Below, in pieces: positions 1 to 64,000 of a stretch of DNA of 64,000 nucleotides. Numbering within the stretch: position 1 is the stretch's first letter; each line of letters starts with the position of its first letter. The DNA is from Pseudomonas chlororaphis subsp. aurantiaca. GTDB lineage: Bacteria > Pseudomonadota > Gammaproteobacteria > Pseudomonadales > Pseudomonadaceae. Where the stretch lies: positions 6,758,001 through 6,822,000 of the forward strand of contig NZ_CP059162.1 in the NCBI RefSeq assembly GCF_013466605.1. Reading direction: 5' to 3'. Made by a program: the position numbers and the translations under genes. The notes beneath the pieces are model-generated. The model was not told where the DNA came from. It worked only from the letters and a program-made list of their open reading frames with translations, and made no database searches.

Positions 1-866
1 AGCGGCAGGCCGGCGACGGCCCGCAGGTGATTTTCGAACTGGCTGCACTCGGCGCCTTCGGTGGTCCAGTGCCCGGAGTTGTGCACCCGTGGCGCGATCT
101 CGTTGGCCTTGAGGCCACCGTCGACTTCAAAGAACTCGAATGCCATCACACCGACGTAGTCCAGGTGCTTGAGCACGCGGCTGGAGTAGTCTTCGGCCAG
201 GTCCTGCAGCGGGTGATCGCTGCTGGCCACGGACAGCTTGAGGATGCCGCTGTGGTGAGTGTTGTGCACCAGCGGGTAGAAGCGGGTTTCGCCATCGCGG
301 GCGCGCACGGCGATCAGCGAGACTTCGCCGGTGAACGGCACGAAGCCCTCCAGCAGGCAGGCCACGCTGCCCAGCTCGGCGAAGGTGCCGACCACATCTT
401 CAGGGGTGCGCAGGACTTTCTGGCCCTTGCCGTCGTAACCCAGGGTGCGGGTTTTCAGCACGGCCGGCAGGCCGATGCTGGCCACGGCGGCCTCCAGGTC
501 GGCTTGCGACTGGATGTCGGCGAACGCCGGGGTGGGAATCCCCAGGTCCTTGAACATGCTCTTCTCGAACCAGCGATCGCGGGCGATGCGCAGGGCTTCG
601 GCGCTCGGGTAGACCGGGACGAACTGCGATAGGAAGGCCACGGTTTCCGCCGGCACGCTTTCGAACTCGAAGGTCACCAGGTCCACTTCGTCAGCCAGCT
701 GGCGCAGGTGATCCTGATCGCCGTAATCGGCTCGCAGGTGTTCGCCCAGGGCAGCGGCACAGGCATCTGGCGCCGGGTCGAGGAAAGCGAAGTTCATCCC
801 CAGCGGAGTGCCCGCCAGAGCCAACATGCGACCCAGCTGGCCGCCACCGATTACACCGATCTTCAT
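1..866 (-). CDS. purK: N5-carboxyaminoimidazole ribonucleotide synthetase, 3' part missing
   Basis: ATP-grasp enzyme of purine synthesis that makes N5-CAIR from AIR, bicarbonate and ATP in the cytoplasm. The reading frame starts at an ATG and opens with MKIGVIGGGQLGRMLA, the dinucleotide-type fold found at the start of PurK. It continues with KTRTLGYDGKGQ in the ATP-grasp part, EGFVPFTGEVSLI, and the HNSGHWTTEG segment near the window edge. About 288 residues are visible and the C-terminal part is cut off by the window. It follows purE by 11 bases on the same strand, so the two form the usual purEK operon and catalyse successive steps. Confidence 0.97.
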   Translation of the reverse strand, partial: MKIGVIGGGQLGRMLALAGTPLGMNFAFLDPAPDACAAALGEHLRADYGDQDHLRQLADEVDLVTFEFESVPAETVAFLSQFVPVYPSAEALRIARDRWFEKSMFKDLGIPTPAFADIQSQADLEAAVASIGLPAVLKTRTLGYDGKGQKVLRTPEDVVGTFAELGSVACLLEGFVPFTGEVSLIAVRARDGETRFYPLVHNTHHSGILKLSVASSDHPLQDLAEDYSSRVLKHLDYVGVMAFEFFEVDGGLKANEIAPRVHNSGHWTTEGAECSQFENHLRAVAGLP

Positions 867-877
867 CGTCAAAAACC

Positions 878-1369
878 TCAGGCGACGCGTGGGTCTGGAT
901 TGTCCAGGACGCTGTCTGTCTGCTCAGCGCGGAATTTTTTCAGCACGGTATGAAATTGCGGATGCTTGGCGCCGAGGATGCTCGCCGACAGCAGCGCGGC
1001 GTTGATCGCGCCGGCCTTGCCGATGGCCAGGGTGGCGACCGGAATGCCCGCGGGCATCTGCACGATGGAGAGCAGCGAGTCCACGCCCGAGAGCATCGAC
1101 GACTGCACCGGAACGCCCAGCACCGGCAGGTGGGTCTTGGCCGCACACATGCCTGGCAGGTGGGCCGCGCCACCGGCACCGGCGATGATCACCTCGATGC
1201 CACGCGCTTCGGCCTCTTCGGCGTACTGGAACAGCAGGTCCGGGGTGCGGTGGGCAGAGACCACTTTCACCTCGTAAGGGATGCCGAGCTTTTCCAGCAT
1301 ATCGGCGGTGTGGCTAAGGGTGGACCAATCGGACTTGGAGCCCATGATCACGCCAACCAGTGCACTCAT
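878..1369 (-). CDS. purE: N5-carboxyaminoimidazole ribonucleotide mutase
   Basis: Class I PurE, which converts N5-CAIR to CAIR in purine synthesis. The 163-residue protein has the family length and carries MGSKSDW near residue 9, SAHRTP with the catalytic histidine near residue 45, and the glycine-rich [12 protein letters not shown] loop. The ATG is preceded by GAGG at suitable spacing. It is the first gene of purEK. A strong hairpin terminator lies only about 40 bases upstream of the start, so expression may depend on read-through of a leader RNA or on a promoter squeezed into that gap. Confidence 0.97.
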
Positions 1370-1407
1370 CGTCGTGCCTCTTCTCTCTGGGCGCCCGCGG
1401 GCGCGTC

Positions 1408-1445
1408 AAAAAACAACAAGCCACGCAGTATGCGTGGCTTGTTGT
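1408..1445 (-). terminator. Rho-independent terminator just upstream of purE
   Basis: Perfect 15-bp arms (1413-1427 and 1431-1445) flank a 3-base loop and are followed, on the minus strand, by six T at 1408-1413. It terminates leftward transcription about 40 bases before the purE start, so it either ends a separate small RNA or acts as an attenuator of purEK. Confidence 0.85.
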
Positions 1446-1637
1446 ACGAATTAGTTTCGGTCCAGAACTGCCTACGCTCGATCAGGCTGCACGCTGGGCG
1501 CCTGCGGCGCTACGCAGAAACAAACTCGGATGCTCATTGACTGACGTCAACTCCGCTTCCTCGCTTGTTCTTGCCTTGCCTGATCTTCACTCGGCGAGTT
1601 CTGAACTCGAAACGTGACCGGACGAACCGGCCGAAGG
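1408..1637 (-). ncRNA. Candidate structured RNA or purE leader, rod-like, ending in a terminator
   Basis: No convincing protein frame is present. The minus-strand transcript could fold into one long interrupted hairpin, with nested perfect stems: 1454-1459 with 1608-1613, 1463-1469 with 1597-1603, 1480-1487 with 1578-1585, 1517-1523 with 1565-1570 (one bulge), 1527-1530 with 1552-1555, and a terminal hairpin 1537-1541 with 1546-1550. A good -10 element lies just upstream and an intrinsic terminator at the end, giving about 230 nt. The nesting of six stems in order is hard to get by chance. I cannot assign it to a named RNA family. It could be a stand-alone small RNA or a regulatory leader of purEK. 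Confidence 0.55.
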
Positions 1638-1643
1638 CCGCGC

Positions 1644-1649
1644 AGTATA
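1644..1649 (-). promoter_or_regulatory. -10 element for the RNA upstream of purE
   Basis: On the minus strand these bases read TATACT, one step from the sigma-70 consensus. The -35 region (GCGTTT-like) is poor. Transcription would start near 1637 and run to the terminator at 1408. Confidence 0.5.
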
Positions 1650-1772
1650 CCGAAAAAGGTGAGTTAAACGCACTTTTGCCGACCATCTGTCATACACCAT
1701 GTTTCAGGCGCAAAGCGGCGGTTTTATTGACTTTGGGGTCAGTCAGCATGGGCCAGGATCGTTGCCAGATTC

Positions 1773-1907
1773 CTGTAGCCGCTGCCGCAGGCTGCGATCG
1801 ACGGCGAAGCCGGCGCAAAGGCGGTATTCCCAATCCTTCAGACAGACCGCGTCGCCAGGTTTTGCGGCCCCTGCGGCGCCGAGCGCAGCCTTCGGCAGCG
1901 GCTACAG
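1773..1907. repeat. REP-type inverted pair (GTAGCCGCTGCC family)
   Basis: The left end reads CTGTAGCCGCTGCCGCAGGC and the right end carries the inverted copy GCAGCGGCTACAG. This is the Pseudomonas extragenic palindrome family that recurs at 4.6, 4.7, 6.6 and 43.4 kb in this window. It sits right after the LysR stop codon. Confidence 0.8.
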
Positions 1908-1908
1908 G

Positions 1909-2826
1909 TCAGGTGTTGCCTGTACCCTGAGCCGCACCGCCTTCCAGCTTGCGCCACAGCAATCGGACGTTGGCCTTGCGCACCAGGGCGCAGCGGTACA
2001 GGCGGATCTCCAGCGGCACATGCCATTGCGCGCCGCCGCAGACCACCAGTTCGCCGCGGGCCAGTTCGGCGCGCACGCTCAAGTGCGGCACCCAGGCAAT
2101 CCCCAGGCCTTCCAGGGCCATGCTCTTGAGGCTGTCGGCCATGGCCGTTTCATAGACCGTGGTAAAGCGCAGGTTGCGCTGGCGCAGCAGCTGGTTCACC
2201 GAACGCCCGAGAAACGCCCCGGCGCTGTACGCCAGCAGCGGCACGCTGGCCTCGCCTTCCAGGTCGAACAACGGCTTGCCGGTGGCATCCGCCGCGCACA
2301 CCGGCATCATTTCGGTCTGCCCCAGGTGCAGCGAAGGAAAGATTTCCGGGTCCATCTGCATCGCCGAATCCGGGTCGTAGAAAGCCAGCATCAGGTCGCA
2401 GCCGCCTTCGCGCAGGGCATGCACGGCGTCGCCGACGTTGGTCGCCACCAGCCGCGTGGCGATGTTCAAGCCTTCGTTACGCAGCTGGGCGATCCAGCGC
2501 GGGAAGAAGCCCAGGGCCAGGGAGTGCGCCGCGGCGACCTGCATCACTTCGCCCTGCCCGCCTTCGAGGTGATGCAAGTGCCGCAGCACTTCGCCCAGTT
2601 GCTCGACCACCGTGCGCGCGGTCACCAGGAACAGCTGCCCCGCCGCCGTCAGTTCGATCGGCGTGCGCGAGCGGTTGACCAGGGTCAGCCCCAGCGCCGC
2701 TTCCAGGCTGCGGATCCGCCGACTGAAGGCCGGCTGGGTCACGAAGCGCCGTTCGGCGGCCTGCGAGAAGCTGCGGGTGGCGGCCAGGGCACTGAAGTCC
2801 TCGAGCCATTTGCTTTCCAGATTCAT
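1909..2826 (-). CDS. LysR-family transcriptional regulator
   Basis: A 305-residue regulator with an N-terminal winged helix-turn-helix (residues about 4-60; FSALAATRSFSQAAERRFVTQPAFSRRI, the typical LysR recognition helix region) and a C-terminal effector-binding domain. The ATG at 2826 is chosen because it is preceded by GGGAGGACGTG; a longer frame upstream has no ribosome site. It is divergent from aspA across about 180 bases, as in other Pseudomonas, and so may regulate aspartase, but the effector is unknown. A REP pair lies directly after the stop. Confidence 0.9.
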   Translation of the reverse strand: MNLESKWLEDFSALAATRSFSQAAERRFVTQPAFSRRIRSLEAALGLTLVNRSRTPIELTAAGQLFLVTARTVVEQLGEVLRHLHHLEGGQGEVMQVAAAHSLALGFFPRWIAQLRNEGLNIATRLVATNVGDAVHALREGGCDLMLAFYDPDSAMQMDPEIFPSLHLGQTEMMPVCAADATGKPLFDLEGEASVPLLAYSAGAFLGRSVNQLLRQRNLRFTTVYETAMADSLKSMALEGLGIAWVPHLSVRAELARGELVVCGGAQWHVPLEIRLYRCALVRKANVRLLWRKLEGGAAQGTGNT

Positions 2827-3007
2827 CACGTCCTCCCGGGGAACGCACCATTTTAGGTCACACGCTTGCCACGCAAGCGGCGTCACACGGGCATTATGCC
2901 GTTTATGCATAGGCCAGTGTTTAACAGCATTGGCCCAAATTTCCCCACAGGCCTAGGATTCGCAGCGTTCCGGCACAGACCGGGTCCATATCGAGATGAT
3001 TTCTATC

Positions 3008-4432
<1,425 letters not shown>

Positions 4433-4500
4433 CCAACGCCCGCCCTGGCGACAGGGCACCGCTCACCAGGTCGAGGGACTAGACACCTCTCACCTTTTGA

Positions 4501-4532
4501 GGGCTTGGAGTTCTTCTCCAAGCCCTTTTTTT
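4501..4532 (+). terminator. Intrinsic terminator of aspA
   Basis: Perfect 10-bp arms GGGCTTGGAG and CTCCAAGCCC with a 5-base loop, followed by seven T. Confidence 0.95.
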
Positions 4533-4595
4533 GCCTGCTGGAAACGGCCTGCCGTTTTCCCATCGACGCTCTTCGTCCTTGAAATCGCCACGCCC

Positions 4596-4793
4596 GCTTC
4601 GCGGCCGATCGCAGCCTGCGGCAGCGGCTACACCAACGCACTTCATCAGCATTAAGATCGCCGCATCCCTCCGACCGATCACTACCCACGACACCATCGA
4701 TCCTGGATCGACATTGGCCCGTAGCCACTGCCGAGCCCGCGAGGCTGCGATCGCTCTGGGCGGCACTCCGTCGCAGGGGCCGCAAAACCTGAC
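4596..4793. repeat. Two REP-type elements (GTAGCC family)
   Basis: Copies at about 4596-4633 (GCAGCCTGCGGCAGCGGCTAC) and, in opposite orientation and more degenerate, 4720-4793. Together they fill most of the 460-base gap after aspA; nothing else was seen there besides the terminator. Confidence 0.7.
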
Positions 4794-4895
4794 AGCACAA
4801 TCTGCCTGGCAAACCACTCGCTTTAAACAAGCACACTCCCCCGACGCGGAGGATAATCGGCCTCCCGCCCAATCAGACACCGAGGCACGCCGTCG

Positions 4896-5621
4896 ATGGA
4901 CCCGACGCAAATCCAGGCGATACAGCAACTGCGCAGCTTGATCCCCGTAAGCCTGCGCCATGCCCAGGCCTTGCTCGAACGCTGTGCAGGCAACCCCCAG
5001 CAGGCCGCCGAGCACTACAAGAACGAGCTGCTGCAAGTGCTGGCGAGCAAGTCCGGGCTGCCTCTGGAGCAAGTCCGGGAGCCGCTGCACAACGCCGACT
5101 ATGACCTGGGCCGCGCCTTGAGCGCTATTGAAGAGGCGCGCTTCACCCTGACCCAACGCATCCTGCGCAAACATCATCGAGACAAGGGCCGGGCCCTGGA
5201 CCTGATCGCCCAGGCCATAGAAGTCGCCGAGCAACTACAACGACAGTACTGGCTGGCCTTCGAGCAGCTGGAACGGCTGGCACCGGCGCCGCGCTGTTTC
5301 ATGGTGCTCCACGAGTGGCTGGCCTTTGAGGGCTGGGAAGGCTTTGACAGCGCCCTGCACTTTCACCTGCCCCAGGCCATCGCCCAATTCCGGCACCTGC
5401 GACTGGACGCCCTGGCGGACACCCTGGAACAGGCCGATCAGCGACAGAAACACCTGAGGGCGAGCCATGCCGGGAGCGACAGCCCTAGCGCGCTGGCCGT
5501 ACGAGTCAATCAGGATCCGCTCTTCAACAGCCACCAGGACGCCTACAACCGCTACCGACCGCAACTCGACGAGCGCCTGTTCGAGTGGGTGGAACAGCAT
5601 GTATGGCAGTTTCCAGCCTGA
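4896..5621 (+). CDS. Conserved hypothetical protein with UBA/TS-N-like N-terminus
   Basis: A 241-residue cytoplasmic protein of unknown role, with no signal peptide or membrane segment. The first 35 residues (IQQLRSLIPVSLRHAQALLE followed by a GNPQQAAEHY end) look like the three-helix UBA/TS-N fold at the start of elongation factor Ts, and a second similar stretch (LEQVREPLHNADYDLGRALS) follows near residue 56. The remainder is mostly helical, with an aromatic-rich centre (HEWLAFEGWEGFDSALHF) near residue 140. It stands alone between REP elements and the next gene. The domain call is by eye only. Confidence 0.75.
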   Translation: MDPTQIQAIQQLRSLIPVSLRHAQALLERCAGNPQQAAEHYKNELLQVLASKSGLPLEQVREPLHNADYDLGRALSAIEEARFTLTQRILRKHHRDKGRALDLIAQAIEVAEQLQRQYWLAFEQLERLAPAPRCFMVLHEWLAFEGWEGFDSALHFHLPQAIAQFRHLRLDALADTLEQADQRQKHLRASHAGSDSPSALAVRVNQDPLFNSHQDAYNRYRPQLDERLFEWVEQHVWQFPA

Positions 5622-5696
5622 GCGGCGAGCGGCCGGGCTTTGCCCAAACCGCTAGACTGCCGCCCTTAACCGAACATGGACATCGGAATCAGCCCC

Positions 5697-6356
5697 ATGG
5701 AACTGCTGTTCAGCATCACTCCCGCCCACACCGAAATCAGGCTCGCCGAAAAGCTGCGGCAGGAAATGCTCAAGCACGATCAGCAGCAGGCGCGGATCAT
5801 GGGCCGCGTCGCCCACTGGCAGAGCCGCCTGCTCGGCCCCCTGATGCTCGTCCTGTGCCTGGTCGCCGCCGTCCTGGCGATCTATTTCCCCGAGCGGCGC
5901 TTCACGCCAGAGAAGGTCGTCGCCCTGATGCTGTTCGCGCTGATCTTCATCCCGCTCTGGTGGCGCTATTCCGGGCGCTGGCTCCAGCACCTGCAAACCC
6001 GTATCGCCGCCAACCAGACCAAGCCGCGCGCATCGTTGCGTGGGCTGAATCAACGCTTGATCGAGTCCAGGTTGCGCGCGCCCCTGAAGGCCGCCGAAGG
6101 CACTTATTGCCTGACCTTCGACGACCAAGACTTTACGTTGAGCAATGCCAAGGGAGGCAAAAGTGCGCTGGCCTGGGAGCAGATCGTGCACCTGCGGGAA
6201 ACTCCCGACTTCTATGCCGTGGCCTGCGTCGAGCTGGAACATAAGGGCCTGGCCTATCGCATCGCCAAGCACAGCGACCTCATGCGGCCCCAGGAGTATC
6301 AACAAGGACTGCAACAGTTCTTGAGCAAATGCCCGGTAACCCCCGAGTCGATCTGA
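5697..6356 (+). CDS. YcxB-like membrane protein
   Basis: A 219-residue protein with a cytoplasmic N-terminal stretch, two membrane helices at about residues 46-63 and 76-91 (LLGPLMLVLCLVAAVLAIYF and VVALMLFALIFIPLWWRYS), and a C-terminal PH-like domain ending in SALAWEQIVHLRETPDFYAV. This layout matches the YcxB-like family, whose role is unknown. The ATG at 5697 is preferred over one 21 bases earlier because of GGA upstream. A strong terminator follows at once, so transcription ends here. Confidence 0.75.
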   Translation: MELLFSITPAHTEIRLAEKLRQEMLKHDQQQARIMGRVAHWQSRLLGPLMLVLCLVAAVLAIYFPERRFTPEKVVALMLFALIFIPLWWRYSGRWLQHLQTRIAANQTKPRASLRGLNQRLIESRLRAPLKAAEGTYCLTFDDQDFTLSNAKGGKSALAWEQIVHLRETPDFYAVACVELEHKGLAYRIAKHSDLMRPQEYQQGLQQFLSKCPVTPESI

Positions 6357-6375
6357 TCCCACTTGCAGGTACTTT

Positions 6376-6412
6376 CCTTGAGGACCATAAACGTCCTCAA
6401 GGCCTCTTTTTT
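6376..6412 (+). terminator. Intrinsic terminator after the YcxB-like gene
   Basis: Arms CCTTGAGGAC and GTCCTCAAGG (10 bp, 7-base loop), followed by CCTC and six T. Confidence 0.92.
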
Positions 6413-6485
6413 CCCCTAATAAACCAACATCTGCCTGCGTTTTCGGCTGTAAGAGCCGGCGCCTGGTGCTGGATCTCCAGTCCGC

Positions 6486-6525
6486 TACGTAATAGCTATG
6501 TAACTGTTACGTAATCGCTACGTAA
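6486..6525. repeat. Four tandem TACGTAA repeats at 11-bp spacing
   Basis: TACGTAA, TATGTAA, TACGTAA and TACGTAA begin at 6486, 6497, 6508 and 6519, an exact 11-bp period; a fifth TATGTAA lies at 6555. The core TTACGTAA is itself palindromic. The spacing puts all copies on one face of the helix, as in operator arrays. No gene is near enough to assign a function. Confidence 0.75.
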
Positions 6526-6566
6526 TCGTTGCCAGGCACAGGCTGTATGAACGGTATGTAACCGTT

Positions 6567-6745
6567 GCGTAGCCGCTGCCGAGCTTGCGAGGCTGCGATC
6601 GGTACCGTAGGGACCGTAATCCAGGCGTTGCAGCACATCGGCCGAATCGCGCCGGCAGGTTTTGCAATCGCTTCGCAGACTCGCGATAGCCGCAAAGCGG
6701 CGCTTCACCAGCCCCGCCGCGTCATCGTTGACGCCCATCCCAGCC
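6567..6745. repeat. Degenerate REP-type elements
   Basis: CGTAGCCGCTGCCGAGC at the left and fragments such as GATAGCCGCAAAGCGGC further right resemble the two REP families of this window but without clean inverted ends. No gene was recognised here. Confidence 0.5.
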
Positions 6746-6866
6746 CATCGGCCGCGCCTGCGCAAAGCGCGCCGAGGCGCTCGCGCAAGAACCGATTCAG
6801 CCCCTTTCCCCGCCTGCCGTTCCTCGGCTCGACGCGCAACATGCAGACGGCGGGCGCGCGCACCGG

Positions 6867-7066
6867 TATAGTGCGCCCCCTCTTCACGTGGGCAGCCGTC
6901 GGTAATGAGGCTCAACCTCACGGGGAACCCGAACTAATAACAACCCGCGAATTGGAACCGGGACGAACACTCGCCCCACCTGTCGTGCTGCCTGCGCGAC
7001 GGTGTGTAACGCGATATTTCGGACCACCCAGCTTCTGCCTTTACAAAAAACAGCGAGGAATACTCC
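6867..7066 (+). promoter_or_regulatory. Promoter and long structured leader of the alanine symporter
   Basis: A -10-like TATAGT lies at 6867-6872; the -35 is weak. The leader of about 185 nt has a hairpin TGAGG/CCTCA near 6905-6919 and two competing pairings: GGCAGC (6891-6896) can pair with GCTGCC (6987-6992), while CCGTCG (6896-6901) can pair with CGACGG (6997-7002), which is also part of a local hairpin from about 6977. Mutually exclusive pairings like these are typical of regulatory leaders, but no known riboswitch was recognised. Confidence 0.4.
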
Positions 7067-8512
7067 ATGCTCGAAGTCATCAACGACTTCCTCTCAGGGA
7101 AAGTACTGATCGTGCTCATTGTCGGGCTCGGTAGCTACTTCACGATCCGCTCGCGTTTCGTTCAATTGCGCCACTTCTTCCACATGTTCGCGGTGTTCCG
7201 CGACAGCCTCAAAGGCAGCGCCGGACAACTCAGCTCGTTCCAGGCCCTGATGCTCAGCCTTGCCGGCCGCGTCGGTGCAGGCAACATCGCCGGGGTCGGC
7301 ATCGCCGTGACCCTCGGTGGTCCGGGTGCGGTGTTCTGGATGTGGGTGACCGCACTGGTCGGCATGTCCAGCAGCTTCTTCGAATGCACCCTGGCCCAGG
7401 TCTACAAGCGCGCCGATGGCGACGGCCTGTACCGTGGCGGCCCGGCTTACTACATCCAGCACGGCCTCAAGCTCAAAGGCATGGCGGTGGTGTTCTCGAT
7501 CCTGCTGCTGGTCACCTACGGCTTCGCCTTCATTGGCCTGCAGTCCTACACCGTGACCCACTCGCTGCAGAACGCCTTTGCTTTTGACCCGCAACACACC
7601 GGTATCGTCCTGGCAGTGCTGCTGGCCATCACCTTCATCGGCGGCATCAAGCGCATCGCCTCGGTGTCCGACCTGTTGGTACCGATCAAGACCCTGGCCT
7701 ATATCGGCGTGACCCTGTACGTGATCGGCACCCAGATCGAACACGTGCCAGCCATGCTGGAAACCATCTTCAAGAGCGCCTTCGGTCTCGACCCGGCCTT
7801 CGGCGGCCTGCTCGGCAGCGCCATCATCATGGGCGTGAAGCGTGGTGTGTTCGCCAACGAAGCGGGCCTGGGCAGTGCGCCGAACGTCGCCGCCGTGGCC
7901 GCCGTGAAGCACCCCGGCGCCCAAGGTGTGGTCCAGGCCTTCAGCGTGTTCCTCGACACCTTCGTGATCTGCACCTGCACCGCGCTGCTGATCCTGCTGT
8001 CGGGCTTCTACACCCCGGGCTTCGAAGGTGACGGCATCGTCCTGACCCAGAACTCGCTGGCCGCCGTGGTCGGTGACTGGGGCCGCATGTTCGTCAGCGT
8101 CGCACTGTCGCTGTTCGTCTTCACTTGCATCCTCTACAACTACTACCTGGGCGAGAACAGCCTGCAGTTCCTCACCCGCAACCGCGCTGCGCTGATGACT
8201 TTCCGCGGCCTGGTGCTGGCGCTGGTGGTCTGGGGTTCGATGCAGGACCTTTCGACCGTGTTCGCCTTCGCCGACATCACCATGACCTGCCTGGCCTTCG
8301 TCAACCTGGTAGCCCTGGCCATGCTGTTCAAGGTCGGCCTGCGCGTAATGCGCGACTACGACGAGCAGCGCCGCGCCGGCGTCAACCAGCCTGTGTTCGA
8401 CTCCAGCAAATTTACCGATCTGGACCTGGACCTGAAGGCCTGGCCGACCAGCCCGTCGGTTGCTGTCAAGGCTGACGCTCAGCCGCAAGGCATTCCCGCA
8501 GCGCAACGCTGA
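7067..8512 (+). CDS. Sodium:alanine symporter family (AGCS) amino-acid carrier
   Basis: A 481-residue inner-membrane carrier of the alanine or glycine:cation symporter family, which moves small neutral amino acids inward with sodium. It shows many hydrophobic segments and the family hallmark LAGRVGAGNIAGVGIA near residue 65, followed by GGPGAVFWMWV, and GVKRGVFANEAGLGSAPN near residue 255. The ATG has AGCGAGGA upstream. It is transcribed alone behind a long leader and is followed by a hairpin and then an asparaginase in the same direction, which suggests an amino-acid uptake and use pair. Confidence 0.93.
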   Translation: MLEVINDFLSGKVLIVLIVGLGSYFTIRSRFVQLRHFFHMFAVFRDSLKGSAGQLSSFQALMLSLAGRVGAGNIAGVGIAVTLGGPGAVFWMWVTALVGMSSSFFECTLAQVYKRADGDGLYRGGPAYYIQHGLKLKGMAVVFSILLLVTYGFAFIGLQSYTVTHSLQNAFAFDPQHTGIVLAVLLAITFIGGIKRIASVSDLLVPIKTLAYIGVTLYVIGTQIEHVPAMLETIFKSAFGLDPAFGGLLGSAIIMGVKRGVFANEAGLGSAPNVAAVAAVKHPGAQGVVQAFSVFLDTFVICTCTALLILLSGFYTPGFEGDGIVLTQNSLAAVVGDWGRMFVSVALSLFVFTCILYNYYLGENSLQFLTRNRAALMTFRGLVLALVVWGSMQDLSTVFAFADITMTCLAFVNLVALAMLFKVGLRVMRDYDEQRRAGVNQPVFDSSKFTDLDLDLKAWPTSPSVAVKADAQPQGIPAAQR

Positions 8513-8521
8513 TCGGTCAGA

Positions 8522-8547
8522 GTCGGGCGCGATGCCTCGCGCCCGAC
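8522..8547 (+). terminator. GC-rich hairpin after the symporter
   Basis: Perfect 11-bp arms GTCGGGCGCGA and TCGCGCCCGAC with a 4-base loop, but no T-run. It may protect the 3' end or cause pausing rather than terminate by itself. Confidence 0.5.
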
Positions 8548-8611
8548 GTGACACACCCTGCGGTCGGCGTCATGCTCGACCGCACGCTGTCATCGTTCCG
8601 GAGACTCCCCA

Positions 8612-9613
8612 ATGAATGCCAACACCTACCCTGCCGCGCAGAACGTCATGGTGCTCTACACCGGCGGCACCATCGGCATGCAGGCCAGCGCCCATGGCCT
8701 GGCCCCGGCCTCGGGTTTCGAGGCGCGGATGCACGAATATCTGCACAGCCAGCCCGAGCTGGTGGTGCCCAACTGGCGCTTTCGCGAGATGGCGCCGCTG
8801 ATCGACAGCGCCAACATGACCCCCGCCTACTGGCAGCGCCTGCGCGAAGCCGTGGTCGATGCGGTCGACGAGGGCTGCGACAGCGTGCTGATCCTGCACG
8901 GCACCGACACCCTGGCCTACAGCGCCGCGGCCATGAGCTTCCAACTGCTTGGCCTGCACGCCCGCGTGGTGTTCACCGGCTCGATGCTGCCGGCCGGCGT
9001 GACCGACAGCGATGCCTGGGAAAACCTCGGCGGCGCACTGGTCGCCCTCGGCCAGGGCCTGGCCCCGGGCGTGCACCTGTACTTCCACGGCGAACTGCTG
9101 GCGCCGACCCGCTGCGCGAAAATCCGCAGCTTCGGCCGTCATCCGTTCGCGGCCTTGCAGCGCCAAGGCGGCGCAGCCAAGGCGACGTCGATTCCACCGC
9201 AGCTGGATTACCGCCAGGGCAAGCAACTGGCCAAGGTCGGCGTATTGCCGCTGGTGCCGGGGATCGCCGCCGAACAGCTCGACGCCCTGCTGGGCAGCGG
9301 CATCCAGGCGCTGGTGCTGGAGTGCTTCGGCAGCGGCACCGGGCCGAGCGACAACCCGCAGTTCCTGGCCAGCCTGCAACGCGCCCGGGAACAGGGCATC
9401 GTGGTCGTGGCCATCACCCAATGCCATGAAGGCGGCGTGGAGCTGGACATCTACGAAGCCGGCAGCCGCCTGCGCGGCGTCGGCGTGCTGTCCGGCGGCG
9501 GCATGACCCGCGAAGCGGCGTTCGGCAAGCTCAACGCCCTGCTCGGCGCCGGCCTGGACACCGCCGAAGTGCGGCGCCTGGTGGAGCTGGACCTGTGTGG
9601 TGAACTGAGCTGA
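8612..9613 (+). CDS. L-asparaginase, type I (cytoplasmic)
   Basis: Hydrolyses L-asparagine to aspartate and ammonia. The 333-residue protein has no signal peptide and carries both active-site segments of the family: YTGGTIGM at residues 16-23 with nucleophile Thr17, and HGTDTLAYSA at residues 96-105. GSMLPAGVTDSDAWENL follows near residue 127. Length and lack of a signal favour the AnsA-like cytoplasmic form over the periplasmic AnsB. GGAG precedes the ATG. It lies behind the amino-acid symporter, and a REP cluster follows. Confidence 0.94.
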   Translation: MNANTYPAAQNVMVLYTGGTIGMQASAHGLAPASGFEARMHEYLHSQPELVVPNWRFREMAPLIDSANMTPAYWQRLREAVVDAVDEGCDSVLILHGTDTLAYSAAAMSFQLLGLHARVVFTGSMLPAGVTDSDAWENLGGALVALGQGLAPGVHLYFHGELLAPTRCAKIRSFGRHPFAALQRQGGAAKATSIPPQLDYRQGKQLAKVGVLPLVPGIAAEQLDALLGSGIQALVLECFGSGTGPSDNPQFLASLQRAREQGIVVVAITQCHEGGVELDIYEAGSRLRGVGVLSGGGMTREAAFGKLNALLGAGLDTAEVRRLVELDLCGELS

Positions 9614-9621
9614 CCCTTCCC

Positions 9622-9761
9622 CTCGCTCCTACAGAAATACGCGTTCCTCTGTGGGAGCGGCCGGTCGACGCTCGATTGCCCGCGATAGCCGCAAAGCGGC
9701 GGTCCAACAGTCACACCGCAGCGTCGTTGGAATTCATCGCGAGCAAGCTTCGCTCCTACAG
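9622..9761. repeat. REP-type inverted repeat (CTGTAGGAGC family)
   Basis: CTGTGGGAGC at 9649 and GCTCCTACAG ending at 9761 are inverted ends around a core with GATAGCCGCAAAGCGGCGG. A further half element (GCTCCTACAG) lies at about 9625-9634. This second REP family recurs at 19.9, 42.3, 46.4 and 55.5 kb. Confidence 0.85.
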
Positions 9762-9824
9762 AAGATCACGCAGCGCGGCATACAAATTGCTCCGTTTTCA
9801 GCATCCCCCGGGCTGGAAACGGAC

Positions 9825-10817
9825 ATGCTGCATTCCCACCTCACCACCCTCAACGCCGTCTCGCTGGTGCTCAATACCTTCAAGGACCAGGGCCAGGACA
9901 GCGACGCGCTGCTGGCTGGCAGCGGCATCAACGCCGCCGACCTGAGCCGCGCCGACACCCGCATCACCACCAACCAGGAAATGCTGGTGTGCGCCAACGC
10001 CGTGGCCCTGCAACGGGATATCGGCCTGGAACTGGGCCGGCGCATGCACGTTTCCAGCTACGGCATGCTCGGTTATGCCCTGCTCACCAGTGCCACCTTA
10101 GGTGACGCTTTGCGCCTGGCGCTGCGTTATCCGGCGCTGTTGGGAACACTTTTCGAGCTGAGCCTGGAAGCAGACGGCGAGCTGATCTGGCTGACCGCCG
10201 CGGATTACCGCGAGAACCCGGCGCTGGCGACCTTCAATATCGAGTTCTGCCTGGTGTCGATGAAAGTCATCTGCGACGACCTGCTGGGCCATCCGCTGCC
10301 CTTGCGCGGCGCCCGCTTCGACTACCCCGCGCCCGATTACCAGCGCCGCTACGCCGAGCGCTTCGACTGCCCGTTGCAATTCGATGCGGTCTCCAACGCC
10401 TTCGCCTTCGACCGGCGCTGGCTCGAGCAGCCGCTGCCCCTGGCGGACGCCATCACCCACCAGGCCATGGCCGAACGCTGCCGCAAGCAGAACACCGAAT
10501 TCACCGGGCGCCAGGCCTGGCTGGGGCGCATCCGCCAACTGCTGGCGGCGCAACTGGACGCCGCGCCGGGCCTGGAAGGCCTGGCCGAACAGATGAACTG
10601 CTCGGCCCGCACCCTGCGCCGGCACCTCAAGGACCTGGGTTGCAGCTATCAGGAACTGCTCGACGAGCTGCGTTTCGAGCGGGCCAAGCAGATGCTCTGC
10701 GAGGACGACCTGCCGATCTACCGCATCGCCGAGGCCCTGGGCTTCAGCGAAACCGCGAGCTTCCGCCATGCCTTCGTGCGCTGGAGCGGCGTCGCCCCCA
10801 GCCAGTTCCGGCCCTGA
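9825..10817 (+). CDS. AraC-family transcriptional regulator
   Basis: A 330-residue regulator with an N-terminal arabinose-binding-like effector domain (the OruR/GadX-type family, about residues 15-205) and a C-terminal AraC double helix-turn-helix: GLEGLAEQMNCSARTLRRHL near residue 250 and IYRIAEALGFSETASFRHAF near residue 300, ending with SGVAPSQFRP. The ATG at 9825 is chosen because GGAAACGG lies upstream and the sequence before it is REP. The target is unknown. Neighbours (asparaginase before, ankyrin protein after) do not settle it. Confidence 0.9.
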   Translation: MLHSHLTTLNAVSLVLNTFKDQGQDSDALLAGSGINAADLSRADTRITTNQEMLVCANAVALQRDIGLELGRRMHVSSYGMLGYALLTSATLGDALRLALRYPALLGTLFELSLEADGELIWLTAADYRENPALATFNIEFCLVSMKVICDDLLGHPLPLRGARFDYPAPDYQRRYAERFDCPLQFDAVSNAFAFDRRWLEQPLPLADAITHQAMAERCRKQNTEFTGRQAWLGRIRQLLAAQLDAAPGLEGLAEQMNCSARTLRRHLKDLGCSYQELLDELRFERAKQMLCEDDLPIYRIAEALGFSETASFRHAFVRWSGVAPSQFRP

Positions 10818-10888
10818 CACAAACCCCGGCATAAAGCCGCCGATTGCATTACATTGCCGGCCTTTCATACCGGCAAGGGACTGCAATC

Positions 10889-12808
10889 TTGAAACTCTTT
10901 ACAGGCGCTGTTGCCAGGCACAACCGCTTTTACGGGATCTGCCTGACGCTGCTGATGCTCGCTGTCGCACCCGCCGCCCAGGCATTCGACCTGGACCTGG
11001 CCAAGATCAAATGGTGGCAAGTCTCCCGCGGCATTGTCCTGGACGAACCGGAAACCGCCACCCTGCAGATCAAGCCGTTCCCCCTGCCCGGCCTTGTGCA
11101 GCTTCCGGCGCGGATCGTGCTCAGCCAGTACCGTGGGCTGTTTTATCTCAATGCCTATCAGGACGCGCAGTATCAGCAGCGCATCTACAAATCGCCGCCC
11201 TTGCCGCTGTTCAGCCCCGAGGAACTGCGGGCCTGCGTCTCGCCGGACGACCCGATCCAGGTCTCGGACAACTGGCCACCCAGCAATCAACTCGAAGTCG
11301 GGCTGAGCCTGACACCCTTGAGCTTCAACTGCATCAGCCCGGACTGGCAGCTCAGCCAACGTTATCTGTTGATCGACCAACGTTACCCACAACAGCCGAT
11401 GCTGGCCATCAGTCACCGCCGCGACCTGACCCAGATGGATTTCACCCCGCTGCAACCGATCGGTAGCGAGATCGAGCAACAGTGGTTGTACGCCCTGCAG
11501 CGTTTTCCCCAGTGGTTCCGGCCCTTCAGCAGCGGCACGGGCCCGATCACCTTCAATGCCTATTCGCCAGCGGCCACGGCGGATGACGTCTGGACCCGGT
11601 TCCGCGAACTCCACGAGCAACTGCGCAAAGCCAAGGACAAAGGGCCAGGCCTTCGCCGGGTGGAAGATTTCTTCGCCGCCCATGACTTTCGCACCATCGC
11701 CCAGGACCGCAGCGAATACCCGGGCCTGCTCAACGACATCGCCTACTGGACCAGCGAGGCCGGCCAGCTGAAAACCGCCCGCCCCTGGCTGCTGGAGGTG
11801 CTGCGCCGGGAACCCGGGCGCATGCCGACCTACCTCAACCTGGTCGACCTGGACTGGGCCCAGTTCGAACAACGGCCGCTGGACAACATCCACCAGGGCC
11901 GCGCCATCGAACGCTATCGGCTGTATTGCGGCATGCGCCTGCAACGCCAGCTGAGCGTGCCGCCGCGGGTACTTCAGCGCCTGGGCCTGAAATCTGCCAA
12001 CCCGCAGGCATGCCAGGGCTTCTGGCCGCTGGTGGCCGCCGTGGATGCCGGCGACGAAGCCGAGGTCCGGCGCTTGCTGGCCAGCGGCGTCAGCGGCGAA
12101 GTCATGGCCGATGACGGGCGCAGCGCGCTGCTGCACGCCCTGGACGCGCCAAACCTGGAGATCGCCCGACTGCTGCTGGCCCACGGCGCCCATACCAGCG
12201 GCCAGTACAAATGGACCACCCTGGCCCTGCAGGCCATGGAGCGCGACCTCAAGGACAGCCCTGACCTGAACCAGGGCGGGCGCCTGAAGTTCCTGCTGGA
12301 AGCCGGCGTCGCCATCGACGAGCAAAACAGCCGGGGCTACACCCCGCTGATGCAACTGGCCGAGCAGAAGCGCAACCTCGAAGGCTTCACCTGGCTGCTG
12401 CAACACCCGCAGAACCTCGAACTGCGGACCGTGGATGACAACGAAACCGCACTGTACCGGGCGTTCTGGGGAAACAACTACACGGCCATGAGGCAACTGA
12501 TCGAAGCCGGTGCCAATCTCAACCTGAACTACGGTCGTGGCACCTGCTCCAACCAGCAACCCGGCGGCCAGAGCCTGCTGACGTTCGTCGCCGACAAGAC
12601 CTCCGCCGACGACAAGTCACCCACTGTCAGCCAGCAGGAGACCCTGGACATGTTCACCCTGCTGCTGGAGAAAGGCGCCGATCCGAATGCCGGCCAGCGT
12701 TGCGAGAAAAACGGCCGCATCCTGCTACTGGGTATCCTCGCCCGGAAAAAACGCGAAGACATGCTTCAGGTGCTGCAGCGTTTCACTCAAGCGCCGCCCG
12801 CAAGCTGA
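10889..12808 (+). CDS. Exported ankyrin-repeat protein
   Basis: A 639-residue protein with a cleavable signal peptide (MKLFTGAVARHNRFYGICLT, then a hydrophobic run ending AAQA). The TTG at 10889 is chosen because AAGGGA lies 8 bases upstream and it begins directly at the signal peptide; an ATG 45 bases earlier would add residues with no ribosome site. The N-terminal 380 residues match no family I know. The C-terminal half has ankyrin-like repeats (GDEAEVRRLLASGVSGEV, LEIARLLLAHGAHTS, RGYTPLMQLAEQKRNLEGF, AMRQLIEAGANLNLN, MFTLLLEKGADPNAG). It is likely periplasmic and may act by binding another protein. Function unknown. Confidence 0.85.
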   Translation: MKLFTGAVARHNRFYGICLTLLMLAVAPAAQAFDLDLAKIKWWQVSRGIVLDEPETATLQIKPFPLPGLVQLPARIVLSQYRGLFYLNAYQDAQYQQRIYKSPPLPLFSPEELRACVSPDDPIQVSDNWPPSNQLEVGLSLTPLSFNCISPDWQLSQRYLLIDQRYPQQPMLAISHRRDLTQMDFTPLQPIGSEIEQQWLYALQRFPQWFRPFSSGTGPITFNAYSPAATADDVWTRFRELHEQLRKAKDKGPGLRRVEDFFAAHDFRTIAQDRSEYPGLLNDIAYWTSEAGQLKTARPWLLEVLRREPGRMPTYLNLVDLDWAQFEQRPLDNIHQGRAIERYRLYCGMRLQRQLSVPPRVLQRLGLKSANPQACQGFWPLVAAVDAGDEAEVRRLLASGVSGEVMADDGRSALLHALDAPNLEIARLLLAHGAHTSGQYKWTTLALQAMERDLKDSPDLNQGGRLKFLLEAGVAIDEQNSRGYTPLMQLAEQKRNLEGFTWLLQHPQNLELRTVDDNETALYRAFWGNNYTAMRQLIEAGANLNLNYGRGTCSNQQPGGQSLLTFVADKTSADDKSPTVSQQETLDMFTLLLEKGADPNAGQRCEKNGRILLLGILARKKREDMLQVLQRFTQAPPAS

Positions 12809-12815
12809 ACCCGCT

Positions 12816-12836
12816 GGCGCCCCGCGATGGGGCGCC
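12816..12836 (+). terminator. GC hairpin after the ankyrin gene
   Basis: Perfect 8-bp arms GGCGCCCC and GGGGCGCC with a 5-base loop. Only a short T-stretch follows further on, so termination is uncertain. Confidence 0.45.
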
Positions 12837-12969
12837 GTGCCGTTTCAAGGGGCGAATTTCGGACACAGGTTTTGGCCATATCGATCCCCTTTTGGCCGCT
12901 CCTGCCGTTCTCCAAAAGGCCCGGCGCCGCAAGACTGTGAGCACCGAACCAGCCTGCGGAGAACAAGAA

Positions 12970-14001
<1,032 letters not shown>

Positions 14002-14015
14002 AGGAAACCCGCAAC

Positions 14016-15116
14016 ATGAACAGGCTCAAAAGCTACATCGCGCCCGCGCTCTGCGCGGCGCTGCTGGGCGGTGCCGCACAGGCCGAAGAACGCACCCTGC
14101 GCGTCTACAACTGGTTCGACTACATCACCCCCAAGGCCCTGGAAGACTTCAAGGCCGAGAACAGCCAGGTCAAGCTGGTCTACGACATCTTCGACACCAA
14201 CGAGGCGCTGGAGGCCAAGCTGCTGACCGGCAACTCCGGCTACGACGTGGTGGTGCCGTCCAACGTGTTCCTCGCCAAGCAGATCGAGGCCGGGGTGTTC
14301 CAGTCGCTGGACCGTAGCAAGCTGCCGAACTGGAACCACCTCGATCCCAAGCTGATGAAGCTGATCGAGGCCAACGACCCGGGCAATAAGTTCGCCGTGC
14401 CCTACATGTACGGCACCATCCTGATCGGCTTCAACCCAGCCAAGGTCAAGGCCGCCCTCGGCGAGAACGCGCCGGTGGACAGCTGGGACCTGATCTTCAA
14501 GGAAGAGAACATCAGCAAGCTCAAGCAGTGCGGCGTGGCCCTGCTCGACTCGCCGTCGGAGATCCTGCCGCTGGCCCTGCAGCACCTGGGCCTGGACCCC
14601 AACAGCAAGCAGCCGGCGGACTACGCCAAGGCCGAAGCGCTGCTGCTGAAGATCCGCCCCTACGTCACCTACTTCCACTCGTCCAAGTACATGGCCAACA
14701 TCGCCAACGGCGACATCTGCGTGGCGGTGGGGTACTCCGGCAGCTTCTCCCAGGCCGCCAACCGCGCCAAGGAAGCCAAGAACGGTGTGGTGGTGGACAT
14801 GCGCCTGCCCAAGGAAGGGGCGCCGATCTGGTTCGACATGCTGGCGATCCCCAAAGGCGCGAAGAACCCGGACGATGCCTACGGCTTCATCAACTACCTG
14901 CTGCAACCCAAGGTGATCGCCCCGGTCAGCGACTTCGTCGGCTACCCGAACCCGAACAAGGACGCCACCGAGCTGGTCGATCCGGCGATCCGCAACAACC
15001 CCAACCTGTACCCGACCGACGCAGCGATGAGCACGCTGTACACCCTGCAGCCGCTGCCCCGCGATGCGGAGCGGGCCCGGACCCGGGCCTGGACCAAGAT
15101 CAAGGCCGGGACCTGA
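14016..15116 (+). CDS. Periplasmic polyamine-binding protein (PotF/SpuD type)
   Basis: Binds polyamines (putrescine, spermidine or their acetylated forms) for ABC import. The 366-residue precursor has a signal peptide ending AAQA near residue 23. The mature start RTLRVYNWFDYITPKALEDF is typical of PotD/PotF proteins, followed by DVVVPSNVFLAKQIEAG and VGYSGSF. AAGGAA precedes the ATG. No permease or ATPase genes lie next to it, so it must work with a transporter encoded elsewhere. It shares an operon with the acetylpolyamine deacetylase, which suggests that acetylated polyamines are at least one ligand. Confidence 0.93.
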   Translation: MNRLKSYIAPALCAALLGGAAQAEERTLRVYNWFDYITPKALEDFKAENSQVKLVYDIFDTNEALEAKLLTGNSGYDVVVPSNVFLAKQIEAGVFQSLDRSKLPNWNHLDPKLMKLIEANDPGNKFAVPYMYGTILIGFNPAKVKAALGENAPVDSWDLIFKEENISKLKQCGVALLDSPSEILPLALQHLGLDPNSKQPADYAKAEALLLKIRPYVTYFHSSKYMANIANGDICVAVGYSGSFSQAANRAKEAKNGVVVDMRLPKEGAPIWFDMLAIPKGAKNPDDAYGFINYLLQPKVIAPVSDFVGYPNPNKDATELVDPAIRNNPNLYPTDAAMSTLYTLQPLPRDAERARTRAWTKIKAGT

Positions 15117-15156
15117 TTACCGGTTCTTCTGTAGGAGCTAGAAGCTCAAGGACGCT

Positions 15157-16368
15157 TCAACACCCCGTCAGCCCCTGCGGCTGACGTTCCTCGGCAAAGA
15201 ACCACGGCCGCAGGCGCACGCCCACGCCGTTGCCGATAAAGGCCGCCACCAGCCACAACCAGCCGTGCAGGCTGCCGGAGGCGATGCCGCTGAAATAGGC
15301 GCCGATGTTGCAACCGTAGGCCAGGCGCGAACCGTAGCCCAGCAGCAAACCACCGATCACCGCCGCCACCAGCGAACGCGCGGGTATCTTCAGGCTCGGC
15401 GCGAAACGCCCGGCCAGGCCCGCCGCCAGCAAGGCGCCGAAGACGATGCCGATATCCATCACGCTGGTGATGTCCTGCCACACCGGCGCGGCCAGGGCCT
15501 TGGCGTTCGCCGCGCCCTGCCAGAACACCCAGCTGCCGGCATCCACCCCCAGCCCGCTGGCGACCTTGGCGCCCCACAGGGCAAACGCCGAGGTGATGCC
15601 CCAGGGCCGTCCGGCCAGGGCCAGGGTGGCGAAGTTCAGCAAGGCCAGGGCGACCGCGCCCCACACCAGCGGCCAAGGCCCGCGCAGCAGATGGCGCCAG
15701 CCTTGATGCGCGCTGTCGACCGGTGCTTCCAGCGCGCCGTGGCGGTTCTTTTCCAGGCGCACCGTGACCAGGGCAATCAAGGCGAACAGACCCAGGCTGA
15801 GCCCCAGCGCCGGCGCCACACCGAAACGCTGCACGATGGAAACCGGCGGCAACGACGGCAAGGCGAACCACCAGTCCACATGGTGGGTGGCGATCAGCGA
15901 GCCGCAGATGAAAAACAGCAGGGTCACCAGCATCCGCGCATTACCGCCACCCACGGTGAACAGCGTGCCGGACGCACAACCGCCGCCCAGCTGCATGCCG
16001 ATACCGAAAATGAACGCACCGACAATCACCGAAACCCCGGCCGGCGCCACCAGACCCGTGACCGGCGAACCGAACAGAGTCCCTGCGCCCAGGGCCGGGA
16101 AGAACAGCAGCACCGCCAGCGCCAGCATGACCATCTGCGCCCGCAGGCCGGCTCCGCGCCGATCGCGGATGAACACCCGCCAGGCCGAAGTGAAACCAAA
16201 GGCGGCGTGATACAGGGTCAGGCCCAGGGCCGCGCCCAGCAGCAACAGCCACACCTGGCGCGAGCCGACCTGGGCCTGCAGGAATACAGCGCCGGCCAGC
16301 AGCACGATCAAAGCGAACAAGGGCACACCGGACTTGCGTTCGGGCACCGCAAAAAGAGTCAGGCTCAT
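15157..16368 (-). CDS. YeeE/YedE family membrane protein (thiosulfate-type sulfur transporter)
   Basis: A 403-residue inner-membrane protein with about ten hydrophobic segments. It carries both conserved cysteine loops of the YeeE/YedE (TsuA) family: GGGCASGTLFTVGGGN near residue 125 and YGCNIGAYFSGIASGSLHGW near residue 355. Members that have been studied import thiosulfate using these cysteines. The start at 16368 is preferred over an upstream ATG that lacks a ribosome site. It lies downstream of the MocR regulator on the same strand with a 39-base gap, so co-transcription is possible. Substrate here is inferred from the family only. Confidence 0.88.
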   Translation of the reverse strand: MSLTLFAVPERKSGVPLFALIVLLAGAVFLQAQVGSRQVWLLLLGAALGLTLYHAAFGFTSAWRVFIRDRRGAGLRAQMVMLALAVLLFFPALGAGTLFGSPVTGLVAPAGVSVIVGAFIFGIGMQLGGGCASGTLFTVGGGNARMLVTLLFFICGSLIATHHVDWWFALPSLPPVSIVQRFGVAPALGLSLGLFALIALVTVRLEKNRHGALEAPVDSAHQGWRHLLRGPWPLVWGAVALALLNFATLALAGRPWGITSAFALWGAKVASGLGVDAGSWVFWQGAANAKALAAPVWQDITSVMDIGIVFGALLAAGLAGRFAPSLKIPARSLVAAVIGGLLLGYGSRLAYGCNIGAYFSGIASGSLHGWLWLVAAFIGNGVGVRLRPWFFAEERQPQGLTGC

Positions 16369-16407
16369 AAGGGTTCTCGGCAAAGACAATGGCCGCGAGT
16401 ATAGCCG

Positions 16408-17970
16408 TCACACGCCCCAGGCCCGACGCAGACGCTCCAGGGCACAGGCGATAGCGGCCTCGGGCACCGCGGCAAAACCCAGCACCAGCCCGGCGCGCGG
16501 GTCCTGTGGCAGCGGCGAATCCGGCAGCCAGTAGTTGCTCAGGCCATTGATCTCGACATCCACCGCCGCGGCCTGCGCCACCAGTTCCTGCTCCCGGGCC
16601 AGGCTGTCCACCGGAATCGTCAGGTGCAGGCCCGCCGCCACGTTCGGTAACGTGCCCACCCCGGGGATATCCACAGGCCAGCCGGCCAGCAAGGCATCGC
16701 GCCGGCTCAAGGCGGCGCGGCGCATGCGCCGGATATGCCGCTGGAAATGCCCGGCGGCCATGAATTCGGCCATCACCGCCTGGGTGCTGACCTCGGAATG
16801 GCGCACATCCACCGCCCGGCGCTGGGCGAAGGGCTGCACCAGCGCCGGCGGCAACACCAGGTAACCCAGGCGCAAGGCCGGGAACGCGACCTTGCCGAAA
16901 GTGCCGACATACAGCACCCGGCCCTGCCGGTCGAGGGCCGCCAAGGGTGCCAGCGGTGCCCCGCTGTAGCGGTACTCGCCGTCATAGTCATCCTCGACTA
17001 TCCAGCCGTTGGTGCGCTCGGCCCAGGCCAGCAGTTCCAGGCGCCGGGCCAGGCTCAGGGTCACCCCCGTGGGGTACTGGTGGGACGGCGTGACATAGGC
17101 CAGGCGACAGTCGCTCAGACTCGCCAGGGCTGCGCAGTCGAAGCCCTCGTTATCCACCGCTACCCCGTGCAGGCGCGCGCCGGCAATCGCGAAGGCATGC
17201 CCCGCCGCCCGATAGCCGGGGTTTTCCACAGCCACGCCGTCGCCAGGGTTCACCAGCAACTGTGCACAAAGGCTTATGCCCTGTTGTGCACCACTGGTGA
17301 TCACAATTTGTTCAGCGCTGCACTGCATGCCGCGCGAACTGCGCAGGTAGGCCGCGATCAATCCGCGCAGACGCTCTTCGCCGGCCGAATCGCCATAACA
17401 CAGCTGACCCAGATCCGGCTTGCGCCAGAAAGCCGCATTCAGCTTGGCCCAGACCTCGAACGGGAACAGGTCGAAGGCCGGAATCCCCACCCGGAAAGCC
17501 CGTGGCGGACCGCTTTGCGGAGTCGACAGATGATGCTGCTCGACCCGCTCCAACGCCTCGCTGTGGATAACTTTACTGGATGTAATCCCAGGTAAATTCG
17601 CGCTTTTTGTGGATAACCCTGTGGGTAAGCCTGGTGATAACCCTGTGGATATTTTTGTGGATAAATTTTTTACCGCCTTTTTGATCGGCAATCGGCTCTC
17701 GGGCAATTGCGCCACATAGGTGCCATCGCCGACCCGACCTTCGATAAAACCTTCGGCGTACAGCTGGTCGTAGGCGCGCACCACGCTGTTGCGGGAAATC
17801 TCCAGGGCCGCCGCCAGGTCGCGGCTGGCCGGCAGGCGCGTACCGCTGGCCAGTCGGCCGTCCAGCACCCGCTGGCGCAACGCCTGGTACAGCTGGCGGC
17901 TAAGGCCCTGGCTGCGGTCCAGCTCGATACCGGCGGGGTTGAAGGAAAGCGGCAATGTCAGGCTGTTCAT
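16408..17970 (-). CDS. MocR/PdxR-type GntR regulator with aminotransferase domain
   Basis: A 520-residue PLP-dependent regulator. It has an N-terminal GntR winged helix (residues about 20-90, RLPASRDLAAALEISRNSVV), a low-complexity linker, and a fold-type-I aminotransferase-like domain with the PLP lysine in VGTFGKVAFPALRLGYL and NPGYRAAG near residue 260. Such proteins bind PLP and often a substrate amine to control a divergent gene; here that would be the PaiB-GNAT operon starting 124 bases away. The linker is encoded by a 12-bp tandem array (17608-17664), making a four-residue repeat (LSTK, ISTG, LSPG, LPTG). Target and effector are inferred from position only. Confidence 0.92.
   Translation of the reverse strand: MNSLTLPLSFNPAGIELDRSQGLSRQLYQALRQRVLDGRLASGTRLPASRDLAAALEISRNSVVRAYDQLYAEGFIEGRVGDGTYVAQLPESRLPIKKAVKNLSTKISTGLSPGLPTGLSTKSANLPGITSSKVIHSEALERVEQHHLSTPQSGPPRAFRVGIPAFDLFPFEVWAKLNAAFWRKPDLGQLCYGDSAGEERLRGLIAAYLRSSRGMQCSAEQIVITSGAQQGISLCAQLLVNPGDGVAVENPGYRAAGHAFAIAGARLHGVAVDNEGFDCAALASLSDCRLAYVTPSHQYPTGVTLSLARRLELLAWAERTNGWIVEDDYDGEYRYSGAPLAPLAALDRQGRVLYVGTFGKVAFPALRLGYLVLPPALVQPFAQRRAVDVRHSEVSTQAVMAEFMAAGHFQRHIRRMRRAALSRRDALLAGWPVDIPGVGTLPNVAAGLHLTIPVDSLAREQELVAQAAAVDVEINGLSNYWLPDSPLPQDPRAGLVLGFAAVPEAAIACALERLRRAWGV
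17562..17664. repeat. 12-bp tandem array matching DnaA boxes, inside the MocR linker
   Basis: TGTGGATAA (inverse of the DnaA box TTATCCACA) occurs perfectly at 17562, 17608 and 17656. Between the last two, TGTGGGTAA at 17620, TGGTGATAA at 17632 and TGTGGATAT at 17644 fill an exact 12-bp period, giving five tandem units plus one outlier 46 bases away. The array is AT-richer than its surroundings and codes for the linker between the DNA-binding and aminotransferase domains. Confidence 0.85.
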
Positions 17971-18094
17971 GGGCTTGCCCCTCTGAGCGACGGGATAGGG
18001 CGATCAAATGGATCTATGAAAATGACCAAAGATGGCTCTTACAACAGACCAATAGCCTGCCTAGGATGCAGCCATTCGCCAAGGATATTTTTCC

Positions 18095-18730
18095 ATGTAC
18101 CTACCCCGCGCTTTCGCCGAAGAAGACCTGCCCACCCTGCACCAGCTGATCGGGGAAACTCGCCTGGCCACCCTGGTGAGCTACGGGGAACGCGGCCTGC
18201 AGGCCAATCACCTGCCGCTATTGTTCGCCCCGGACCAAGGCCCGTACGGCACCCTCTACGGCCACCTGGCCAGGGCCAACCCGCAATGGCAGGAACTGGC
18301 CAGCGGCGCCGAGGCGCTGCTGATCTTCCAGGGCGCCGAGGCCTACGTCAGCCCGTCGCTGTACCCGAGCAAGGCCGAACACGGCAAGGTGGTGCCGACC
18401 TGGAACTACGTGACCGTGCATGCCTATGGCGTGGCCGAGGTGTTCCATGAGCCGCAGCGCATCCGCGAAGTGGTCAGCGCCCTGACCAATCAGCATGAAG
18501 CCGACCGCGCCAGCCCCTGGAAATTCGAGGACGCCCCCGCCGAGTTCATGGACAGCATGCTGCGCGCCATCGTCGGCTTCGCCCTGCCGATCCAGCGCCT
18601 GGAGGGCAAACGCAAACTCAGCCAGAACCGCACCGCCGCCGACATCGACGGCGTGCGCGACGGATTGGCCGCCAGCGCCGATCCCCATGACCAGAGCATT
18701 TCCCAACTGATGCGCCAGGAGCAGCCATGA
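18095..18730 (+). CDS. PaiB-type FMN-binding regulator
   Basis: A 211-residue PaiB family protein with a split-barrel flavin-binding fold. It shows the conserved start MYLPRAF, LYGHLARANPQW near residue 50, YVSPSLYPSK and VVPTWNYVTVHAYG near residue 108, and the C-terminal GKRKLSQNR motif. B. subtilis PaiB is a negative regulator linked to the polyamine acetyltransferase PaiA. Here it overlaps the next gene (a GNAT acetyltransferase) by four bases (ATGA), and a MocR regulator is divergent. A polyamine deacetylase and a polyamine-binding protein lie 4 kb to the left, so a polyamine acetylation role is plausible but unproven. Confidence 0.9.
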   Translation: MYLPRAFAEEDLPTLHQLIGETRLATLVSYGERGLQANHLPLLFAPDQGPYGTLYGHLARANPQWQELASGAEALLIFQGAEAYVSPSLYPSKAEHGKVVPTWNYVTVHAYGVAEVFHEPQRIREVVSALTNQHEADRASPWKFEDAPAEFMDSMLRAIVGFALPIQRLEGKRKLSQNRTAADIDGVRDGLAASADPHDQSISQLMRQEQP

Positions 18731-19173
18731 GCCAGATCCAGATTCGTCCCGTCACCGCCGCTGACCACGCAGCCTGGCTGCCGCTGTGGCAGGCCTACCT
18801 GCGTTTCTACGACACCGAGCTGGCCGAGGCGGTCACCCGCAGCACCTGGCAACGCTTCCTCGATCCCGCCGAGCCGACCCACGCCGCCCTGGCCTGGGAC
18901 GGCGAGCAGGCGGTGGGCATGGTGCATTTCATCTACCACCGCTCCAACTGGAGCATCGAGAACTCCTGCTACCTGCAGGACCTGCTGGTCATCCCGGAAC
19001 AACGCGGCACCGGCGTCGGTCGCCATCTGATCGAGTTCGTCTACGCCACCGCCAAGGTCGACGGCTGCTGCAAGGTCCACTGGCTGACCCACGAAACCAA
19101 CGCCACCGCCATCCAGCTCTACGAGCGGATCGCCGAGCGCCCCGGTTTCATTCAATTTCGCAAAGCCCTTTAA
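18727..19173 (+). CDS. GNAT-family N-acetyltransferase
   Basis: A 148-residue cytoplasmic acetyltransferase that uses acetyl-CoA. The acetyl-CoA binding signature is LQDLLVIPEQRGTGVGRHLI near residues 80-100, followed by WLTHETNATAIQLYERI. Its start overlaps the stop of the PaiB gene by four bases, so the two are translationally coupled. Coupling to PaiB raises the possibility of a polyamine or related amine as substrate, but the sequence itself does not identify it. Confidence 0.9.
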   Translation: MSQIQIRPVTAADHAAWLPLWQAYLRFYDTELAEAVTRSTWQRFLDPAEPTHAALAWDGEQAVGMVHFIYHRSNWSIENSCYLQDLLVIPEQRGTGVGRHLIEFVYATAKVDGCCKVHWLTHETNATAIQLYERIAERPGFIQFRKAL

Positions 19174-19191
19174 GCGCTCAAGGAGACTCCC

Positions 19192-19863
19192 ATGCCGACC
19201 TCACTCGCCGACTGGCAAGGCGTGCCGCCGCCGTCCACCACCCTGCTCGAAGGGCGCTTCATCCGCCTGGAAAAACTCGACCCGGCGCGCCACGCCGGCG
19301 ACCTGTGGCAAGCCTTCCAGGGCCCGGGCGCCGACCCCAAGCTGTGGGACTACCTGCCCTACGGTCCCTTTACCGAACGCAGCGCCTTCAATGACTGGCT
19401 GAACAACCACGCGGCCAGCAGCGACCCGTATTTCTTCAGCGTGATCGACCGGGCCAGCGGCCAGGTGCAGGGCATCCTCAGCCTGATGTCGATCGTCCCG
19501 GCCCACGGCCGCATCGAGATCGGCCACGTCACCTTCGGCGCGCCCATGCAGCGTTCGCCGAAGAGCACCGAAGCGGTGTACCTGCTGGCCAAGGAAGCCT
19601 TCGCCCTGGGCTATCGCCGCCTGGAATGGAAGTGCAACAACGCCAACGCCCGCTCGCGTTATGCGGCCGAACGCCTGGGCTTCAGCTTCGAGGGGGTGTT
19701 CCGCCAGCACATGGTGGTCAAGGGCCAGAACCGCGATACCGCCTGGTATTCGATCCTCGATTCCGAGTGGCCGAAGGTCGACGCGGGGTTCGAGCGCTGG
19801 TTGAGCGAGGAGAACCAGAGTGGCTCGGGGCAGTTGAAAGGGTTGGTGGATTGCCGGGGGTAA
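19192..19863 (+). CDS. RimJ/RimL-type GNAT acetyltransferase
   Basis: A 223-residue acetyltransferase of the RimJ/RimL-like group: LEGRFIRLEKLDPARHAGDL near residue 19, IGHVTFGAPMQRSPKSTEAV near residue 105, and RRLEWKCNNANARSRYAAER with GFSFEGVFRQHMVVKGQNRDT near residue 150-180. These residues are common in the family annotated as acting on free amines or protein N-termini. It lies 18 bases after the previous acetyltransferase with AAGGAG before its ATG, making a three-gene unit with PaiB. Substrate unknown. Confidence 0.9.
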   Translation: MPTSLADWQGVPPPSTTLLEGRFIRLEKLDPARHAGDLWQAFQGPGADPKLWDYLPYGPFTERSAFNDWLNNHAASSDPYFFSVIDRASGQVQGILSLMSIVPAHGRIEIGHVTFGAPMQRSPKSTEAVYLLAKEAFALGYRRLEWKCNNANARSRYAAERLGFSFEGVFRQHMVVKGQNRDTAWYSILDSEWPKVDAGFERWLSEENQSGSGQLKGLVDCRG

Positions 19864-19891
19864 CGCTCTTGGGCAGGGTTTGGCCTAAAGT

Positions 19892-19978
19892 CATCGCGGG
19901 CAAGCCTCGCTCCTACAGGTTCGCGTTAAACGACACGCATCTGTAGGAGCGGCCAGTCGGCGTTCGATTGCCCGCGCT
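19892..19978. repeat. REP-type inverted pair (GTAGGAGC family)
   Basis: TCATCGCGGGCAAGCCTCGC and GCTCCTACAG on the left face CTGTAGGAGCGGCC and GATTGCCCGCG on the right. It lies between convergent genes and may help terminate both. Confidence 0.85.
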
Positions 19979-19984
19979 GCTTTT

Positions 19985-20899
19985 TCAGGCCAGCTTCTGC
20001 GCCAGCACGGCGATGTGCTCCGGCCCGATACCGCAGCAACCGCCCAGGTGGCTGGCGCCGCGTTGCCGCCAGTCGGCCGCCCACTGCAGGTAGCCCGGCG
20101 GGTCGAGGTCTTCGCGCAACGGGTCGAGGCCATCGTTGGCCGTGGCTTCTTTCGGTTGCGGCGGGAAGGCGTTGGCGTAGGCGCCGATATGGATCTTCAC
20201 CCCCAACCGCTCGAAGGTTGCCCGCGCCGCGTCGATCGCCGCGCCTATCACTTCCGGCTGGCTGCAATTGAACAGCAGGGTTTCCACACCCAGTTCGGCG
20301 GCCACCGCCGCCGCGTCCGCCACCGGCTCGCCGGAGCGCAGGCGCGGCACCTCGTCAGGGTTCTCATCGTGCAAGGTGAACGATAGCCAGAAGGCCTTGC
20401 CGTCCTTGGGCAGGCCGGCGTGGATCGCCCGTGCCTCGACCGTGGAACTCTGGGTTTCCGCCAGCCACAGGTCGACATGCGGGCCCAGGCCGTTGACCAG
20501 CGGTGCCAGCAGCTCCGCGGCGCGGTCGGCCTCGAACAGATCCGGGCGATAGGAGCCGAATAGCGGTGGCAGCGAACCGGTGACCCGCACCGGCTTGCCG
20601 GAAGCCTGTACCGCACGCCGCGCCAGCTCGCCGGCCAAGGCCGCCAGTGCCTGCCCCTCTGCGGCAAACCGCGCTTCGCCGATGTGGAACGGCACCACCG
20701 CGTAGCTGTTGCTGGTGATGACGTCGGCACCGCTTTCGATATAAGCCGCATGCACCGCTTCCACCGCCTGCGGTGCTTCGCTCAGGGCCAGCGCCGACCA
20801 CTCGGGCTGCCTGAACGGCGCCCCGCGGCGTTGCAGTTCACGACCCATGCCGCCATCCAGAATTACCCTGCTGTCTGCGCCCATATGCTCTTTACTCAT
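19985..20899 (-). CDS. Homocysteine S-methyltransferase family protein
   Basis: Transfers a methyl group to homocysteine to give methionine, probably from S-methylmethionine as in E. coli MmuM. The 304-residue protein starts its domain with ILDGGMGRELQRRG, and carries the zinc ligands of the family: FNCS near residue 215 and GGCCGIGPEHI near residue 290. Start choice is uncertain: ATG at 20899, ATG at 20884 and GTG at 20920 are all possible, with only weak ribosome sites. It is divergent from an amino-acid ABC binding protein and permease, which could import the methyl donor. Confidence 0.88.
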   Translation of the reverse strand: MSKEHMGADSRVILDGGMGRELQRRGAPFRQPEWSALALSEAPQAVEAVHAAYIESGADVITSNSYAVVPFHIGEARFAAEGQALAALAGELARRAVQASGKPVRVTGSLPPLFGSYRPDLFEADRAAELLAPLVNGLGPHVDLWLAETQSSTVEARAIHAGLPKDGKAFWLSFTLHDENPDEVPRLRSGEPVADAAAVAAELGVETLLFNCSQPEVIGAAIDAARATFERLGVKIHIGAYANAFPPQPKEATANDGLDPLREDLDPPGYLQWAADWRQRGASHLGGCCGIGPEHIAVLAQKLA

Positions 20900-20995
20900 A
20901 TGCTTATGAAAATAACTCACTATCTGAGTCGTACTTATAACTATTTAATACGCACCATTCAGTTAATAACAACCTTTTTCCTGCTCGGGACTTCC
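20900..20995. promoter_or_regulatory. Divergent promoter region, methyltransferase / ABC transporter
   Basis: A markedly AT-rich stretch in a GC-rich region. It holds a dyad ACTCA-N5-TGAGT at 20915-20929 and a CATATG pair at the edge of the methyltransferase gene. It must carry both promoters; individual -10 and -35 elements cannot be chosen with confidence. Confidence 0.45.
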
Positions 20996-21817
20996 ATGAA
21001 TTTCAAACCGCTGCTGGCCCTCGGCCTGACGATTCTCGCTGCCTCCAGCCAGGCTTTTGCCGGCGCTACCCTGGACCGTATCGAACAGAAAAAAGAGCTG
21101 GTGGGCGTGCTGATGGAGAGTTATCCGCCCTTCTCCTTCCTCAACGACCAGAACCAGCTCGATGGCTTCGACGTCGACGTGGCCAAGGCCGTGGCTGACA
21201 AACTGGGGGTGAAGCTGCGCCTGGAAACACCGTCCTGGGACGTGATTGCCGCCGGCCGCTGGAGCGGTCGCTACGACATCTGCATCTGCTCCATGACCCC
21301 GAGCAAGGCCCGCGCCGAAGTCTTCGACTTCCCGGTGCAGTACTACGCCTCGCCGGCGGTGATCGTGGTCAACGCCAAGGACGAGCGCATCCACGGCGCC
21401 AAGGACCTGAGCGACAAGAAGGTCGGCCTGACCAGCGCTTCCAGCTACGAGAGCTACCTGAACAAGAACCTGGTGATCGAAGGCGCCGAAGACACCCGGT
21501 TGCAATACCCGTTCGAGAACGTACAGATCGCCCCCTACGACACCGACAACGTGGCCTTCCAGGACCTCGGCCTGGGCGCTGGCGTGCGCCTGGACGCGAT
21601 CCTCACCAACCTGGTGACCGCCCAGCCGCGCCTGGCCCAGGACCCGCGTTTCAAGCTCGCCGGCGAGCCGCTGTACGCCGAGCCCAACTCGGTGGCCATC
21701 GAGAAAGGCGACGCCCAGTGGCATGCCAAGGTCCGTGAAGTGTTCGCCCAGCTGAAGCAGGACGGCACCCTGAGCAAGCTTTCGCAGAAATGGATCGGCG
21801 CCGACATCAGCCAATGA
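20996..21817 (+). CDS. Amino-acid ABC transporter, periplasmic binding protein (family 3)
   Basis: A 273-residue precursor with a signal peptide ending SQAFA near residue 22, and the mature domain of polar amino-acid binding proteins: LVGVLMESYPPFSFLNDQ, GFDVDVAKAVADKLGV near residue 60, and YDICICSMTPSKARAEVFDF near residue 95. GGGA precedes the ATG. It overlaps the permease gene by four bases. Ligand not deducible; the divergent homocysteine methyltransferase suggests a sulfur-containing or methylated amino acid. Confidence 0.92.
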   Translation: MNFKPLLALGLTILAASSQAFAGATLDRIEQKKELVGVLMESYPPFSFLNDQNQLDGFDVDVAKAVADKLGVKLRLETPSWDVIAAGRWSGRYDICICSMTPSKARAEVFDFPVQYYASPAVIVVNAKDERIHGAKDLSDKKVGLTSASSYESYLNKNLVIEGAEDTRLQYPFENVQIAPYDTDNVAFQDLGLGAGVRLDAILTNLVTAQPRLAQDPRFKLAGEPLYAEPNSVAIEKGDAQWHAKVREVFAQLKQDGTLSKLSQKWIGADISQ

Positions 21818-22650
21818 CTTCTCTTTCGCAACCGCCTCGGCCACCGCAAGTGCTGGCCGAGCCGCTGGTCAAACGCCTCTTCGGTTTCCGCACCCGCCTG
21901 TACCTGACCTGGGCGGTGCTGTTCGGCCTGTTCGCCAGTTTCTTCCTGAGCTTCGACCTGAAGTTCTCGATCATCCTCGACAAGTTGCCCAACCTGCTCG
22001 GGGTGACCCTGGCCCCTAACGGCTTTCTGCAAGGCGCGGCGCTGACCCTGTTCCTCTGCCTCTGCTCGATCGTGCTGTCGTCGCTGCTGGGCTTCGTCAC
22101 CGCCCTCGCCCGGCTGTCGAAGAGCGCCGTGGCCTTTGGCATCGCCAGCTTCTACGCCTCGTTCTTTCGCGGCACGCCGCTGCTGATCCAGATCCTGCTG
22201 ATCTACCTCGGCCTGCCGCAGCTGGGTATAGTGCCGGGCGCCATCGCCGCGGGGATCATCGCCCTGTCGCTGAACTACGGCGCCTACCTCAGCGAGATCT
22301 TCCGCGCCGGCATCCTCGGCGTGCCCCACGGCCAGCGCGAAGCCTCCCTGGCGCTGGGCATGCGCGACAGCGTGATCTTCTGGCGCGTGACCCTGCCGCA
22401 AGCCATGCGCACCATCATCCCGCCGGCCACCAACCAGTTCATCTCGATGCTCAAGGACTCGTCGCTGATCTCGGTGATGGGGGTCTGGGAGGTGATGTTC
22501 CTGGCCCAGTCCTACGGCCGCTCCAGCTACCGCTATATCGAAATGCTCAGCACCGCGGCGATCATCTACTGGCTGCTGTCGATCGGCCTGGAACTGATCC
22601 AGGCACGGATGGAAAGGCATTACGGCAAGGCTTACGCCCAGCGCGGTTGA
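21814..22650 (+). CDS. Amino-acid ABC transporter permease
   Basis: A 278-residue inner-membrane permease of the HisM/GltK group with about five membrane segments. The coupling EAA loop reads EIFRAGILGVPHGQREASLA with GMRDSVIFWRVTLPQAMR near residue 190. Its ATG overlaps the stop of the binding protein gene (ATGA). No ATPase gene follows; the next gene is convergent. The transporter must borrow an ATP-binding subunit from elsewhere. Confidence 0.93.
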   Translation: MTSLSQPPRPPQVLAEPLVKRLFGFRTRLYLTWAVLFGLFASFFLSFDLKFSIILDKLPNLLGVTLAPNGFLQGAALTLFLCLCSIVLSSLLGFVTALARLSKSAVAFGIASFYASFFRGTPLLIQILLIYLGLPQLGIVPGAIAAGIIALSLNYGAYLSEIFRAGILGVPHGQREASLALGMRDSVIFWRVTLPQAMRTIIPPATNQFISMLKDSSLISVMGVWEVMFLAQSYGRSSYRYIEMLSTAAIIYWLLSIGLELIQARMERHYGKAYAQRG

Positions 22651-22653
22651 AGC

Positions 22654-23001
22654 TCAGGGTGCCAAGGGCCCGGGCGTACCCGGGCTCTTTTCCAGGCGCT
22701 CGAGATCACTGAGCAGCGAGCGGGCACGACTGGTTTTCTGCACGCTCACCACCCCCATCTGCAAACCGAAGGGTTTGAACACCGCGTTCAGCGACTTGAG
22801 GGTCGGATTGCCGTCACCGTGTTCGATGTGGATCAGGGTGCGCAGGGAAATCCGGCACATCCTGGCAAACTGGCTCTGATGCAGCCCTGTGACTTCGGTG
22901 CGCAGGCGCCTGACCGCATCGCCCAGCGGCAAACGGCCGGCAGCCAGCTCCTGCTGGATGTTGTCGATCAGCGCGCCGCGCTCTTCCAGGGTTGTAGTCA
23001 T
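22654..23001 (-). CDS. XRE/HipB-like helix-turn-helix protein
   Basis: A 115-residue DNA-binding protein. The helix-turn-helix (SQFARMCRISLRTLIHIEHG, then NPTLKSLNAVFKPFGLQMGV) lies at about residues 45-90 and resembles HipB antitoxins. It follows the HipA-like gene with a four-base overlap, so the order is toxin-like gene first and HTH gene second, the reverse of hipBA in E. coli. It probably represses its own operon and may bind the HipA-like partner. The last codons overlap a convergent terminator of the ABC permease. Confidence 0.85.
   Translation of the reverse strand: MTTTLEERGALIDNIQQELAAGRLPLGDAVRRLRTEVTGLHQSQFARMCRISLRTLIHIEHGDGNPTLKSLNAVFKPFGLQMGVVSVQKTSRARSLLSDLERLEKSPGTPGPLAP
22668..22691 (+). 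terminator. Intrinsic terminator of the ABC transporter operon
   Basis: Arms GCCCGGG and CCCGGGC (7 bp, 4-base loop) followed by TCTTTTTCC. It lies inside the 3' end of the opposing HTH gene. Confidence 0.8.
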
Positions 23002-24323
23002 CGCAGTCCCCACTCCTGCAGGCGTCGGTCCAAGTGGCGCAAGTGAATGCGCGGGTGATTCAGGGTGGCGTCGGGCAAGCCACTGGCGCTCAACAGGTCC
23101 GGCAGGGCCCGCAACCGTTCGGCGTCCTCCCGCAGGCGCGCCAGGGCGGCTTCAGGGTCGATCAGCGGCTTCAGGCTCGCGCACACCAGGCGCCAGTCCA
23201 CGTCGCCCGCCACTTCCATGCGTCCGGGCCATTTAATGGTCCGGGTAATGCCCTCGTCGTCCATGACCATGGGTGCCAGATCGTAGATTGGCGCCAGTTG
23301 CACCGCAGCTTCGGTGCGGATGATCGAGATGTTGTGCCCGTGGTTGGACGAGTTGCCGAGGATCTTGTTGAGCAGGTCCCGGCGCAGGTAGTCCGCCACC
23401 AGCTCGGGGATCGCCGACTCCTGGCCCGTGGACCGCCACAGTTCGGCGAGAATCCCTAACACTTCGGTGTGCCGCATTCCCTGGCCATGGCCCACCAGCC
23501 CCGCCAGGGAATAGATCGACTCCACCGCCAGGCGCTCGACACCCGTCTGCGTCACCCGGCGGTCAAAGCGCTGCATCCAGAGGCTGGGCCTGGGCCCCTC
23601 TTCCAGGGCCAGGCCCTCGGCCGGCAGCGTATCGATGCCCAGTTGTTGCAGCGCCCGGTAATAGTGGAACTCGCTCCTGAGGATGTCGCCGGCATTCTGC
23701 ATGGCCGGGTTGCGGGGGAACTTCACCCACCAGTGGCGCGCCGCCGAGGCATCGTCGAGCAGCGCGTCGGGGTACAGCAGGCCCTCAGGGTTCTGTGTCA
23801 GCAACAGCCTGGGGGCCTGGTCACCGATGCTCGCGGTACCGCCGAAAGCCACGCCCTGCTCGTGGGCGTACTCGAGAAAGCGGTTATCGAGGGCGATCAC
23901 CTGGTCCCGGGAAAACCCCAGCGCCGGACGCCGGCGCAACCCCGTCAGCGACTCCTTGATCCGCAGGTTGCCGAGGGGCGCCGCCGTGGAGCGGGCCAAC
24001 AGGAACAATTCGACGCCCATGCCGTCCGGCCGCTCATGGCCAATCTGGCGCAGCAGGAAGCGCCCGGTCGCGGCTGTCGGGGCAAGGTCATAGAGAAAGG
24101 CCGGGGCCCGGTCTTCGCGCCAAGGCTCCCAACCCAGGGGAATCTGCGCACTGACCGACCTGGCCAGCGGACTGCCAACAGCCTCCAGGTTATCCACCAG
24201 GTACTGCTGCACATAACCAAAACTGCAGGGGCTGGCGAAGCCCTGTTCGGGCCTGTCGAAGGTCAGGGTCATGGCGTCGCTCCACGCCCCCGCGCGGTAG
24301 AGCTGCAACGTCAGCCGAAGCAC
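22998..24323 (-). CDS. HipA/YjjJ-like kinase-fold protein with altered catalytic loop
   Basis: A 441-residue HipA-family protein of about the length of E. coli YjjJ. It shows the HipA-type elements WVKFPRN (ATP-binding lysine strand) near residue 205, SEFHYYRALQQLGI near residue 225, and APIYDLAPMVMDDEG near residue 345. The catalytic loop reads GNSSNHGHN, with Ser326 where active relatives have aspartate (GNTDNHGRN type), so kinase activity is doubtful. The GTG at 24323 is chosen for AGGTGA upstream; TTG codons further up are possible. It is coupled to a HipB-like gene. HipA kinases act on glutamyl-tRNA synthetase or other tRNA synthetases; whether this one acts at all is open. Confidence 0.85.
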   Translation of the reverse strand: MLRLTLQLYRAGAWSDAMTLTFDRPEQGFASPCSFGYVQQYLVDNLEAVGSPLARSVSAQIPLGWEPWREDRAPAFLYDLAPTAATGRFLLRQIGHERPDGMGVELFLLARSTAAPLGNLRIKESLTGLRRRPALGFSRDQVIALDNRFLEYAHEQGVAFGGTASIGDQAPRLLLTQNPEGLLYPDALLDDASAARHWWVKFPRNPAMQNAGDILRSEFHYYRALQQLGIDTLPAEGLALEEGPRPSLWMQRFDRRVTQTGVERLAVESIYSLAGLVGHGQGMRHTEVLGILAELWRSTGQESAIPELVADYLRRDLLNKILGNSSNHGHNISIIRTEAAVQLAPIYDLAPMVMDDEGITRTIKWPGRMEVAGDVDWRLVCASLKPLIDPEAALARLREDAERLRALPDLLSASGLPDATLNHPRIHLRHLDRRLQEWGLR

Positions 24324-24529
24324 TGTATCACCTGCAATTCGATGCACTTTCAATGAGCTGTATGGCAATTAGTTACATTCTAATGCAGATAGATTAATTT
24401 TAGGATGAAATAAGTGTATTAAATTGCACTTAACCAGCATCCTCCCAAAGGCTGAAAATGCCCCTTCAGGCGGCTTGCGGCGGCACGCCGGACTGTTCCG
24501 CCAGCGCCTGGCAACAGGCAAAAAAAGGG

Positions 24530-24554
24530 AGGCCGTAGCCCCCCCGAGGTAAAA
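24530..24554 (-). terminator. Intrinsic terminator of pycAB
   Basis: On the minus strand GGGGGGC and GCCTCCC (one G-T pair) enclose a 4-base loop and are followed by seven T. It lies about 20 bases beyond the pycB stop. Confidence 0.88.
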
Positions 24555-24576
24555 CGTTGCAGATGAAGGCCTGAAC

Positions 24577-26385
24577 TCAGCCTTCGATCTCGATCAGGAT
24601 TTCGCCCGGGTTGACCCGGTCGCCCTTGGCCACGTGGATGGCGGTGACCTTGCCGGCGATGGCCGCCTGGACTTCGGTTTCCATCTTCATGGCTTCGGTG
24701 ATCAGCACGGCCTGGCCGGCCTTGACGGTATCGCCTTCCTTGACCAGCACATCGACGATGTTGCCCGGCATGGTGGTGCTGACATGGCCCGGCGCGCTGG
24801 CCTGCTTGCGCTTGCTGCTGCCGCTGCCGACGAACTCGTTGAGCGGCTCGAACACCACCTCTTCCGGCATGCCATCGATGGACAGGTAGAAGTGGCGCTT
24901 GCCTTCGGCCTTCACGCCGACACCGGTAATGTCGACGCGGTAGGTCTCGCCGTGCACGTCGATGACGAACTCGGTCGGTACGCCTTCGCCGCCGGCCGAG
25001 CTCACGCCGCCCGCTTCCGGAATCGGCAGCAGCACTTCCGGTGTCAGGGTGCCGGCTTCACGCTCCTCAAGGAACTTGCGCCCGATGTCCGGGAACATGG
25101 CGTAGGTCAGCACGTCTTCTTCGGACTTGGCCAGGGCGCCGATGTCATTGCGCAGCTTGGTCATTTCCGGCTTGAGCAGGTCGGCCGGGCGCACGTCGAT
25201 CACTTCTTCGCTGCCGATGGCCTGGCGCCGCAGCTTCTCGTCCACCGCGCCCGGCGCCTTGCCGTAGCCGCCTTGCAGGTACAGCTTCACCTCGTTGGTG
25301 ATGGTCTTGTAGCGCTCGCCGGCCAGCACGTTGAAGAACGCCTGGGTGCCGACGATCTGCGAAGTCGGGGTCACCAGCGGCGGGTAGCCGAGGTCGTGAC
25401 GTACCCGCGGGATCTCCGCCAGCACTTCGTTCATGCGGTTCAGGGCGCCCTGCTCCTTGAGCTGGTTGGCCAGGTTGGAAATCATCCCGCCCGGCACCTG
25501 GTTGACCTGCACCCGGGTATCGACCGCGGTGAATTCGCTTTCGAACTGGTGGTACTTCTTGCGCACGGCGTAGAAGTACAGGCCGATTTCCTGCAACAGC
25601 TCCAGGTCCAGGCCGGTGTCGAATTCGCTGCCTTTAAGGGCGGCGACCATCGACTCGGTGCCCGGGTGGCTGGTGCCCCAGGCGAAGCTGGAGATCGCGG
25701 TGTCGATGTGGTCGGCGCCATTTTCGATGGCCTTGAGCTGGCACATCGCGGCCAGGCCGGCCGTGTCATGGGAGTGGACGAACACTGGCAGCGACTGCTC
25801 GGCCTTCAGCGCCTTGACCAGCTCGCCGGTGGCGTAAGGGGTCAGCAGGCCGGCCATGTCCTTGATCGCCACCGAGTCGCAACCCATGGACTCCATCTGC
25901 TTGGCCTGGGCCACGAACGCCTCGATGGTGTGCACCGGGCTGGTGGTGTAGGCGATGGTGCCCTGGGCGTGCTTGCCGGCGGCTTTCACCGCTTCGATGG
26001 CCACCCGCAGGTTACGCACGTCGTTCATCGCGTCGAAGATGCGGAACACGTCGATGCCGTTGACCGCCGCCTTGGCGACGAAGGCCTTGACCACGTCGTC
26101 GCTGTAATGGCGGTAGCCCAGCAGGTTCTGCCCGCGCAGGAGCATTTGCAGGCGGGTGTTGGGCAGCGCGGCGCGCAGTTTGCGCAGGCGCTCCCACGGA
26201 TCCTCCTTGAGGAAGCGCACGCAGGCGTCGAAGGTCGCGCCGCCCCAGACCTCCAGCGACCAGTAGCCGACTTTGTCGAGCTTGTCGCAGATCGGCAGCA
26301 TGTCTTCGGTGCGCATGCGGGTCGCCAGCAGCGATTGGTGGGCGTCGCGCAGGATGGTGTCGGTAACAAAAATCTTCTTGCTCAT
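24577..26385 (-). CDS. pycB: Pyruvate carboxylase subunit B (carboxyltransferase and biotin carrier)
   Basis: Second subunit of the two-subunit pyruvate carboxylase, which makes oxaloacetate from pyruvate and bicarbonate. The 602-residue protein starts ITDTILRDAHQS-like (FVTDTILRDAHQSL), followed by a carboxyltransferase TIM barrel with VHSHDTAGLA near residue 205, the conserved PYC-type C-domain, and a biotinyl domain with biotin lysine Lys567 in EAMKMET. The alternative name oadA (oxaloacetate decarboxylase) is unlikely because no membrane beta subunit is near and the biotin carboxylase gene lies directly upstream. The ATG at 26385 is preferred over one 15 bases earlier. It is followed by an intrinsic terminator. 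Confidence 0.95.
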   Translation of the reverse strand: MSKKIFVTDTILRDAHQSLLATRMRTEDMLPICDKLDKVGYWSLEVWGGATFDACVRFLKEDPWERLRKLRAALPNTRLQMLLRGQNLLGYRHYSDDVVKAFVAKAAVNGIDVFRIFDAMNDVRNLRVAIEAVKAAGKHAQGTIAYTTSPVHTIEAFVAQAKQMESMGCDSVAIKDMAGLLTPYATGELVKALKAEQSLPVFVHSHDTAGLAAMCQLKAIENGADHIDTAISSFAWGTSHPGTESMVAALKGSEFDTGLDLELLQEIGLYFYAVRKKYHQFESEFTAVDTRVQVNQVPGGMISNLANQLKEQGALNRMNEVLAEIPRVRHDLGYPPLVTPTSQIVGTQAFFNVLAGERYKTITNEVKLYLQGGYGKAPGAVDEKLRRQAIGSEEVIDVRPADLLKPEMTKLRNDIGALAKSEEDVLTYAMFPDIGRKFLEEREAGTLTPEVLLPIPEAGGVSSAGGEGVPTEFVIDVHGETYRVDITGVGVKAEGKRHFYLSIDGMPEEVVFEPLNEFVGSGSSKRKQASAPGHVSTTMPGNIVDVLVKEGDTVKAGQAVLITEAMKMETEVQAAIAGKVTAIHVAKGDRVNPGEILIEIEG

Positions 26386-26396
26386 TGTTCTTTTCC

Positions 26397-27812
<1,416 letters not shown>

Positions 27813-27949
27813 TTGGAGGTACCCTTGAGCCGTTGGAACAGACGACCCGCTAGACCGGGTCGGCGCGTGACCAAATGTTTCAAGCCAGTCGCAGGCCCAC
27901 ACTATTCCTGTCGATGGATTAACAAAAATCAATAATTATTGGGTCGCTC

Positions 27950-27965
27950 ATAAGCAAAGACTTAT
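27950..27965. promoter_or_regulatory. LysR-type operator candidate between pycA and pycR
   Basis: ATAAG-N6-CTTAT is a perfect dyad of the size used by LysR proteins. A second palindrome, CAATAATTATTG, lies at 27930-27941. Both sit in the short AT-rich gap between the divergent genes. Confidence 0.55.
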
Positions 27966-28002
27966 AGTTGATCCGACAGCCCTCGGCGCGAGACCTTAGA
28001 TA

Positions 28003-28965
28003 ATGCGTAAGTCCTTGATGCGTATGACATTACGCCAGTTGCAGATTTTCAATGAGGTCTGCGATCTGCGCTCCTACAGCCGGGCGGCCGACGAAATGTC
28101 TCTGACCCAGCCCGCCGTCAGCCTGCAGATTCGCCAGCTGGAAGAGCTGATCGGCCAACCGTTATTCGATTACGTCGGCAAGAAGCTCTACATGACCGAG
28201 GCCGCCGAGGCGCTGCAACGGGCCAGCCGCGACATCTTCGGACGTCTGGAGAACCTCGACATGCAGCTGTCGGACATGCAGGGTTCCTTGCAGGGCCAGC
28301 TGAAGCTGGCGGTGGAATCCAGCGCCAAGTACTTCGTGCCGCACCTGTTCGCCGCCTTCAAGCGCCAGCACCCGGAGGTCAACCTGCAACTGACGGTGGT
28401 CAACCGGGGCCAGGTGATCCGCCGCCTCTCGGACAACCGTGACGACCTGGTGATCATGTCCATGGTCCCGCAGGACATGGGCCTGGAATTCCTGCCGTTC
28501 CTCAACAACCCGATCGTCGCCGTGGCCCCGCCCGACCATCCGTTGTGCCACCTCGGGCCGCTGCGCCTGCAGGACCTGGAGCCCTACAACCTGCTGGTGC
28601 GCGAACAGGGTTCGGGCACGCGCCTGGCCTGCGAGGAGTATTTCAAGGAAAAGCGCGTGCACTTCACCCAGACCCTGGAAGTGTCGTCGGCCGAGGCGCA
28701 GCGCGAGTGTGTGCTGGCGGGTCTGGGCGTGGCGCTGTTGACGCGCCACGCCCTGAACCTTGAGTTGGCGACCGGGGGACTCGTCGAGTTGCCGGTCGAA
28801 GAGCTGCCGTTGTATCGCAGCTGGTGCCTGGTGCAGGCCAAGGCTAAACGCCTGTCACCGGTAGCGCATGCGTTCCTGGGGTTTATCCGCAGCGAACGGG
28901 TGCAGATCAGCGGGCTTGTTGAACGTTTTGACGGGAAGCCGCCGAGGCTGCCTGCCAGTAATTGA
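28003..28965 (+). CDS. pycR: LysR-family regulator of pyruvate carboxylase
   Basis: A 320-residue LysR protein with an N-terminal winged helix (LRQLQIFNEVCDLRSYSRAA, then MSLTQPAVSLQIRQLEELIG) and a substrate-binding domain of the CysB/CbbR type, with LLVREQGSGTRLACEEYF near residue 195. It is divergent from pycAB exactly as PA5437 (PycR) is in P. aeruginosa, which is why the name is used. Three in-frame ATG codons (28003, 28018, 28024) lie close together; the first is used. The last 59 bases overlap an opposing small gene. Confidence 0.88.
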   Translation: MRKSLMRMTLRQLQIFNEVCDLRSYSRAADEMSLTQPAVSLQIRQLEELIGQPLFDYVGKKLYMTEAAEALQRASRDIFGRLENLDMQLSDMQGSLQGQLKLAVESSAKYFVPHLFAAFKRQHPEVNLQLTVVNRGQVIRRLSDNRDDLVIMSMVPQDMGLEFLPFLNNPIVAVAPPDHPLCHLGPLRLQDLEPYNLLVREQGSGTRLACEEYFKEKRVHFTQTLEVSSAEAQRECVLAGLGVALLTRHALNLELATGGLVELPVEELPLYRSWCLVQAKAKRLSPVAHAFLGFIRSERVQISGLVERFDGKPPRLPASN

Positions 28966-29119
28966 CGGCGTCCAGCTCGGGGTAGTCGTTGATTTCCTGC
29001 TGCAGACGGCGCAGCTCACAGCGATGTTCGATCGCGCGGCGAAATTCCATGCGGCGCTGGTCTTCCTGTTGACGACGGGTTTTGACTGCGCTGCTGCTCT
29101 CTTCGTAAGGCCGGGCCAT
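28907..29119 (-). CDS. Small basic conserved hypothetical protein
   Basis: A 70-residue, highly charged and probably helical protein (MARPYEESSSAVKTRRQQED, with RRAIEHRCELRRLQQEI in the middle). It has a strong ribosome site, GGGAG, 7 bases before the ATG, and codon-position composition consistent with coding. It has no signal peptide or membrane segment. Its 3' 59 bases overlap the end of pycR on the other strand. No function can be assigned. Confidence 0.7.
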   Translation of the reverse strand: MARPYEESSSAVKTRRQQEDQRRMEFRRAIEHRCELRRLQQEINDYPELDAVNYWQAASAASRQNVQQAR

Positions 29120-29231
29120 TTCGAGTCTCCCAATGCGAGTACGGGAGCTTCAAGATGAAGCCTGCCAATGACGATTTGGCTGCGGGTCGGTTACAGGATG
29201 ATGAAAATTGCCGGCGATGAAGGCGCCGCGA

Positions 29232-30098
29232 TCAGTCGTCGAGCGCCTTCACCGACTTGGGCGACAGGCGCAGGCTGCGAAGGCTGCGCTTGACGCTCTT
29301 GAGGTGGTTGACCAGGCTCGGGCCGCGGGCCATGGCCACGCCCATCGCCAGGACGTCGATCACCACCAGGTGGGCGATGCGCGAGGTCAGCGGGGTGTAG
29401 ATCTCGGTGTCTTCGTGCACATCGATCGCCAGGTTGACGGTCGACAGTTCGGCCAGCGGTGTCTGGCTCGGGCACAGGGTGATCAGCGAGGCGCCGCTTT
29501 CACGCACCAGGTTGGCGGTGATCAGCAGGTCCTTGGAACGCCCGGACTGGGAAATGCAGATCGCCACGTCGGTGGGCTTGAGAGTCACCGCCGACATTGC
29601 CTGCATATGCGGGTCCGAATAGGCCGCCGCGGTCAGCAGCAAACGGAAGAACTTGTGCTGGGCATCCGCCGCCACCGCGCCGGAAGCGCCAAAGCCGTAG
29701 AACTCCACGCGCTGGGCCTGGGACATGAGGGTCACAGCCCTTTGCAACTCCACCGGATCGAGCTTCTCGCGAACCTCCATCAGGGTGTGCAGGGTGGTGT
29801 CGAAGATCTTCAGGCTGTAGTCGGCGACCGAGTCGTCTTCGTGGATCGCGAACTGGCCGAAGCTCGCCCCGGCGGCCAGGCTCTGGGCCAGCTTGAGCTT
29901 CAGGTCCTGGAACCCCGAGCAACCGATGGCCCGGCAGAAACGCACGATGGTCGGCTCGCTGATACCCACGCTGTGGGCCAGGTCGGCCATGGAACTGTGC
30001 ATCACAGCCGCAGGGTCGAGCAGCACATGATCGGCGACCTTGAGCTCCGACTTGCGCAAGAGATGGCGTGATTGGGCAATGTGCTGCAACAGATTCAA
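29232..30098 (-). CDS. RpiR/HexR-type regulator with SIS domain
   Basis: A 288-residue regulator with an N-terminal RpiR helix-turn-helix (MADLAHSVGISEPTIVRFCR, residues about 37-56) and a C-terminal SIS sugar-phosphate-binding domain (VEFYGFGASGAVAADAQHKF near residue 130; ICISQSGRSKDLL near residue 183). Relatives such as HexR sense keto-deoxy-phosphogluconate and control glucose catabolism. Here the neighbours are pyruvate carboxylase genes, which fits central carbon control. A palindromic TGTAGT-N3-ACTACA site lies 50 bases upstream and is a likely self-operator. Confidence 0.92.
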   Translation of the reverse strand: MNLLQHIAQSRHLLRKSELKVADHVLLDPAAVMHSSMADLAHSVGISEPTIVRFCRAIGCSGFQDLKLKLAQSLAAGASFGQFAIHEDDSVADYSLKIFDTTLHTLMEVREKLDPVELQRAVTLMSQAQRVEFYGFGASGAVAADAQHKFFRLLLTAAAYSDPHMQAMSAVTLKPTDVAICISQSGRSKDLLITANLVRESGASLITLCPSQTPLAELSTVNLAIDVHEDTEIYTPLTSRIAHLVVIDVLAMGVAMARGPSLVNHLKSVKRSLRSLRLSPKSVKALDD

Positions 30099-30147
30099 AG
30101 GGCTGGACTCATTGTTATGGGGCAGACGCCCAAGGATGTAGCAATTT

Positions 30148-30162
30148 TGTAGTTATACTACA
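30148..30162. promoter_or_regulatory. Operator-like palindrome upstream of the RpiR gene
   Basis: TGTAGTTATACTACA has perfect 6-bp arms and a 3-base centre, similar in form to HexR sites of other bacteria (TGTAAT-type arms). It lies 50 bases upstream of the regulator start. The rest of the 246-base gap (30163-30344) holds only a fragment resembling the GTAGCC REP family. Confidence 0.6.
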
Positions 30163-30344
30163 TGAATTCGCTTTTTGCCTGCTCAATGCGTAACTGAATC
30201 CCCTCTGCGCCCCACTGTTTTGGCCTCGCGTGCTCTTTGTAGCTACTGGCGCAGCCTGCGCTCGCACCGGACTGCATCGCCGCCACAGCTTCGGTGAAAG
30301 CCGAATCTCGGATATTCCTGAAAATCTCTGCCCCCTTGCGATTA

Positions 30345-33209
30345 CTACAAGGTCTCGGCCCTCAATAGCGCCGCCAGGCCCTCGGCTTCCACCGGCCGGC
30401 TGATCAGGTAGCCCTGCACCTCATCGCATTTCTGCTCCTTGAGAAACGCCAGCTGCCCCGGATGCTCCACCCCTTCGGCCACCACTTTCAGCGACAGCCC
30501 GTGGGCCATGGCGATGATCGCCCGGGTGATTGCCGCATCGGCGCCGCCGTCGCTCAGGCCGCGGATGAATGCCTGATCGATCTTCACGTAGTCCACCGGA
30601 ATCCGCTTGAGGTAACTCAGCGAGGAATAACCGGTGCCGAAGTCGTCGATGGCCAGTTTCACCCCCAGGTCACGCAGTTGCTGGAAGGTCGAAACGATGT
30701 GCTCGACGCTGTCGAGCAGATGGCTTTCAGTCAGCTCCAGCTCGAGGAAATGCGGCGCCAGCCCGGTCTCTTCCAGCACGCTGCGCACCAGGCTGACCAG
30801 CTTGCCCTGGCGCAGCTGATGCACCGACAGGTTCACCGATACCCGAATCGCCGGCAGCCCCTGGCGCTGCCACTCGCAGGCTTGCCAGCAGGCCTGGCGC
30901 AACACGAATTCGCCGATCGGGCCGATCAGCCCGATCTCCTCCGCGAGGCCGATAAAGTCCCCCGGCGGCACCCGCCCCAGGTCGGGATGGTCCCAGCGCA
31001 CCAGGGCTTCGGCGGCATTCAGGCGGCCAGTGGCGAGGCACAGTTTCGGCTGGTAGAACACCTTCAACTGGCGTTCCTCGACCGCCTTGCGCAGCAGGTT
31101 CTCCAGTTGCAGGCGCTCCAGGGTGCTGGCTTGCAGGCTGGCGGTGTAGAACTGGAAGTTGTTGCCGCCCAGGTGCTTGGCGTGTTGCATGGCGATGTTC
31201 GCCTGGCTGATCAACGCCGGAATTTCCCGCGCGCTGTCGGGCAGCATGCTGATGCCCATAGAGGCGCTGACCACCAGCTCGTGGCCTTCCACGGTGATCG
31301 GCAAGCGCAGCTTCGCCGACAGGCGGGTCGCCACCCGGGTCAGGCTCGACAGGCTGCCATAGGCGTCGAACAGCACCGCGAACTCATCGCCGGACAACCG
31401 GGCAATGGTGTCGGCTTCCGGCAGCGCATTGACCAGCCGCCGAGCCATTTTCTGCAACAGTTGGTCGGCGACGTCGTGGCCCAGGCTGTCGTTGAGCAGC
31501 TTGAAACGGTCCAGGTTGATATGCACCAGGGCCAGACTGCGGCCACCCTGGCGCATCCGTTGATGGGCCTCGCGCAAGCGTTCACGAAACAGCGAACGGT
31601 TGGCCAGGCCGGTGAGTTCGTCGTAATGGGTCAGGTAGCGCATGCGCTCTTCGGATTCGCGCCGCGCCGACAGATCGGCGAAGAAGCCCACAATATGGCT
31701 GATATTTCCCCGCGTATCGCGCACCACATTCAATTGCAGCCACTGCGGGTACAGCTCGCCGTTCTTGCGCGCCTCCACCAGCTCGCCCTGCCAGCTGCCG
31801 TGCTGTTCGAGGGCTTGATGAATCACCGGGTAGTGCCGGCGTGCGTCACGACTGCACGGCAGGTCAACCACATTGCGCCCGAGCATGTCCTCGATCTGGT
31901 AACCGGTGACCCGGCTGAACGCCTGGTTGACCGCCAGCAGCACGTAACCGGGGTCGAGGATCACGATGCCTTCGCTCGCCGCCTCGAACACCATCGCCGA
32001 CAGGCGTCGCTGCTCTTCCTGCTGCTTGCTGGCGCTGATATCGCGCCGGGTGCCGACCATGCGCAGCACCCGCCCACCGGGGCCGCGCTCCACGGCGCGC
32101 CCACGGTCCTCGATCCAGACCCAGTGGCCATCGCCGTGGCGCACGCGGTATTCCACCAGGTAATCCTCGGTGCGCCCCTTCAGGTGCTCGACCAGTGCGC
32201 GCTTGAGCAGCGGCAGGTCTTCGGGGTGCAGCAGCGGCTTGAGGTGGCTGAGCATCGCCCTTACGAACTCCGGCTCCAGGCCGAACAGTTCCTTGATATG
32301 GCTGTGATGGACCTCGTCGGTCTGCAGGTTCCAGTCCCACAGCCCCAACTGGCTGGCCTTCAGGGCCAGGGCAAGGCGTGCCTCGCTCTTGCTCAGGGCC
32401 TGGTTGGCCGCATCCAGCTCGAGGCTGCGCTGGGCCACCCGGCTTTCCAGGCCGACCTGGGCTTCGCGCAGCTCTTCTTCGGCGCGGCGGCGCTGCTCGA
32501 CTTCCCGCAGCAGCTCGCTGTTGAGCTGTTCGCTGCAGCTCTGCGCCTGTTGCAGATGTTCGATCAGGGCCTGGTTCTGGAAACGCCGCAGCAAGCCCAT
32601 CTGGATCAGGCGGTTGACCTGCCAGGCCACCACGCTCAGCGACACCAGCAGGATCAAGCCCAGCCAGCCCCAGCCACGCTGCTGCTCGTCGCCGCCCCAG
32701 AACAGGTAGCCGATCGCCGGTAGCAAACAGGGCAAGGTAAAGGACAGGAAGGCCGGCAGGCTGACCGCGTAGGCCACGCTGGCCGAGAGGATCGCCGCGC
32801 CGATCAGACCGAAGACCCAGGCCTGTTGCAGGAAATTGTCGGTGGGCATCAGCGCGATGCCGGCGCAAGCCAGGGTCAGGCCGCTGACGGCGGAGCCGAG
32901 CAGGAACATGCGGCGCCAGACCGGTTGCGCCTGGCGGCTGGGAATCGCCGAGTCGAATGCCGCCACCTGGATCACCCGCAGGGCGACCAGGGCCAGCAGC
33001 CAGACCATCCACACGCTGACCAGCCAATAACGCTCGGGGCTCCATAGCAGCCAGGCGCAGACCAGGCCGTTGAGCAGCATGAACAGGGTGGGCAACAGGG
33101 AGCCCTGATAAAGCAGGCGCGTGCGCTCTACCGCCATCTCCATGGCGTATTGCTTGCGAACAACCCGAGGCTCCACGAAGGGTCCGGACGGGCCAGTGCT
33201 GAGTGTCAT
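30345..33209 (-). CDS. Membrane-bound PAS-GGDEF-EAL protein
   Basis: A 954-residue cyclic-di-GMP signalling protein. About six membrane segments occupy residues 35-215, followed by a coiled coil (to about 290), two PAS/PAC domains (about 290-415 and 415-540), a GGDEF domain with SGDEF near residue 607, and an EAL domain with EALVRW near residue 735, LELTESHLL, DDFGTGYSSLSYLKRIPVDY and VAEGVEH. EAL residues look complete, so phosphodiesterase activity is expected; SGDEF is a permitted variant, so synthase activity is possible. It is divergent from uvrD as in P. aeruginosa PA5442-PA5443. Start chosen at the ATG giving the membrane N-terminus; the ribosome site is weak. Confidence 0.93.
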   Translation of the reverse strand: MTLSTGPSGPFVEPRVVRKQYAMEMAVERTRLLYQGSLLPTLFMLLNGLVCAWLLWSPERYWLVSVWMVWLLALVALRVIQVAAFDSAIPSRQAQPVWRRMFLLGSAVSGLTLACAGIALMPTDNFLQQAWVFGLIGAAILSASVAYAVSLPAFLSFTLPCLLPAIGYLFWGGDEQQRGWGWLGLILLVSLSVVAWQVNRLIQMGLLRRFQNQALIEHLQQAQSCSEQLNSELLREVEQRRRAEEELREAQVGLESRVAQRSLELDAANQALSKSEARLALALKASQLGLWDWNLQTDEVHHSHIKELFGLEPEFVRAMLSHLKPLLHPEDLPLLKRALVEHLKGRTEDYLVEYRVRHGDGHWVWIEDRGRAVERGPGGRVLRMVGTRRDISASKQQEEQRRLSAMVFEAASEGIVILDPGYVLLAVNQAFSRVTGYQIEDMLGRNVVDLPCSRDARRHYPVIHQALEQHGSWQGELVEARKNGELYPQWLQLNVVRDTRGNISHIVGFFADLSARRESEERMRYLTHYDELTGLANRSLFRERLREAHQRMRQGGRSLALVHINLDRFKLLNDSLGHDVADQLLQKMARRLVNALPEADTIARLSGDEFAVLFDAYGSLSSLTRVATRLSAKLRLPITVEGHELVVSASMGISMLPDSAREIPALISQANIAMQHAKHLGGNNFQFYTASLQASTLERLQLENLLRKAVEERQLKVFYQPKLCLATGRLNAAEALVRWDHPDLGRVPPGDFIGLAEEIGLIGPIGEFVLRQACWQACEWQRQGLPAIRVSVNLSVHQLRQGKLVSLVRSVLEETGLAPHFLELELTESHLLDSVEHIVSTFQQLRDLGVKLAIDDFGTGYSSLSYLKRIPVDYVKIDQAFIRGLSDGGADAAITRAIIAMAHGLSLKVVAEGVEHPGQLAFLKEQKCDEVQGYLISRPVEAEGLAALLRAETL

Positions 33210-33455
33210 AGGCAGTGTTCTTATAATGATTGAGCCCGAAACGTCGCCGGAGCATACACAAGCAACCGCCCGGACCAAACTGCCTGGAATCATAAAATCG
33301 GCAAATCGGCTCGAGCGCCGATCCCGCTGAAATTCCTCCAGCCAAGCCCGGCCAACGGCTGCAGCCCGTGACCGACCGGTCGTCCCCAGCGTTCTTTTAT
33401 CGGCTAAACCAAAGCTTGGTTTGCCCGGTGTGCGCCAGCCCCCTAGAATGCCCCG

Positions 33456-35639
33456 ATGCGCGACGATCTCTCCCTTCTGCTGAACTCCCTCAACGATGCC
33501 CAACGCCAGGCCGTAGCTGCCTCCTTGGGTCGTCAGTTGGTCCTGGCCGGTGCTGGCTCCGGTAAAACCCGAGTGCTGGTGCACCGTATCGCCTGGTTGA
33601 TCCAGGTCGAGAACGCCTCGCCCCACTCCATCCTGTCGGTGACCTTCACCAACAAGGCCGCTGCCGAGATGCGCCAGCGCATCGAGCAATTGATGGGTAT
33701 CAACCCGGCCGGCATGTGGGTCGGCACCTTCCACGGCCTGGCGCACCGCCTGCTGCGGGCGCACTGGCAAGAAGCCGGCCTGAGCCAGACCTTCCAGATC
33801 CTCGACAGCGACGACCAGCAACGCCTGGTCAAGCGGGTGATCCGCGACCTCGGCCTGGACGAGCAGCGCTGGCCGGCCCGGCAGGCCCAGTGGTTCATCA
33901 ACGGGCAGAAGGACGAAGGCCTGCGTCCGCAACACATTCAAGCCAGCGGCGACCTGTTCCTGGCCACCATGCGCGGCATCTACGAAGCCTACGAGGCCGC
34001 CTGCCAGCGCGCCGGGGTCATCGACTTCTCCGAGCTTCTGCTGCGCGCCCTGGACCTGTGGCGCGACCACCCGGGCCTGCTGGCGCACTACCAGAAGCGT
34101 TTCCGCCATGTGCTGGTGGACGAGTTCCAGGACACCAACGCCGTGCAGTACGCCTGGTTGCGCCTGCTGGCCAAGGGCGGCGACAGCCTGATGGTGGTGG
34201 GCGACGACGACCAGTCGATCTACGGCTGGCGCGGCGCGAAGATCGAGAACATCCACCAGTACTCCGAAGACTTCCCGGACACCGAAGTGATCCGCCTGGA
34301 GCAGAACTACCGCTCCACCGCCGGCATCCTCAAGGCCGCCAACGCCCTGATCGCCAATAACACCGGGCGCCTGGGCAAGGAGCTGTGGACCGACGGCGGC
34401 GAAGGCGAAGCGATCAACCTGTACGCCGCCTTCAACGAACACGATGAAGCGCGCTACGTGGTGGAAACCATCGAAAGCGCCCTGAAGACCGGCCTGGCCC
34501 GCAGCGATATCGCCATCCTGTATCGCTCCAACGCTCAGTCGCGGGTGCTGGAAGAAGCGCTGCTGCGCGAGCGCATTCCGTACCGTATCTACGGCGGCCA
34601 GCGCTTCTTCGAACGCGCCGAGATCAAGAACGCCATGGCCTACCTGCGCCTGCTCGAAGGTCGCGGCAACGACGCGGCCCTGGAGCGGGTGATCAACGTG
34701 CCGACCCGCGGCATTGGCGAAAAGACTGTCGAAGCGATTCGCGAGCACGCGCGCCACAGCCATGTGTCGATGTGGGAAGCGATGCGCCAGCTGGTGGTCA
34801 ATAAAGGCGTGACCGGACGCGCCGCCGGCGCCCTGGGCGCCTTCATGGAACTGATCGAGCACCTGGCGACCGTGACCGCCGAGATGCCGTTGCACCTGAT
34901 GACCCAGACCGTCATCGAGCAATCCGGCCTGATCGCCTACCACGAAGCGGAAAAAGGCGAGAAAGGCCAGGCCCGGGTAGAAAACCTCGAGGAACTGGTC
35001 AGCGCCGCGCGCAACTTCGAACATACCGAAGAAGACCAGGAGCTGACGCCGCTGGCGGCCTTCCTCGGCCACGCTTCGCTGGAAGCCGGCGACACCCAGG
35101 CCGACGAGCACGAAGACAGCATCCAGCTCATGACCCTGCACAGCGCCAAGGGCCTGGAATTCCCTTACGTGTTCCTGGTGGGCATGGAAGAAGGCCTGTT
35201 CCCGCACAAGATGAGCCTGGAAGAACCCGGCCGCCTTGAAGAAGAACGCCGCCTGGCCTACGTCGGCATCACCCGGGCGATGCAGAACCTGGTGATGACC
35301 TACGCCGAAACCCGACGCCTGTACGGCAGCGAGACCTACAACAAGGTGTCGCGTTTCGTACGGGAAGTTCCGAAGGGGCTGATCCAGGAAGTGCGCCTGT
35401 CCAACAGCGTCAGCCGTCCGTTCGGCGGCGGCCAGTCGCAGAGCACCAGCAGCCTGTTCGGTGGCAGCGAGATCCCGGACACCGGCCTCAGCCTCGGCCA
35501 GGCCGTACGCCACTCGGTATTCGGCGACGGCGTGATCCTCAACTTCGAAGGCGCCGGCGCCCAGGCCCGGGTCCAGGTGAACTTCAGCGAAGGCAGCAAG
35601 TGGCTGATGCTCGGCTACGCCAAGCTCGAAGCCATCTGA
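33456..35639 (+). CDS. uvrD: DNA helicase II
   Basis: SF1 helicase that unwinds DNA in nucleotide excision and mismatch repair. The 727-residue protein matches UvrD length and has Walker A AGAGSGKT at residues 31-38, TFTNKAAAEMRQR near residue 68, Walker B VDEFQDTN at residues 221-228, GDDDQSIYGWRGA near residue 249, QNYRSTAGIL, and the helicase motifs LMTLHSAKGLEF and EERRLAYVGITRA near residues 560-605. The C-terminal Tudor-like tail (VFGDGVILNFEG) is present. No LexA box was found upstream. Confidence 0.97.
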   Translation: MRDDLSLLLNSLNDAQRQAVAASLGRQLVLAGAGSGKTRVLVHRIAWLIQVENASPHSILSVTFTNKAAAEMRQRIEQLMGINPAGMWVGTFHGLAHRLLRAHWQEAGLSQTFQILDSDDQQRLVKRVIRDLGLDEQRWPARQAQWFINGQKDEGLRPQHIQASGDLFLATMRGIYEAYEAACQRAGVIDFSELLLRALDLWRDHPGLLAHYQKRFRHVLVDEFQDTNAVQYAWLRLLAKGGDSLMVVGDDDQSIYGWRGAKIENIHQYSEDFPDTEVIRLEQNYRSTAGILKAANALIANNTGRLGKELWTDGGEGEAINLYAAFNEHDEARYVVETIESALKTGLARSDIAILYRSNAQSRVLEEALLRERIPYRIYGGQRFFERAEIKNAMAYLRLLEGRGNDAALERVINVPTRGIGEKTVEAIREHARHSHVSMWEAMRQLVVNKGVTGRAAGALGAFMELIEHLATVTAEMPLHLMTQTVIEQSGLIAYHEAEKGEKGQARVENLEELVSAARNFEHTEEDQELTPLAAFLGHASLEAGDTQADEHEDSIQLMTLHSAKGLEFPYVFLVGMEEGLFPHKMSLEEPGRLEEERRLAYVGITRAMQNLVMTYAETRRLYGSETYNKVSRFVREVPKGLIQEVRLSNSVSRPFGGGQSQSTSSLFGGSEIPDTGLSLGQAVRHSVFGDGVILNFEGAGAQARVQVNFSEGSKWLMLGYAKLEAI

Positions 35640-35721
35640 AGCCTCGACTCCGACTTCGCCATGCAAGGGCGATGCTTCTGAACGAGAAGCGACCCGCGAC
35701 ATGGGGCGGAATCGGCCCGAT

Positions 35722-35750
35722 CGGCGCCGGCAGTGAGACTGCTGGCGCCG
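35722..35750 (+). terminator. Hairpin after uvrD
   Basis: Arms CGGCGCCGGCAG and CTGCTGGCGCCG (one wobble pair) with a short loop, followed by GGATGTTTT. T-run is short, so terminator strength is uncertain. Nothing else was seen in the gap 35640-35931. Confidence 0.5.
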
Positions 35751-35931
35751 GGATGTTTTGCCACTGAACCATCGCATCCGCCCAACGGACAAACCTGTAC
35801 AGGGCCCACTTGCCTCGACCGAAGCTGAACCGCGGCTGTCAGGCAAAAGCCCGAAACACTCTGCCGCTAGCCAGTGACACTTCACCTGTGCAACATGGCG
35901 CGCGTGCCATCCACAAATGGGAATTCCCTTT

Positions 35932-36810
35932 ATGAAACGTTTTCTTAGCATCGCCATGGCGTTGTGCATCGGCCTGACGATGAGCCTCGACGCCAACGCC
36001 AAGCGCTTTGGTGGCGGCAAAAGCGCCGGCGCTGCACCGACCCACCAGACCAGCCAAATGGCTCCGTCCTCTTCCGGCATGGGTCCTGCCGCCGCGACCG
36101 CAGGGGCTGCCGGTGCCGCGGGCGCTGCCACCAAGGCCAGCGGTGCTTCGCGCTGGCTCGGCCCATTGGCCGGTATCGCCGCAGGCGGCCTGCTCGCCTC
36201 CATGTTCATGGGCGACGGCTTCCAGGGCATGCAGATCTTCGACATCCTGATCATGGCGGTCATCGCCTTCCTGGTCTTCCGCTTTATCGCCGCCCGTCGT
36301 CGCAAGCAGCAGGAGCAGTACGCTCCAGCCGGCCACGCGCCGATGCAGCGTGAAGCCTTCGAGCCAAAACCGGCCTCCGGTTCGATCTTCGGCGGTTCGG
36401 CTGCACCTGCCGCCGCGGCCCGTCCGGTGATCAACGCCCCGGCCTGGTTCAACGAAGAGCGTTTCGTCGAAGCCGCGCGCAACCACTTCCAGTCCCTGCA
36501 GCAACACTGGGACGCCAACGAAATGGACAAGATCGCCGAGTTCGTGACCCCGCAGATGCTGCAGTTCCTGAAGCAGGAACGTGCCGATCTGGGCGACGGC
36601 TTCCAGTCGACCTACATCGACAACCTCAATGTGCAGCTTGAAGGCGTCGACGACCGTGCCGACAAGACCATCGCGACCCTGACCTTCACCGGCGTGTCGA
36701 AGAGCTCGCGTTTCGACCAGGGCGAAGCGTTCAGCGAAAGCTGGAACATGGAGCGCGCCCAGGGCGAAAACCAGCCTTGGCTGGTTGCAGGTATCCGCCA
36801 GAACGGCTGA
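35932..36810 (+). CDS. Tim44-like domain membrane protein
   Basis: A 292-residue protein with a signal-like N-terminus (MKRFLSIAMALCIGLTMSLD), an alanine- and glycine-rich stretch, a membrane segment near residues 95-112 (IFDILIMAVIAFLVFRFIAA), and a C-terminal Tim44-like domain (FNEERFVEAARNHFQSLQQH and on to WLVAGIRQNG). Bacterial members are found widely in proteobacteria; their role is unclear though the fold binds membranes. The ATG at 35932 starts directly at the signal. An intrinsic terminator follows. Confidence 0.88.
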   Translation: MKRFLSIAMALCIGLTMSLDANAKRFGGGKSAGAAPTHQTSQMAPSSSGMGPAAATAGAAGAAGAATKASGASRWLGPLAGIAAGGLLASMFMGDGFQGMQIFDILIMAVIAFLVFRFIAARRRKQQEQYAPAGHAPMQREAFEPKPASGSIFGGSAAPAAAARPVINAPAWFNEERFVEAARNHFQSLQQHWDANEMDKIAEFVTPQMLQFLKQERADLGDGFQSTYIDNLNVQLEGVDDRADKTIATLTFTGVSKSSRFDQGEAFSESWNMERAQGENQPWLVAGIRQNG

Positions 36811-36836
36811 TCCTCTCCAGTGTCACATCGCTAATC

Positions 36837-36866
36837 GCAAAACCCCGGCTCAGGTCGGGGTTTTGC
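36837..36866 (+). terminator. Intrinsic terminator after the Tim44-like gene
   Basis: GCAAAACCCCG and CGGGGTTTTGC (11-bp arms) give a hairpin with A and T tracts on either side, usable in both directions. Confidence 0.9.
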
Positions 36867-36948
36867 ATTTCACGATTGCACTTATAGCGAGCTACTGTAT
36901 AAACCGCCGTCTATTAAACCGCGCCATAGAGCTAAGAGGACCCAGGCC

Positions 36949-37356
36949 GTGGAAGAAGTCATCGAGCAACTCCGTGAAGCAAACGAACCGGTACCCGTTC
37001 CCCTGGAACTGCCGGATGAAGACCTGCTGGTGGAAATCGAAGAACAGCTGTTCATCAATATCCCCTTCGTCTTCAAAGAGTTCCTGTTGACCGTGAGCGA
37101 TGTCGTCTACGGCAGCCTGGAGCCGGTCACCGTGACCGACCCGCAATCCCACACCTACCTGCCGGAAGTGGCCGCCACCGCCTGGGACATGGGTGTACCG
37201 CGCGAGCTGATCCCGATCTGCCAGGACGGTGACGACTACTACTGCGTCGAGGAAGACGGCACCGTGGTGCTCTGGTCCGGCGAAGAAGAGCTGATCACCG
37301 AAGAGTCCTGGGAATCGGTGTGGCACTGGGCGCGGGACGTCTGGCTGGAAAGCTGA
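36949..37356 (+). CDS. SMI1/KNR4 (SUKH) family protein
   Basis: A 135-residue acidic protein starting with GTG, with AAGAGGA upstream. The SUKH fold is indicated by LPDEDLLVEIEEQLFINIPF and VFKEFLLTVSDVVYG, then YLPEVAATAWDMGVPRELIP and ICQDGDDYYCVEEDG. Many SUKH proteins are immunity proteins against contact-dependent toxins, but single, conserved chromosomal copies such as this one without a toxin gene nearby may have a housekeeping role. No toxin or secretion gene is adjacent. Confidence 0.85.
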   Translation: MEEVIEQLREANEPVPVPLELPDEDLLVEIEEQLFINIPFVFKEFLLTVSDVVYGSLEPVTVTDPQSHTYLPEVAATAWDMGVPRELIPICQDGDDYYCVEEDGTVVLWSGEEELITEESWESVWHWARDVWLES

Positions 37357-37416
37357 TCGGCCTTGCACGGTTTCGCCCCGCGGGCGCAGGCGCATGGATC
37401 GACTGCCGCCCGTTGC

Positions 37417-38268
37417 ATGACGCTCGCAAGCGGTCGCCCCACCCGGTTGATCGCCGCATTGACGCTACTCGCCAGCAGCCTGCTGGCGGGTTGTCAGTCG
37501 CCGATGGCTCAGTTGCAAAGCCTGAGCACGCAATACGCCCATCAAGTCGAAGTCCTGCCCACCTCACCCTTCCCGCTTGCCAGCAGCCTGCCCCTGCGCT
37601 TACCCAAACAACCCCGCCTGCGCGTCTATCTTGAAGGCGACGGCCATGCCTGGGCGACAGCCCGCCAACCCAGCCTCGACCCCAGCCCGCAGCACCTGCT
37701 GATGGCGCAGTTGGCATTGAGCGATCCCCGCCCCAGCGTCTATCTGGCCCGCCCCTGCCAATTCGTCAGCGCGGCCGACTGTACGGCAGCCATCTGGACC
37801 GACCAGCGCTTTTGCGCAGCGGTATTGCGCAGCCTCGACCAGGCCCTCGACCGCCTCAAGCAGCGTTATGACAATCAGGATTTCGAGTTGATCGGCTATT
37901 CCGGTGGCGCGGCACTGGCCCTGTTGTTGGCCGCGCGGCGAGACGACATTGCCCAGGTGCAAACCCTGGCCGGAAACCTGAGCCCTCGGCTATGGGCCAA
38001 TGCGCTGGGGCTGAGCCCGTTGCACGGCTCCCTCGAGCCGCTGGACCAGGCACCCAAGCTGGCCCTGGTAGCGCAACGGCATTTGCTCGGCCAGGCCGAC
38101 CGCAACGTGCCTGCCAGCCTCTACCCCGCCTATCGGCAGGCGCTGGGCACGAAAGCCTTGTGCGTGCAATCCGTCAGCCTGCCCGGGGTCACCCACGACC
38201 AGGGCTGGCTCGAAGCCTGGCGACACTGGCGCGACCAGCCCTTGAGTTGTGCATCACCCGGCAATTAG
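37417..38268 (+). CDS. Lipoprotein with alpha/beta-hydrolase fold
   Basis: A 283-residue protein with a lipoprotein signal (LLASSLLAGC, acylated cysteine near residue 28). The hydrolase nucleophile motif GYSGGAA lies near residue 160 (G-x-S-x-G), and YLEGDGHAW near residue 75 could form the oxyanion strand. A histidine in GVTHDQGW near residue 263 fits the third catalytic residue. It is anchored in a membrane and may be an esterase; the substrate is unknown. The ATG at 37417 is chosen because it starts at the signal. Its stop overlaps the stop of the opposing antiporter gene. Confidence 0.85.
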   Translation: MTLASGRPTRLIAALTLLASSLLAGCQSPMAQLQSLSTQYAHQVEVLPTSPFPLASSLPLRLPKQPRLRVYLEGDGHAWATARQPSLDPSPQHLLMAQLALSDPRPSVYLARPCQFVSAADCTAAIWTDQRFCAAVLRSLDQALDRLKQRYDNQDFELIGYSGGAALALLLAARRDDIAQVQTLAGNLSPRLWANALGLSPLHGSLEPLDQAPKLALVAQRHLLGQADRNVPASLYPAYRQALGTKALCVQSVSLPGVTHDQGWLEAWRHWRDQPLSCASPGN

Positions 38269-40028
38269 TGCCCGTTGTCTTGCTTGTGGTTATCCAGGGT
38301 CTCCAGCAGCGCCACCTGCATCCGGGTGTGCACGCGGATGAACCAGCGCCACAGCAGCGCAGCCACCGCCGCCGTCACCACCGCGATCAGCACCAGCAGC
38401 TCGGTGGTCGGCAGGATGCTCGAAGACAGCGCCGCCAGCAGCAGGAAGATCACCAGCAACGACAGCACCGGAATCACCTCGGCGATCACCCGGCGCACGC
38501 GTTGGGTATGACGCCCGGCCATTTCCGGCTTCACGCCCATCTCCGCCAGCAGCATCGACAGGGCCTTGAGCTTGCGATAGGCGGCGATCAGGAACGGCAG
38601 CGACAACAGCAGCGCCCCACCCCAGATCAGCGCCTTCTGCCAGCTTGGATCGCCGATCCAGTCCTGCAGGTATTCGCCGATGCGCGCGGCGAAATAACCG
38701 CCGGAGAAGAAGATCGCCACCACCAGCGCCAGGTTGACCCCGACCTGCAACAGGATCCGCCGGATCATCGACGCCAGCAGCGCACCCTCGCCGTGCGGCT
38801 GGATGCTGCGCAGCCATTCGCCGTACAGGCCCAGCACCCGGCTCAGGCGGGTCGGCATCACGGCGGCGAGCTTCAGCGACAGCGGGTCGGCGCCGCGGAT
38901 CAGGTAAGGCGTGAGCAAGGTGGTAATGGCCGACACGGCGACCGCCACCGGGTAGAGAAAATCGCTGGTGACCTGCAGGGTCATGCCCAGCGCCGCGATG
39001 ATGAAGGAGAACTCGCCGATCTGCGACAGGCCCATGCCGACCCGCAGCGACGTGCGGCCATCGTTGCCGGCGATAAAGGCGCCCAGTCCGCAGGACAACA
39101 TCTTGCCCAGCACCACCGCGACGGTGATCACCGCGATCGGCCAGGCGTATTGCAGGAGGATCTGCGGGTCGATCATCAAGCCGATGGCGACGAAGAAGAT
39201 CGCGCTGAACATGTCGCGAACCGGCTCGATCAGGCGCTCGATCTTCAGCAATTGCCGCGACTCGGCCATGATCGCGCCGATCAGGAAGGCGCCGAGCACC
39301 ATGCTGTACTCCAGCTTGACCACCAGCAGGCAGAAGCCGAAACACAGCCCCAGCACAGTGATCAGCAGCATCTCGTTGCTTTCGAACTTGGCGACGTAGG
39401 CCAACAGCCGTGGCACCAGCAGAATGCCGATGACCAGGGCGACGATCATGAACAACGAGAGCTTGCCGACGGTGGAGAACACTTCCCCGGAGCTGACGGT
39501 GCCGCTGACCGCGATGCTCGAGAGCAAGGCGATGATGCCGATGCCGAGGATGTCCTCGACTATCAGTACGCCGAAGATCAGCTGGGCGAAGCGCTGGTTC
39601 TTCATCTTCAGGTCGTTGAGCGCCTTGACGATGATGGTGGTCGAGGAAATCGCCAGGATCGCGCCGAGGAACAGCGAATCCATGGTGTTCCAGTCGAACC
39701 AGCGGCCGATCTCGTAGCCGATCCAGATCATCAGCACGATTTCCATGAACGCCGCGATAAAGGCCGTGGCGCCGACCTTGAACAGCTTGCGCAGGCTGAA
39801 CTCCAGGCCCAGGCAGAACATCAGGAAAATCACCCCCAGCTCGGCCAGGGTCTTGATCGTGTCTTCGTCGTGGATCAGGCCGAACGGCGGGGTGTGCGGG
39901 CCGATGATGAAGCCAGCGACGATATAGCCGAGGACCACCGGCTGCTTGAGCCGGTGGAAGAGAATGGTCACCACGCCTGCGACCAGCATGATCACTGCCA
40001 GGTCCTGAATAAAGCTGATGGCATGCAT
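38265..40028 (-). CDS. CPA2-type monovalent cation:proton antiporter
   Basis: A 587-residue inner-membrane protein with about 12-13 hydrophobic segments. The sodium/proton exchanger domain reads LGYIVAGFIIGPHTPPFGLI near residue 38, GAILAISSTTIIVKAL near residue 120, and GVLIVEDILGIGIIALLSS near residue 150, as in KefB/KefC and YbaL. Unlike Kef proteins it has no C-terminal TrkA-N nucleotide domain; instead the last 200 residues carry extra membrane helices. AAGGAG precedes the ATG. It matches the antiporter next to pdxY in P. aeruginosa. The ion is likely potassium or sodium. Confidence 0.92.
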   Translation of the reverse strand: MHAISFIQDLAVIMLVAGVVTILFHRLKQPVVLGYIVAGFIIGPHTPPFGLIHDEDTIKTLAELGVIFLMFCLGLEFSLRKLFKVGATAFIAAFMEIVLMIWIGYEIGRWFDWNTMDSLFLGAILAISSTTIIVKALNDLKMKNQRFAQLIFGVLIVEDILGIGIIALLSSIAVSGTVSSGEVFSTVGKLSLFMIVALVIGILLVPRLLAYVAKFESNEMLLITVLGLCFGFCLLVVKLEYSMVLGAFLIGAIMAESRQLLKIERLIEPVRDMFSAIFFVAIGLMIDPQILLQYAWPIAVITVAVVLGKMLSCGLGAFIAGNDGRTSLRVGMGLSQIGEFSFIIAALGMTLQVTSDFLYPVAVAVSAITTLLTPYLIRGADPLSLKLAAVMPTRLSRVLGLYGEWLRSIQPHGEGALLASMIRRILLQVGVNLALVVAIFFSGGYFAARIGEYLQDWIGDPSWQKALIWGGALLLSLPFLIAAYRKLKALSMLLAEMGVKPEMAGRHTQRVRRVIAEVIPVLSLLVIFLLLAALSSSILPTTELLVLIAVVTAAVAALLWRWFIRVHTRMQVALLETLDNHKQDNGH

Positions 40029-40294
40029 GGCGTGGGGCTCCTTGGGGTCGTTTTGTTGCGTGCGACGCGGCTTGTTACGCAACCTGCCGGCCAGCGGGAA
40101 AAGCCCTTGGGACGGGCTTTTGAAGGTTAACATCGCGATTTGTGCCAGAAAGGCGGTGCAATATATGGAAACAGATAGATCGCCGCGTGACGGCGACCGC
40201 GGGCGCAGCGTCCCGTTATCGATGGTTTGAAACGCTGACCTAAGCACCCGCAGAGGTGCGCCCCGCAACCCCTGCCTTAACCCGTGAGTGTGCT

Positions 40295-40777
40295 ATGGAA
40301 CCCGGAAACGCCCAGCTGTCGATGACGGTATTGATGACCCCTGACATGGCCAACTTCTCAGGCAATGTCCACGGCGGCACCCTGCTCAAGTACCTCGATG
40401 AAGTCGCCTACGCCTGCGCCAGCCGTTATGCCGGCCGTTATGTGGTGACCCTGTCGGTGGACCAGGTGATCTTCCGCGAGCCGATCCACGTCGGCGAACT
40501 GGTGACCTTCCTGGCCTCGGTCAACTACACCGGCAACACTTCGATGGAAGTCGGTATCAAGGTGGTCACCGAGAACATCCGCGAGCGCTCGGTGCGCCAC
40601 ACCAACAGTTGCTTCTTCACCATGGTGGCCGTGGACGACCAGCGCAAACCTGCCGCCGTACCGCCCCTGCAACCACAAACCAGCGAAGACAAGCGCCGCT
40701 TCATGCAGGCCCAGCAACGCCGGCAGATCCGCCAGGAGCTGGAAAAGCGCTATCAGGAAATCAAGGCCGACGCCTGA
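40295..40777 (+). CDS. Acyl-CoA thioesterase (hotdog fold)
   Basis: Hydrolyses acyl-CoA thioesters. The 160-residue protein shows MTPDMANFSGNVHGGTLLKY near residue 12 and LDEVAYACASRYAGRYVVTL, followed by SVDQVIFREPIHVGELVTF, all typical of cytosolic YciA/BACH-type thioesterases; asparagine and aspartate-type catalytic residues are present in GNVHGG and the following helix. Start chosen at the ATG 40295 that begins at the domain. It stands alone between the antiporter and pdxY. Confidence 0.92.
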   Translation: MEPGNAQLSMTVLMTPDMANFSGNVHGGTLLKYLDEVAYACASRYAGRYVVTLSVDQVIFREPIHVGELVTFLASVNYTGNTSMEVGIKVVTENIRERSVRHTNSCFFTMVAVDDQRKPAAVPPLQPQTSEDKRRFMQAQQRRQIRQELEKRYQEIKADA

Positions 40778-40839
40778 TGGTCCAAGACAGGCTCGCGCCT
40801 ACCGCGCTAGCCTGTTCGCGATAAACCCCGCGCAATCCG

Positions 40840-41712
40840 TTACAGCTCGATCGGCACCGCCTCGAACCGCACCCGTGGATGGGTGATCCGGTCCTGGGCC
40901 CGTACCAGCTGCAGCTCGTAACTGGCGCAGGCCTGGGTTTCCAGCAGCACTTCATGCACCGCCGCGGCAGTGAACTCGAACGCCGCCACCAGGCTGTCGC
41001 CCAGCAGCACCCGGGCCAGGAACAGACCAGAAGTCAGGTCGCCCACGCCCACCGGCTGGCGCGGAAATGCCAGCAGCGGACGACGCAGGTGCCAGCTGCC
41101 TTCGGCGGTCACCAGCAGCATCTCGAAGCCGTCCGGCAGCTTGCCCGGGTAATCCAGATGCTTGACCAGCACTGCTTTCGGCCCACGGGCCAGCAGCGCC
41201 CGGGCCATGGCCAGGCAGTCGAACAGCGACTGCGGCTTGCGTCCGGCGAAGCTGTCCAGCTCCAGCTGGTTGGGGCAGAGGAAATCCGCCACGGCCGCTG
41301 CTTCTTCCAACAGGAAGTCGCTGACCTCCTGCGGCACGCTGCAGCCCTTCTCCGGATGGCCCATCACCGGGTCGCACAGGTACAGGGCCTTGGGGTTGGT
41401 CGCCTTGATCCGCTCCACGCCACCGAGGATCGCCCGCCCCTGCGCCGCGCTGCCCAGGTAGCCGGACAGCACCGCATCGCAGTTGCCCAGCTCGCCGATG
41501 GCGGCAATGCCTTCCACCAGCTCCGGAATCTGATGCGGCGACAGCACTTCGCCGGCCCACTGGCCGTATTGCGTGTGGTTGGAGAACTGCACGGTATTGA
41601 GCGGCCAGACATTCACCCCGACCCGCTGCATGGGAAACACCGCGGCGCTGTTGCCGGCATGGCCGAAGACCACATGGGACTGGATCGCGAGCAGATGAGG
41701 CGTACGTTTCAT
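40840..41712 (-). CDS. pdxY: Pyridoxal kinase (pdxY type)
   Basis: Phosphorylates pyridoxal to PLP in the salvage route. The 290-residue protein has [20 protein letters not shown] at residue 6, [20 protein letters not shown] near residue 30, [14 protein letters not shown] near residue 113, and the ribokinase-family anion hole [15 protein letters not shown] near residue 220 with the catalytic aspartate. The ATG at 41712 gives the family start. Confidence 0.95.
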
Positions 41713-41828
41713 TCGGGTCATTCCGTAAAACGATTGAAATTCGAGCCGCGCAGTATGCGACTAAACCCAACCTGTACGACAGACCGAAGACGCAGTTAAG
41801 CTGGTGCAACTTCGTTGGAGCGCACCTC

Positions 41829-42224
41829 ATGCTGACCCTTGGAAACATTTTCGTGCTGATGCTGCTGGCGACCGGCGCCGCCTGGCTATGGCACAACCAC
41901 GGCCTGCGCGAGCGGGCGCTGGAAAGGGTCAAGCAGCACTGCGCACGGCTCGATATCGAGCTGCTGGACGGCAACGTGGCATTGAAACGCATCGGTTTCG
42001 TCAGGGACGCCAGGGGTCGTCGGCGCCTGGCCCGGATCTACAACTTCGAATTCACCGTCACCGGCGAAACCCGCCATGCGGGGACCATCACCCAGTTCGG
42101 CGCCCACAGCGCGCAGATCGAGCTGGCGCCCTACCCGATTGCAACGCCAGCACCCCCACCCGTGCCGACACGCAGCGCCGAGGTGATCGAGCTGAGCCAG
42201 TGGCGTGAAGAGCGCAGCAAGTAA
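41829..42224 (+). CDS. DUF3301 family small membrane protein
   Basis: A 131-residue protein with one N-terminal membrane segment (LGNIFVLMLLATGAAWLW) and a cytoplasmic domain with the DUF3301 pattern HCARLDIELLDGNVALKRIG, RRLARIYNFEFTVTG and a C-terminal VIELSQWREER. TTGGAG precedes the ATG. The family is common in gammaproteobacteria and its role is unknown. Confidence 0.88.
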   Translation: MLTLGNIFVLMLLATGAAWLWHNHGLRERALERVKQHCARLDIELLDGNVALKRIGFVRDARGRRRLARIYNFEFTVTGETRHAGTITQFGAHSAQIELAPYPIATPAPPPVPTRSAEVIELSQWREERSK

Positions 42225-42243
42225 GCTCAGCGCGCCATTGCTT

Positions 42244-42356
42244 CTGTAGGAGCGGTCGGTCGACGCTCGATTGCTCGCGATAGCCGCGAAGCGGCGGTCT
42301 ATCCGCTACTCCGCGTCATCGTTGACATTCTTCGCGGGTAAGCCTCGCTCCTACAG
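42244..42356. repeat. REP-type inverted repeat (CTGTAGGAGC family)
   Basis: Perfect inverted ends CTGTAGGAGC and GCTCCTACAG, 113 bp in all, with an inner GATAGCCGCGAAGCGGCGG. It lies between convergent genes. Confidence 0.88.
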
Positions 42357-42371
42357 ATGCATCAGATTGGA

Positions 42372-43334
42372 TTACCGGCAGCACTCGGCCAGGGATTTTT
42401 GCAGGGCGGCCACGTCTTGCGCCTCGCTGAAGATCAGCTCGATACGTGAATCGCGGCGCCATTCGCTGGCTTGCCAGTGTGGCGCGGCGTTATCCAGGGC
42501 GTTGCCCGAGACCCAGCCATCGGCACCGTGGACCACCAGCTTGGCCCGACGCCAGTCGAGGCTCGCCAACCATTGCTCTACATGCCGAACATCGAACACC
42601 CGGCTCGGGTGCCAACGCCACCCGATGCTCCAGCCGCCCTCCTGGGCCTGGCTCAGGCAGATGGGTTGGGCCGGATCGGTCCAGATCGCCGGCAGCTGCG
42701 CCAATCCCTTGGGGACTTCGAAAGCCTCTACAGCCGCCCCCGCCTGAACGTCCGCGCCCGGCAAACGATCCAGCGGCAAGGTCCCGCGAGTGGTCCAGAA
42801 CACCGGACAAGCCGGCAACTGCTCGAGAATGCCCTGACGCTGCCCCCCATCGAGCCCCTCCTCCTTGTTCAGCAGCAATAGACCAGCGCTGGACAGCGCC
42901 TCCTGTTGGGCCCGCGGCAGCGGCTTGCCGGCCGCCAATGCCTGGGCATCGAGTACCAGTACACAAGGTTGCACGGCCAGGACCTTTTGCCAGGGCGCCT
43001 CGCGCAATTGCTGGAGCAGCTGCGCGGGGTGCCCCAGGCCGGAAGGTTCGATAAACAGGCGGTCGGGCCGGGCCTTGCGCAACAGGCGCCCCAGGCCCAC
43101 CTGGAACGGCGCGCCGTTGACACAGCACAGGCAGCCGCCGGCCACCTCGCCCAGGGCGATACCGTCCTCGTCCCGGGTCAGCAGCGCCGCGTCCAGGCCG
43201 ATCTGGCCGAACTCGTTGATCAGCACCGCCCAGCGCTCATTGGCCGGGCGCTGTGCCAACAGGTGCTGGATCAGGCTGGTCTTGCCCGCGCCGAGGGGGC
43301 CGGCGATGACGTGGGTGGGGATGTTGTGCAGCAT
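42372..43334 (-). CDS. COG0523 (CobW-like) GTPase, first copy
   Basis: A 320-residue metal-chaperone-type GTPase. Walker A is GPLGAGKTSL near residue 12, the COG0523 metal motif is GGCLCC near residue 66, and the Walker B-like EPSGLGHP lies near residue 95. The C-terminal CobW_C domain is recognisable (WRWHPSRVFDVRHVEQWL). These proteins bind zinc and hydrolyse GTP, and are thought to deliver metal to client enzymes. It lies 161 bases downstream of the DUF1826 gene, with a REP element between, so it may be read as the tail of the dksA2 operon. A second COG0523 protein is encoded 0.9 kb upstream. Confidence 0.9.
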   Translation of the reverse strand: MLHNIPTHVIAGPLGAGKTSLIQHLLAQRPANERWAVLINEFGQIGLDAALLTRDEDGIALGEVAGGCLCCVNGAPFQVGLGRLLRKARPDRLFIEPSGLGHPAQLLQQLREAPWQKVLAVQPCVLVLDAQALAAGKPLPRAQQEALSSAGLLLLNKEEGLDGGQRQGILEQLPACPVFWTTRGTLPLDRLPGADVQAGAAVEAFEVPKGLAQLPAIWTDPAQPICLSQAQEGGWSIGWRWHPSRVFDVRHVEQWLASLDWRRAKLVVHGADGWVSGNALDNAAPHWQASEWRRDSRIELIFSEAQDVAALQKSLAECCR

Positions 43335-43396
43335 GGGTGGAGCGCTCGGAAAGAAGGTGATTGATCCTACGCGCTAACCCGCGGCAACGAAATTCC

Positions 43397-43494
43397 CGTA
43401 GCCGCAGACTGCAATCGGCAGCGAAGCGAAGGTGCCCTTGAGGACGTCGAAAGGCGTTGCGCGCCTTATCGCAGCCTGCGGCAGCGGCTACAGG
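43397..43494. repeat. REP-type inverted pair (GTAGCC family)
   Basis: CCGTAGCCGCAGACTGCAATC at the left and GCAGCCTGCGGCAGCGGCTA at the right face each other. It fills most of the gap between the first COG0523 gene and DUF1826. Confidence 0.8.
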
Positions 43495-43495
43495 A

Positions 43496-44205
43496 TCAGC
43501 CGAGCCAGTCCAGGGTGAGGATCAGCCGGCGTTCGCCGGGAGCCGGTTGCGGTGAGCGGTGGATCAGGCCAAAGCCCTCGTTGCCCAACCATTTCTCACC
43601 TTTGAACAGGGCCACCTCGCCGCTGGCGATCTGCTGGATCAGCGCGGCATCCGTGGGTTCGGCCTCGGCCTGGCCCAGTTGCCGGCGGTCCATCGCGCCC
43701 TCGCACAGCCATTGGCTGCCAACACCGGCATAAGTGGTGATCAGCCGTACCGGCACATGGTCGACATGAAAACGCGGGCACATGGCCTTATCCAGCACCC
43801 GCAGGCGCAGGCCGACGCGCTTGGCGCCCAGCAGGCAGGCAAAGGCGCTGACCAGCCAGGCGACATCGGCGATAAAGCCGTCGTATCCCTGCAGATCGCT
43901 GAAGCCGGAGGCCAGGCCGCGCAGGTTCGGCTCGGCATCCTCACTGTCGAGTTCCAGCGACAGCGACTCGGCCAGCGGTTCGTTCAGCGACAGCAGCAAG
44001 GCGCCGAAATCGGCGATATGCGCCGGCAACTGGCGCCGCCACAGGGCCAGGTTGACCTCATCGTCCAGCACCTCGGCGAGGACGATGGGGGCCGGGCCGG
44101 AGACCTGGCGGCGTGTCGGCTTTTGCAGGGTTGGCCGCAAGACTTCTGCCCCCGCAATCGAGCGTCGACCGGTTACTTTCACAGGGCTCAGGGATAGGTA
44201 AGACA

Positions 44206-44206
<1 letters not shown>
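43496..44206 (-). CDS. DUF1826 protein of the zinc-starvation operon
   Basis: A 236-residue cytoplasmic protein of unknown function. RFHVDHVPVRLITTYAG near residue 145 and the late HRSPQP near residue 220 provide histidines and an aspartate in an order like that of cupin or 2-oxoglutarate oxygenase metal sites; this is only a visual likeness. The start ATG shares its A with the stop of the COG0523 gene (TGATG), so the two are translationally coupled. DUF1826 next to COG0523 is a repeated arrangement in Pseudomonas (PA5534-PA5535), which suggests that it is a client or partner of the chaperone. Confidence 0.88.
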
Positions 44207-45414
<1,208 letters not shown>

Positions 45415-45446
45415 CGGGGGTCCTCATCGGGGGCTGGGTGGCTGGG

Positions 45447-45866
45447 TCAGATCGCCCGTTGGTGGCGTTCGCGCAGCTCTTGGCGTTCTTTGGCTTCGAT
45501 ACACAGGGTGGCGGTGGGCCGCAGCAGCAGGCGCCTGAGGCCAATGGGCTCGCCGGTTTCGCGACACCAGCCGTACTCGCCGCGGGCCAGGCGCTCCAGG
45601 GCTTCGTCGATCTTGTCCAGCAGCTTCTTTTCCCGCTCCAGCAGGCGCAATTGCCACTGACGTTGTTCCTCGGCGCTGCCGATATCGGCGGGGTCACTAT
45701 GGGGTTCCTGCTCGCGCAGTACCTCGAATTCACCGTCGATGCGCTCTTGCAGCTCGACGCGCTGGGCCAGCAGCAGATCACGGAAATAGTCCTGCTGGAC
45801 GTCGTTCATGTAGTGCGCCTCGGGTTGGGCGAGAAGTTGCGCTTCGGTCATCGGGCGTTCAGTCAT
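45447..45866 (-). CDS. dksA2: Zinc-independent DksA paralogue
   Basis: A 139-residue RNA polymerase secondary-channel factor that can replace DksA under zinc limitation. The coiled coil (residues about 30-100) is followed by a finger region with only two cysteines, WCRETGEP and TLCIEAKE, where canonical DksA has four zinc ligands. This is the hallmark of DksA2. Start at 45866 or the in-frame ATG 15 bases in (MTEAQLL) cannot be separated; ribosome sites are weak. It is the first gene after a Zur-type palindrome, with zigA and DUF1826 following. Confidence 0.93.
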   Translation of the reverse strand: MTERPMTEAQLLAQPEAHYMNDVQQDYFRDLLLAQRVELQERIDGEFEVLREQEPHSDPADIGSAEEQRQWQLRLLEREKKLLDKIDEALERLARGEYGWCRETGEPIGLRRLLLRPTATLCIEAKERQELRERHQRAI

Positions 45867-45894
45867 GGTGGGTCACGGATCAGGTTTTATTTAA

Positions 45895-45909
45895 TGTTAT
45901 AGTATAACA
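45895..45909. promoter_or_regulatory. Zur box between dksA2 and the small secreted protein gene
   Basis: TGTTATAGTATAACA is a perfect 15-bp palindrome identical to the core of the gammaproteobacterial Zur consensus (TGTTATAnTATAACA). It lies 29 bases upstream of dksA2 and 77 bases upstream of the divergent secreted-protein gene, so it could repress both. Confidence 0.92.
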
Positions 45910-45985
45910 ATACAAATAAGCCAACCCTCTCTTGCCGCCCGCGACGAAGGGCGGGATGCTTGAGCACCCCTTGCCGAGAACGCCG

Positions 45986-46366
45986 ATGCGCAATGCCCTG
46001 AAATACACGCTGCTGGGCCTCTCCTTGCTGGTCGTGGGCACTGCCAACGCGCAAGTACCCAGCGCCCTGGCCACCTGCACCCGCAGCGCCAACCTGCTGG
46101 CCTGCGTGGATGCCGAAGGCAACGCCTACAGCGTCGCGACCGCGGGTAGCACCACCTATCTGCGGGGGTACGAGGTCGCCGGCAAACGTTATTGGGCGCA
46201 GACCAACAGCCGCTACGGTCAACTGACTTTCTTTACCGGACTGGCCTCCGACGGCGAAGCCTGGGTCGGCTACAGCCAACGCGTCGGCTGGACCACCCGC
46301 AACCGTTTTTCCAGTTCCGGTGGCAGCAGCGGCAAGTTCACTTGCAGCCGGATCACTGGCTGTTGA
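45986..46366 (+). CDS. Small secreted cysteine-containing protein, probable Zur target
   Basis: A 126-residue precursor with a clear signal peptide (MRNALKYTLLGLSLLVVGTA, cleaved after NAQ or ANA near residue 22). The mature 100 residues hold four cysteines (ATCTRSANLLACVD near the start, FTCSRITGC at the end), which could form two disulfides, and many Tyr, Gly and Ser. The ATG at 45986 starts directly at the signal, and GAGAA lies upstream. It is divergent from dksA2 with a Zur box between. No known domain was recognised. A periplasmic or extracellular role in zinc shortage is inferred from position alone. Confidence 0.75.
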   Translation: MRNALKYTLLGLSLLVVGTANAQVPSALATCTRSANLLACVDAEGNAYSVATAGSTTYLRGYEVAGKRYWAQTNSRYGQLTFFTGLASDGEAWVGYSQRVGWTTRNRFSSSGGSSGKFTCSRITGC

Positions 46367-46377
46367 GCAGAGCATTT

Positions 46378-46468
46378 TGTAGGAGCGAGGCTTACCCGCG
46401 ATGAACGCTTGCGCGGTATAGCTGATGCACCGCAGCGTCTTCATCGCATGCAAGCTGTGCTCCTACAG
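46378..46468. repeat. REP-type inverted repeat (GTAGGAGC family)
   Basis: TGTAGGAGCGAGGCTTACCC at the left and GTGCTCCTACAG at the right are inverted ends. It lies between two convergent genes. Confidence 0.85.
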
Positions 46469-46482
46469 AAGCCTGGGCGGCG

Positions 46483-47703
46483 TCAGACCTGGGCTTTTTT
46501 CTGCTCCTGCAACCAGGCCATGTAGCTGTTCACCGGCGGGTTCTTCTGGAAGTAGCTCTGCAAGCCCGCGAACAACCCGTCGGCAATCGCCTGCTGGTGC
46601 CGCGCGGTCACCAGGCGCTGGCTGTCGCGGCGGTTGGAAATGAAGCCGGTCTCCACCAGGATCGAAGGCACGTCGGGGGACTTGAGCACCGCGAAACCGG
46701 CCTGTTCCACGCGCTTCTGATGCAGGGTGGTGATGTCCGCCAGGCTGCCCAACACGGTGCTGCCCAACTGCAGGCTGGCGGCGATGGTCGCGTTCATCGA
46801 CATGTCGAGAATCACCCCGGCGAGCATCGGGTCCTTGTCTTTCAGATTGAGCAGGCTGGTGGCGCCCAGCAGGTCGGCGCCGTTCTCCCGCTGCGCCATG
46901 AAGCGCGCCGTGGCCGAGGTGGCGCCACCTTCCGACAACGCATACACCGAGGCCCCGGACGCCGTCAGGCGCGGCGCCGCATCGGCGTGCACCGAGATAA
47001 ACATGTCGGCCTTGTGCTTGCGGGCGATCTCCACCCGCTTGCGCAGCGGCACGAAGAAATCGTCGTTGCGCACCAGCTTCACATCGAAGCCCTTCTCACG
47101 CTTCAGCCGCTTGGCCAGCAGCTGGGCGATCGACAGCACCACATCCTTCTCCCGCTCGCCCCGGGCGCCGACCGCCCCCGGGTCCTTGCCGCCGTGGCCC
47201 GGGTCGACCACGACGATGATGTCGCGCTTGGGATGCGCCCGGTCCGCCGGTGTTTCACGCGGCAAAGCCGGGGCGGTGACCGCTGCGATCTGCTGTGGAA
47301 CACGGCTGGCGTTGCTCAGGTCAAGCACCAACCGGTGGCCCTGGCCGTCCTGGGGCGGCAGCAAAAAGCTGTCGAGCCGCTGCGGTTCGGACAGGTCGAG
47401 GACTATCCGCGTATCGCCCTGGCCAAAGTGCCCGGAACGGATCGAGCGAATCGGCGTGTTGGCCAGGGCCAACTGGCTGAAATCGCCACTGAGCTGCGCG
47501 CCGCTGAGGTCGATGATCAGCCGTTCGGGCGCGCTGAGAGTGAAGGTCTTGTATTGCACCGGCCCACTCAGATCGAGCACCAGGCGCAGCTTGTCGGCTG
47601 AGTTCCATAACCGCAGGTTGCGAATCTGGGTGGCGGATACCCCCAAAGGCAGAACCAAGGCCGCGCTGGCCAACAGCAGGTTGAGCAACTGACGTCTGTG
47701 CAT
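46483..47703 (-). CDS. N-acetylmuramoyl-L-alanine amidase (AmiA/AmiC type)
   Basis: A zinc-dependent periplasmic amidase that cleaves the peptide from MurNAc during cell separation. The 406-residue precursor has a Tat/Sec-type signal (MHRRQLLNLLLASAALVLPL), an N-terminal AMIN domain (residues about 28-130) and an Amidase_3 domain with VVDPGHGGKDPGA near residue 166, SVHADA near residue 240 and the catalytic-type VETGF near residue 360. It is divergent from folE2 across a Zur box 84 bases upstream, as PA5538 is in P. aeruginosa. A second amidase under Zur control presumably backs up the usual zinc enzyme. Confidence 0.93.
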   Translation of the reverse strand: MHRRQLLNLLLASAALVLPLGVSATQIRNLRLWNSADKLRLVLDLSGPVQYKTFTLSAPERLIIDLSGAQLSGDFSQLALANTPIRSIRSGHFGQGDTRIVLDLSEPQRLDSFLLPPQDGQGHRLVLDLSNASRVPQQIAAVTAPALPRETPADRAHPKRDIIVVVDPGHGGKDPGAVGARGEREKDVVLSIAQLLAKRLKREKGFDVKLVRNDDFFVPLRKRVEIARKHKADMFISVHADAAPRLTASGASVYALSEGGATSATARFMAQRENGADLLGATSLLNLKDKDPMLAGVILDMSMNATIAASLQLGSTVLGSLADITTLHQKRVEQAGFAVLKSPDVPSILVETGFISNRRDSQRLVTARHQQAIADGLFAGLQSYFQKNPPVNSYMAWLQEQKKAQV

Positions 47704-47786
47704 GACTTACACCGCAGATTGAGGAGCATCCGTGCTCGATAAGGCTTGGTGAAAAAACGTTCAGGAAAAGGTTTCATCGACCGCAC

Positions 47787-47801
47787 TGTTATAATATAAC
47801 A
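47787..47801. promoter_or_regulatory. Zur box between the amidase gene and folE2
   Basis: TGTTATAATATAACA is a perfect 15-bp palindrome matching the Zur consensus core. It lies 32 bases before the folE2 start and 84 bases before the divergent amidase start, so one operator probably governs both and the whole downstream eight-gene unit. Confidence 0.93.
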
Positions 47802-47832
47802 TGGCGAATTGTTTCCAACGATGGACCTGCTC

Positions 47833-48729
47833 ATGAATGCGCTGACTCTGCCGGATATCGCCGCGCAGGCCGCACGCCAGGCCCTGCCCCTTGAGTGGGT
47901 GGGCATGTGTGGCATTGCCTTACCTGTGTTGTTTGATGGCCAGCGGATTGGCGCAAAAGCGGATGCCGGCGTCAGCCTCGACGATGGCGAAGCACGCGGC
48001 ATTCATATGTCGCGCCTGTATCTGGCACTGGAAATGCTCGAACAGGAAAACCTCACCCCGCGCCTGATGCGCCAGGTACTGCAACGTTTTCTCGACAGCC
48101 ACGACGGTCTGTCCAGCAACGCCTACCTGCGAATTCATACCGATCTGCTGCTGAAACGCCCGGCCTTGATCAGCCCATTGGCCGGCTGGAAAACCTATCC
48201 GGTGAGCATCGAAGCACGTCTGAAAAACGCAATGTTCCACGTGGAACTAAAAATCGAGGTGCCTTATTCCTCTACCTGCCCCTGTTCCGCCGCGCTTTCC
48301 AGGCAGCTGATTCAGCAGCAATTCATCGATGACTTCGCCAACCGGCAGCTACAGCACGAAGACATCCTGGCCTGGCTCGGCTCATCGAAAGGCATAGTCG
48401 CCACCCCTCACAGCCAGCGCAGCAGCGCGCAATTGCAGTTGCGCCTGGACGATTTTCTCGATGAGTTACCGCTGATGGCAGCGATCAACGACGCCGAGGC
48501 CGCCCTCGGTACCGCCGTGCAAACCGCGGTGAAACGCGCCGACGAACAAGCCTTTGCCCTGGCCAATGGGCAAAACCTGATGTTCTGCGAAGACGCCGCG
48601 CGCCGCCTGAACCTCGCCTTGCAACGCTCGCCCGGCATCCGCGCCTTCCAGGTGCGCGTGGTTCACGCCGAAAGCCTGCACGCCCACGACGCGGTAGCGG
48701 AAAGCCGCTGGAACTGGGAGGCCGCATGA
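47833..48729 (+). CDS. folE2: GTP cyclohydrolase IB
   Basis: Makes dihydroneopterin triphosphate for folate using manganese or other metals instead of zinc, replacing FolE when zinc is scarce. The 298-residue protein begins MNALTLPDIAAQ and carries the FolE2 metal-site cysteine region SSTCPCSAALSRQ at residues 147-159 (Cys149 and Cys151), LKIEVPYSSTC before it, and FCEDAARRL near the C-terminus. The ATG at 47833 gives the family N-terminus; an ATG at 47821 and a TTG at 47809 are also in frame. It leads the eight-gene Zur-controlled unit and overlaps the next gene by four bases. A parS-like palindrome lies inside it. Confidence 0.95.
   Translation: MNALTLPDIAAQAARQALPLEWVGMCGIALPVLFDGQRIGAKADAGVSLDDGEARGIHMSRLYLALEMLEQENLTPRLMRQVLQRFLDSHDGLSSNAYLRIHTDLLLKRPALISPLAGWKTYPVSIEARLKNAMFHVELKIEVPYSSTCPCSAALSRQLIQQQFIDDFANRQLQHEDILAWLGSSKGIVATPHSQRSSAQLQLRLDDFLDELPLMAAINDAEAALGTAVQTAVKRADEQAFALANGQNLMFCEDAARRLNLALQRSPGIRAFQVRVVHAESLHAHDAVAESRWNWEAA
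48233..48248. promoter_or_regulatory. parS centromere-like site inside folE2
   Basis: TGTTCCACGTGGAACT contains the 14-bp palindrome GTTCCACGTGGAAC, the exact core of Pseudomonas parS sites bound by ParB. In folE2 it encodes MFHVEL. A second copy lies 14 kb to the right. Confidence 0.8.
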
Positions 48730-49394
48730 TCGTCCTGCAATCGCTGCATTGGGGCGCGCCCGGCCAACCGCTGACGCCAGCGCTCGACCTCGAGCTGAAG
48801 CCCGGCAGCCTGACCGCCATCATCGGTGCCAACGGCTCGGGCAAAAGCAGCCTGCTGAAGGTCATCGCCGGCCTGCAAAAACCCTTGGCCGGGAAAGTCA
48901 GGTTGCAGGTTCCCCGCCGTGGCGGCCTGTCCTTTCTGCCGCAGCAGCAATACCTCGACCGGCAGTTCCCCATCACGCTGCAAGAGCTGGTAGCCGCCGG
49001 CTTCTGGGGCGATCGGCAAAGCTCGCAACAACGTGCCGAACGCCTGCAGCGGGTGCTCGAAGACTGGTGCCTGAGCGGCCTGGAACAACGCCCGTTGATG
49101 GCCCTGTCCGGTGGCGAATTGCAACGCGCCCTGCTCGCCCGCCTGAGCCTCGCCGATGCCCCGCTGTTGCTGCTGGACGAACCCCACGCCGCCCTGGACG
49201 AACTGGGCCAGGCCCTGTTGTGGAAACACATCCACAGCTGGCAGCAGCAAGGCCGCACGCAAATCGTGGTCTGCCATGACCTCGCCGCCGTGCGCCAACA
49301 CACCCCCCAGACCCTGGTGATCAAAGCCAGCGGATGCCTGTTCGGCAGCAGCGAGGAACTGATCGTCCAGCCCCTGCGGATGCAGGTGGCCTGA
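48726..49394 (+). CDS. Metal ABC transporter, ATP-binding protein (ZnuC-like)
   Basis: A 222-residue ATPase of a zinc/manganese importer. Walker A is GANGSGKSS near residue 35, the Q-loop lies in LPQQQYLDRQFPITLQEL, the signature is ALSGGELQRALLARL near residue 133, Walker B is LLLLDEPHAALD near residue 153, and the switch histidine is in VVCHDLAAV. It overlaps folE2 (ATGA) and the permease gene, so its product is made with them. Family membership of the permease and binding protein next door assigns the metal role. This is additional to the standard znuABC, which is not in the window. Confidence 0.93.
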   Translation: MIVLQSLHWGAPGQPLTPALDLELKPGSLTAIIGANGSGKSSLLKVIAGLQKPLAGKVRLQVPRRGGLSFLPQQQYLDRQFPITLQELVAAGFWGDRQSSQQRAERLQRVLEDWCLSGLEQRPLMALSGGELQRALLARLSLADAPLLLLDEPHAALDELGQALLWKHIHSWQQQGRTQIVVCHDLAAVRQHTPQTLVIKASGCLFGSSEELIVQPLRMQVA

Positions 49395-50260
49395 TGCTCG
49401 CCGCCGCCCAGCTCTGGCAACCCTTCCACGAATTCGTGTTCATGCGCCGGGCGTTGCTCGGCGGCCTGGTGCTGGCGTGCAGCACCGCGCCGCTGGGGGT
49501 GTTTCTGATCCTGCGGCGCATGAGCCTGATCGGCGACGCCGTGGCCCATGGCATTCTTCCCGGCGCGGCGCTGGGCTTCTGGTTCGCCGGGTTGAGCCTG
49601 CCGGCGCTGACCTTCGGCGGCCTCGGTGCCGGCCTGGGCATGGCCGGGCTGGCCGCCTGGATTACCCGGCGCACCGGTTTGCGCGAAGACGCCAGCCTGG
49701 CCGCGATCTACCCGATTTCCCTGGCCAGCGGCGTGCTGATTCTCGGCCTCGCCGGCAAGCGCCTGGACCTGCTGCACCTGCTGTTCGGCTCGGCCCTGGC
49801 GGTGGATGGGCCGACCCTCGACGGCATGCTCTGGGTCTCCGGGTTCAGCCTGGTGGCCATGGCGCTGATCTACAAAGCGTTGCTGCTGGACACCCTCGAC
49901 CCGCTGTTCCTCAACAGCGTCAGCCGCCTCGGCCCCCTCGCCCATGGCCTGTTCCTGACCCTGGTGGTGCTGAACCTGGTGATCGGTTTCCAGGCCATCG
50001 GCGCCTTGATGGTGGTCGGCCTGATGATGCTGCCGGCCGCCGCCTCACGCTTCTGGAGTCGCCGCCTGCCGGTGCTGATCGGCATTGCCGCGCTGCTCGG
50101 CTGCCTCTCGGTATGGCTCGGCCTGTTGCTGTCGTTCCACTACTCGCTACCCAGCGGCCCGGCCATCGTCCTGGTGGCTGGCGGCCTGTATCTGCTGTCC
50201 GTGGTGTTCGGTCCGGTGCACGGTCTGCTGCGCCGCCCGCCTTTGCTCACATCCCCATGA
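49394..50260 (+). CDS. Metal ABC transporter permease (ZnuB/MntB family)
   Basis: A 288-residue inner-membrane permease of the ABC-3 family with about eight hydrophobic segments. FMRRALLGGLVLACSTAPLG near residue 17 and RRMSLIGDAVAHGILPGAAL near residue 40 are typical, as is the coupling region RTGLREDASLAAIYPISLAS near residue 95. Its ATG shares an A with the stop of the ATPase gene (TGATG). It imports metal with the neighbouring ATPase and binding protein. Confidence 0.94.
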   Translation: MLAAAQLWQPFHEFVFMRRALLGGLVLACSTAPLGVFLILRRMSLIGDAVAHGILPGAALGFWFAGLSLPALTFGGLGAGLGMAGLAAWITRRTGLREDASLAAIYPISLASGVLILGLAGKRLDLLHLLFGSALAVDGPTLDGMLWVSGFSLVAMALIYKALLLDTLDPLFLNSVSRLGPLAHGLFLTLVVLNLVIGFQAIGALMVVGLMMLPAAASRFWSRRLPVLIGIAALLGCLSVWLGLLLSFHYSLPSGPAIVLVAGGLYLLSVVFGPVHGLLRRPPLLTSP

Positions 50261-50271
50261 GGTGTTCCCCG

Positions 50272-51156
50272 ATGCGCGCCCTACTCGTGCTCTTCAGTCT
50301 GTTGCTGCCGTTGTCGCTGTCGCCCGCCCAGGCGGCGGACAAACTCGCAGTGGTCACCAGCTTCAGCATTCTCGCCGACATCACTCGACAGGTCGGCGGC
50401 GAGCACATCCGGATCACCGACATGGTCGGCCCGGACGCCGACGCCCACACCTACGAACCGACGCCGGACGATGCCAAGGCACTGCTCAAGGCCCGGCTGA
50501 TCATCAAGAACGGCCTGGGTTTCGAGCCCTGGCTGGATCGCCTGGTGGCCAGTACCGCCACCCAGGCTCCGGTGATCACTGCCAGTCGCGGGGTGATCCC
50601 ACGTTCGCTGGATGAGGACGGCGAGACCATTCCCGACCCTCACGCCTGGCACAACCTGGCGAACGCCGAGCTCTATGTGAGCAACATCACCAGGGCGCTG
50701 GTGGCCGCCGACCCGGCGAACAAGGCCGACTACGAACGCAACAGCCAGGCCTACCTGAAACGGATCTACGCGCTGTTGGCCGAGGCCAAGGCCAAGTTCG
50801 GCGCGCTGCCGCCGGGCAACCGCAAGATCGTCACCTCCCACGACGCCTTCGGTTACCTGGGGCAGGCCTACGGCATCGACTTCATGGCCCCACAGGGTCT
50901 GTCCACCGAGCGCGAACCCTCGGCTGCCGAAGTCGCCGCTCTGATCACCCAGATCCGCAACGCCAAGGTCAAGGCGGTGTTCATGGAGAACATCAAGGAC
51001 GCACGCCTGCTCAAGCAGATTGCCGACGAAAGCGGCGCCCACATCGGCGGCACCCTGTACTCCGACGCCCTCGCCGCCAAGGGGCCGGCCAGCACGTTCA
51101 CCGGGTTGTTCGAATACAACCTGAACACCCTGTACGACGCCCTGAGCCAGCCATGA
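50272..51156 (+). CDS. Metal ABC transporter, periplasmic binding protein (ZnuA/TroA family)
   Basis: A 294-residue precursor with signal peptide MRALLVLFSLLLPLSLSPAQ-A. It is a cluster A-I metal-binding protein with ligands expected in DADAHTYEPTPDDAKAL (His near residue 62), IPDPHAWHNLAN (His near residue 125), EREPSAAEVAAL (Glu near residue 215) and GGTLYSDAL (Asp near residue 265). The histidine-rich loop typical of high-affinity ZnuA is absent, so zinc or manganese are both possible; Zur context favours zinc. The ATG at 50272 is preferred over 50257 because GAGGTG lies 8 bases before it. Confidence 0.93.
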   Translation: MRALLVLFSLLLPLSLSPAQAADKLAVVTSFSILADITRQVGGEHIRITDMVGPDADAHTYEPTPDDAKALLKARLIIKNGLGFEPWLDRLVASTATQAPVITASRGVIPRSLDEDGETIPDPHAWHNLANAELYVSNITRALVAADPANKADYERNSQAYLKRIYALLAEAKAKFGALPPGNRKIVTSHDAFGYLGQAYGIDFMAPQGLSTEREPSAAEVAALITQIRNAKVKAVFMENIKDARLLKQIADESGAHIGGTLYSDALAAKGPASTFTGLFEYNLNTLYDALSQP

Positions 51157-51590
51157 ACAAGCGCCCTCCACTGTCGATGCTCGACCTGGAAAGCGCGCCC
51201 CTGGGCAGCCGTTGGCCGCTCACCGGCGTGCTCGATGCCCTGCCATGGAATGCCGACGGCCTGATCGCCGCCATCGCCCAGCAGCACGACAGCGGCGACG
51301 TGCTGATGCTGGCCTGGATGAATCGCAGGGCGCTGGCCGAGACCCTGGCCAGCGGGCAGGTCTGCTACTGGTCGCGCTCGCGCCTGCAGCTGTGGCGCAA
51401 GGGCGAAAGCTCGGGGCATCGCCAGCGTCTGCTCGAAGCACGCCTGGACTGCGACGGCGACGCCGTCCTGCTGCTGGTGGATCAGCAAGGCCCGGCCTGC
51501 CACACCGGGCGCCCCAACTGTTTTTACAACGCCATTCGCGACGGCGCGGTGCAGGTCATCAGCGCACCGCTACAGGAAACCCCAGCATGA
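51153..51590 (+). CDS. hisI2: Phosphoribosyl-AMP cyclohydrolase paralogue
   Basis: Third step of histidine synthesis. The 145-residue protein holds MLAWMNRRAL near residue 50, YWSRSRLQLWRKGESSGHRQ near residue 71, LDCDGDA and GPACHTGRPNCFY. The three zinc-ligand cysteines are present as Cys100, Cys116 and Cys123, with the 16- and 7-residue spacing of characterised HisI. It overlaps both neighbours by four bases. A second HisI in a Zur-controlled operon is known from comparative work on zinc-responsive paralogues. Since its ligands are kept, it may differ in affinity rather than in need for zinc. The ordinary hisI lies elsewhere. Confidence 0.9.
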   Translation: MNKRPPLSMLDLESAPLGSRWPLTGVLDALPWNADGLIAAIAQQHDSGDVLMLAWMNRRALAETLASGQVCYWSRSRLQLWRKGESSGHRQRLLEARLDCDGDAVLLLVDQQGPACHTGRPNCFYNAIRDGAVQVISAPLQETPA

Positions 51591-52147
51591 TTCGCAAGAA
51601 CCCTTCCGGCGATCTGCCGGTCATCGCCGAGTCGGCCTACGTCGACAAGACCGCCATCATCTGCGGCAAGGTGGTGATCGGCGAGAACGTCTTCGTCGGC
51701 CCCTACGCGGTGATCCGCGCCGACGAAGTCAACGAACACGGCGCCATGGACCCGATCGTCATCGGCGCCAATTCGAACATCCAGGACGGCGTGGTGATCC
51801 ACTCCAAATCCGGCGCGGCGGTGACCATCGGCGAGTTCACCTCCATCGCCCACCGCTCCATCGTCCATGGCCCGTGCACGGTCGGCGACCGGGTATTCAT
51901 CGGCTTCAACAGCGTGCTGTTCAACTGCGCGGTCGGCAACGGCAGCGTGGTGCGGCACAACTCGGTGGTCGATGGCCGCGACCTGCCGCAAGGCTTCTAC
52001 GTGCCCTCCACCACCCGCATCGGGCCCAATACCGACCTCTCGCAGTTCCCGCCGGTCAGCGTCAGCGCCTCGGAGTTTTCCGAAGACGTGGCGCGCACCA
52101 ATGTCGATCTGGTGCGCGGTTACAAAGCCCTGCAGAACGAGTTCTGA
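51587..52147 (+). CDS. Gamma-class carbonic anhydrase family protein
   Basis: A 186-residue left-handed beta-helix protein of the gamma carbonic anhydrase group: hexapeptide turns IICGKVVIGENVFVGPYAVI, NIQDGVVIHSKSG near residue 72 and FTSIAHRSIVHGPCTVGDRV near residue 90, which supply the three metal-binding histidines. It could hydrate carbon dioxide using iron or cobalt instead of zinc, replacing zinc-dependent beta enzymes. Four-base overlap with hisI2 and a 2-base gap to the next gene place it in the Zur unit, as in P. aeruginosa PA5540. Confidence 0.92.
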   Translation: MIRKNPSGDLPVIAESAYVDKTAIICGKVVIGENVFVGPYAVIRADEVNEHGAMDPIVIGANSNIQDGVVIHSKSGAAVTIGEFTSIAHRSIVHGPCTVGDRVFIGFNSVLFNCAVGNGSVVRHNSVVDGRDLPQGFYVPSTTRIGPNTDLSQFPPVSVSASEFSEDVARTNVDLVRGYKALQNEF

Positions 52148-52149
52148 AC

Positions 52150-53487
52150 ATGAGCAGCGTGCTGATTCGCAACGCCCGGCTGGTCAATGAAGGACACGAG
52201 TTCGACGCCGACCTGCTGGTGGACCATGGGCGCATCGTGAAGATCGCCAGCAGCATCGAAGGCGGGAATGCCCGCACCGAGATCGATGCCCAGGGCCAGT
52301 GGCTGGTGCCGGGCATGATCGACGACCAGGTGCATTTCCGCGATCCCGGCGCGCCGGAGAAAGGCAGCTTCTACAGCGAGTCGCGCGCGGCCGTGGCGGG
52401 TGGCATCACCAGTTTCATGGACATGCCCAACACCCAGCCTGCGACCCTGACCCTGGCCGCGCTGGAGGACAAGAAACGCCGCGCGGCCATCCACTCGGTG
52501 GCCAACTACGGCTTTCACTTCGGCGTCAGCCGCGACAACCTCGACACCGTCGCCGCCCTCGACCCGTGCCTGGTGGCCGGGGTCAAAGTGTTCATGGGCG
52601 CCTCCACCGGCAACATGCTGGTGGACGATCCGCAGATCCTGGAGCGGCTGTTCGCCGAGGTGCCGACCATTCTCCTGGCGCACTGCGAACACACGCCCAG
52701 CATCCAGGCCAACGAGCAGCGCATGCGGGAACGTTTCGGCGAAGCGATTCCCGCCGTGGCCCACCCCCTGATCCGCGATGCCGAAGCCTGCTACCGCTCC
52801 TCGTCGCTGGCCGTGGATCTGGCCAGGCGTCACGGCACTCGCCTGCATGTCTTGCACCTGACCACCGCCCGCGAACTTGCACTGTTCGAAGACAAGCCGC
52901 TGGCGCAAAAGCGCATCACCGCCGAAGTCTGCCTGCACCATTTGCTGTTCGACGACCGTGACTACGCGCGCCTCGGGCACCTGATCAAGTGCAACCCGGC
53001 GATCAAGACCCGCGCCGACCGCGACGCCCTGCGCCAGGCCCTGCTCGGTAACCGCCTGGATGTGATCGGCAGCGATCACGCGCCACATACCTGGGCGCAA
53101 AAGCAACTGCCCTACCGACAGGCGCCCGCCGGGCTGCCGCTGGTGCAACACGCCCTGCCCGCCCTGCTGGAGCTGGTGGCCGACGGCGTGCTGCCCATCA
53201 CCACCCTGGTGGAGAAAACCAGCCACCGGGTCGCCGACCTGTTCGCCATTCCCGACCGTGGCTACCTGCGCGAGGGGTACTGGGCCGACCTGGTGCTGAT
53301 CAGGCCCGAGCCCGAAGGCATCGCCGTGGCCCGGCAGCCGATCCTCGCCCAGTGCGGCTGGACGCCCTTCGCCGAACGGCATTTCCGGCACAGCGTTGCT
53401 ACCTCCCTGGTGTCGGGACAACTGGCCTGGCACGCCGGGCACCTGTACGACAACTGCCAGGGTTTGCCGCTGCGTTTTACCCGCTGA
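52150..53487 (+). CDS. Dihydroorotase paralogue (PyrC2/PyrQ type)
   Basis: A 445-residue amidohydrolase of pyrimidine synthesis (carbamoyl aspartate to dihydroorotate). Metal-site region DDQVHFRDPG has Gln60 where most dihydroorotases have the first histidine of HxH, while His62 is kept. AGVKVFMGASTGNML near residue 142 holds the lysine that bridges metals, LAHCEHTPS and LHVLHLTTA supply histidines, and GSDHAPHTW near residue 315 the catalytic aspartate. It is the Zur-controlled paralogue of PA5541 type. Gln at position 60 suggests a changed metal site, but this form is also seen in other subfamilies. Confidence 0.9.
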   Translation: MSSVLIRNARLVNEGHEFDADLLVDHGRIVKIASSIEGGNARTEIDAQGQWLVPGMIDDQVHFRDPGAPEKGSFYSESRAAVAGGITSFMDMPNTQPATLTLAALEDKKRRAAIHSVANYGFHFGVSRDNLDTVAALDPCLVAGVKVFMGASTGNMLVDDPQILERLFAEVPTILLAHCEHTPSIQANEQRMRERFGEAIPAVAHPLIRDAEACYRSSSLAVDLARRHGTRLHVLHLTTARELALFEDKPLAQKRITAEVCLHHLLFDDRDYARLGHLIKCNPAIKTRADRDALRQALLGNRLDVIGSDHAPHTWAQKQLPYRQAPAGLPLVQHALPALLELVADGVLPITTLVEKTSHRVADLFAIPDRGYLREGYWADLVLIRPEPEGIAVARQPILAQCGWTPFAERHFRHSVATSLVSGQLAWHAGHLYDNCQGLPLRFTR

Positions 53488-53528
53488 GCCCTTTCCCCGA
53501 ATCCCCCTGAAACACCAAGGAACACCCG

Positions 53529-55427
53529 ATGATTCACATCACCCTGCCCGACGGCTCGCAACGCGAGTACGACCAGCCGCTTTCCGTATACGAGGTGGCC
53601 GCGAGCATCGGCCTCGGCCTGGCCAGGGCGGCCGTCGCCGGCCGGGTGAACGATCAACTGTTGGATTGCTCCTTTGTGCTCGAAGGCGATGCCCGGGTCA
53701 GCATCGTCACCGCTCGCGAGCCCGAGGGCCTGGAGATCCTGCGCCACTCCTGCGCGCATCTGCTGGCCATGGCGGTGAAGGAGTTGTACCCCTCGGCCCA
53801 GGTCACCATCGGCCCGGTGATCGAGGACGGCTTCTTTTACGACTTTGCCTACGAACGGCCCTTCACCCCCGACGACCTGGAGCGCATCGAAGCGCGCATG
53901 ATCCGGCTGGCCGCGACCAACCATGCGGTGCGCCGACGCGAGCTGTCCCGTGACGACGCCCTTGAATACTTCGGCAACCTCGGCGAGCACTACAAGGCCG
54001 AACTGATCCGCGACATCCCGCAAGACCAGGTACTGTCGCTGTACCGCCAGGGCGATTTCGAAGACCTGTGCCGGGGCCCACACGTGCCGTTCACTGGAAT
54101 CTTGCAGGCGTTCAAGCTGACCAAGGTCGCCGGCGCCTACTGGCGCGGCGATGCCAAGAACGCGCCGCTGCAACGGATCTACGGCACTTGCTGGGCTACG
54201 CCGAAAGACCTCAAGGATTACCTGACCCGCCTGGAAGAAGCCGGCAAGCGCGACCATCGCAAGCTTGGGCAGCAACTGGACCTGTTCCATTTCGACGACT
54301 GCGCGCCGGGCTCGGTGTTCTGGCACGCCAAGGGCTGGACCCTGTTCCAGCAACTGATCGGCTACATGCGCCAGCGCCAGGATCAGGCCGGTTATCAGGA
54401 AGTGAATACCCCGGACGTGATGGACCGCAACCTCTGGGAAACCTCCGGGCACTGGCAGAACTATCGCGACCACATGTTCAGCACCACCACCGAGGACCAG
54501 CGGATGTTCGCCCTCAAGCCGATGAACTGCCCCGGCGCGGTGTCGATCTTCAGCCGTGGCCTGAAAAGCTACCGCGACCTGCCGCTGCGCATCGCCGAGT
54601 TCGGCAAGGTGCATCGCTACGAACCCTCCGGTGCGTTGCACGGGTTGCTGCGAGTGCGCCACTTCACCCAGGACGACGCGCACATCTTCTGCACCCCGGC
54701 GCAAATGCAGGCGGAATGCGAGAGCACCATCGCCCTGGTGTTCGACATCTATCGCGACTTCGGCTTCCACGAGGTCGCGGTCAAGCTCTCCACCCGGCCA
54801 GCCCATCGCATCGGCAGCGACGCAGTGTGGGACCAGCTGGAAGGCGCCTTGTCCGGCGCCCTGGAAACCATGGCGATCGACTACCGGATCAACCCCGGCG
54901 AAGGCGCGTTCTACGGCCCGAAACTGGAGTTCGTGCTACGCGATGCCATCGGCCGCGACTGGCAATGCGGCACCCTGCAGGTCGACCTCAACCTGCCGGA
55001 ACGTTTCGATATCAGCTACATCGACGAGCACGGCGAACGTCAACGCCCGGTGATGCTGCATCGTGCGCTGTTCGGTTCCCTGGAACGTTTTATCGGCATT
55101 CTCATCGAGCATTACAGCGGCGCCCTGCCGTGCTGGCTGGCGCCACGGCAGGCGGTGGTGATCACCATCAGCGAAGGCCAGGCGGACTACGCCCGCTCGG
55201 TGGCCGACACCCTGCAGCGCCAGGGTTTGCGGATCGGCGCCGACCTGCGCAACGAGAAGATCAGCTACAAGATCCGCGAACACAGCCTACAAAAGGTGCC
55301 GTACCTGCTGGTGGTGGGCGAGAAGGAAAAGGACGGGGGATTCGTCAGTTTGCGCAGCCGCCATGGCGAGGATCTGGGGCGGTGGCCAGTGAGCGAGGTG
55401 GCCGAGCAGATGCGCTCGGCGTTGTAG
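53529..55427 (+). CDS. thrS2: Threonyl-tRNA synthetase paralogue
   Basis: Charges tRNA-Thr. The 632-residue protein has a TGS domain (1-62), the editing domain with [16 protein letters not shown] near residue 73, the class II catalytic core with motif 2 [17 protein letters not shown] near residue 357, and an anticodon-binding domain to the end. The three zinc ligands of E. coli ThrRS are kept at identical positions: Cys334, His385 and His511. AAGGAA precedes the ATG. It lies 41 bases after the dihydroorotase gene as the last member of the Zur-controlled unit. Being in that unit and distant in small details from normal ThrRS marks it as a second copy. Confidence 0.92.
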
Positions 55428-55471
55428 CGACAGCGCCTGGGCGGACGCAGGCAAGTCGGATAGCCGCCCGT

Positions 55472-55552
55472 TCGCTCCTACACATCCGTGCATCGTTCAT
55501 ACCTTTCATGAACGGCCCACAGCCCGGTAGGAGCGAGGCTTGCCCGCGATGC
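55472..55552. repeat. REP-type half elements (GTAGGAGC family)
   Basis: GCTCCTAC at about 55474 and GGTAGGAGCGAGGCTTGCCC at about 55527 are inverted halves separated by 45 bases. They lie between convergent genes. Confidence 0.75.
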
Positions 55553-55554
55553 TT

Positions 55555-56076
55555 TTAAGCCCTTGGTTTAACAGTCCCGCAATCCTGCCCCAGCCATACC
55601 GCTCGGGTGTCCATGCTGCCCTTCTGCTGGAAGCCGGTGGCATTGAAGGTGCCGATGACGTTGGTGGTGAACTCGCGATCGCTGAGGAATTTCGCCACGC
55701 CCGAGCCCTGGGCTTTCGGGCAGCTGAAGCGGAATTTCCACTGGTTGGAAGTACGGTCGGTGACCTCCTGGCGGCAGCCCGATTGCGGGTCCTGCAGCGG
55801 AATGGTGTCGGACTTCACCTGCTCCGGCGTCAGGCACACGCGGATGCCCTTACCGCCCATGGTCACGCCCTGCTTCTCCAGCTGTGCCCGTTGCTCGGGG
55901 GTCAGCTGTTGTTGCAACTGACCGAGAATCAACGACAGATCCGGCAGGCTCTGGTCATCGACTTTCATGTTGCTGGTGGTCAGTTCCCACAGGCCCGGTT
56001 GCAGCATCTGGGCCTGCGCGGCCAACGGAAGCGAGACAACGGCAGCCATGGCCAAACCCAGTAGACGAAGCTTCAT
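55555..56076 (-). CDS. DUF3617 family exported protein
   Basis: A 173-residue precursor with a signal peptide (MKLRLLGLAMAAVVSLPLAA, cleaved after QAQ or AQA). The mature protein shows the DUF3617 pattern LQPGLWELTTSNMKVDDQSL, RVCLTPEQ and a late GTFNATGFQQKGSMDTRAVW. Four cysteines are present. The ATG at 56076 starts the signal. Family is widespread in proteobacterial periplasms with no known role. Confidence 0.9.
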   Translation of the reverse strand: MKLRLLGLAMAAVVSLPLAAQAQMLQPGLWELTTSNMKVDDQSLPDLSLILGQLQQQLTPEQRAQLEKQGVTMGGKGIRVCLTPEQVKSDTIPLQDPQSGCRQEVTDRTSNQWKFRFSCPKAQGSGVAKFLSDREFTTNVIGTFNATGFQQKGSMDTRAVWLGQDCGTVKPRA

Positions 56077-56306
56077 CGAATGACTCCTAGACAGTAGTGG
56101 CCCGTTAGACGCCAAAAATGCAGCGGCGTTGCATGGCGAATTAATTAGCGACAATCGTTGTGGAACATGGTCTGTTAAGGTCTGCATGAAAAGCGGGCGA
56201 GCGAAGGTCGTAACGCATCTGGCCTGCGTAGCGCCGAAGGCACCCAACGCGCAGCCACTTTTCGTACAGCCCCCAGGCATTGAATCTTCAGGAGCAAGGC
56301 TGCCCC

Positions 56307-57746
56307 ATGGATTATTTTGGCCCACATATTTTTGGCTATCTGATTGCCACCCTGCATGTTCTCGGTCTGATCGCCGCCATCCACGCCGTGTTGACCGTCA
56401 GGACCGCCCAAGGCTCCATCGCCTGGGCCCTGTCGCTGTTGTTCATGCCGTACCTGACCCTGATCCCGTATCTGGTGTTCGGCCGCAGCACCTTCGATGC
56501 CTATATCAAGGCCCGGCGCCAGGCCAACCTGGAGATGCGCAAGGCCATCAACGAGCTGAACTGGCGCCCCTGGGTCGAAGAGGCCCTGAGCGCCCGCGCC
56601 TCAATCGCCTACACCTCGCTGCGGGCCATGCCCAAGCTGGGACGCATGCCCTGCCTGGCCAGCAACCATGTACAGCTGCTGGTCAACGGCGAGGCCACCT
56701 TCGCCGCGATTTTCCAGGCCATCGAGCGCGCCCGCACGGCAGTGCTGATCCAGTTCTTCATCATCCACGACGACGACCTTGGCCGACGCCTGCAAAACCT
56801 GCTGTTGAAAAAGGCTAGCGAAGGCGTGGCAATCCACCTGCTCTACGACCGCATCGGCAGCCATTCCCTGCCCCATTCCTATGTGCAGCCACTGCGCGAT
56901 GCCGGCATCCAGGTACATGCCTTCGCCACCCGCAGCGGCTGGCTCAATCGCTTCCAGATCAACTTCCGCAACCACCGCAAGATAGTGGTGGTAGATGGCC
57001 TGCTGGGGTTTGTCGGTGGGCATAACGTCGGCGATGAATACCTGGGGAAAAAACCACCGTTGGCGCCCTGGCGCGACACTCATGTTTCGGTCAGCGGCCC
57101 GGTGGTGGCCTGTCTGCAGGAATCCTTCGCCGAAGACTGGTTCTGGGCCTCGCGGCAACTGCCGCCGCTGATCCTGCCGGACACTTACCCCGACGACGGC
57201 GTGCTGTGCCAGGTACTGGCCAGCGGCCCGGCGGACCCATACGAAACCTGCTCGCTGTTCTTCGTCGAAGCCATCCACGCGGCGACCGAACGGATATGGA
57301 TCACCAGCCCCTATTTCGTCCCCGACGAAGCGGTGTTCGCCGCCTTGCGCCTGGCCGCCCTGCGCGGGGTGGATGTGCGGATCCTGCTGCCGTCGCGCGC
57401 GGACCACCGGATCGTCTACGCGGCGTCCAGCCTGTACGCCTTCGAAGCGGTACGCGCCGGGGTGCGGGTGTTCCGTTACCAGCCGGGTTTCCTGCACCAG
57501 AAAGTGGTGCTGATCGACAGCGAAATCAGCGCGATCGGCAGCGCCAACCTGGACAACCGCTCGTTCCGCCTGAATTTCGAGGTGATGTTGCTGACCGTGG
57601 ACGGAGCCTTCGCCAGGGAGGTGGAACAGATGCTCAACCTCGACTTCGAGCGCTCGCGCGAGATCGCCAAAGAAGAAAGCCGGGAAACCCACCGCCTGCA
57701 ACAGCTTGGCATGCGGGTGGCCCGGCTTATTTCACCGATTCTCTAG
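56307..57746 (+). CDS. clsA: Cardiolipin synthase
   Basis: Joins two phosphatidylglycerols into cardiolipin at the inner membrane. The 479-residue protein has two N-terminal membrane segments ([18 protein letters not shown] and [20 protein letters not shown]), a PLDNc-type region, and two phospholipase D motifs, HRKIVVVDG near residue 225 and HQKVVLIDS near residue 398, each followed by G-rich GGHN or GSAN. Length and membrane topology fit ClsA rather than ClsB. The ATG at 56307 is chosen for AAGG/GGAG upstream. It is convergent with the CFA synthase gene. Confidence 0.95.
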
Positions 57747-57756
57747 AGCCGGTGTT

Positions 57757-58944
57757 TCACGAGTAATACAAGTCGTCGCGAGTCCAGGGCAGTTCATGAC
57801 TGCCATCGGCGTGAGTCTTGACCGCGAGAATCTGGTGCAGGTTGATCCAGCCGCGGGCGAAGGCATAGGCGCAGCCGGCCAGGTACAGGCGCCAGATGCG
57901 CAGGACCTGCTCCGGCACCAGCCGGGAGGCGGCTTCCAGATTGTCTTCCAGGCGCTCGCTCCAGTGGTCCAGGGTGCGGGCGTAATGCAGGCGCAGGCTT
58001 TCCACGTCGACGATCTCCAGCCCCGCTTCGCTGATCTCGGCCGAGATCATCGCCAGGTGCGGCAGCTCGCCGTTGGGGAACACATACTTCTCGATGAAGT
58101 CACCGGCCCCACGGCCCACTGGACGTCCATCAGTGTGCTTGGCGGTAATCCCATGGTTCATCACCAGGCCGCCTTCGCGCACCGCGCCGAACAGCGTCTT
58201 GCAGTACTGCGCCAGGTTGGCGTGGCCCACATGCTCGAACATGCCGACACTCACCACCTTGTCGAAGCGGCCGTCCTGGGGCAGGTCGCGATAGTCCAGC
58301 AGTTGCAGTTCCACCTGGTCCTGCAAGCCTTCGGCGATCACCCGCTCCCTGGCCAGCGCCAGTTGTTCCTTGCTCAGGGTGATACCGAATACCTTGGCCC
58401 CGAACTCCCGCGCCGCGTAGCGCGCCAGCCCGCCCCAACCACAACCGACGTCCAGCAGGTATTCGCCGGGCTGCAAGCGCAACTTGCGGCACAGGTGGCG
58501 GAATTTGGCTTGCTGGGCCTGTTCCAGGCTTTCACTGCCGGTCTCGAAATAGGCACAGGAATAGGCCATGTCGCTGTCGAGCCACAGCTGGTAGAAATCG
58601 TTGGAAAGGTCGTAGTGGTAGGAGATGGCAGCCGCGTCGGTGGCCTTGTCGTGCAGGGTGCGTACCGGCAGCGCTTGTTCCTCGCCGTCCAGCAGTGCCT
58701 GGCTCAGTTCGTCGCAGACCCGGATGACTTCGCTGATCGAGCCTTCCAGCTCAAGCTTGCCCTCGACGAACGCCGCCCCCAGCGAGTCGAGAGTGGGATG
58801 GGTGAGCTGGGTGACCAGTTGCGGGTCCTTGACCACAATGGTGACGCTGGGCGCCGGCCCCAGGTTGAATTCATGGCCGTCCCAGAGTCGCAGGCGTAGC
58901 GGTAGTTGCAGATTCTGTAAGGCCGGTGGAAGTTGCGCGAGCAT
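57757..58944 (-). CDS. Cyclopropane-fatty-acyl-phospholipid synthase family methyltransferase
   Basis: Uses S-adenosylmethionine to add a methylene bridge to unsaturated membrane lipids. The 395-residue protein has the SAM-binding motif LLDVGCGWGGLARYAAREFG near residue 162, ISYHYDLSNDFYQLWLDSDM near residue 105, SVGMFEHVGHANLAQYC near residue 228 and FIEKYVFPNGELPHLAMI near residue 283, all typical of CFA synthases. It is convergent with cardiolipin synthase, 10 bases apart, so both membrane-lipid genes end together. A perfect palindrome sits close upstream of its start. Confidence 0.93.
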   Translation of the reverse strand: MLAQLPPALQNLQLPLRLRLWDGHEFNLGPAPSVTIVVKDPQLVTQLTHPTLDSLGAAFVEGKLELEGSISEVIRVCDELSQALLDGEEQALPVRTLHDKATDAAAISYHYDLSNDFYQLWLDSDMAYSCAYFETGSESLEQAQQAKFRHLCRKLRLQPGEYLLDVGCGWGGLARYAAREFGAKVFGITLSKEQLALARERVIAEGLQDQVELQLLDYRDLPQDGRFDKVVSVGMFEHVGHANLAQYCKTLFGAVREGGLVMNHGITAKHTDGRPVGRGAGDFIEKYVFPNGELPHLAMISAEISEAGLEIVDVESLRLHYARTLDHWSERLEDNLEAASRLVPEQVLRIWRLYLAGCAYAFARGWINLHQILAVKTHADGSHELPWTRDDLYYS

Positions 58945-59277
58945 GGATTATCCCCCTTGTTTCAGACGTCTGAGTGAGGTTAGACCATACTGAAAAAATA
59001 GCAGGCTATCGATCTGATAGCTGAAATTCATCAGTGCCGGCATTGCAACAATCCCTGGTGAACAGCCAGCCGACCGTCCCGGGAGCTGGGCCCTCTTCAC
59101 AGATGACCGCCAGGCGGGTCCACAGTTCGACCTGGTTTAATTCTAGCTGCAAGCGCTCAAACCCGCGCTTCCCGCCCCCGGCTCTCCTGCGCCTCTATAT
59201 ATAGAAGCAACCGGTCGTGACTCGAAGGCTGGCAACAGCCACAAGCGGCGCTCCCTCAGCGCCGCCGTCTTCCGCTC
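58945..59277. other. Intergenic region with CFA synthase promoter
   Basis: Holds the 12-bp palindrome TCAGACGTCTGA (58962-58973), a small hairpin GCTATC-N5-GATAGC (59005-59021), and an AT-rich run that must hold the leftward promoter. The right third is ordinary sequence with no gene seen. No terminator-like hairpin for the P-type ATPase gene was found. Confidence 0.5.
58962..58973. promoter_or_regulatory. 12-bp palindrome in the CFA synthase leader
   Basis: TCAGACGTCTGA is a perfect palindrome ending 18 bases before the start codon. It could be an operator or a translational hairpin; no known regulator was matched. Confidence 0.4.
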
Positions 59278-61182
59278 CTACAACTTGAGCAACGGCTCCT
59301 GGAAACGCAGCAAACGCCCGGCATTGCCCAGCACCAGCAAGGTGCTGAGGTTATGCAGCACCGCCGCGATCATCGCCCCCGCCGCGCCGAGCCAGCCAAA
59401 CGCGGCGAAGGCGACTATGGCCAGGGTCCAGCCCAAGCCGATGATCACATTCACTTGCAGGGTCTGGCGGCATTGGTGGCTCAGGCGCACACAGGTGCCG
59501 AGGCGCCGCAGGTCGCTGCCGATCAGCACGATATCGGCCGATGCCAGGGCAATGTCCGCCCCGCCCGCCCCCATGGCCACACCGACCACGCCCGCCTTGA
59601 GCGCCAGGGAATCATTGATCCCGTCGCCCACCACCATCGGCCGGAAACCGCTGTCGATTTCCCCCAGCACACGCTTGAGTTTGTCTTCCGGCAGCGCCTG
59701 GGCTTCGACATCGCCGATGCCGACATCCCGCGCCAGGCTGTCGGCCACACTCTGGCGGTCGCCGGTCAGCAACAGCTGGCGACCCAGCCCCAGGTCACGC
59801 AGTTCGTCGAGGGCAAAACGCGCCTCCGGCTTGACGCTGTCGGCCAGCAACAGCCAGGCGAGAAAGTCACCGTTCAATGCCAGCCCGGCAATCGGTCCGT
59901 CATGTTCGGGCACCGCCGTGGTGGCGATGCCGAGCTGGCCGAACAACTCGGGCCGCCCCAGGGCCGCTTCGCCCTGCTCGGTCTGCGCTACTACTCCGAG
60001 GCCCTGGCGCTCGCGAATATCCGACAACACCAGGAAATGCTCCTGGGCCACCAACCCGGCCAGCGCCCGGCTGACCGGATGGCTGCTGGCCGAACCGAGG
60101 CTGGCCGCCAGGTTCAACAAGGCCTGGCGGTCTTCCTGCGGGCTGTCGATGGATTGCAGGCGCAAGGTGCCGAACGTCAGGGTGCCGGTCTTGTCCACCA
60201 CCAGCGAGGTCAGGTCCGCCAGTTCCTCGAGGAACGCCGAGCTGCGAATCAGGATGCCGTGACGCGCCGCCACGGCGATTCCGGCAATCGCCGTGGCCGG
60301 CGCGGACAGCACCAGGGCGCAGGGACAGGCCGCCACCAGCACCGCGAGCATCGCCTGGGCATCGTTGGTGATGAACCAGGTCACCGCCGCCAGCAGCAAC
60401 ACCAGCACCATGTAGCTGCCGGCATAACGTTCGAGCAAACGGGTAATCGGCGGCTTGGAACGCTCGGCGCTTTGCATCAGCGCGATGACCTTGCCCAGGG
60501 TCGATTCGTGGCCGGTGCGGGTCACTTCCAGGCGCAACAGGCCGTCGAGGTTGATCGCCCCGCCGAACACCTGCATGCCGACATCGGCCTCCAGCGGCAC
60601 CGACTCGCCAGTGATCGGCGCAGTGTCGAGGCTGGCCTGCCCGGACAGCACCAGGCCGTCGGCGGGCACCCGGTCGCCGGCGCGCACCTCGACGATATCG
60701 CCGGCCTTGAGCGTGGCGTTGTCCACCTCGCCAATGCTGCCGTCGGCCTGCACCAGGCGCGCATGGCTGCGGGTCAAACGGCCCAGAGCATGAATGGCTT
60801 CCTGGGAACCGATGACACTGCGCTCTTCCAGCACGTGGCCGAAGATCATGATGATCGGCAACAGCGCCGCGGTCAGCAGGTCGCCGGTGGCCCAGGCACC
60901 GAGCATGGCCAGGGCGATCAACTGGTCGGTGATGCCGTGCAGGCTCGGGTAACGCAGGCTGTACCAGGCCGAACGCATCACCGGCAGCGCCACCAGCAAC
61001 GAAGCAAAACCCAGCAGCAACTGGCTGACACCGGTCTGCTCCGGGGCCAGCCAGCGCCAGACCAGGCCCAGGCCGAGCAGCCCCAGGGCCAGCATGGCCA
61101 GGGTCAGCTGGCGCGCGGCGCTGCGTTGTTCAGCGGAAGTCAGCATGCTCGCCGGCGCGGCGGCATGGGTGTGGGCAGTCAT
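59278..61182 (-). CDS. Heavy-metal P1B-type ATPase without metal-binding N-terminal domain
   Basis: A 634-residue inner-membrane pump that moves a transition metal using ATP. It has LDTAPITGESVPLEADVG near residue 187, the membrane metal motif CPCALVLSAP near residue 285, phosphorylation site DKTGTLTFG near residue 329, a SSHPVSRAL nucleotide-domain HP near residue 363, and GDGINDSLALK near residue 520. The last membrane helix reads LHNLSTLLVLGNAGRLL, resembling CtpC-like zinc/manganese pumps more than copper pumps. The heavy-metal-associated domain is absent; only a short MTAHTHAA start is there. Its ATG overlaps the stop of the upstream SPFH gene. Direction and ion are inferred. Confidence 0.92.
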   Translation of the reverse strand: MTAHTHAAAPASMLTSAEQRSAARQLTLAMLALGLLGLGLVWRWLAPEQTGVSQLLLGFASLLVALPVMRSAWYSLRYPSLHGITDQLIALAMLGAWATGDLLTAALLPIIMIFGHVLEERSVIGSQEAIHALGRLTRSHARLVQADGSIGEVDNATLKAGDIVEVRAGDRVPADGLVLSGQASLDTAPITGESVPLEADVGMQVFGGAINLDGLLRLEVTRTGHESTLGKVIALMQSAERSKPPITRLLERYAGSYMVLVLLLAAVTWFITNDAQAMLAVLVAACPCALVLSAPATAIAGIAVAARHGILIRSSAFLEELADLTSLVVDKTGTLTFGTLRLQSIDSPQEDRQALLNLAASLGSASSHPVSRALAGLVAQEHFLVLSDIRERQGLGVVAQTEQGEAALGRPELFGQLGIATTAVPEHDGPIAGLALNGDFLAWLLLADSVKPEARFALDELRDLGLGRQLLLTGDRQSVADSLARDVGIGDVEAQALPEDKLKRVLGEIDSGFRPMVVGDGINDSLALKAGVVGVAMGAGGADIALASADIVLIGSDLRRLGTCVRLSHQCRQTLQVNVIIGLGWTLAIVAFAAFGWLGAAGAMIAAVLHNLSTLLVLGNAGRLLRFQEPLLKL

Positions 61183-62237
61183 GGTTGGGCTCCCTGAATG
61201 ATCAGGCGGGAATCGTCTTGGGGATTGACCGTGGTCACCGAGCCGGCCTGGCCGAGAATCTTCGGCAGCCGTTCACGGTAGATGCGCAGGAGCATTTCCG
61301 GGTCGGTGCCGTTGTGTTGCGCCTGGGCCAGGCTCTGGATGGTCGCGGTATCCGCCTGGGCCTTGGCCAGGCGTTCACCGGCCTGGGCGTGCGCCACCTG
61401 CAAGGTGCGGTCGGCCTGTTCGTTGGCGGTTTGCGTGAGTTTTTCGGCTTCGGTGCGCGCGTTGGCCACCGCCTTGTCGGCTTGCTGGCTGGCGGTCAGC
61501 ACCGCGTTGAAAGCGCTGACCGCCGGCCCCGGCAGACTGGACTGGACGTCGACCCGAGTCACCTCGATGCCGATCCCCTGCCCGGTCGCCGCCAGATCCG
61601 CCAGCCGTTGGTTGATGCCTTGCACCAGATCGCCGCGCAGCCGTTCGCGACGCTCGGCGGCCTGATTGTCGGCCCCGATCAGTTCCGGACGCGCCACCAG
61701 GATGGTGTCGAGATCGCGGGCGGCGGTCAGGGCCAGGGCACTGCGGGTCACCAACCGATCCAGTGCCGGCAACACATGTTCGCCCTGCAGCACGAAGGCA
61801 TAAGGCTCGGTGACCTTGTAGAACACCCGCACATCCAGCTGCACCACCCCGGCGTCGCCGGTCAGCAGGTAACCGGAACCGGCCAGGGCATCGCTCAGGG
61901 GCACGGCGAAACTTGCCACCTTGTCACCCTTTAACGCCGCATCGGAACGCAGCAGGCTTTCCACCCGCCGCTCGATCACCCGGTCCGCGGCGGGCAACAG
62001 CACCACCTGTTCGAACGGCTGCGGCCAGGCCAGCAACAAGCCGGCGTTCTGGATGCGGTCCAGCGCACCGAAATGCAGGACCACCGCACGGTTCTGTGGA
62101 TCGATCTGTCGCACATTGGAAAACGCCCAGGCCAGGGCTGCCAGTACGGTCACCGCGTACAGAGCGAGAAACGCCAGGCGACCGGCCTGAATCCACGGGC
62201 TGCCAAGTTCATGTGTTCCACGTGGAACCAAACTCAT
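61179..62237 (-). CDS. SPFH-domain membrane protein (HflK-like), coupled to the metal ATPase
   Basis: A 352-residue membrane protein with one N-terminal transmembrane helix (residues about 20-40) and an SPFH/Band 7 domain (IDPQNRAVVLHFGALDRIQN near residue 45; VVQLDVRVFYKVTEPYAFVL near residue 130), then a long coiled coil rich in Ala, Gln and Glu (KAVANARTEAEKLTQTANEQ near residue 250). This is the HflK/stomatin layout. It overlaps both neighbours by four bases (ATGA). The true HflKC belongs to another locus and partners FtsH; this copy instead sits with a metal pump, so a membrane-scaffold or assembly role for the pump is inferred. A parS-like palindrome covers codons 4-8. Confidence 0.88.
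   Translation of the reverse strand: MSLVPRGTHELGSPWIQAGRLAFLALYAVTVLAALAWAFSNVRQIDPQNRAVVLHFGALDRIQNAGLLLAWPQPFEQVVLLPAADRVIERRVESLLRSDAALKGDKVASFAVPLSDALAGSGYLLTGDAGVVQLDVRVFYKVTEPYAFVLQGEHVLPALDRLVTRSALALTAARDLDTILVARPELIGADNQAAERRERLRGDLVQGINQRLADLAATGQGIGIEVTRVDVQSSLPGPAVSAFNAVLTASQQADKAVANARTEAEKLTQTANEQADRTLQVAHAQAGERLAKAQADTATIQSLAQAQHNGTDPEMLLRIYRERLPKILGQAGSVTTVNPQDDSRLIIQGAQP
62214..62229. promoter_or_regulatory. parS centromere-like site in the SPFH gene start
   Basis: TGTTCCACGTGGAACC contains the perfect palindrome GTTCCACGTGGAAC and matches the 16-bp parS form known from P. aeruginosa. It lies within the first codons of the leftward SPFH gene. The other copy is at 48233. Confidence 0.85.
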
Positions 62238-63280
62238 GGTTGCGACCCGGCGGCTTTATTACCGAGGGTCGGCGGCCCGTCCACCAGCACCCGGAATGGC
62301 GCCGCATCGGTGCGCAGAATCAGCTTGGTGCCCGGGGTCACCACAGTGCCCAAGGTGTCCAGCGAGCGCAGCAGGTTGTACAGCTGCGGCGAACCGGCGT
62401 AGGCGCGGCCGTAGATCTCCGCCGCCTGCACCCGGGATTGGGCTTCGATATCCGCCGCTTTCACCGTGGCGTCGGCCTGGACGATGCGCGCATCGCGCTC
62501 GGCGGCGGAACGGATTTGCGCCGCTTCGCGCTTGCCGATGGCCGTGCGTTCGGTGGCGATGGTTTCACGCTCGGCGCGCATGCGGTCGACGGTGGCGGTC
62601 AGGGTCACCGAGGGCAGGGTCAGGCGTTCCACGCCGACTTGCAGCACGCGCACGCCATAGGTGCTCAGCAACTGCTGTTCGATCTGTTTGCGCAACTGGG
62701 CTTCGAAGTCGGCGATGCGCACCTTGCTCGCGTCGGTGTTCACCAGATTGGCCAGGTCGAAACTGCTGGCGGTGGTTTCCAGGGCCGAGCCGACAAAGGT
62801 GCGGATCTGCCGCGCCGCTTCGTCCGGCTGGTTCTGCACCGCGCGCATAAAGCGCTTCACGTTGTCCGGATCGCCCTGCACCTGCCACGCCACATAGGCC
62901 TGGACGATGATGCGCAGACCGTCGCGGGTGCCGACATCCTGCAAACCGCTGGACGTGGTGCGCAGGCGCAGGTCCACCGGGATCGCCGCCTCGAACGGTG
63001 CCGGCCAGCGCCAGCCGAGGCCCGGCTCCAACAGCACGCGCGCCGGGTTGCCGAAACGGGTGATCACCGTGGCCTCGCCGGAACGCACTTGCACCAGGCT
63101 CGCCGCGGCAATGGCGAACAGCACCAACAACAGCGCCCAGGCCATGCGCCGCCAGGGAAAGGGCCCCGCCTCTTCCGACGCGCCGTGGTGGTGATGATGG
63201 TGCCCGTGATGGTGATAGCCACCGTGGCCGTGATCGTGGCCGGTGTGATCCTGATGATCGTGGGAATGGGACTGGCTCAA
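62234..63280 (-). CDS. SPFH-domain membrane protein with histidine-rich N-terminus
   Basis: A 348-residue membrane protein. The first 32 residues hold 16 histidines (HSHDHQDHTGHDHGHG, then runs of three and six His), a likely metal-binding tail in the cytoplasm. A transmembrane helix follows near residues 46-64 (MAWALLLVLFAIAAASLVQV), then an SPFH domain (ATVITRFGNPARVLLEPGLG) and a coiled coil (RAERETIATERTAIGKREAA, near residue 235), as in HflC. Start is a TTG at 63280 with CAGGAG 7 bases upstream, overlapping the stop of the preceding gene. It stands between another SPFH gene and HflK-like and ATPase genes, so it may gather metal for, or from, the pump. Confidence 0.88.
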   Translation of the reverse strand: MSQSHSHDHQDHTGHDHGHGGYHHHGHHHHHHGASEEAGPFPWRRMAWALLLVLFAIAAASLVQVRSGEATVITRFGNPARVLLEPGLGWRWPAPFEAAIPVDLRLRTTSSGLQDVGTRDGLRIIVQAYVAWQVQGDPDNVKRFMRAVQNQPDEAARQIRTFVGSALETTASSFDLANLVNTDASKVRIADFEAQLRKQIEQQLLSTYGVRVLQVGVERLTLPSVTLTATVDRMRAERETIATERTAIGKREAAQIRSAAERDARIVQADATVKAADIEAQSRVQAAEIYGRAYAGSPQLYNLLRSLDTLGTVVTPGTKLILRTDAAPFRVLVDGPPTLGNKAAGSQP

Positions 63281-64000
63281 TGGACGGCTCCTGGCTGAGC
63301 GGTGTTACCCGGCACCGAAGGCTCGGTCGGCAAAGTGAATGTACGCAGGTCGAGGGTCGGTGCGTTGGCGCCGCCCAGGCGATGATCGAGCACCAGCAAC
63401 TTGGCGTTGCGCAGGCCCTGGCTCAGCTGGCTCAAATACTGCTCCAGCACGAACGCCTGGCCGGCGCTGGCGTAGGCCTTCTGTTCGGCGCTGAAACGCA
63501 GGCCGGCCGCTTGCGCCGTGGCCTGTACTTCATGGGCCGTGGCCTGGGCCTGGTCGCGGGCGATGCTGGCCTGCAACTGCGCCTGGTTGGTCTGCTCGCT
63601 GGCCGCGCCGTGCTCGCGGGAAATCAGCGCCTGGGCGCCGATCTGCGCGGCCTGGACACCGTGATAGGCATTGGCGGCGCCCGCCGGCGGGTGAATGGCC
63701 TCGACCACGGTGGCGAGAATCTCCACCCCGCTGTCGAGTTTCTCCAGGTCGGCCTGCACCGCGCGGCCGATATCCTCGGCCAGGCTGCCACGGTCTTCGC
63801 CCAACAGGCCATCGAGGGTGCGCGAGGCAAAGTCGTGGACCAGGATGCGGCTGGCGGTGCTGCGGATCAGCATCGGAATGTCGGCGCTGTTGTAGGTCGC
63901 CGCCAGCGCCGCCTTATCGCTCAGGCCGATGCGATAGACGAAGCGCACGTCCATGTTGACGATCTGGAAGCTCTGTTTGTCGGCACTGCCGCTGGCGATC
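63277..64000 (-). CDS. SPFH-like membrane protein, 5' part outside the window
   Basis: The last 240 residues of a protein that continues past the window edge; there is no start codon needed inside since the frame is open to the end. The visible part begins in an SPFH domain (FQIVNMDVRFVYRIGLSDKA; ASRILVHDFASRTLDGLLGE; GVEILATVVEAIHPPAGAAN) and then an Ala/Gln-rich coiled coil. It is the third SPFH-type protein of the operon and the first in the direction of transcription within view. Four-base overlap with the next gene shows coupling. The operon promoter lies outside the window. Confidence 0.8.
   Translation of the reverse strand, partial: IASGSADKQSFQIVNMDVRFVYRIGLSDKAALAATYNSADIPMLIRSTASRILVHDFASRTLDGLLGEDRGSLAEDIGRAVQADLEKLDSGVEILATVVEAIHPPAGAANAYHGVQAAQIGAQALISREHGAASEQTNQAQLQASIARDQAQATAHEVQATAQAAGLRFSAEQKAYASAGQAFVLEQYLSQLSQGLRNAKLLVLDHRLGGANAPTLDLRTFTLPTEPSVPGNTAQPGAVH

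What the first reader, a model, noticed from the sequence alone, without database searches (positions are those of the whole stretch)
59278..64000. Operon of three SPFH proteins, one histidine-rich, coupled to a metal P-type ATPase
Four genes on one strand overlap by four bases each: partial SPFH, histidine-rich SPFH (16 His in the first 32 residues), HflK-like SPFH and a P1B ATPase without its usual N-terminal metal-binding domain. HflK/HflC-type proteins normally hold FtsH; here no protease is present. A reasonable reading is that SPFH scaffolds assemble a membrane patch around the pump, and that the histidine tail supplies the metal-binding function the ATPase lacks. The neighbouring zinc island hints at zinc. 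I know of no characterised system with this exact set, but cannot search.
Basis: partly seen in the sequence, partly recalled or inferred. Interest (0 to 1): 0.82.

Follow-up and report, generated by a model that had tools for sequence, protein, structure and literature searches.

The report
Zinc-pump operon with three scaffold proteins
The four genes look like this Pseudomonas's version of the known zinc/copper pump (hmtA) cluster, in which three membrane-scaffold proteins, one with a histidine-rich tail, travel as one unit with the pump behind a zinc-starvation-type switch; what the scaffolds do for the pump is untested.

Summary
Confirmed: a minus-strand operon S1 (SPFH, completed beyond the window edge, 655 aa), S2 (HflC-like; 16 His in its first 32 residues, none elsewhere), S3 (HflK-like) and a P1B ATPase without HMA domain, with 4-base overlaps. 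The set is not unknown: its order is that of the P. aeruginosa hmtA cluster (PA2439-PA2434), published as induced by zinc depletion, with Zur shifting the PA2439 promoter; HmtA is reported as a Zn/Cu importer. The same SPFH trio was deleted in PA14 in 2026 (PaFlo5-7) with subtle phenotypes; I found no metal assay in the passages read and no mention of hmtA. ATPase group and S1 occur in the same 19 of 148 Pseudomonadaceae genomes; the operon recurs in two other families, one in another class (28 of 28 genomes found). A Zur-like box precedes S1 in most relatives. The His tail is constant on S2, while the ATPase's own His tail is lineage-variable, so 'the tail replaces what the pump lacks' is only partly right. 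S1's N-terminal membrane domain is modelled CDF/ZnT-like, without CDF ligands. Best reading: a Zur-controlled, SPFH-enclosed zinc-acquisition pump; the enclosure is inferred.

The parts
63277..64000 (-). S1: first SPFH gene (position of PA2439/PaFlo5), 3' part; the full gene is window 63277-65244, beyond the edge. Membrane domain with about six TM, a seventh TM, then SPFH domain
   Evidence: Zur-like box GTTATATCGTAAC at C1:6823322-6823334 (78-90 b upstream of the start, outside the window)
62234..63280 (-). S2: HflC-like SPFH protein with histidine-rich N-terminal tail, TTG start, one TM (residues 47-65)
   Evidence: TTG start in 65 of the 71 loci (of 95) whose tail the script captured
63182..63280 (-). 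histidine-rich tail of S2 (residues 1-33, 16 His), predicted cytosolic
61179..62237 (-). S3: HflK-like SPFH protein, one TM (residues 21-39)
59278..61182 (-). HmtA-group P1B ATPase, no HMA domain; CPC in TM6, DKTGT, HNLST in TM8
60319..60327 (-). CPC motif of the ATPase (residues 286-288)
45896..45908 (.). Zur-like palindrome GTTATAGTATAAC in the zinc island (comparison site)
47788..47800 (.). Zur-like palindrome GTTATAATATAAC between amidase (46483-47703) and folE2 (47809-48729) (comparison site)

Best explanation
This is an hmtA-type operon: a Zur-controlled module for zinc (and possibly copper) acquisition. Shown here: the four genes are a single inherited and probably sometimes transferred unit with a Zur-like promoter element. 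From the literature on P. aeruginosa: induction by zinc starvation, Zur binding in vitro, and HmtA as Zn/Cu importer. Inferred: S1, S2 and S3 co-assemble through periplasmic SPFH domains into an HflK/C-type wall or dome whose client is HmtA instead of FtsH; S1 anchors it with a polytopic domain of CDF-like fold; the His tail of S2, on the cytosolic face (in many lineages joined by a His tail on HmtA), takes up or senses zinc at the pump's exit.
For: Co-occurrence: ATPase group (973-1331 bits; next listed P1B 298.8) in 19 of 148 Pseudomonadaceae genomes and S1 in the same 19, within 5 kb. Genus of G126: 13 of 25. S2 profile across the phylum: 11 of 398, all 11 with the ATPase; 3 lie outside Pseudomonadaceae (one in another class) with the same gene order; 8 of their 9 gene junctions overlap by 4 or 8 bases, one has a 2-base gap. 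Pairwise identities of the four proteins rank alike over 16 loci (Spearman 0.91-0.96). Zur-like box: GTTATA...TAAC exact in 71 of 86 S1 upstream regions, within one mismatch in 82 of 86, against 0.06% and 1.6% of shuffles; a stricter form has 6 places in the genome, two others of them in the zinc island. His tail: 11-20 His in the 92 of 95 loci where a script read it, 8-10 in the three distant operons. Topology: hydropathy gives 7 TM in S1, 1 each in S2 and S3; the side is by HflK/C homology and recalled HflK/C topology. Expression: PMC4542158 Table 2, PMC8531726 EMSA, PMC11761036.
Against: No direct evidence for a complex. AF2 models of the SPFH parts are poor (S1 mean pLDDT 55.5, S2 43.0). 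Deleting the SPFH trio in PA14 gave only subtle effects; the passages I saw use LB or M9 without metal limitation (PMC13086221). Import by HmtA rests on overexpression and a review asks for confirmation; the same review says Zur bound the promoters of all zinc-uptake genes except hmtA (PMC10393844), although the primary paper reports a shift of the PA2439 promoter; there hmtA mRNA stayed low and was not repressed by zinc (PMC8531726). In PMC11761036 only some of the increases are significant. The Zur-like box is poor (two mismatches) in 4 of 86 regions, among them G126 (L138), L141 and the copy from another class (L168). No P. aeruginosa record itself could be compared. The tail lies where an importer releases metal, so its role is unclear.
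Confidence: 0.55

Rival explanations
1. The trio is an alternative HflK/C that controls FtsH (a zinc protease) during zinc starvation; HmtA merely supplies zinc from the same operon.
For: S2 and S3 are closest in the PDB by sequence to HflC and HflK; published annotation calls them HflC/HflK and PMC11761036 points to the zinc protease HflB.
Against: They fall below the curated HflK/HflC cut-offs (92.0 vs 134.4; 91.6 vs 159.4). A canonical HflK/C-like pair is present in the same genome. In the surveys the trio goes with HmtA; FtsH is nearly universal (stated in PMC13086221), so it cannot explain the patchy distribution.
Confidence: 0.15
2. HmtA exports: under zinc starvation it moves Zn or Cu into the periplasm inside an SPFH-walled chamber, metallating a periplasmic client or removing mismetallating copper; the cytosolic His tails collect metal on the entry side.
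For: Its nearest solved relatives are named Cd, Zn and Cu transporters or efflux ATPases; the His tails are predicted cytosolic, the entry side of an exporter.
Against: Co-induction with zinc-uptake systems and Zur binding; published hypersensitivity and metal accumulation on overexpression of HmtA (Lewinson 2009 as summarised in PMC10393844).
Confidence: 0.13
3. Regulatory convenience: SPFH proteins and pump are co-expressed under zinc starvation but act separately (membrane maintenance versus transport).
For: SPFH trio mutant shows only subtle phenotypes; no interaction data seen.
Against: Linkage in 28 of 28 genomes found, same order in other families, and a His-rich tail on an SPFH protein in every operon whose tail could be read.
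Confidence: 0.12

Closest known systems
hmtA cluster of Pseudomonas aeruginosa (PA2439-PA2434)
   Same: Order of three HflK/C-annotated genes then the ATPase, Zur-linked promoter; ATPase 80% identical to that of G126, which I take for P. paraeruginosa PA7 from its length of 6,588,339 (the match to PA7 is recalled)
   Different: Here no gene between S3 and the ATPase (position of PA2436); ATPase tail has 2 His where G126 has 7; a cfa-like gene and, in this lineage, the zinc island follow
PaFlo5-PaFlo6-PaFlo7 of P. aeruginosa PA14 (PMC13086221)
   Same: PA14_33070/33080/33110 = PA2439/2438/2437 per PMC9431628, the same SPFH trio by position
   Different: The paper has no hit for hmtA or P-type ATPase and reports the trio in 2 of 10 other Pseudomonas species; here it is in 11 of 19 same-genus genomes including the own one and in named P. 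fluorescens isolates
HflK/HflC-FtsH assembly (PDB 7vhp, 7wi3, 9cz1)
   Same: SPFH domain with N-terminal TM, operon of HflK- and HflC-like proteins; an SPFH cage round a membrane ATPase (passages of PMC13220708)
   Different: Three proteins, client presumably a P1B pump, no protease gene, His-rich tail, polytopic S1
CDF/ZnT zinc transporters (YiiP, ZnT1, ZnT3)
   Different: No sequence similarity found and no DxxxD/HxxxD ligands in TM2 and TM5 of 13 S1 sequences

Membership tests
HmtA (P1B importer group) | Orthology to PA2435 | tested here: inconclusive
   Clear group at 67-100% identity apart from other P1B and 80% to G126, but no named P. aeruginosa sequence was compared; G126 as PA7 is recalled from its length
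HmtA (P1B importer group) | Synteny with three HflK/C-like genes | tested here: met
   compared with PMC4542158 Table 2
HmtA (P1B importer group) | Inward transport of Zn/Cu | not testable with these tools
   Needs transport assays
Zur regulon | Zur box at the operon promoter | tested here: met
   Motif match and conservation; binding itself published only for the PA2439 promoter (PMC8531726)
HflK/HflC equivalogs | Score above NCBIfam TIGR01932/TIGR01933 cut-offs | tested here: not met
   S2 92.0 < 134.4; S3 91.6 < 159.4; S1 3' part 46 < 159.4
HflK/HflC equivalogs | SPFH (Band_7) domain | tested here: met
HflK/HflC equivalogs | Binding to FtsH | not testable with these tools
   Needs pull-down
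P1B-2 (ZntA type) | CPC in TM6 | tested here: met
P1B-2 (ZntA type) | TM8 Asp ligand and TM7 Lys (roles recalled) | tested here: not met
   In the alignment to 4umv the H of HNLST stands at the Asp of ADTGAT and T at the Lys of LGLKG; CPC with HN.ST combines a ZntA-like TM6 with a TM8 like HEGST of 7qbz
CDF transporters (S1 N-domain) | Six-TM CDF fold | tested here: inconclusive
CDF transporters (S1 N-domain) | Metal ligands DxxxD/HxxxD in TM2 and TM5 (recalled) | tested here: not met
   Absent by reading 13 diverse S1 sequences; no Cation_efflux Pfam hit in 37 members

The most novel reading that the evidence does not exclude
The operon encodes an SPFH enclosure dedicated to a metal pump: S1 is a degenerate CDF zinc-transporter domain fused to an SPFH domain, which together with S2 and S3 forms a periplasmic dome that confines zinc at the mouth of HmtA, while the constant His tail of S2 receives or gauges zinc on the cytosolic side.
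Probability: 0.3. Interest if true: 0.82.

Novelty: new variant of a known kind. Interest (0 to 1): 0.55.

Why it matters
SPFH proteins are widespread but, outside HflK/C-FtsH, few bacterial ones have a known client (recalled). The linkage shown here names a candidate client (HmtA) and a condition (zinc starvation) for a trio that was recently deleted in P. aeruginosa with only subtle phenotypes. It could also help explain how an unusual P1B pump works in zinc acquisition. The hypothesis can be tested directly with simple deletions in zinc-poor medium.

Tried and rejected

S1 relative in G283 (E 3.4e-11): a canonical HflK/HflC locus, not this operon.

Class-wide ATPase (1 of 369) and S1 searches (2 of 369: own and G283) and the order-wide ATPase search (4 of 194, all Pseudomonadaceae) suggested that the operon is confined to Pseudomonadaceae; the phylum-wide S2 profile search showed that this was a sampling gap. 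Larger samples score only 3-6 candidates per genome, so misses are possible. S3 was never searched alone, and S2 relatives weaker than E 1e-45 were not looked at.

Zur box: the pattern was chosen after looking at these sequences, the regions are related and the shuffles keep single-base composition only. The genome-wide control, the pattern read backwards, gave 2 matches. In the window count palindromes score on both strands.

Rows dropped before counts: S2 tail unread in L008 (pattern miss; visible), L016 (contig end) and L027 (frame); 12 of 95 loci had no recognised S1 start and were left out of the Zur count, three distant loci were added, hence 86. ATPase tails were first read in 91 of 95, then in 95 of 95 with a wider pattern.

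Papers: passages seen in PMC4542158, PMC8531726, PMC10393844, PMC8456098, PMC11761036, PMC9431628, PMC13220708 and PMC2636767; abstract, passages and section 3.2 of PMC13086221. Lewinson 2009 is not held and is known here only from memory and from the review passages. Statements on what is not in print rest on searches only.
Full report
WHAT IS THERE. The window lies at C1:6758001-6822000 of a 6.95-Mb genome close to P. chlororaphis (best named relatives Pseudomonas sp. NFIX28 98% and P. chlororaphis PCL1601 95% for the ATPase). On the minus strand run S1, S2, S3 and a P1B ATPase, each overlapping the next by 4 bases. S1 is cut by the window edge; its frame ends at window 63277 and, from the start used by its annotated relatives (655 aa), begins at window 65244. 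S2 carries all of its 16 His within residues 5-32. Pfam finds Band_7 in S1, S2 and S3 and no HMA domain in the ATPase. The ATPase keeps CPC, DKTGT and TGE; in TM8 it has HNLST, aligned to HEGST of 7qbz, with its His at the Asp of the ZntA ADTGAT segment.

WHAT IT IS. P. aeruginosa PA2439-PA2434 has the same order: PA2439 HflK family, PA2438 HflC, PA2437 HflC family, PA2436, PA2435 HmtA, PA2434. The five listed genes (PA2436 is not in the table) rose 5.6- to 14.4-fold in a znuA mutant, with a weak predicted Zur site (E 0.11) (PMC4542158). Purified Zur with zinc shifted the PA2439 promoter, yet hmtA mRNA stayed low and was not repressed by zinc (PMC8531726). Proteome data show rises on zinc depletion, significant for some of the proteins only (PMC11761036). 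HmtA is described as a Zn/Cu P-type importer, with the caveat that this needs confirmation, and the same review calls hmtA an exception to Zur binding (PMC10393844). In the sampled relatives the ATPase group stands clear: 19 genomes at 973-1331 bits, the next listed P1B at 298.8. The version in G126 (length 6,588,339, which I recognise from memory as P. paraeruginosa PA7) is 80% identical. No named P. aeruginosa sequence was available, so orthology to PA2435 rests on this and on gene order.

S1 was searched in the same 148 Pseudomonadaceae genomes as the ATPase: 19 hits each, the same 19 genomes, in three genera, within 5 kb of each other; S3 and at least part of S2 were seen beside the ATPase in these loci. 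The genus of G126 gave 13 of 25, of which 6 were new, and all 6 had S1, S2 and S3 next to the ATPase. A profile of S2 found 11 of 398 genomes across the phylum at E <= 1e-45; 8 were known, and 3 belong to other families, one of them in another class. All three carry the operon in the same order; 8 of 9 junctions overlap by 4 or 8 bases, one has a 2-base gap, and S2 of L166 is interrupted by a stop. So all 28 distinct genomes found have the set. The genomes are related, so this is not 28 independent events, and S3 was not searched alone. The spread into other families suggests transfer of the whole unit (not tested by trees). The ranks of pairwise identity agree between the four proteins (Spearman 0.91-0.96 over 16 loci; pairs are not independent).

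REGULATION. The box TCGTTATATCGTAACGA lies upstream of S1, outside the window. GTTATANNRTAAC occurs at six places in the genome: upstream of S1, twice in the zinc island of the window (45896, 47788) and at three others; the control, the pattern read backwards, has 2 matches. In the window, GTTATANNNTAAC with up to 2 mismatches has 13 matches against a mean of 3.8 and a maximum of 12 in 100 shuffles, palindromes counting twice. Across loci, GTTATA...TAAC is exact in 71 of 86 upstream regions (69 of 69 in the P. fluorescens-type set) and within one mismatch in 82 of 86, against 0.06% and 1.6% of shuffled regions; L135, L138, L141 and L168 have only a two-mismatch match, which 15% of shuffles also reach. 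P. aeruginosa-type operons mostly have GTTATAAGGTTAC or similar. L168, from another class, has a different inverted repeat.

HISTIDINE TAILS. S2 has 11-20 His before its TM in the 92 of 95 loci readable by script, and 8, 8 and 10 in the three distant operons. The ATPase tail has 0-2 His in 81 of 81 P. fluorescens-type loci (0 in 64) but 4-12 in 14 of 14 other Pseudomonadaceae operons; in the distant operons it has 1, 2 and 9. The S2 tail is therefore the constant part. HflC-like topology (one TM, positive N-flank; homology; periplasmic SPFH domain of HflK/C recalled) puts it in the cytosol.

MECHANISM. Most likely, zinc starvation lifts Zur; S1-S3 form an HflK/C-like periplasmic wall whose client is HmtA; HmtA moves zinc inward; the cytosolic His tail of S2 accepts, buffers or senses it. 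Shown: operon, linkage, conserved box, constant tail. Published for P. aeruginosa: induction, Zur binding in vitro, reported uptake. Inferred: assembly, client, role of tail. The wall could keep metal released by periplasmic carriers near the pump or protect the pump; the data do not separate these.

KNOWN OR NEW. The cluster is known and partly characterised. PMC13086221 (2026) deleted the trio as PaFlo5-7 and reports subtle phenotypes (about 20% less biofilm, attenuated Galleria virulence); the text has no hit for hmtA or P-type ATPase, its one zinc hit concerns FtsH, and its metal hits are metalloprotease and a general remark. Hinderhofer 2009 (PMC2636767) has no hit for ATPase or metal. 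In the listings of searches and the passages read I saw no proposal of SPFH-HmtA coupling and no description of the His tail. I therefore call it a new variant of a known kind: a known metal-pump operon whose scaffold part had not been linked to the pump in what I could search.

Noticed in passing
window 42372-55427: Zinc island with CobW/COG0523-type protein, amidase, FolE2, an ABC ATPase and a ThrS, plus frames that look by eye like gamma-carbonic anhydrase and dihydroorotase, with two Zur-like palindromes; resembles the PA5532-PA5541 cluster named in PMC4542158.
   Followed up: partly
window 57757-58944: Cyclopropane fatty-acid synthase-like gene directly after the ATPase; a close relative lies in the flank of 80 of 80 named loci but in none of the 17 other loci.
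   Followed up: partly
L136:10155-10607: In 9 of the 14 other Pseudomonadaceae operons about 600 bases separate S3 and the ATPase; in L136 they hold a 150-aa frame with a likely signal peptide (by eye) and no Pfam match, at the position of PA2436.
   Followed up: partly
L168, upstream of 10560: The operon copy from another class has an inverted repeat GATACGTAATAACGTATC in place of the GTTATA...TAAC box.
   Followed up: no
L166:7714-8697: S2 is interrupted by an in-frame stop in this genome, while its relative L167 has one open frame there; S3 in L056 and S2 in L027 also match only in part.
   Followed up: no
G000:C1:716961, 1363335, 5461544: Three further exact GTTATANNRTAAC sites elsewhere in the genome; the frames beside them do not obviously relate to zinc.
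   Followed up: no
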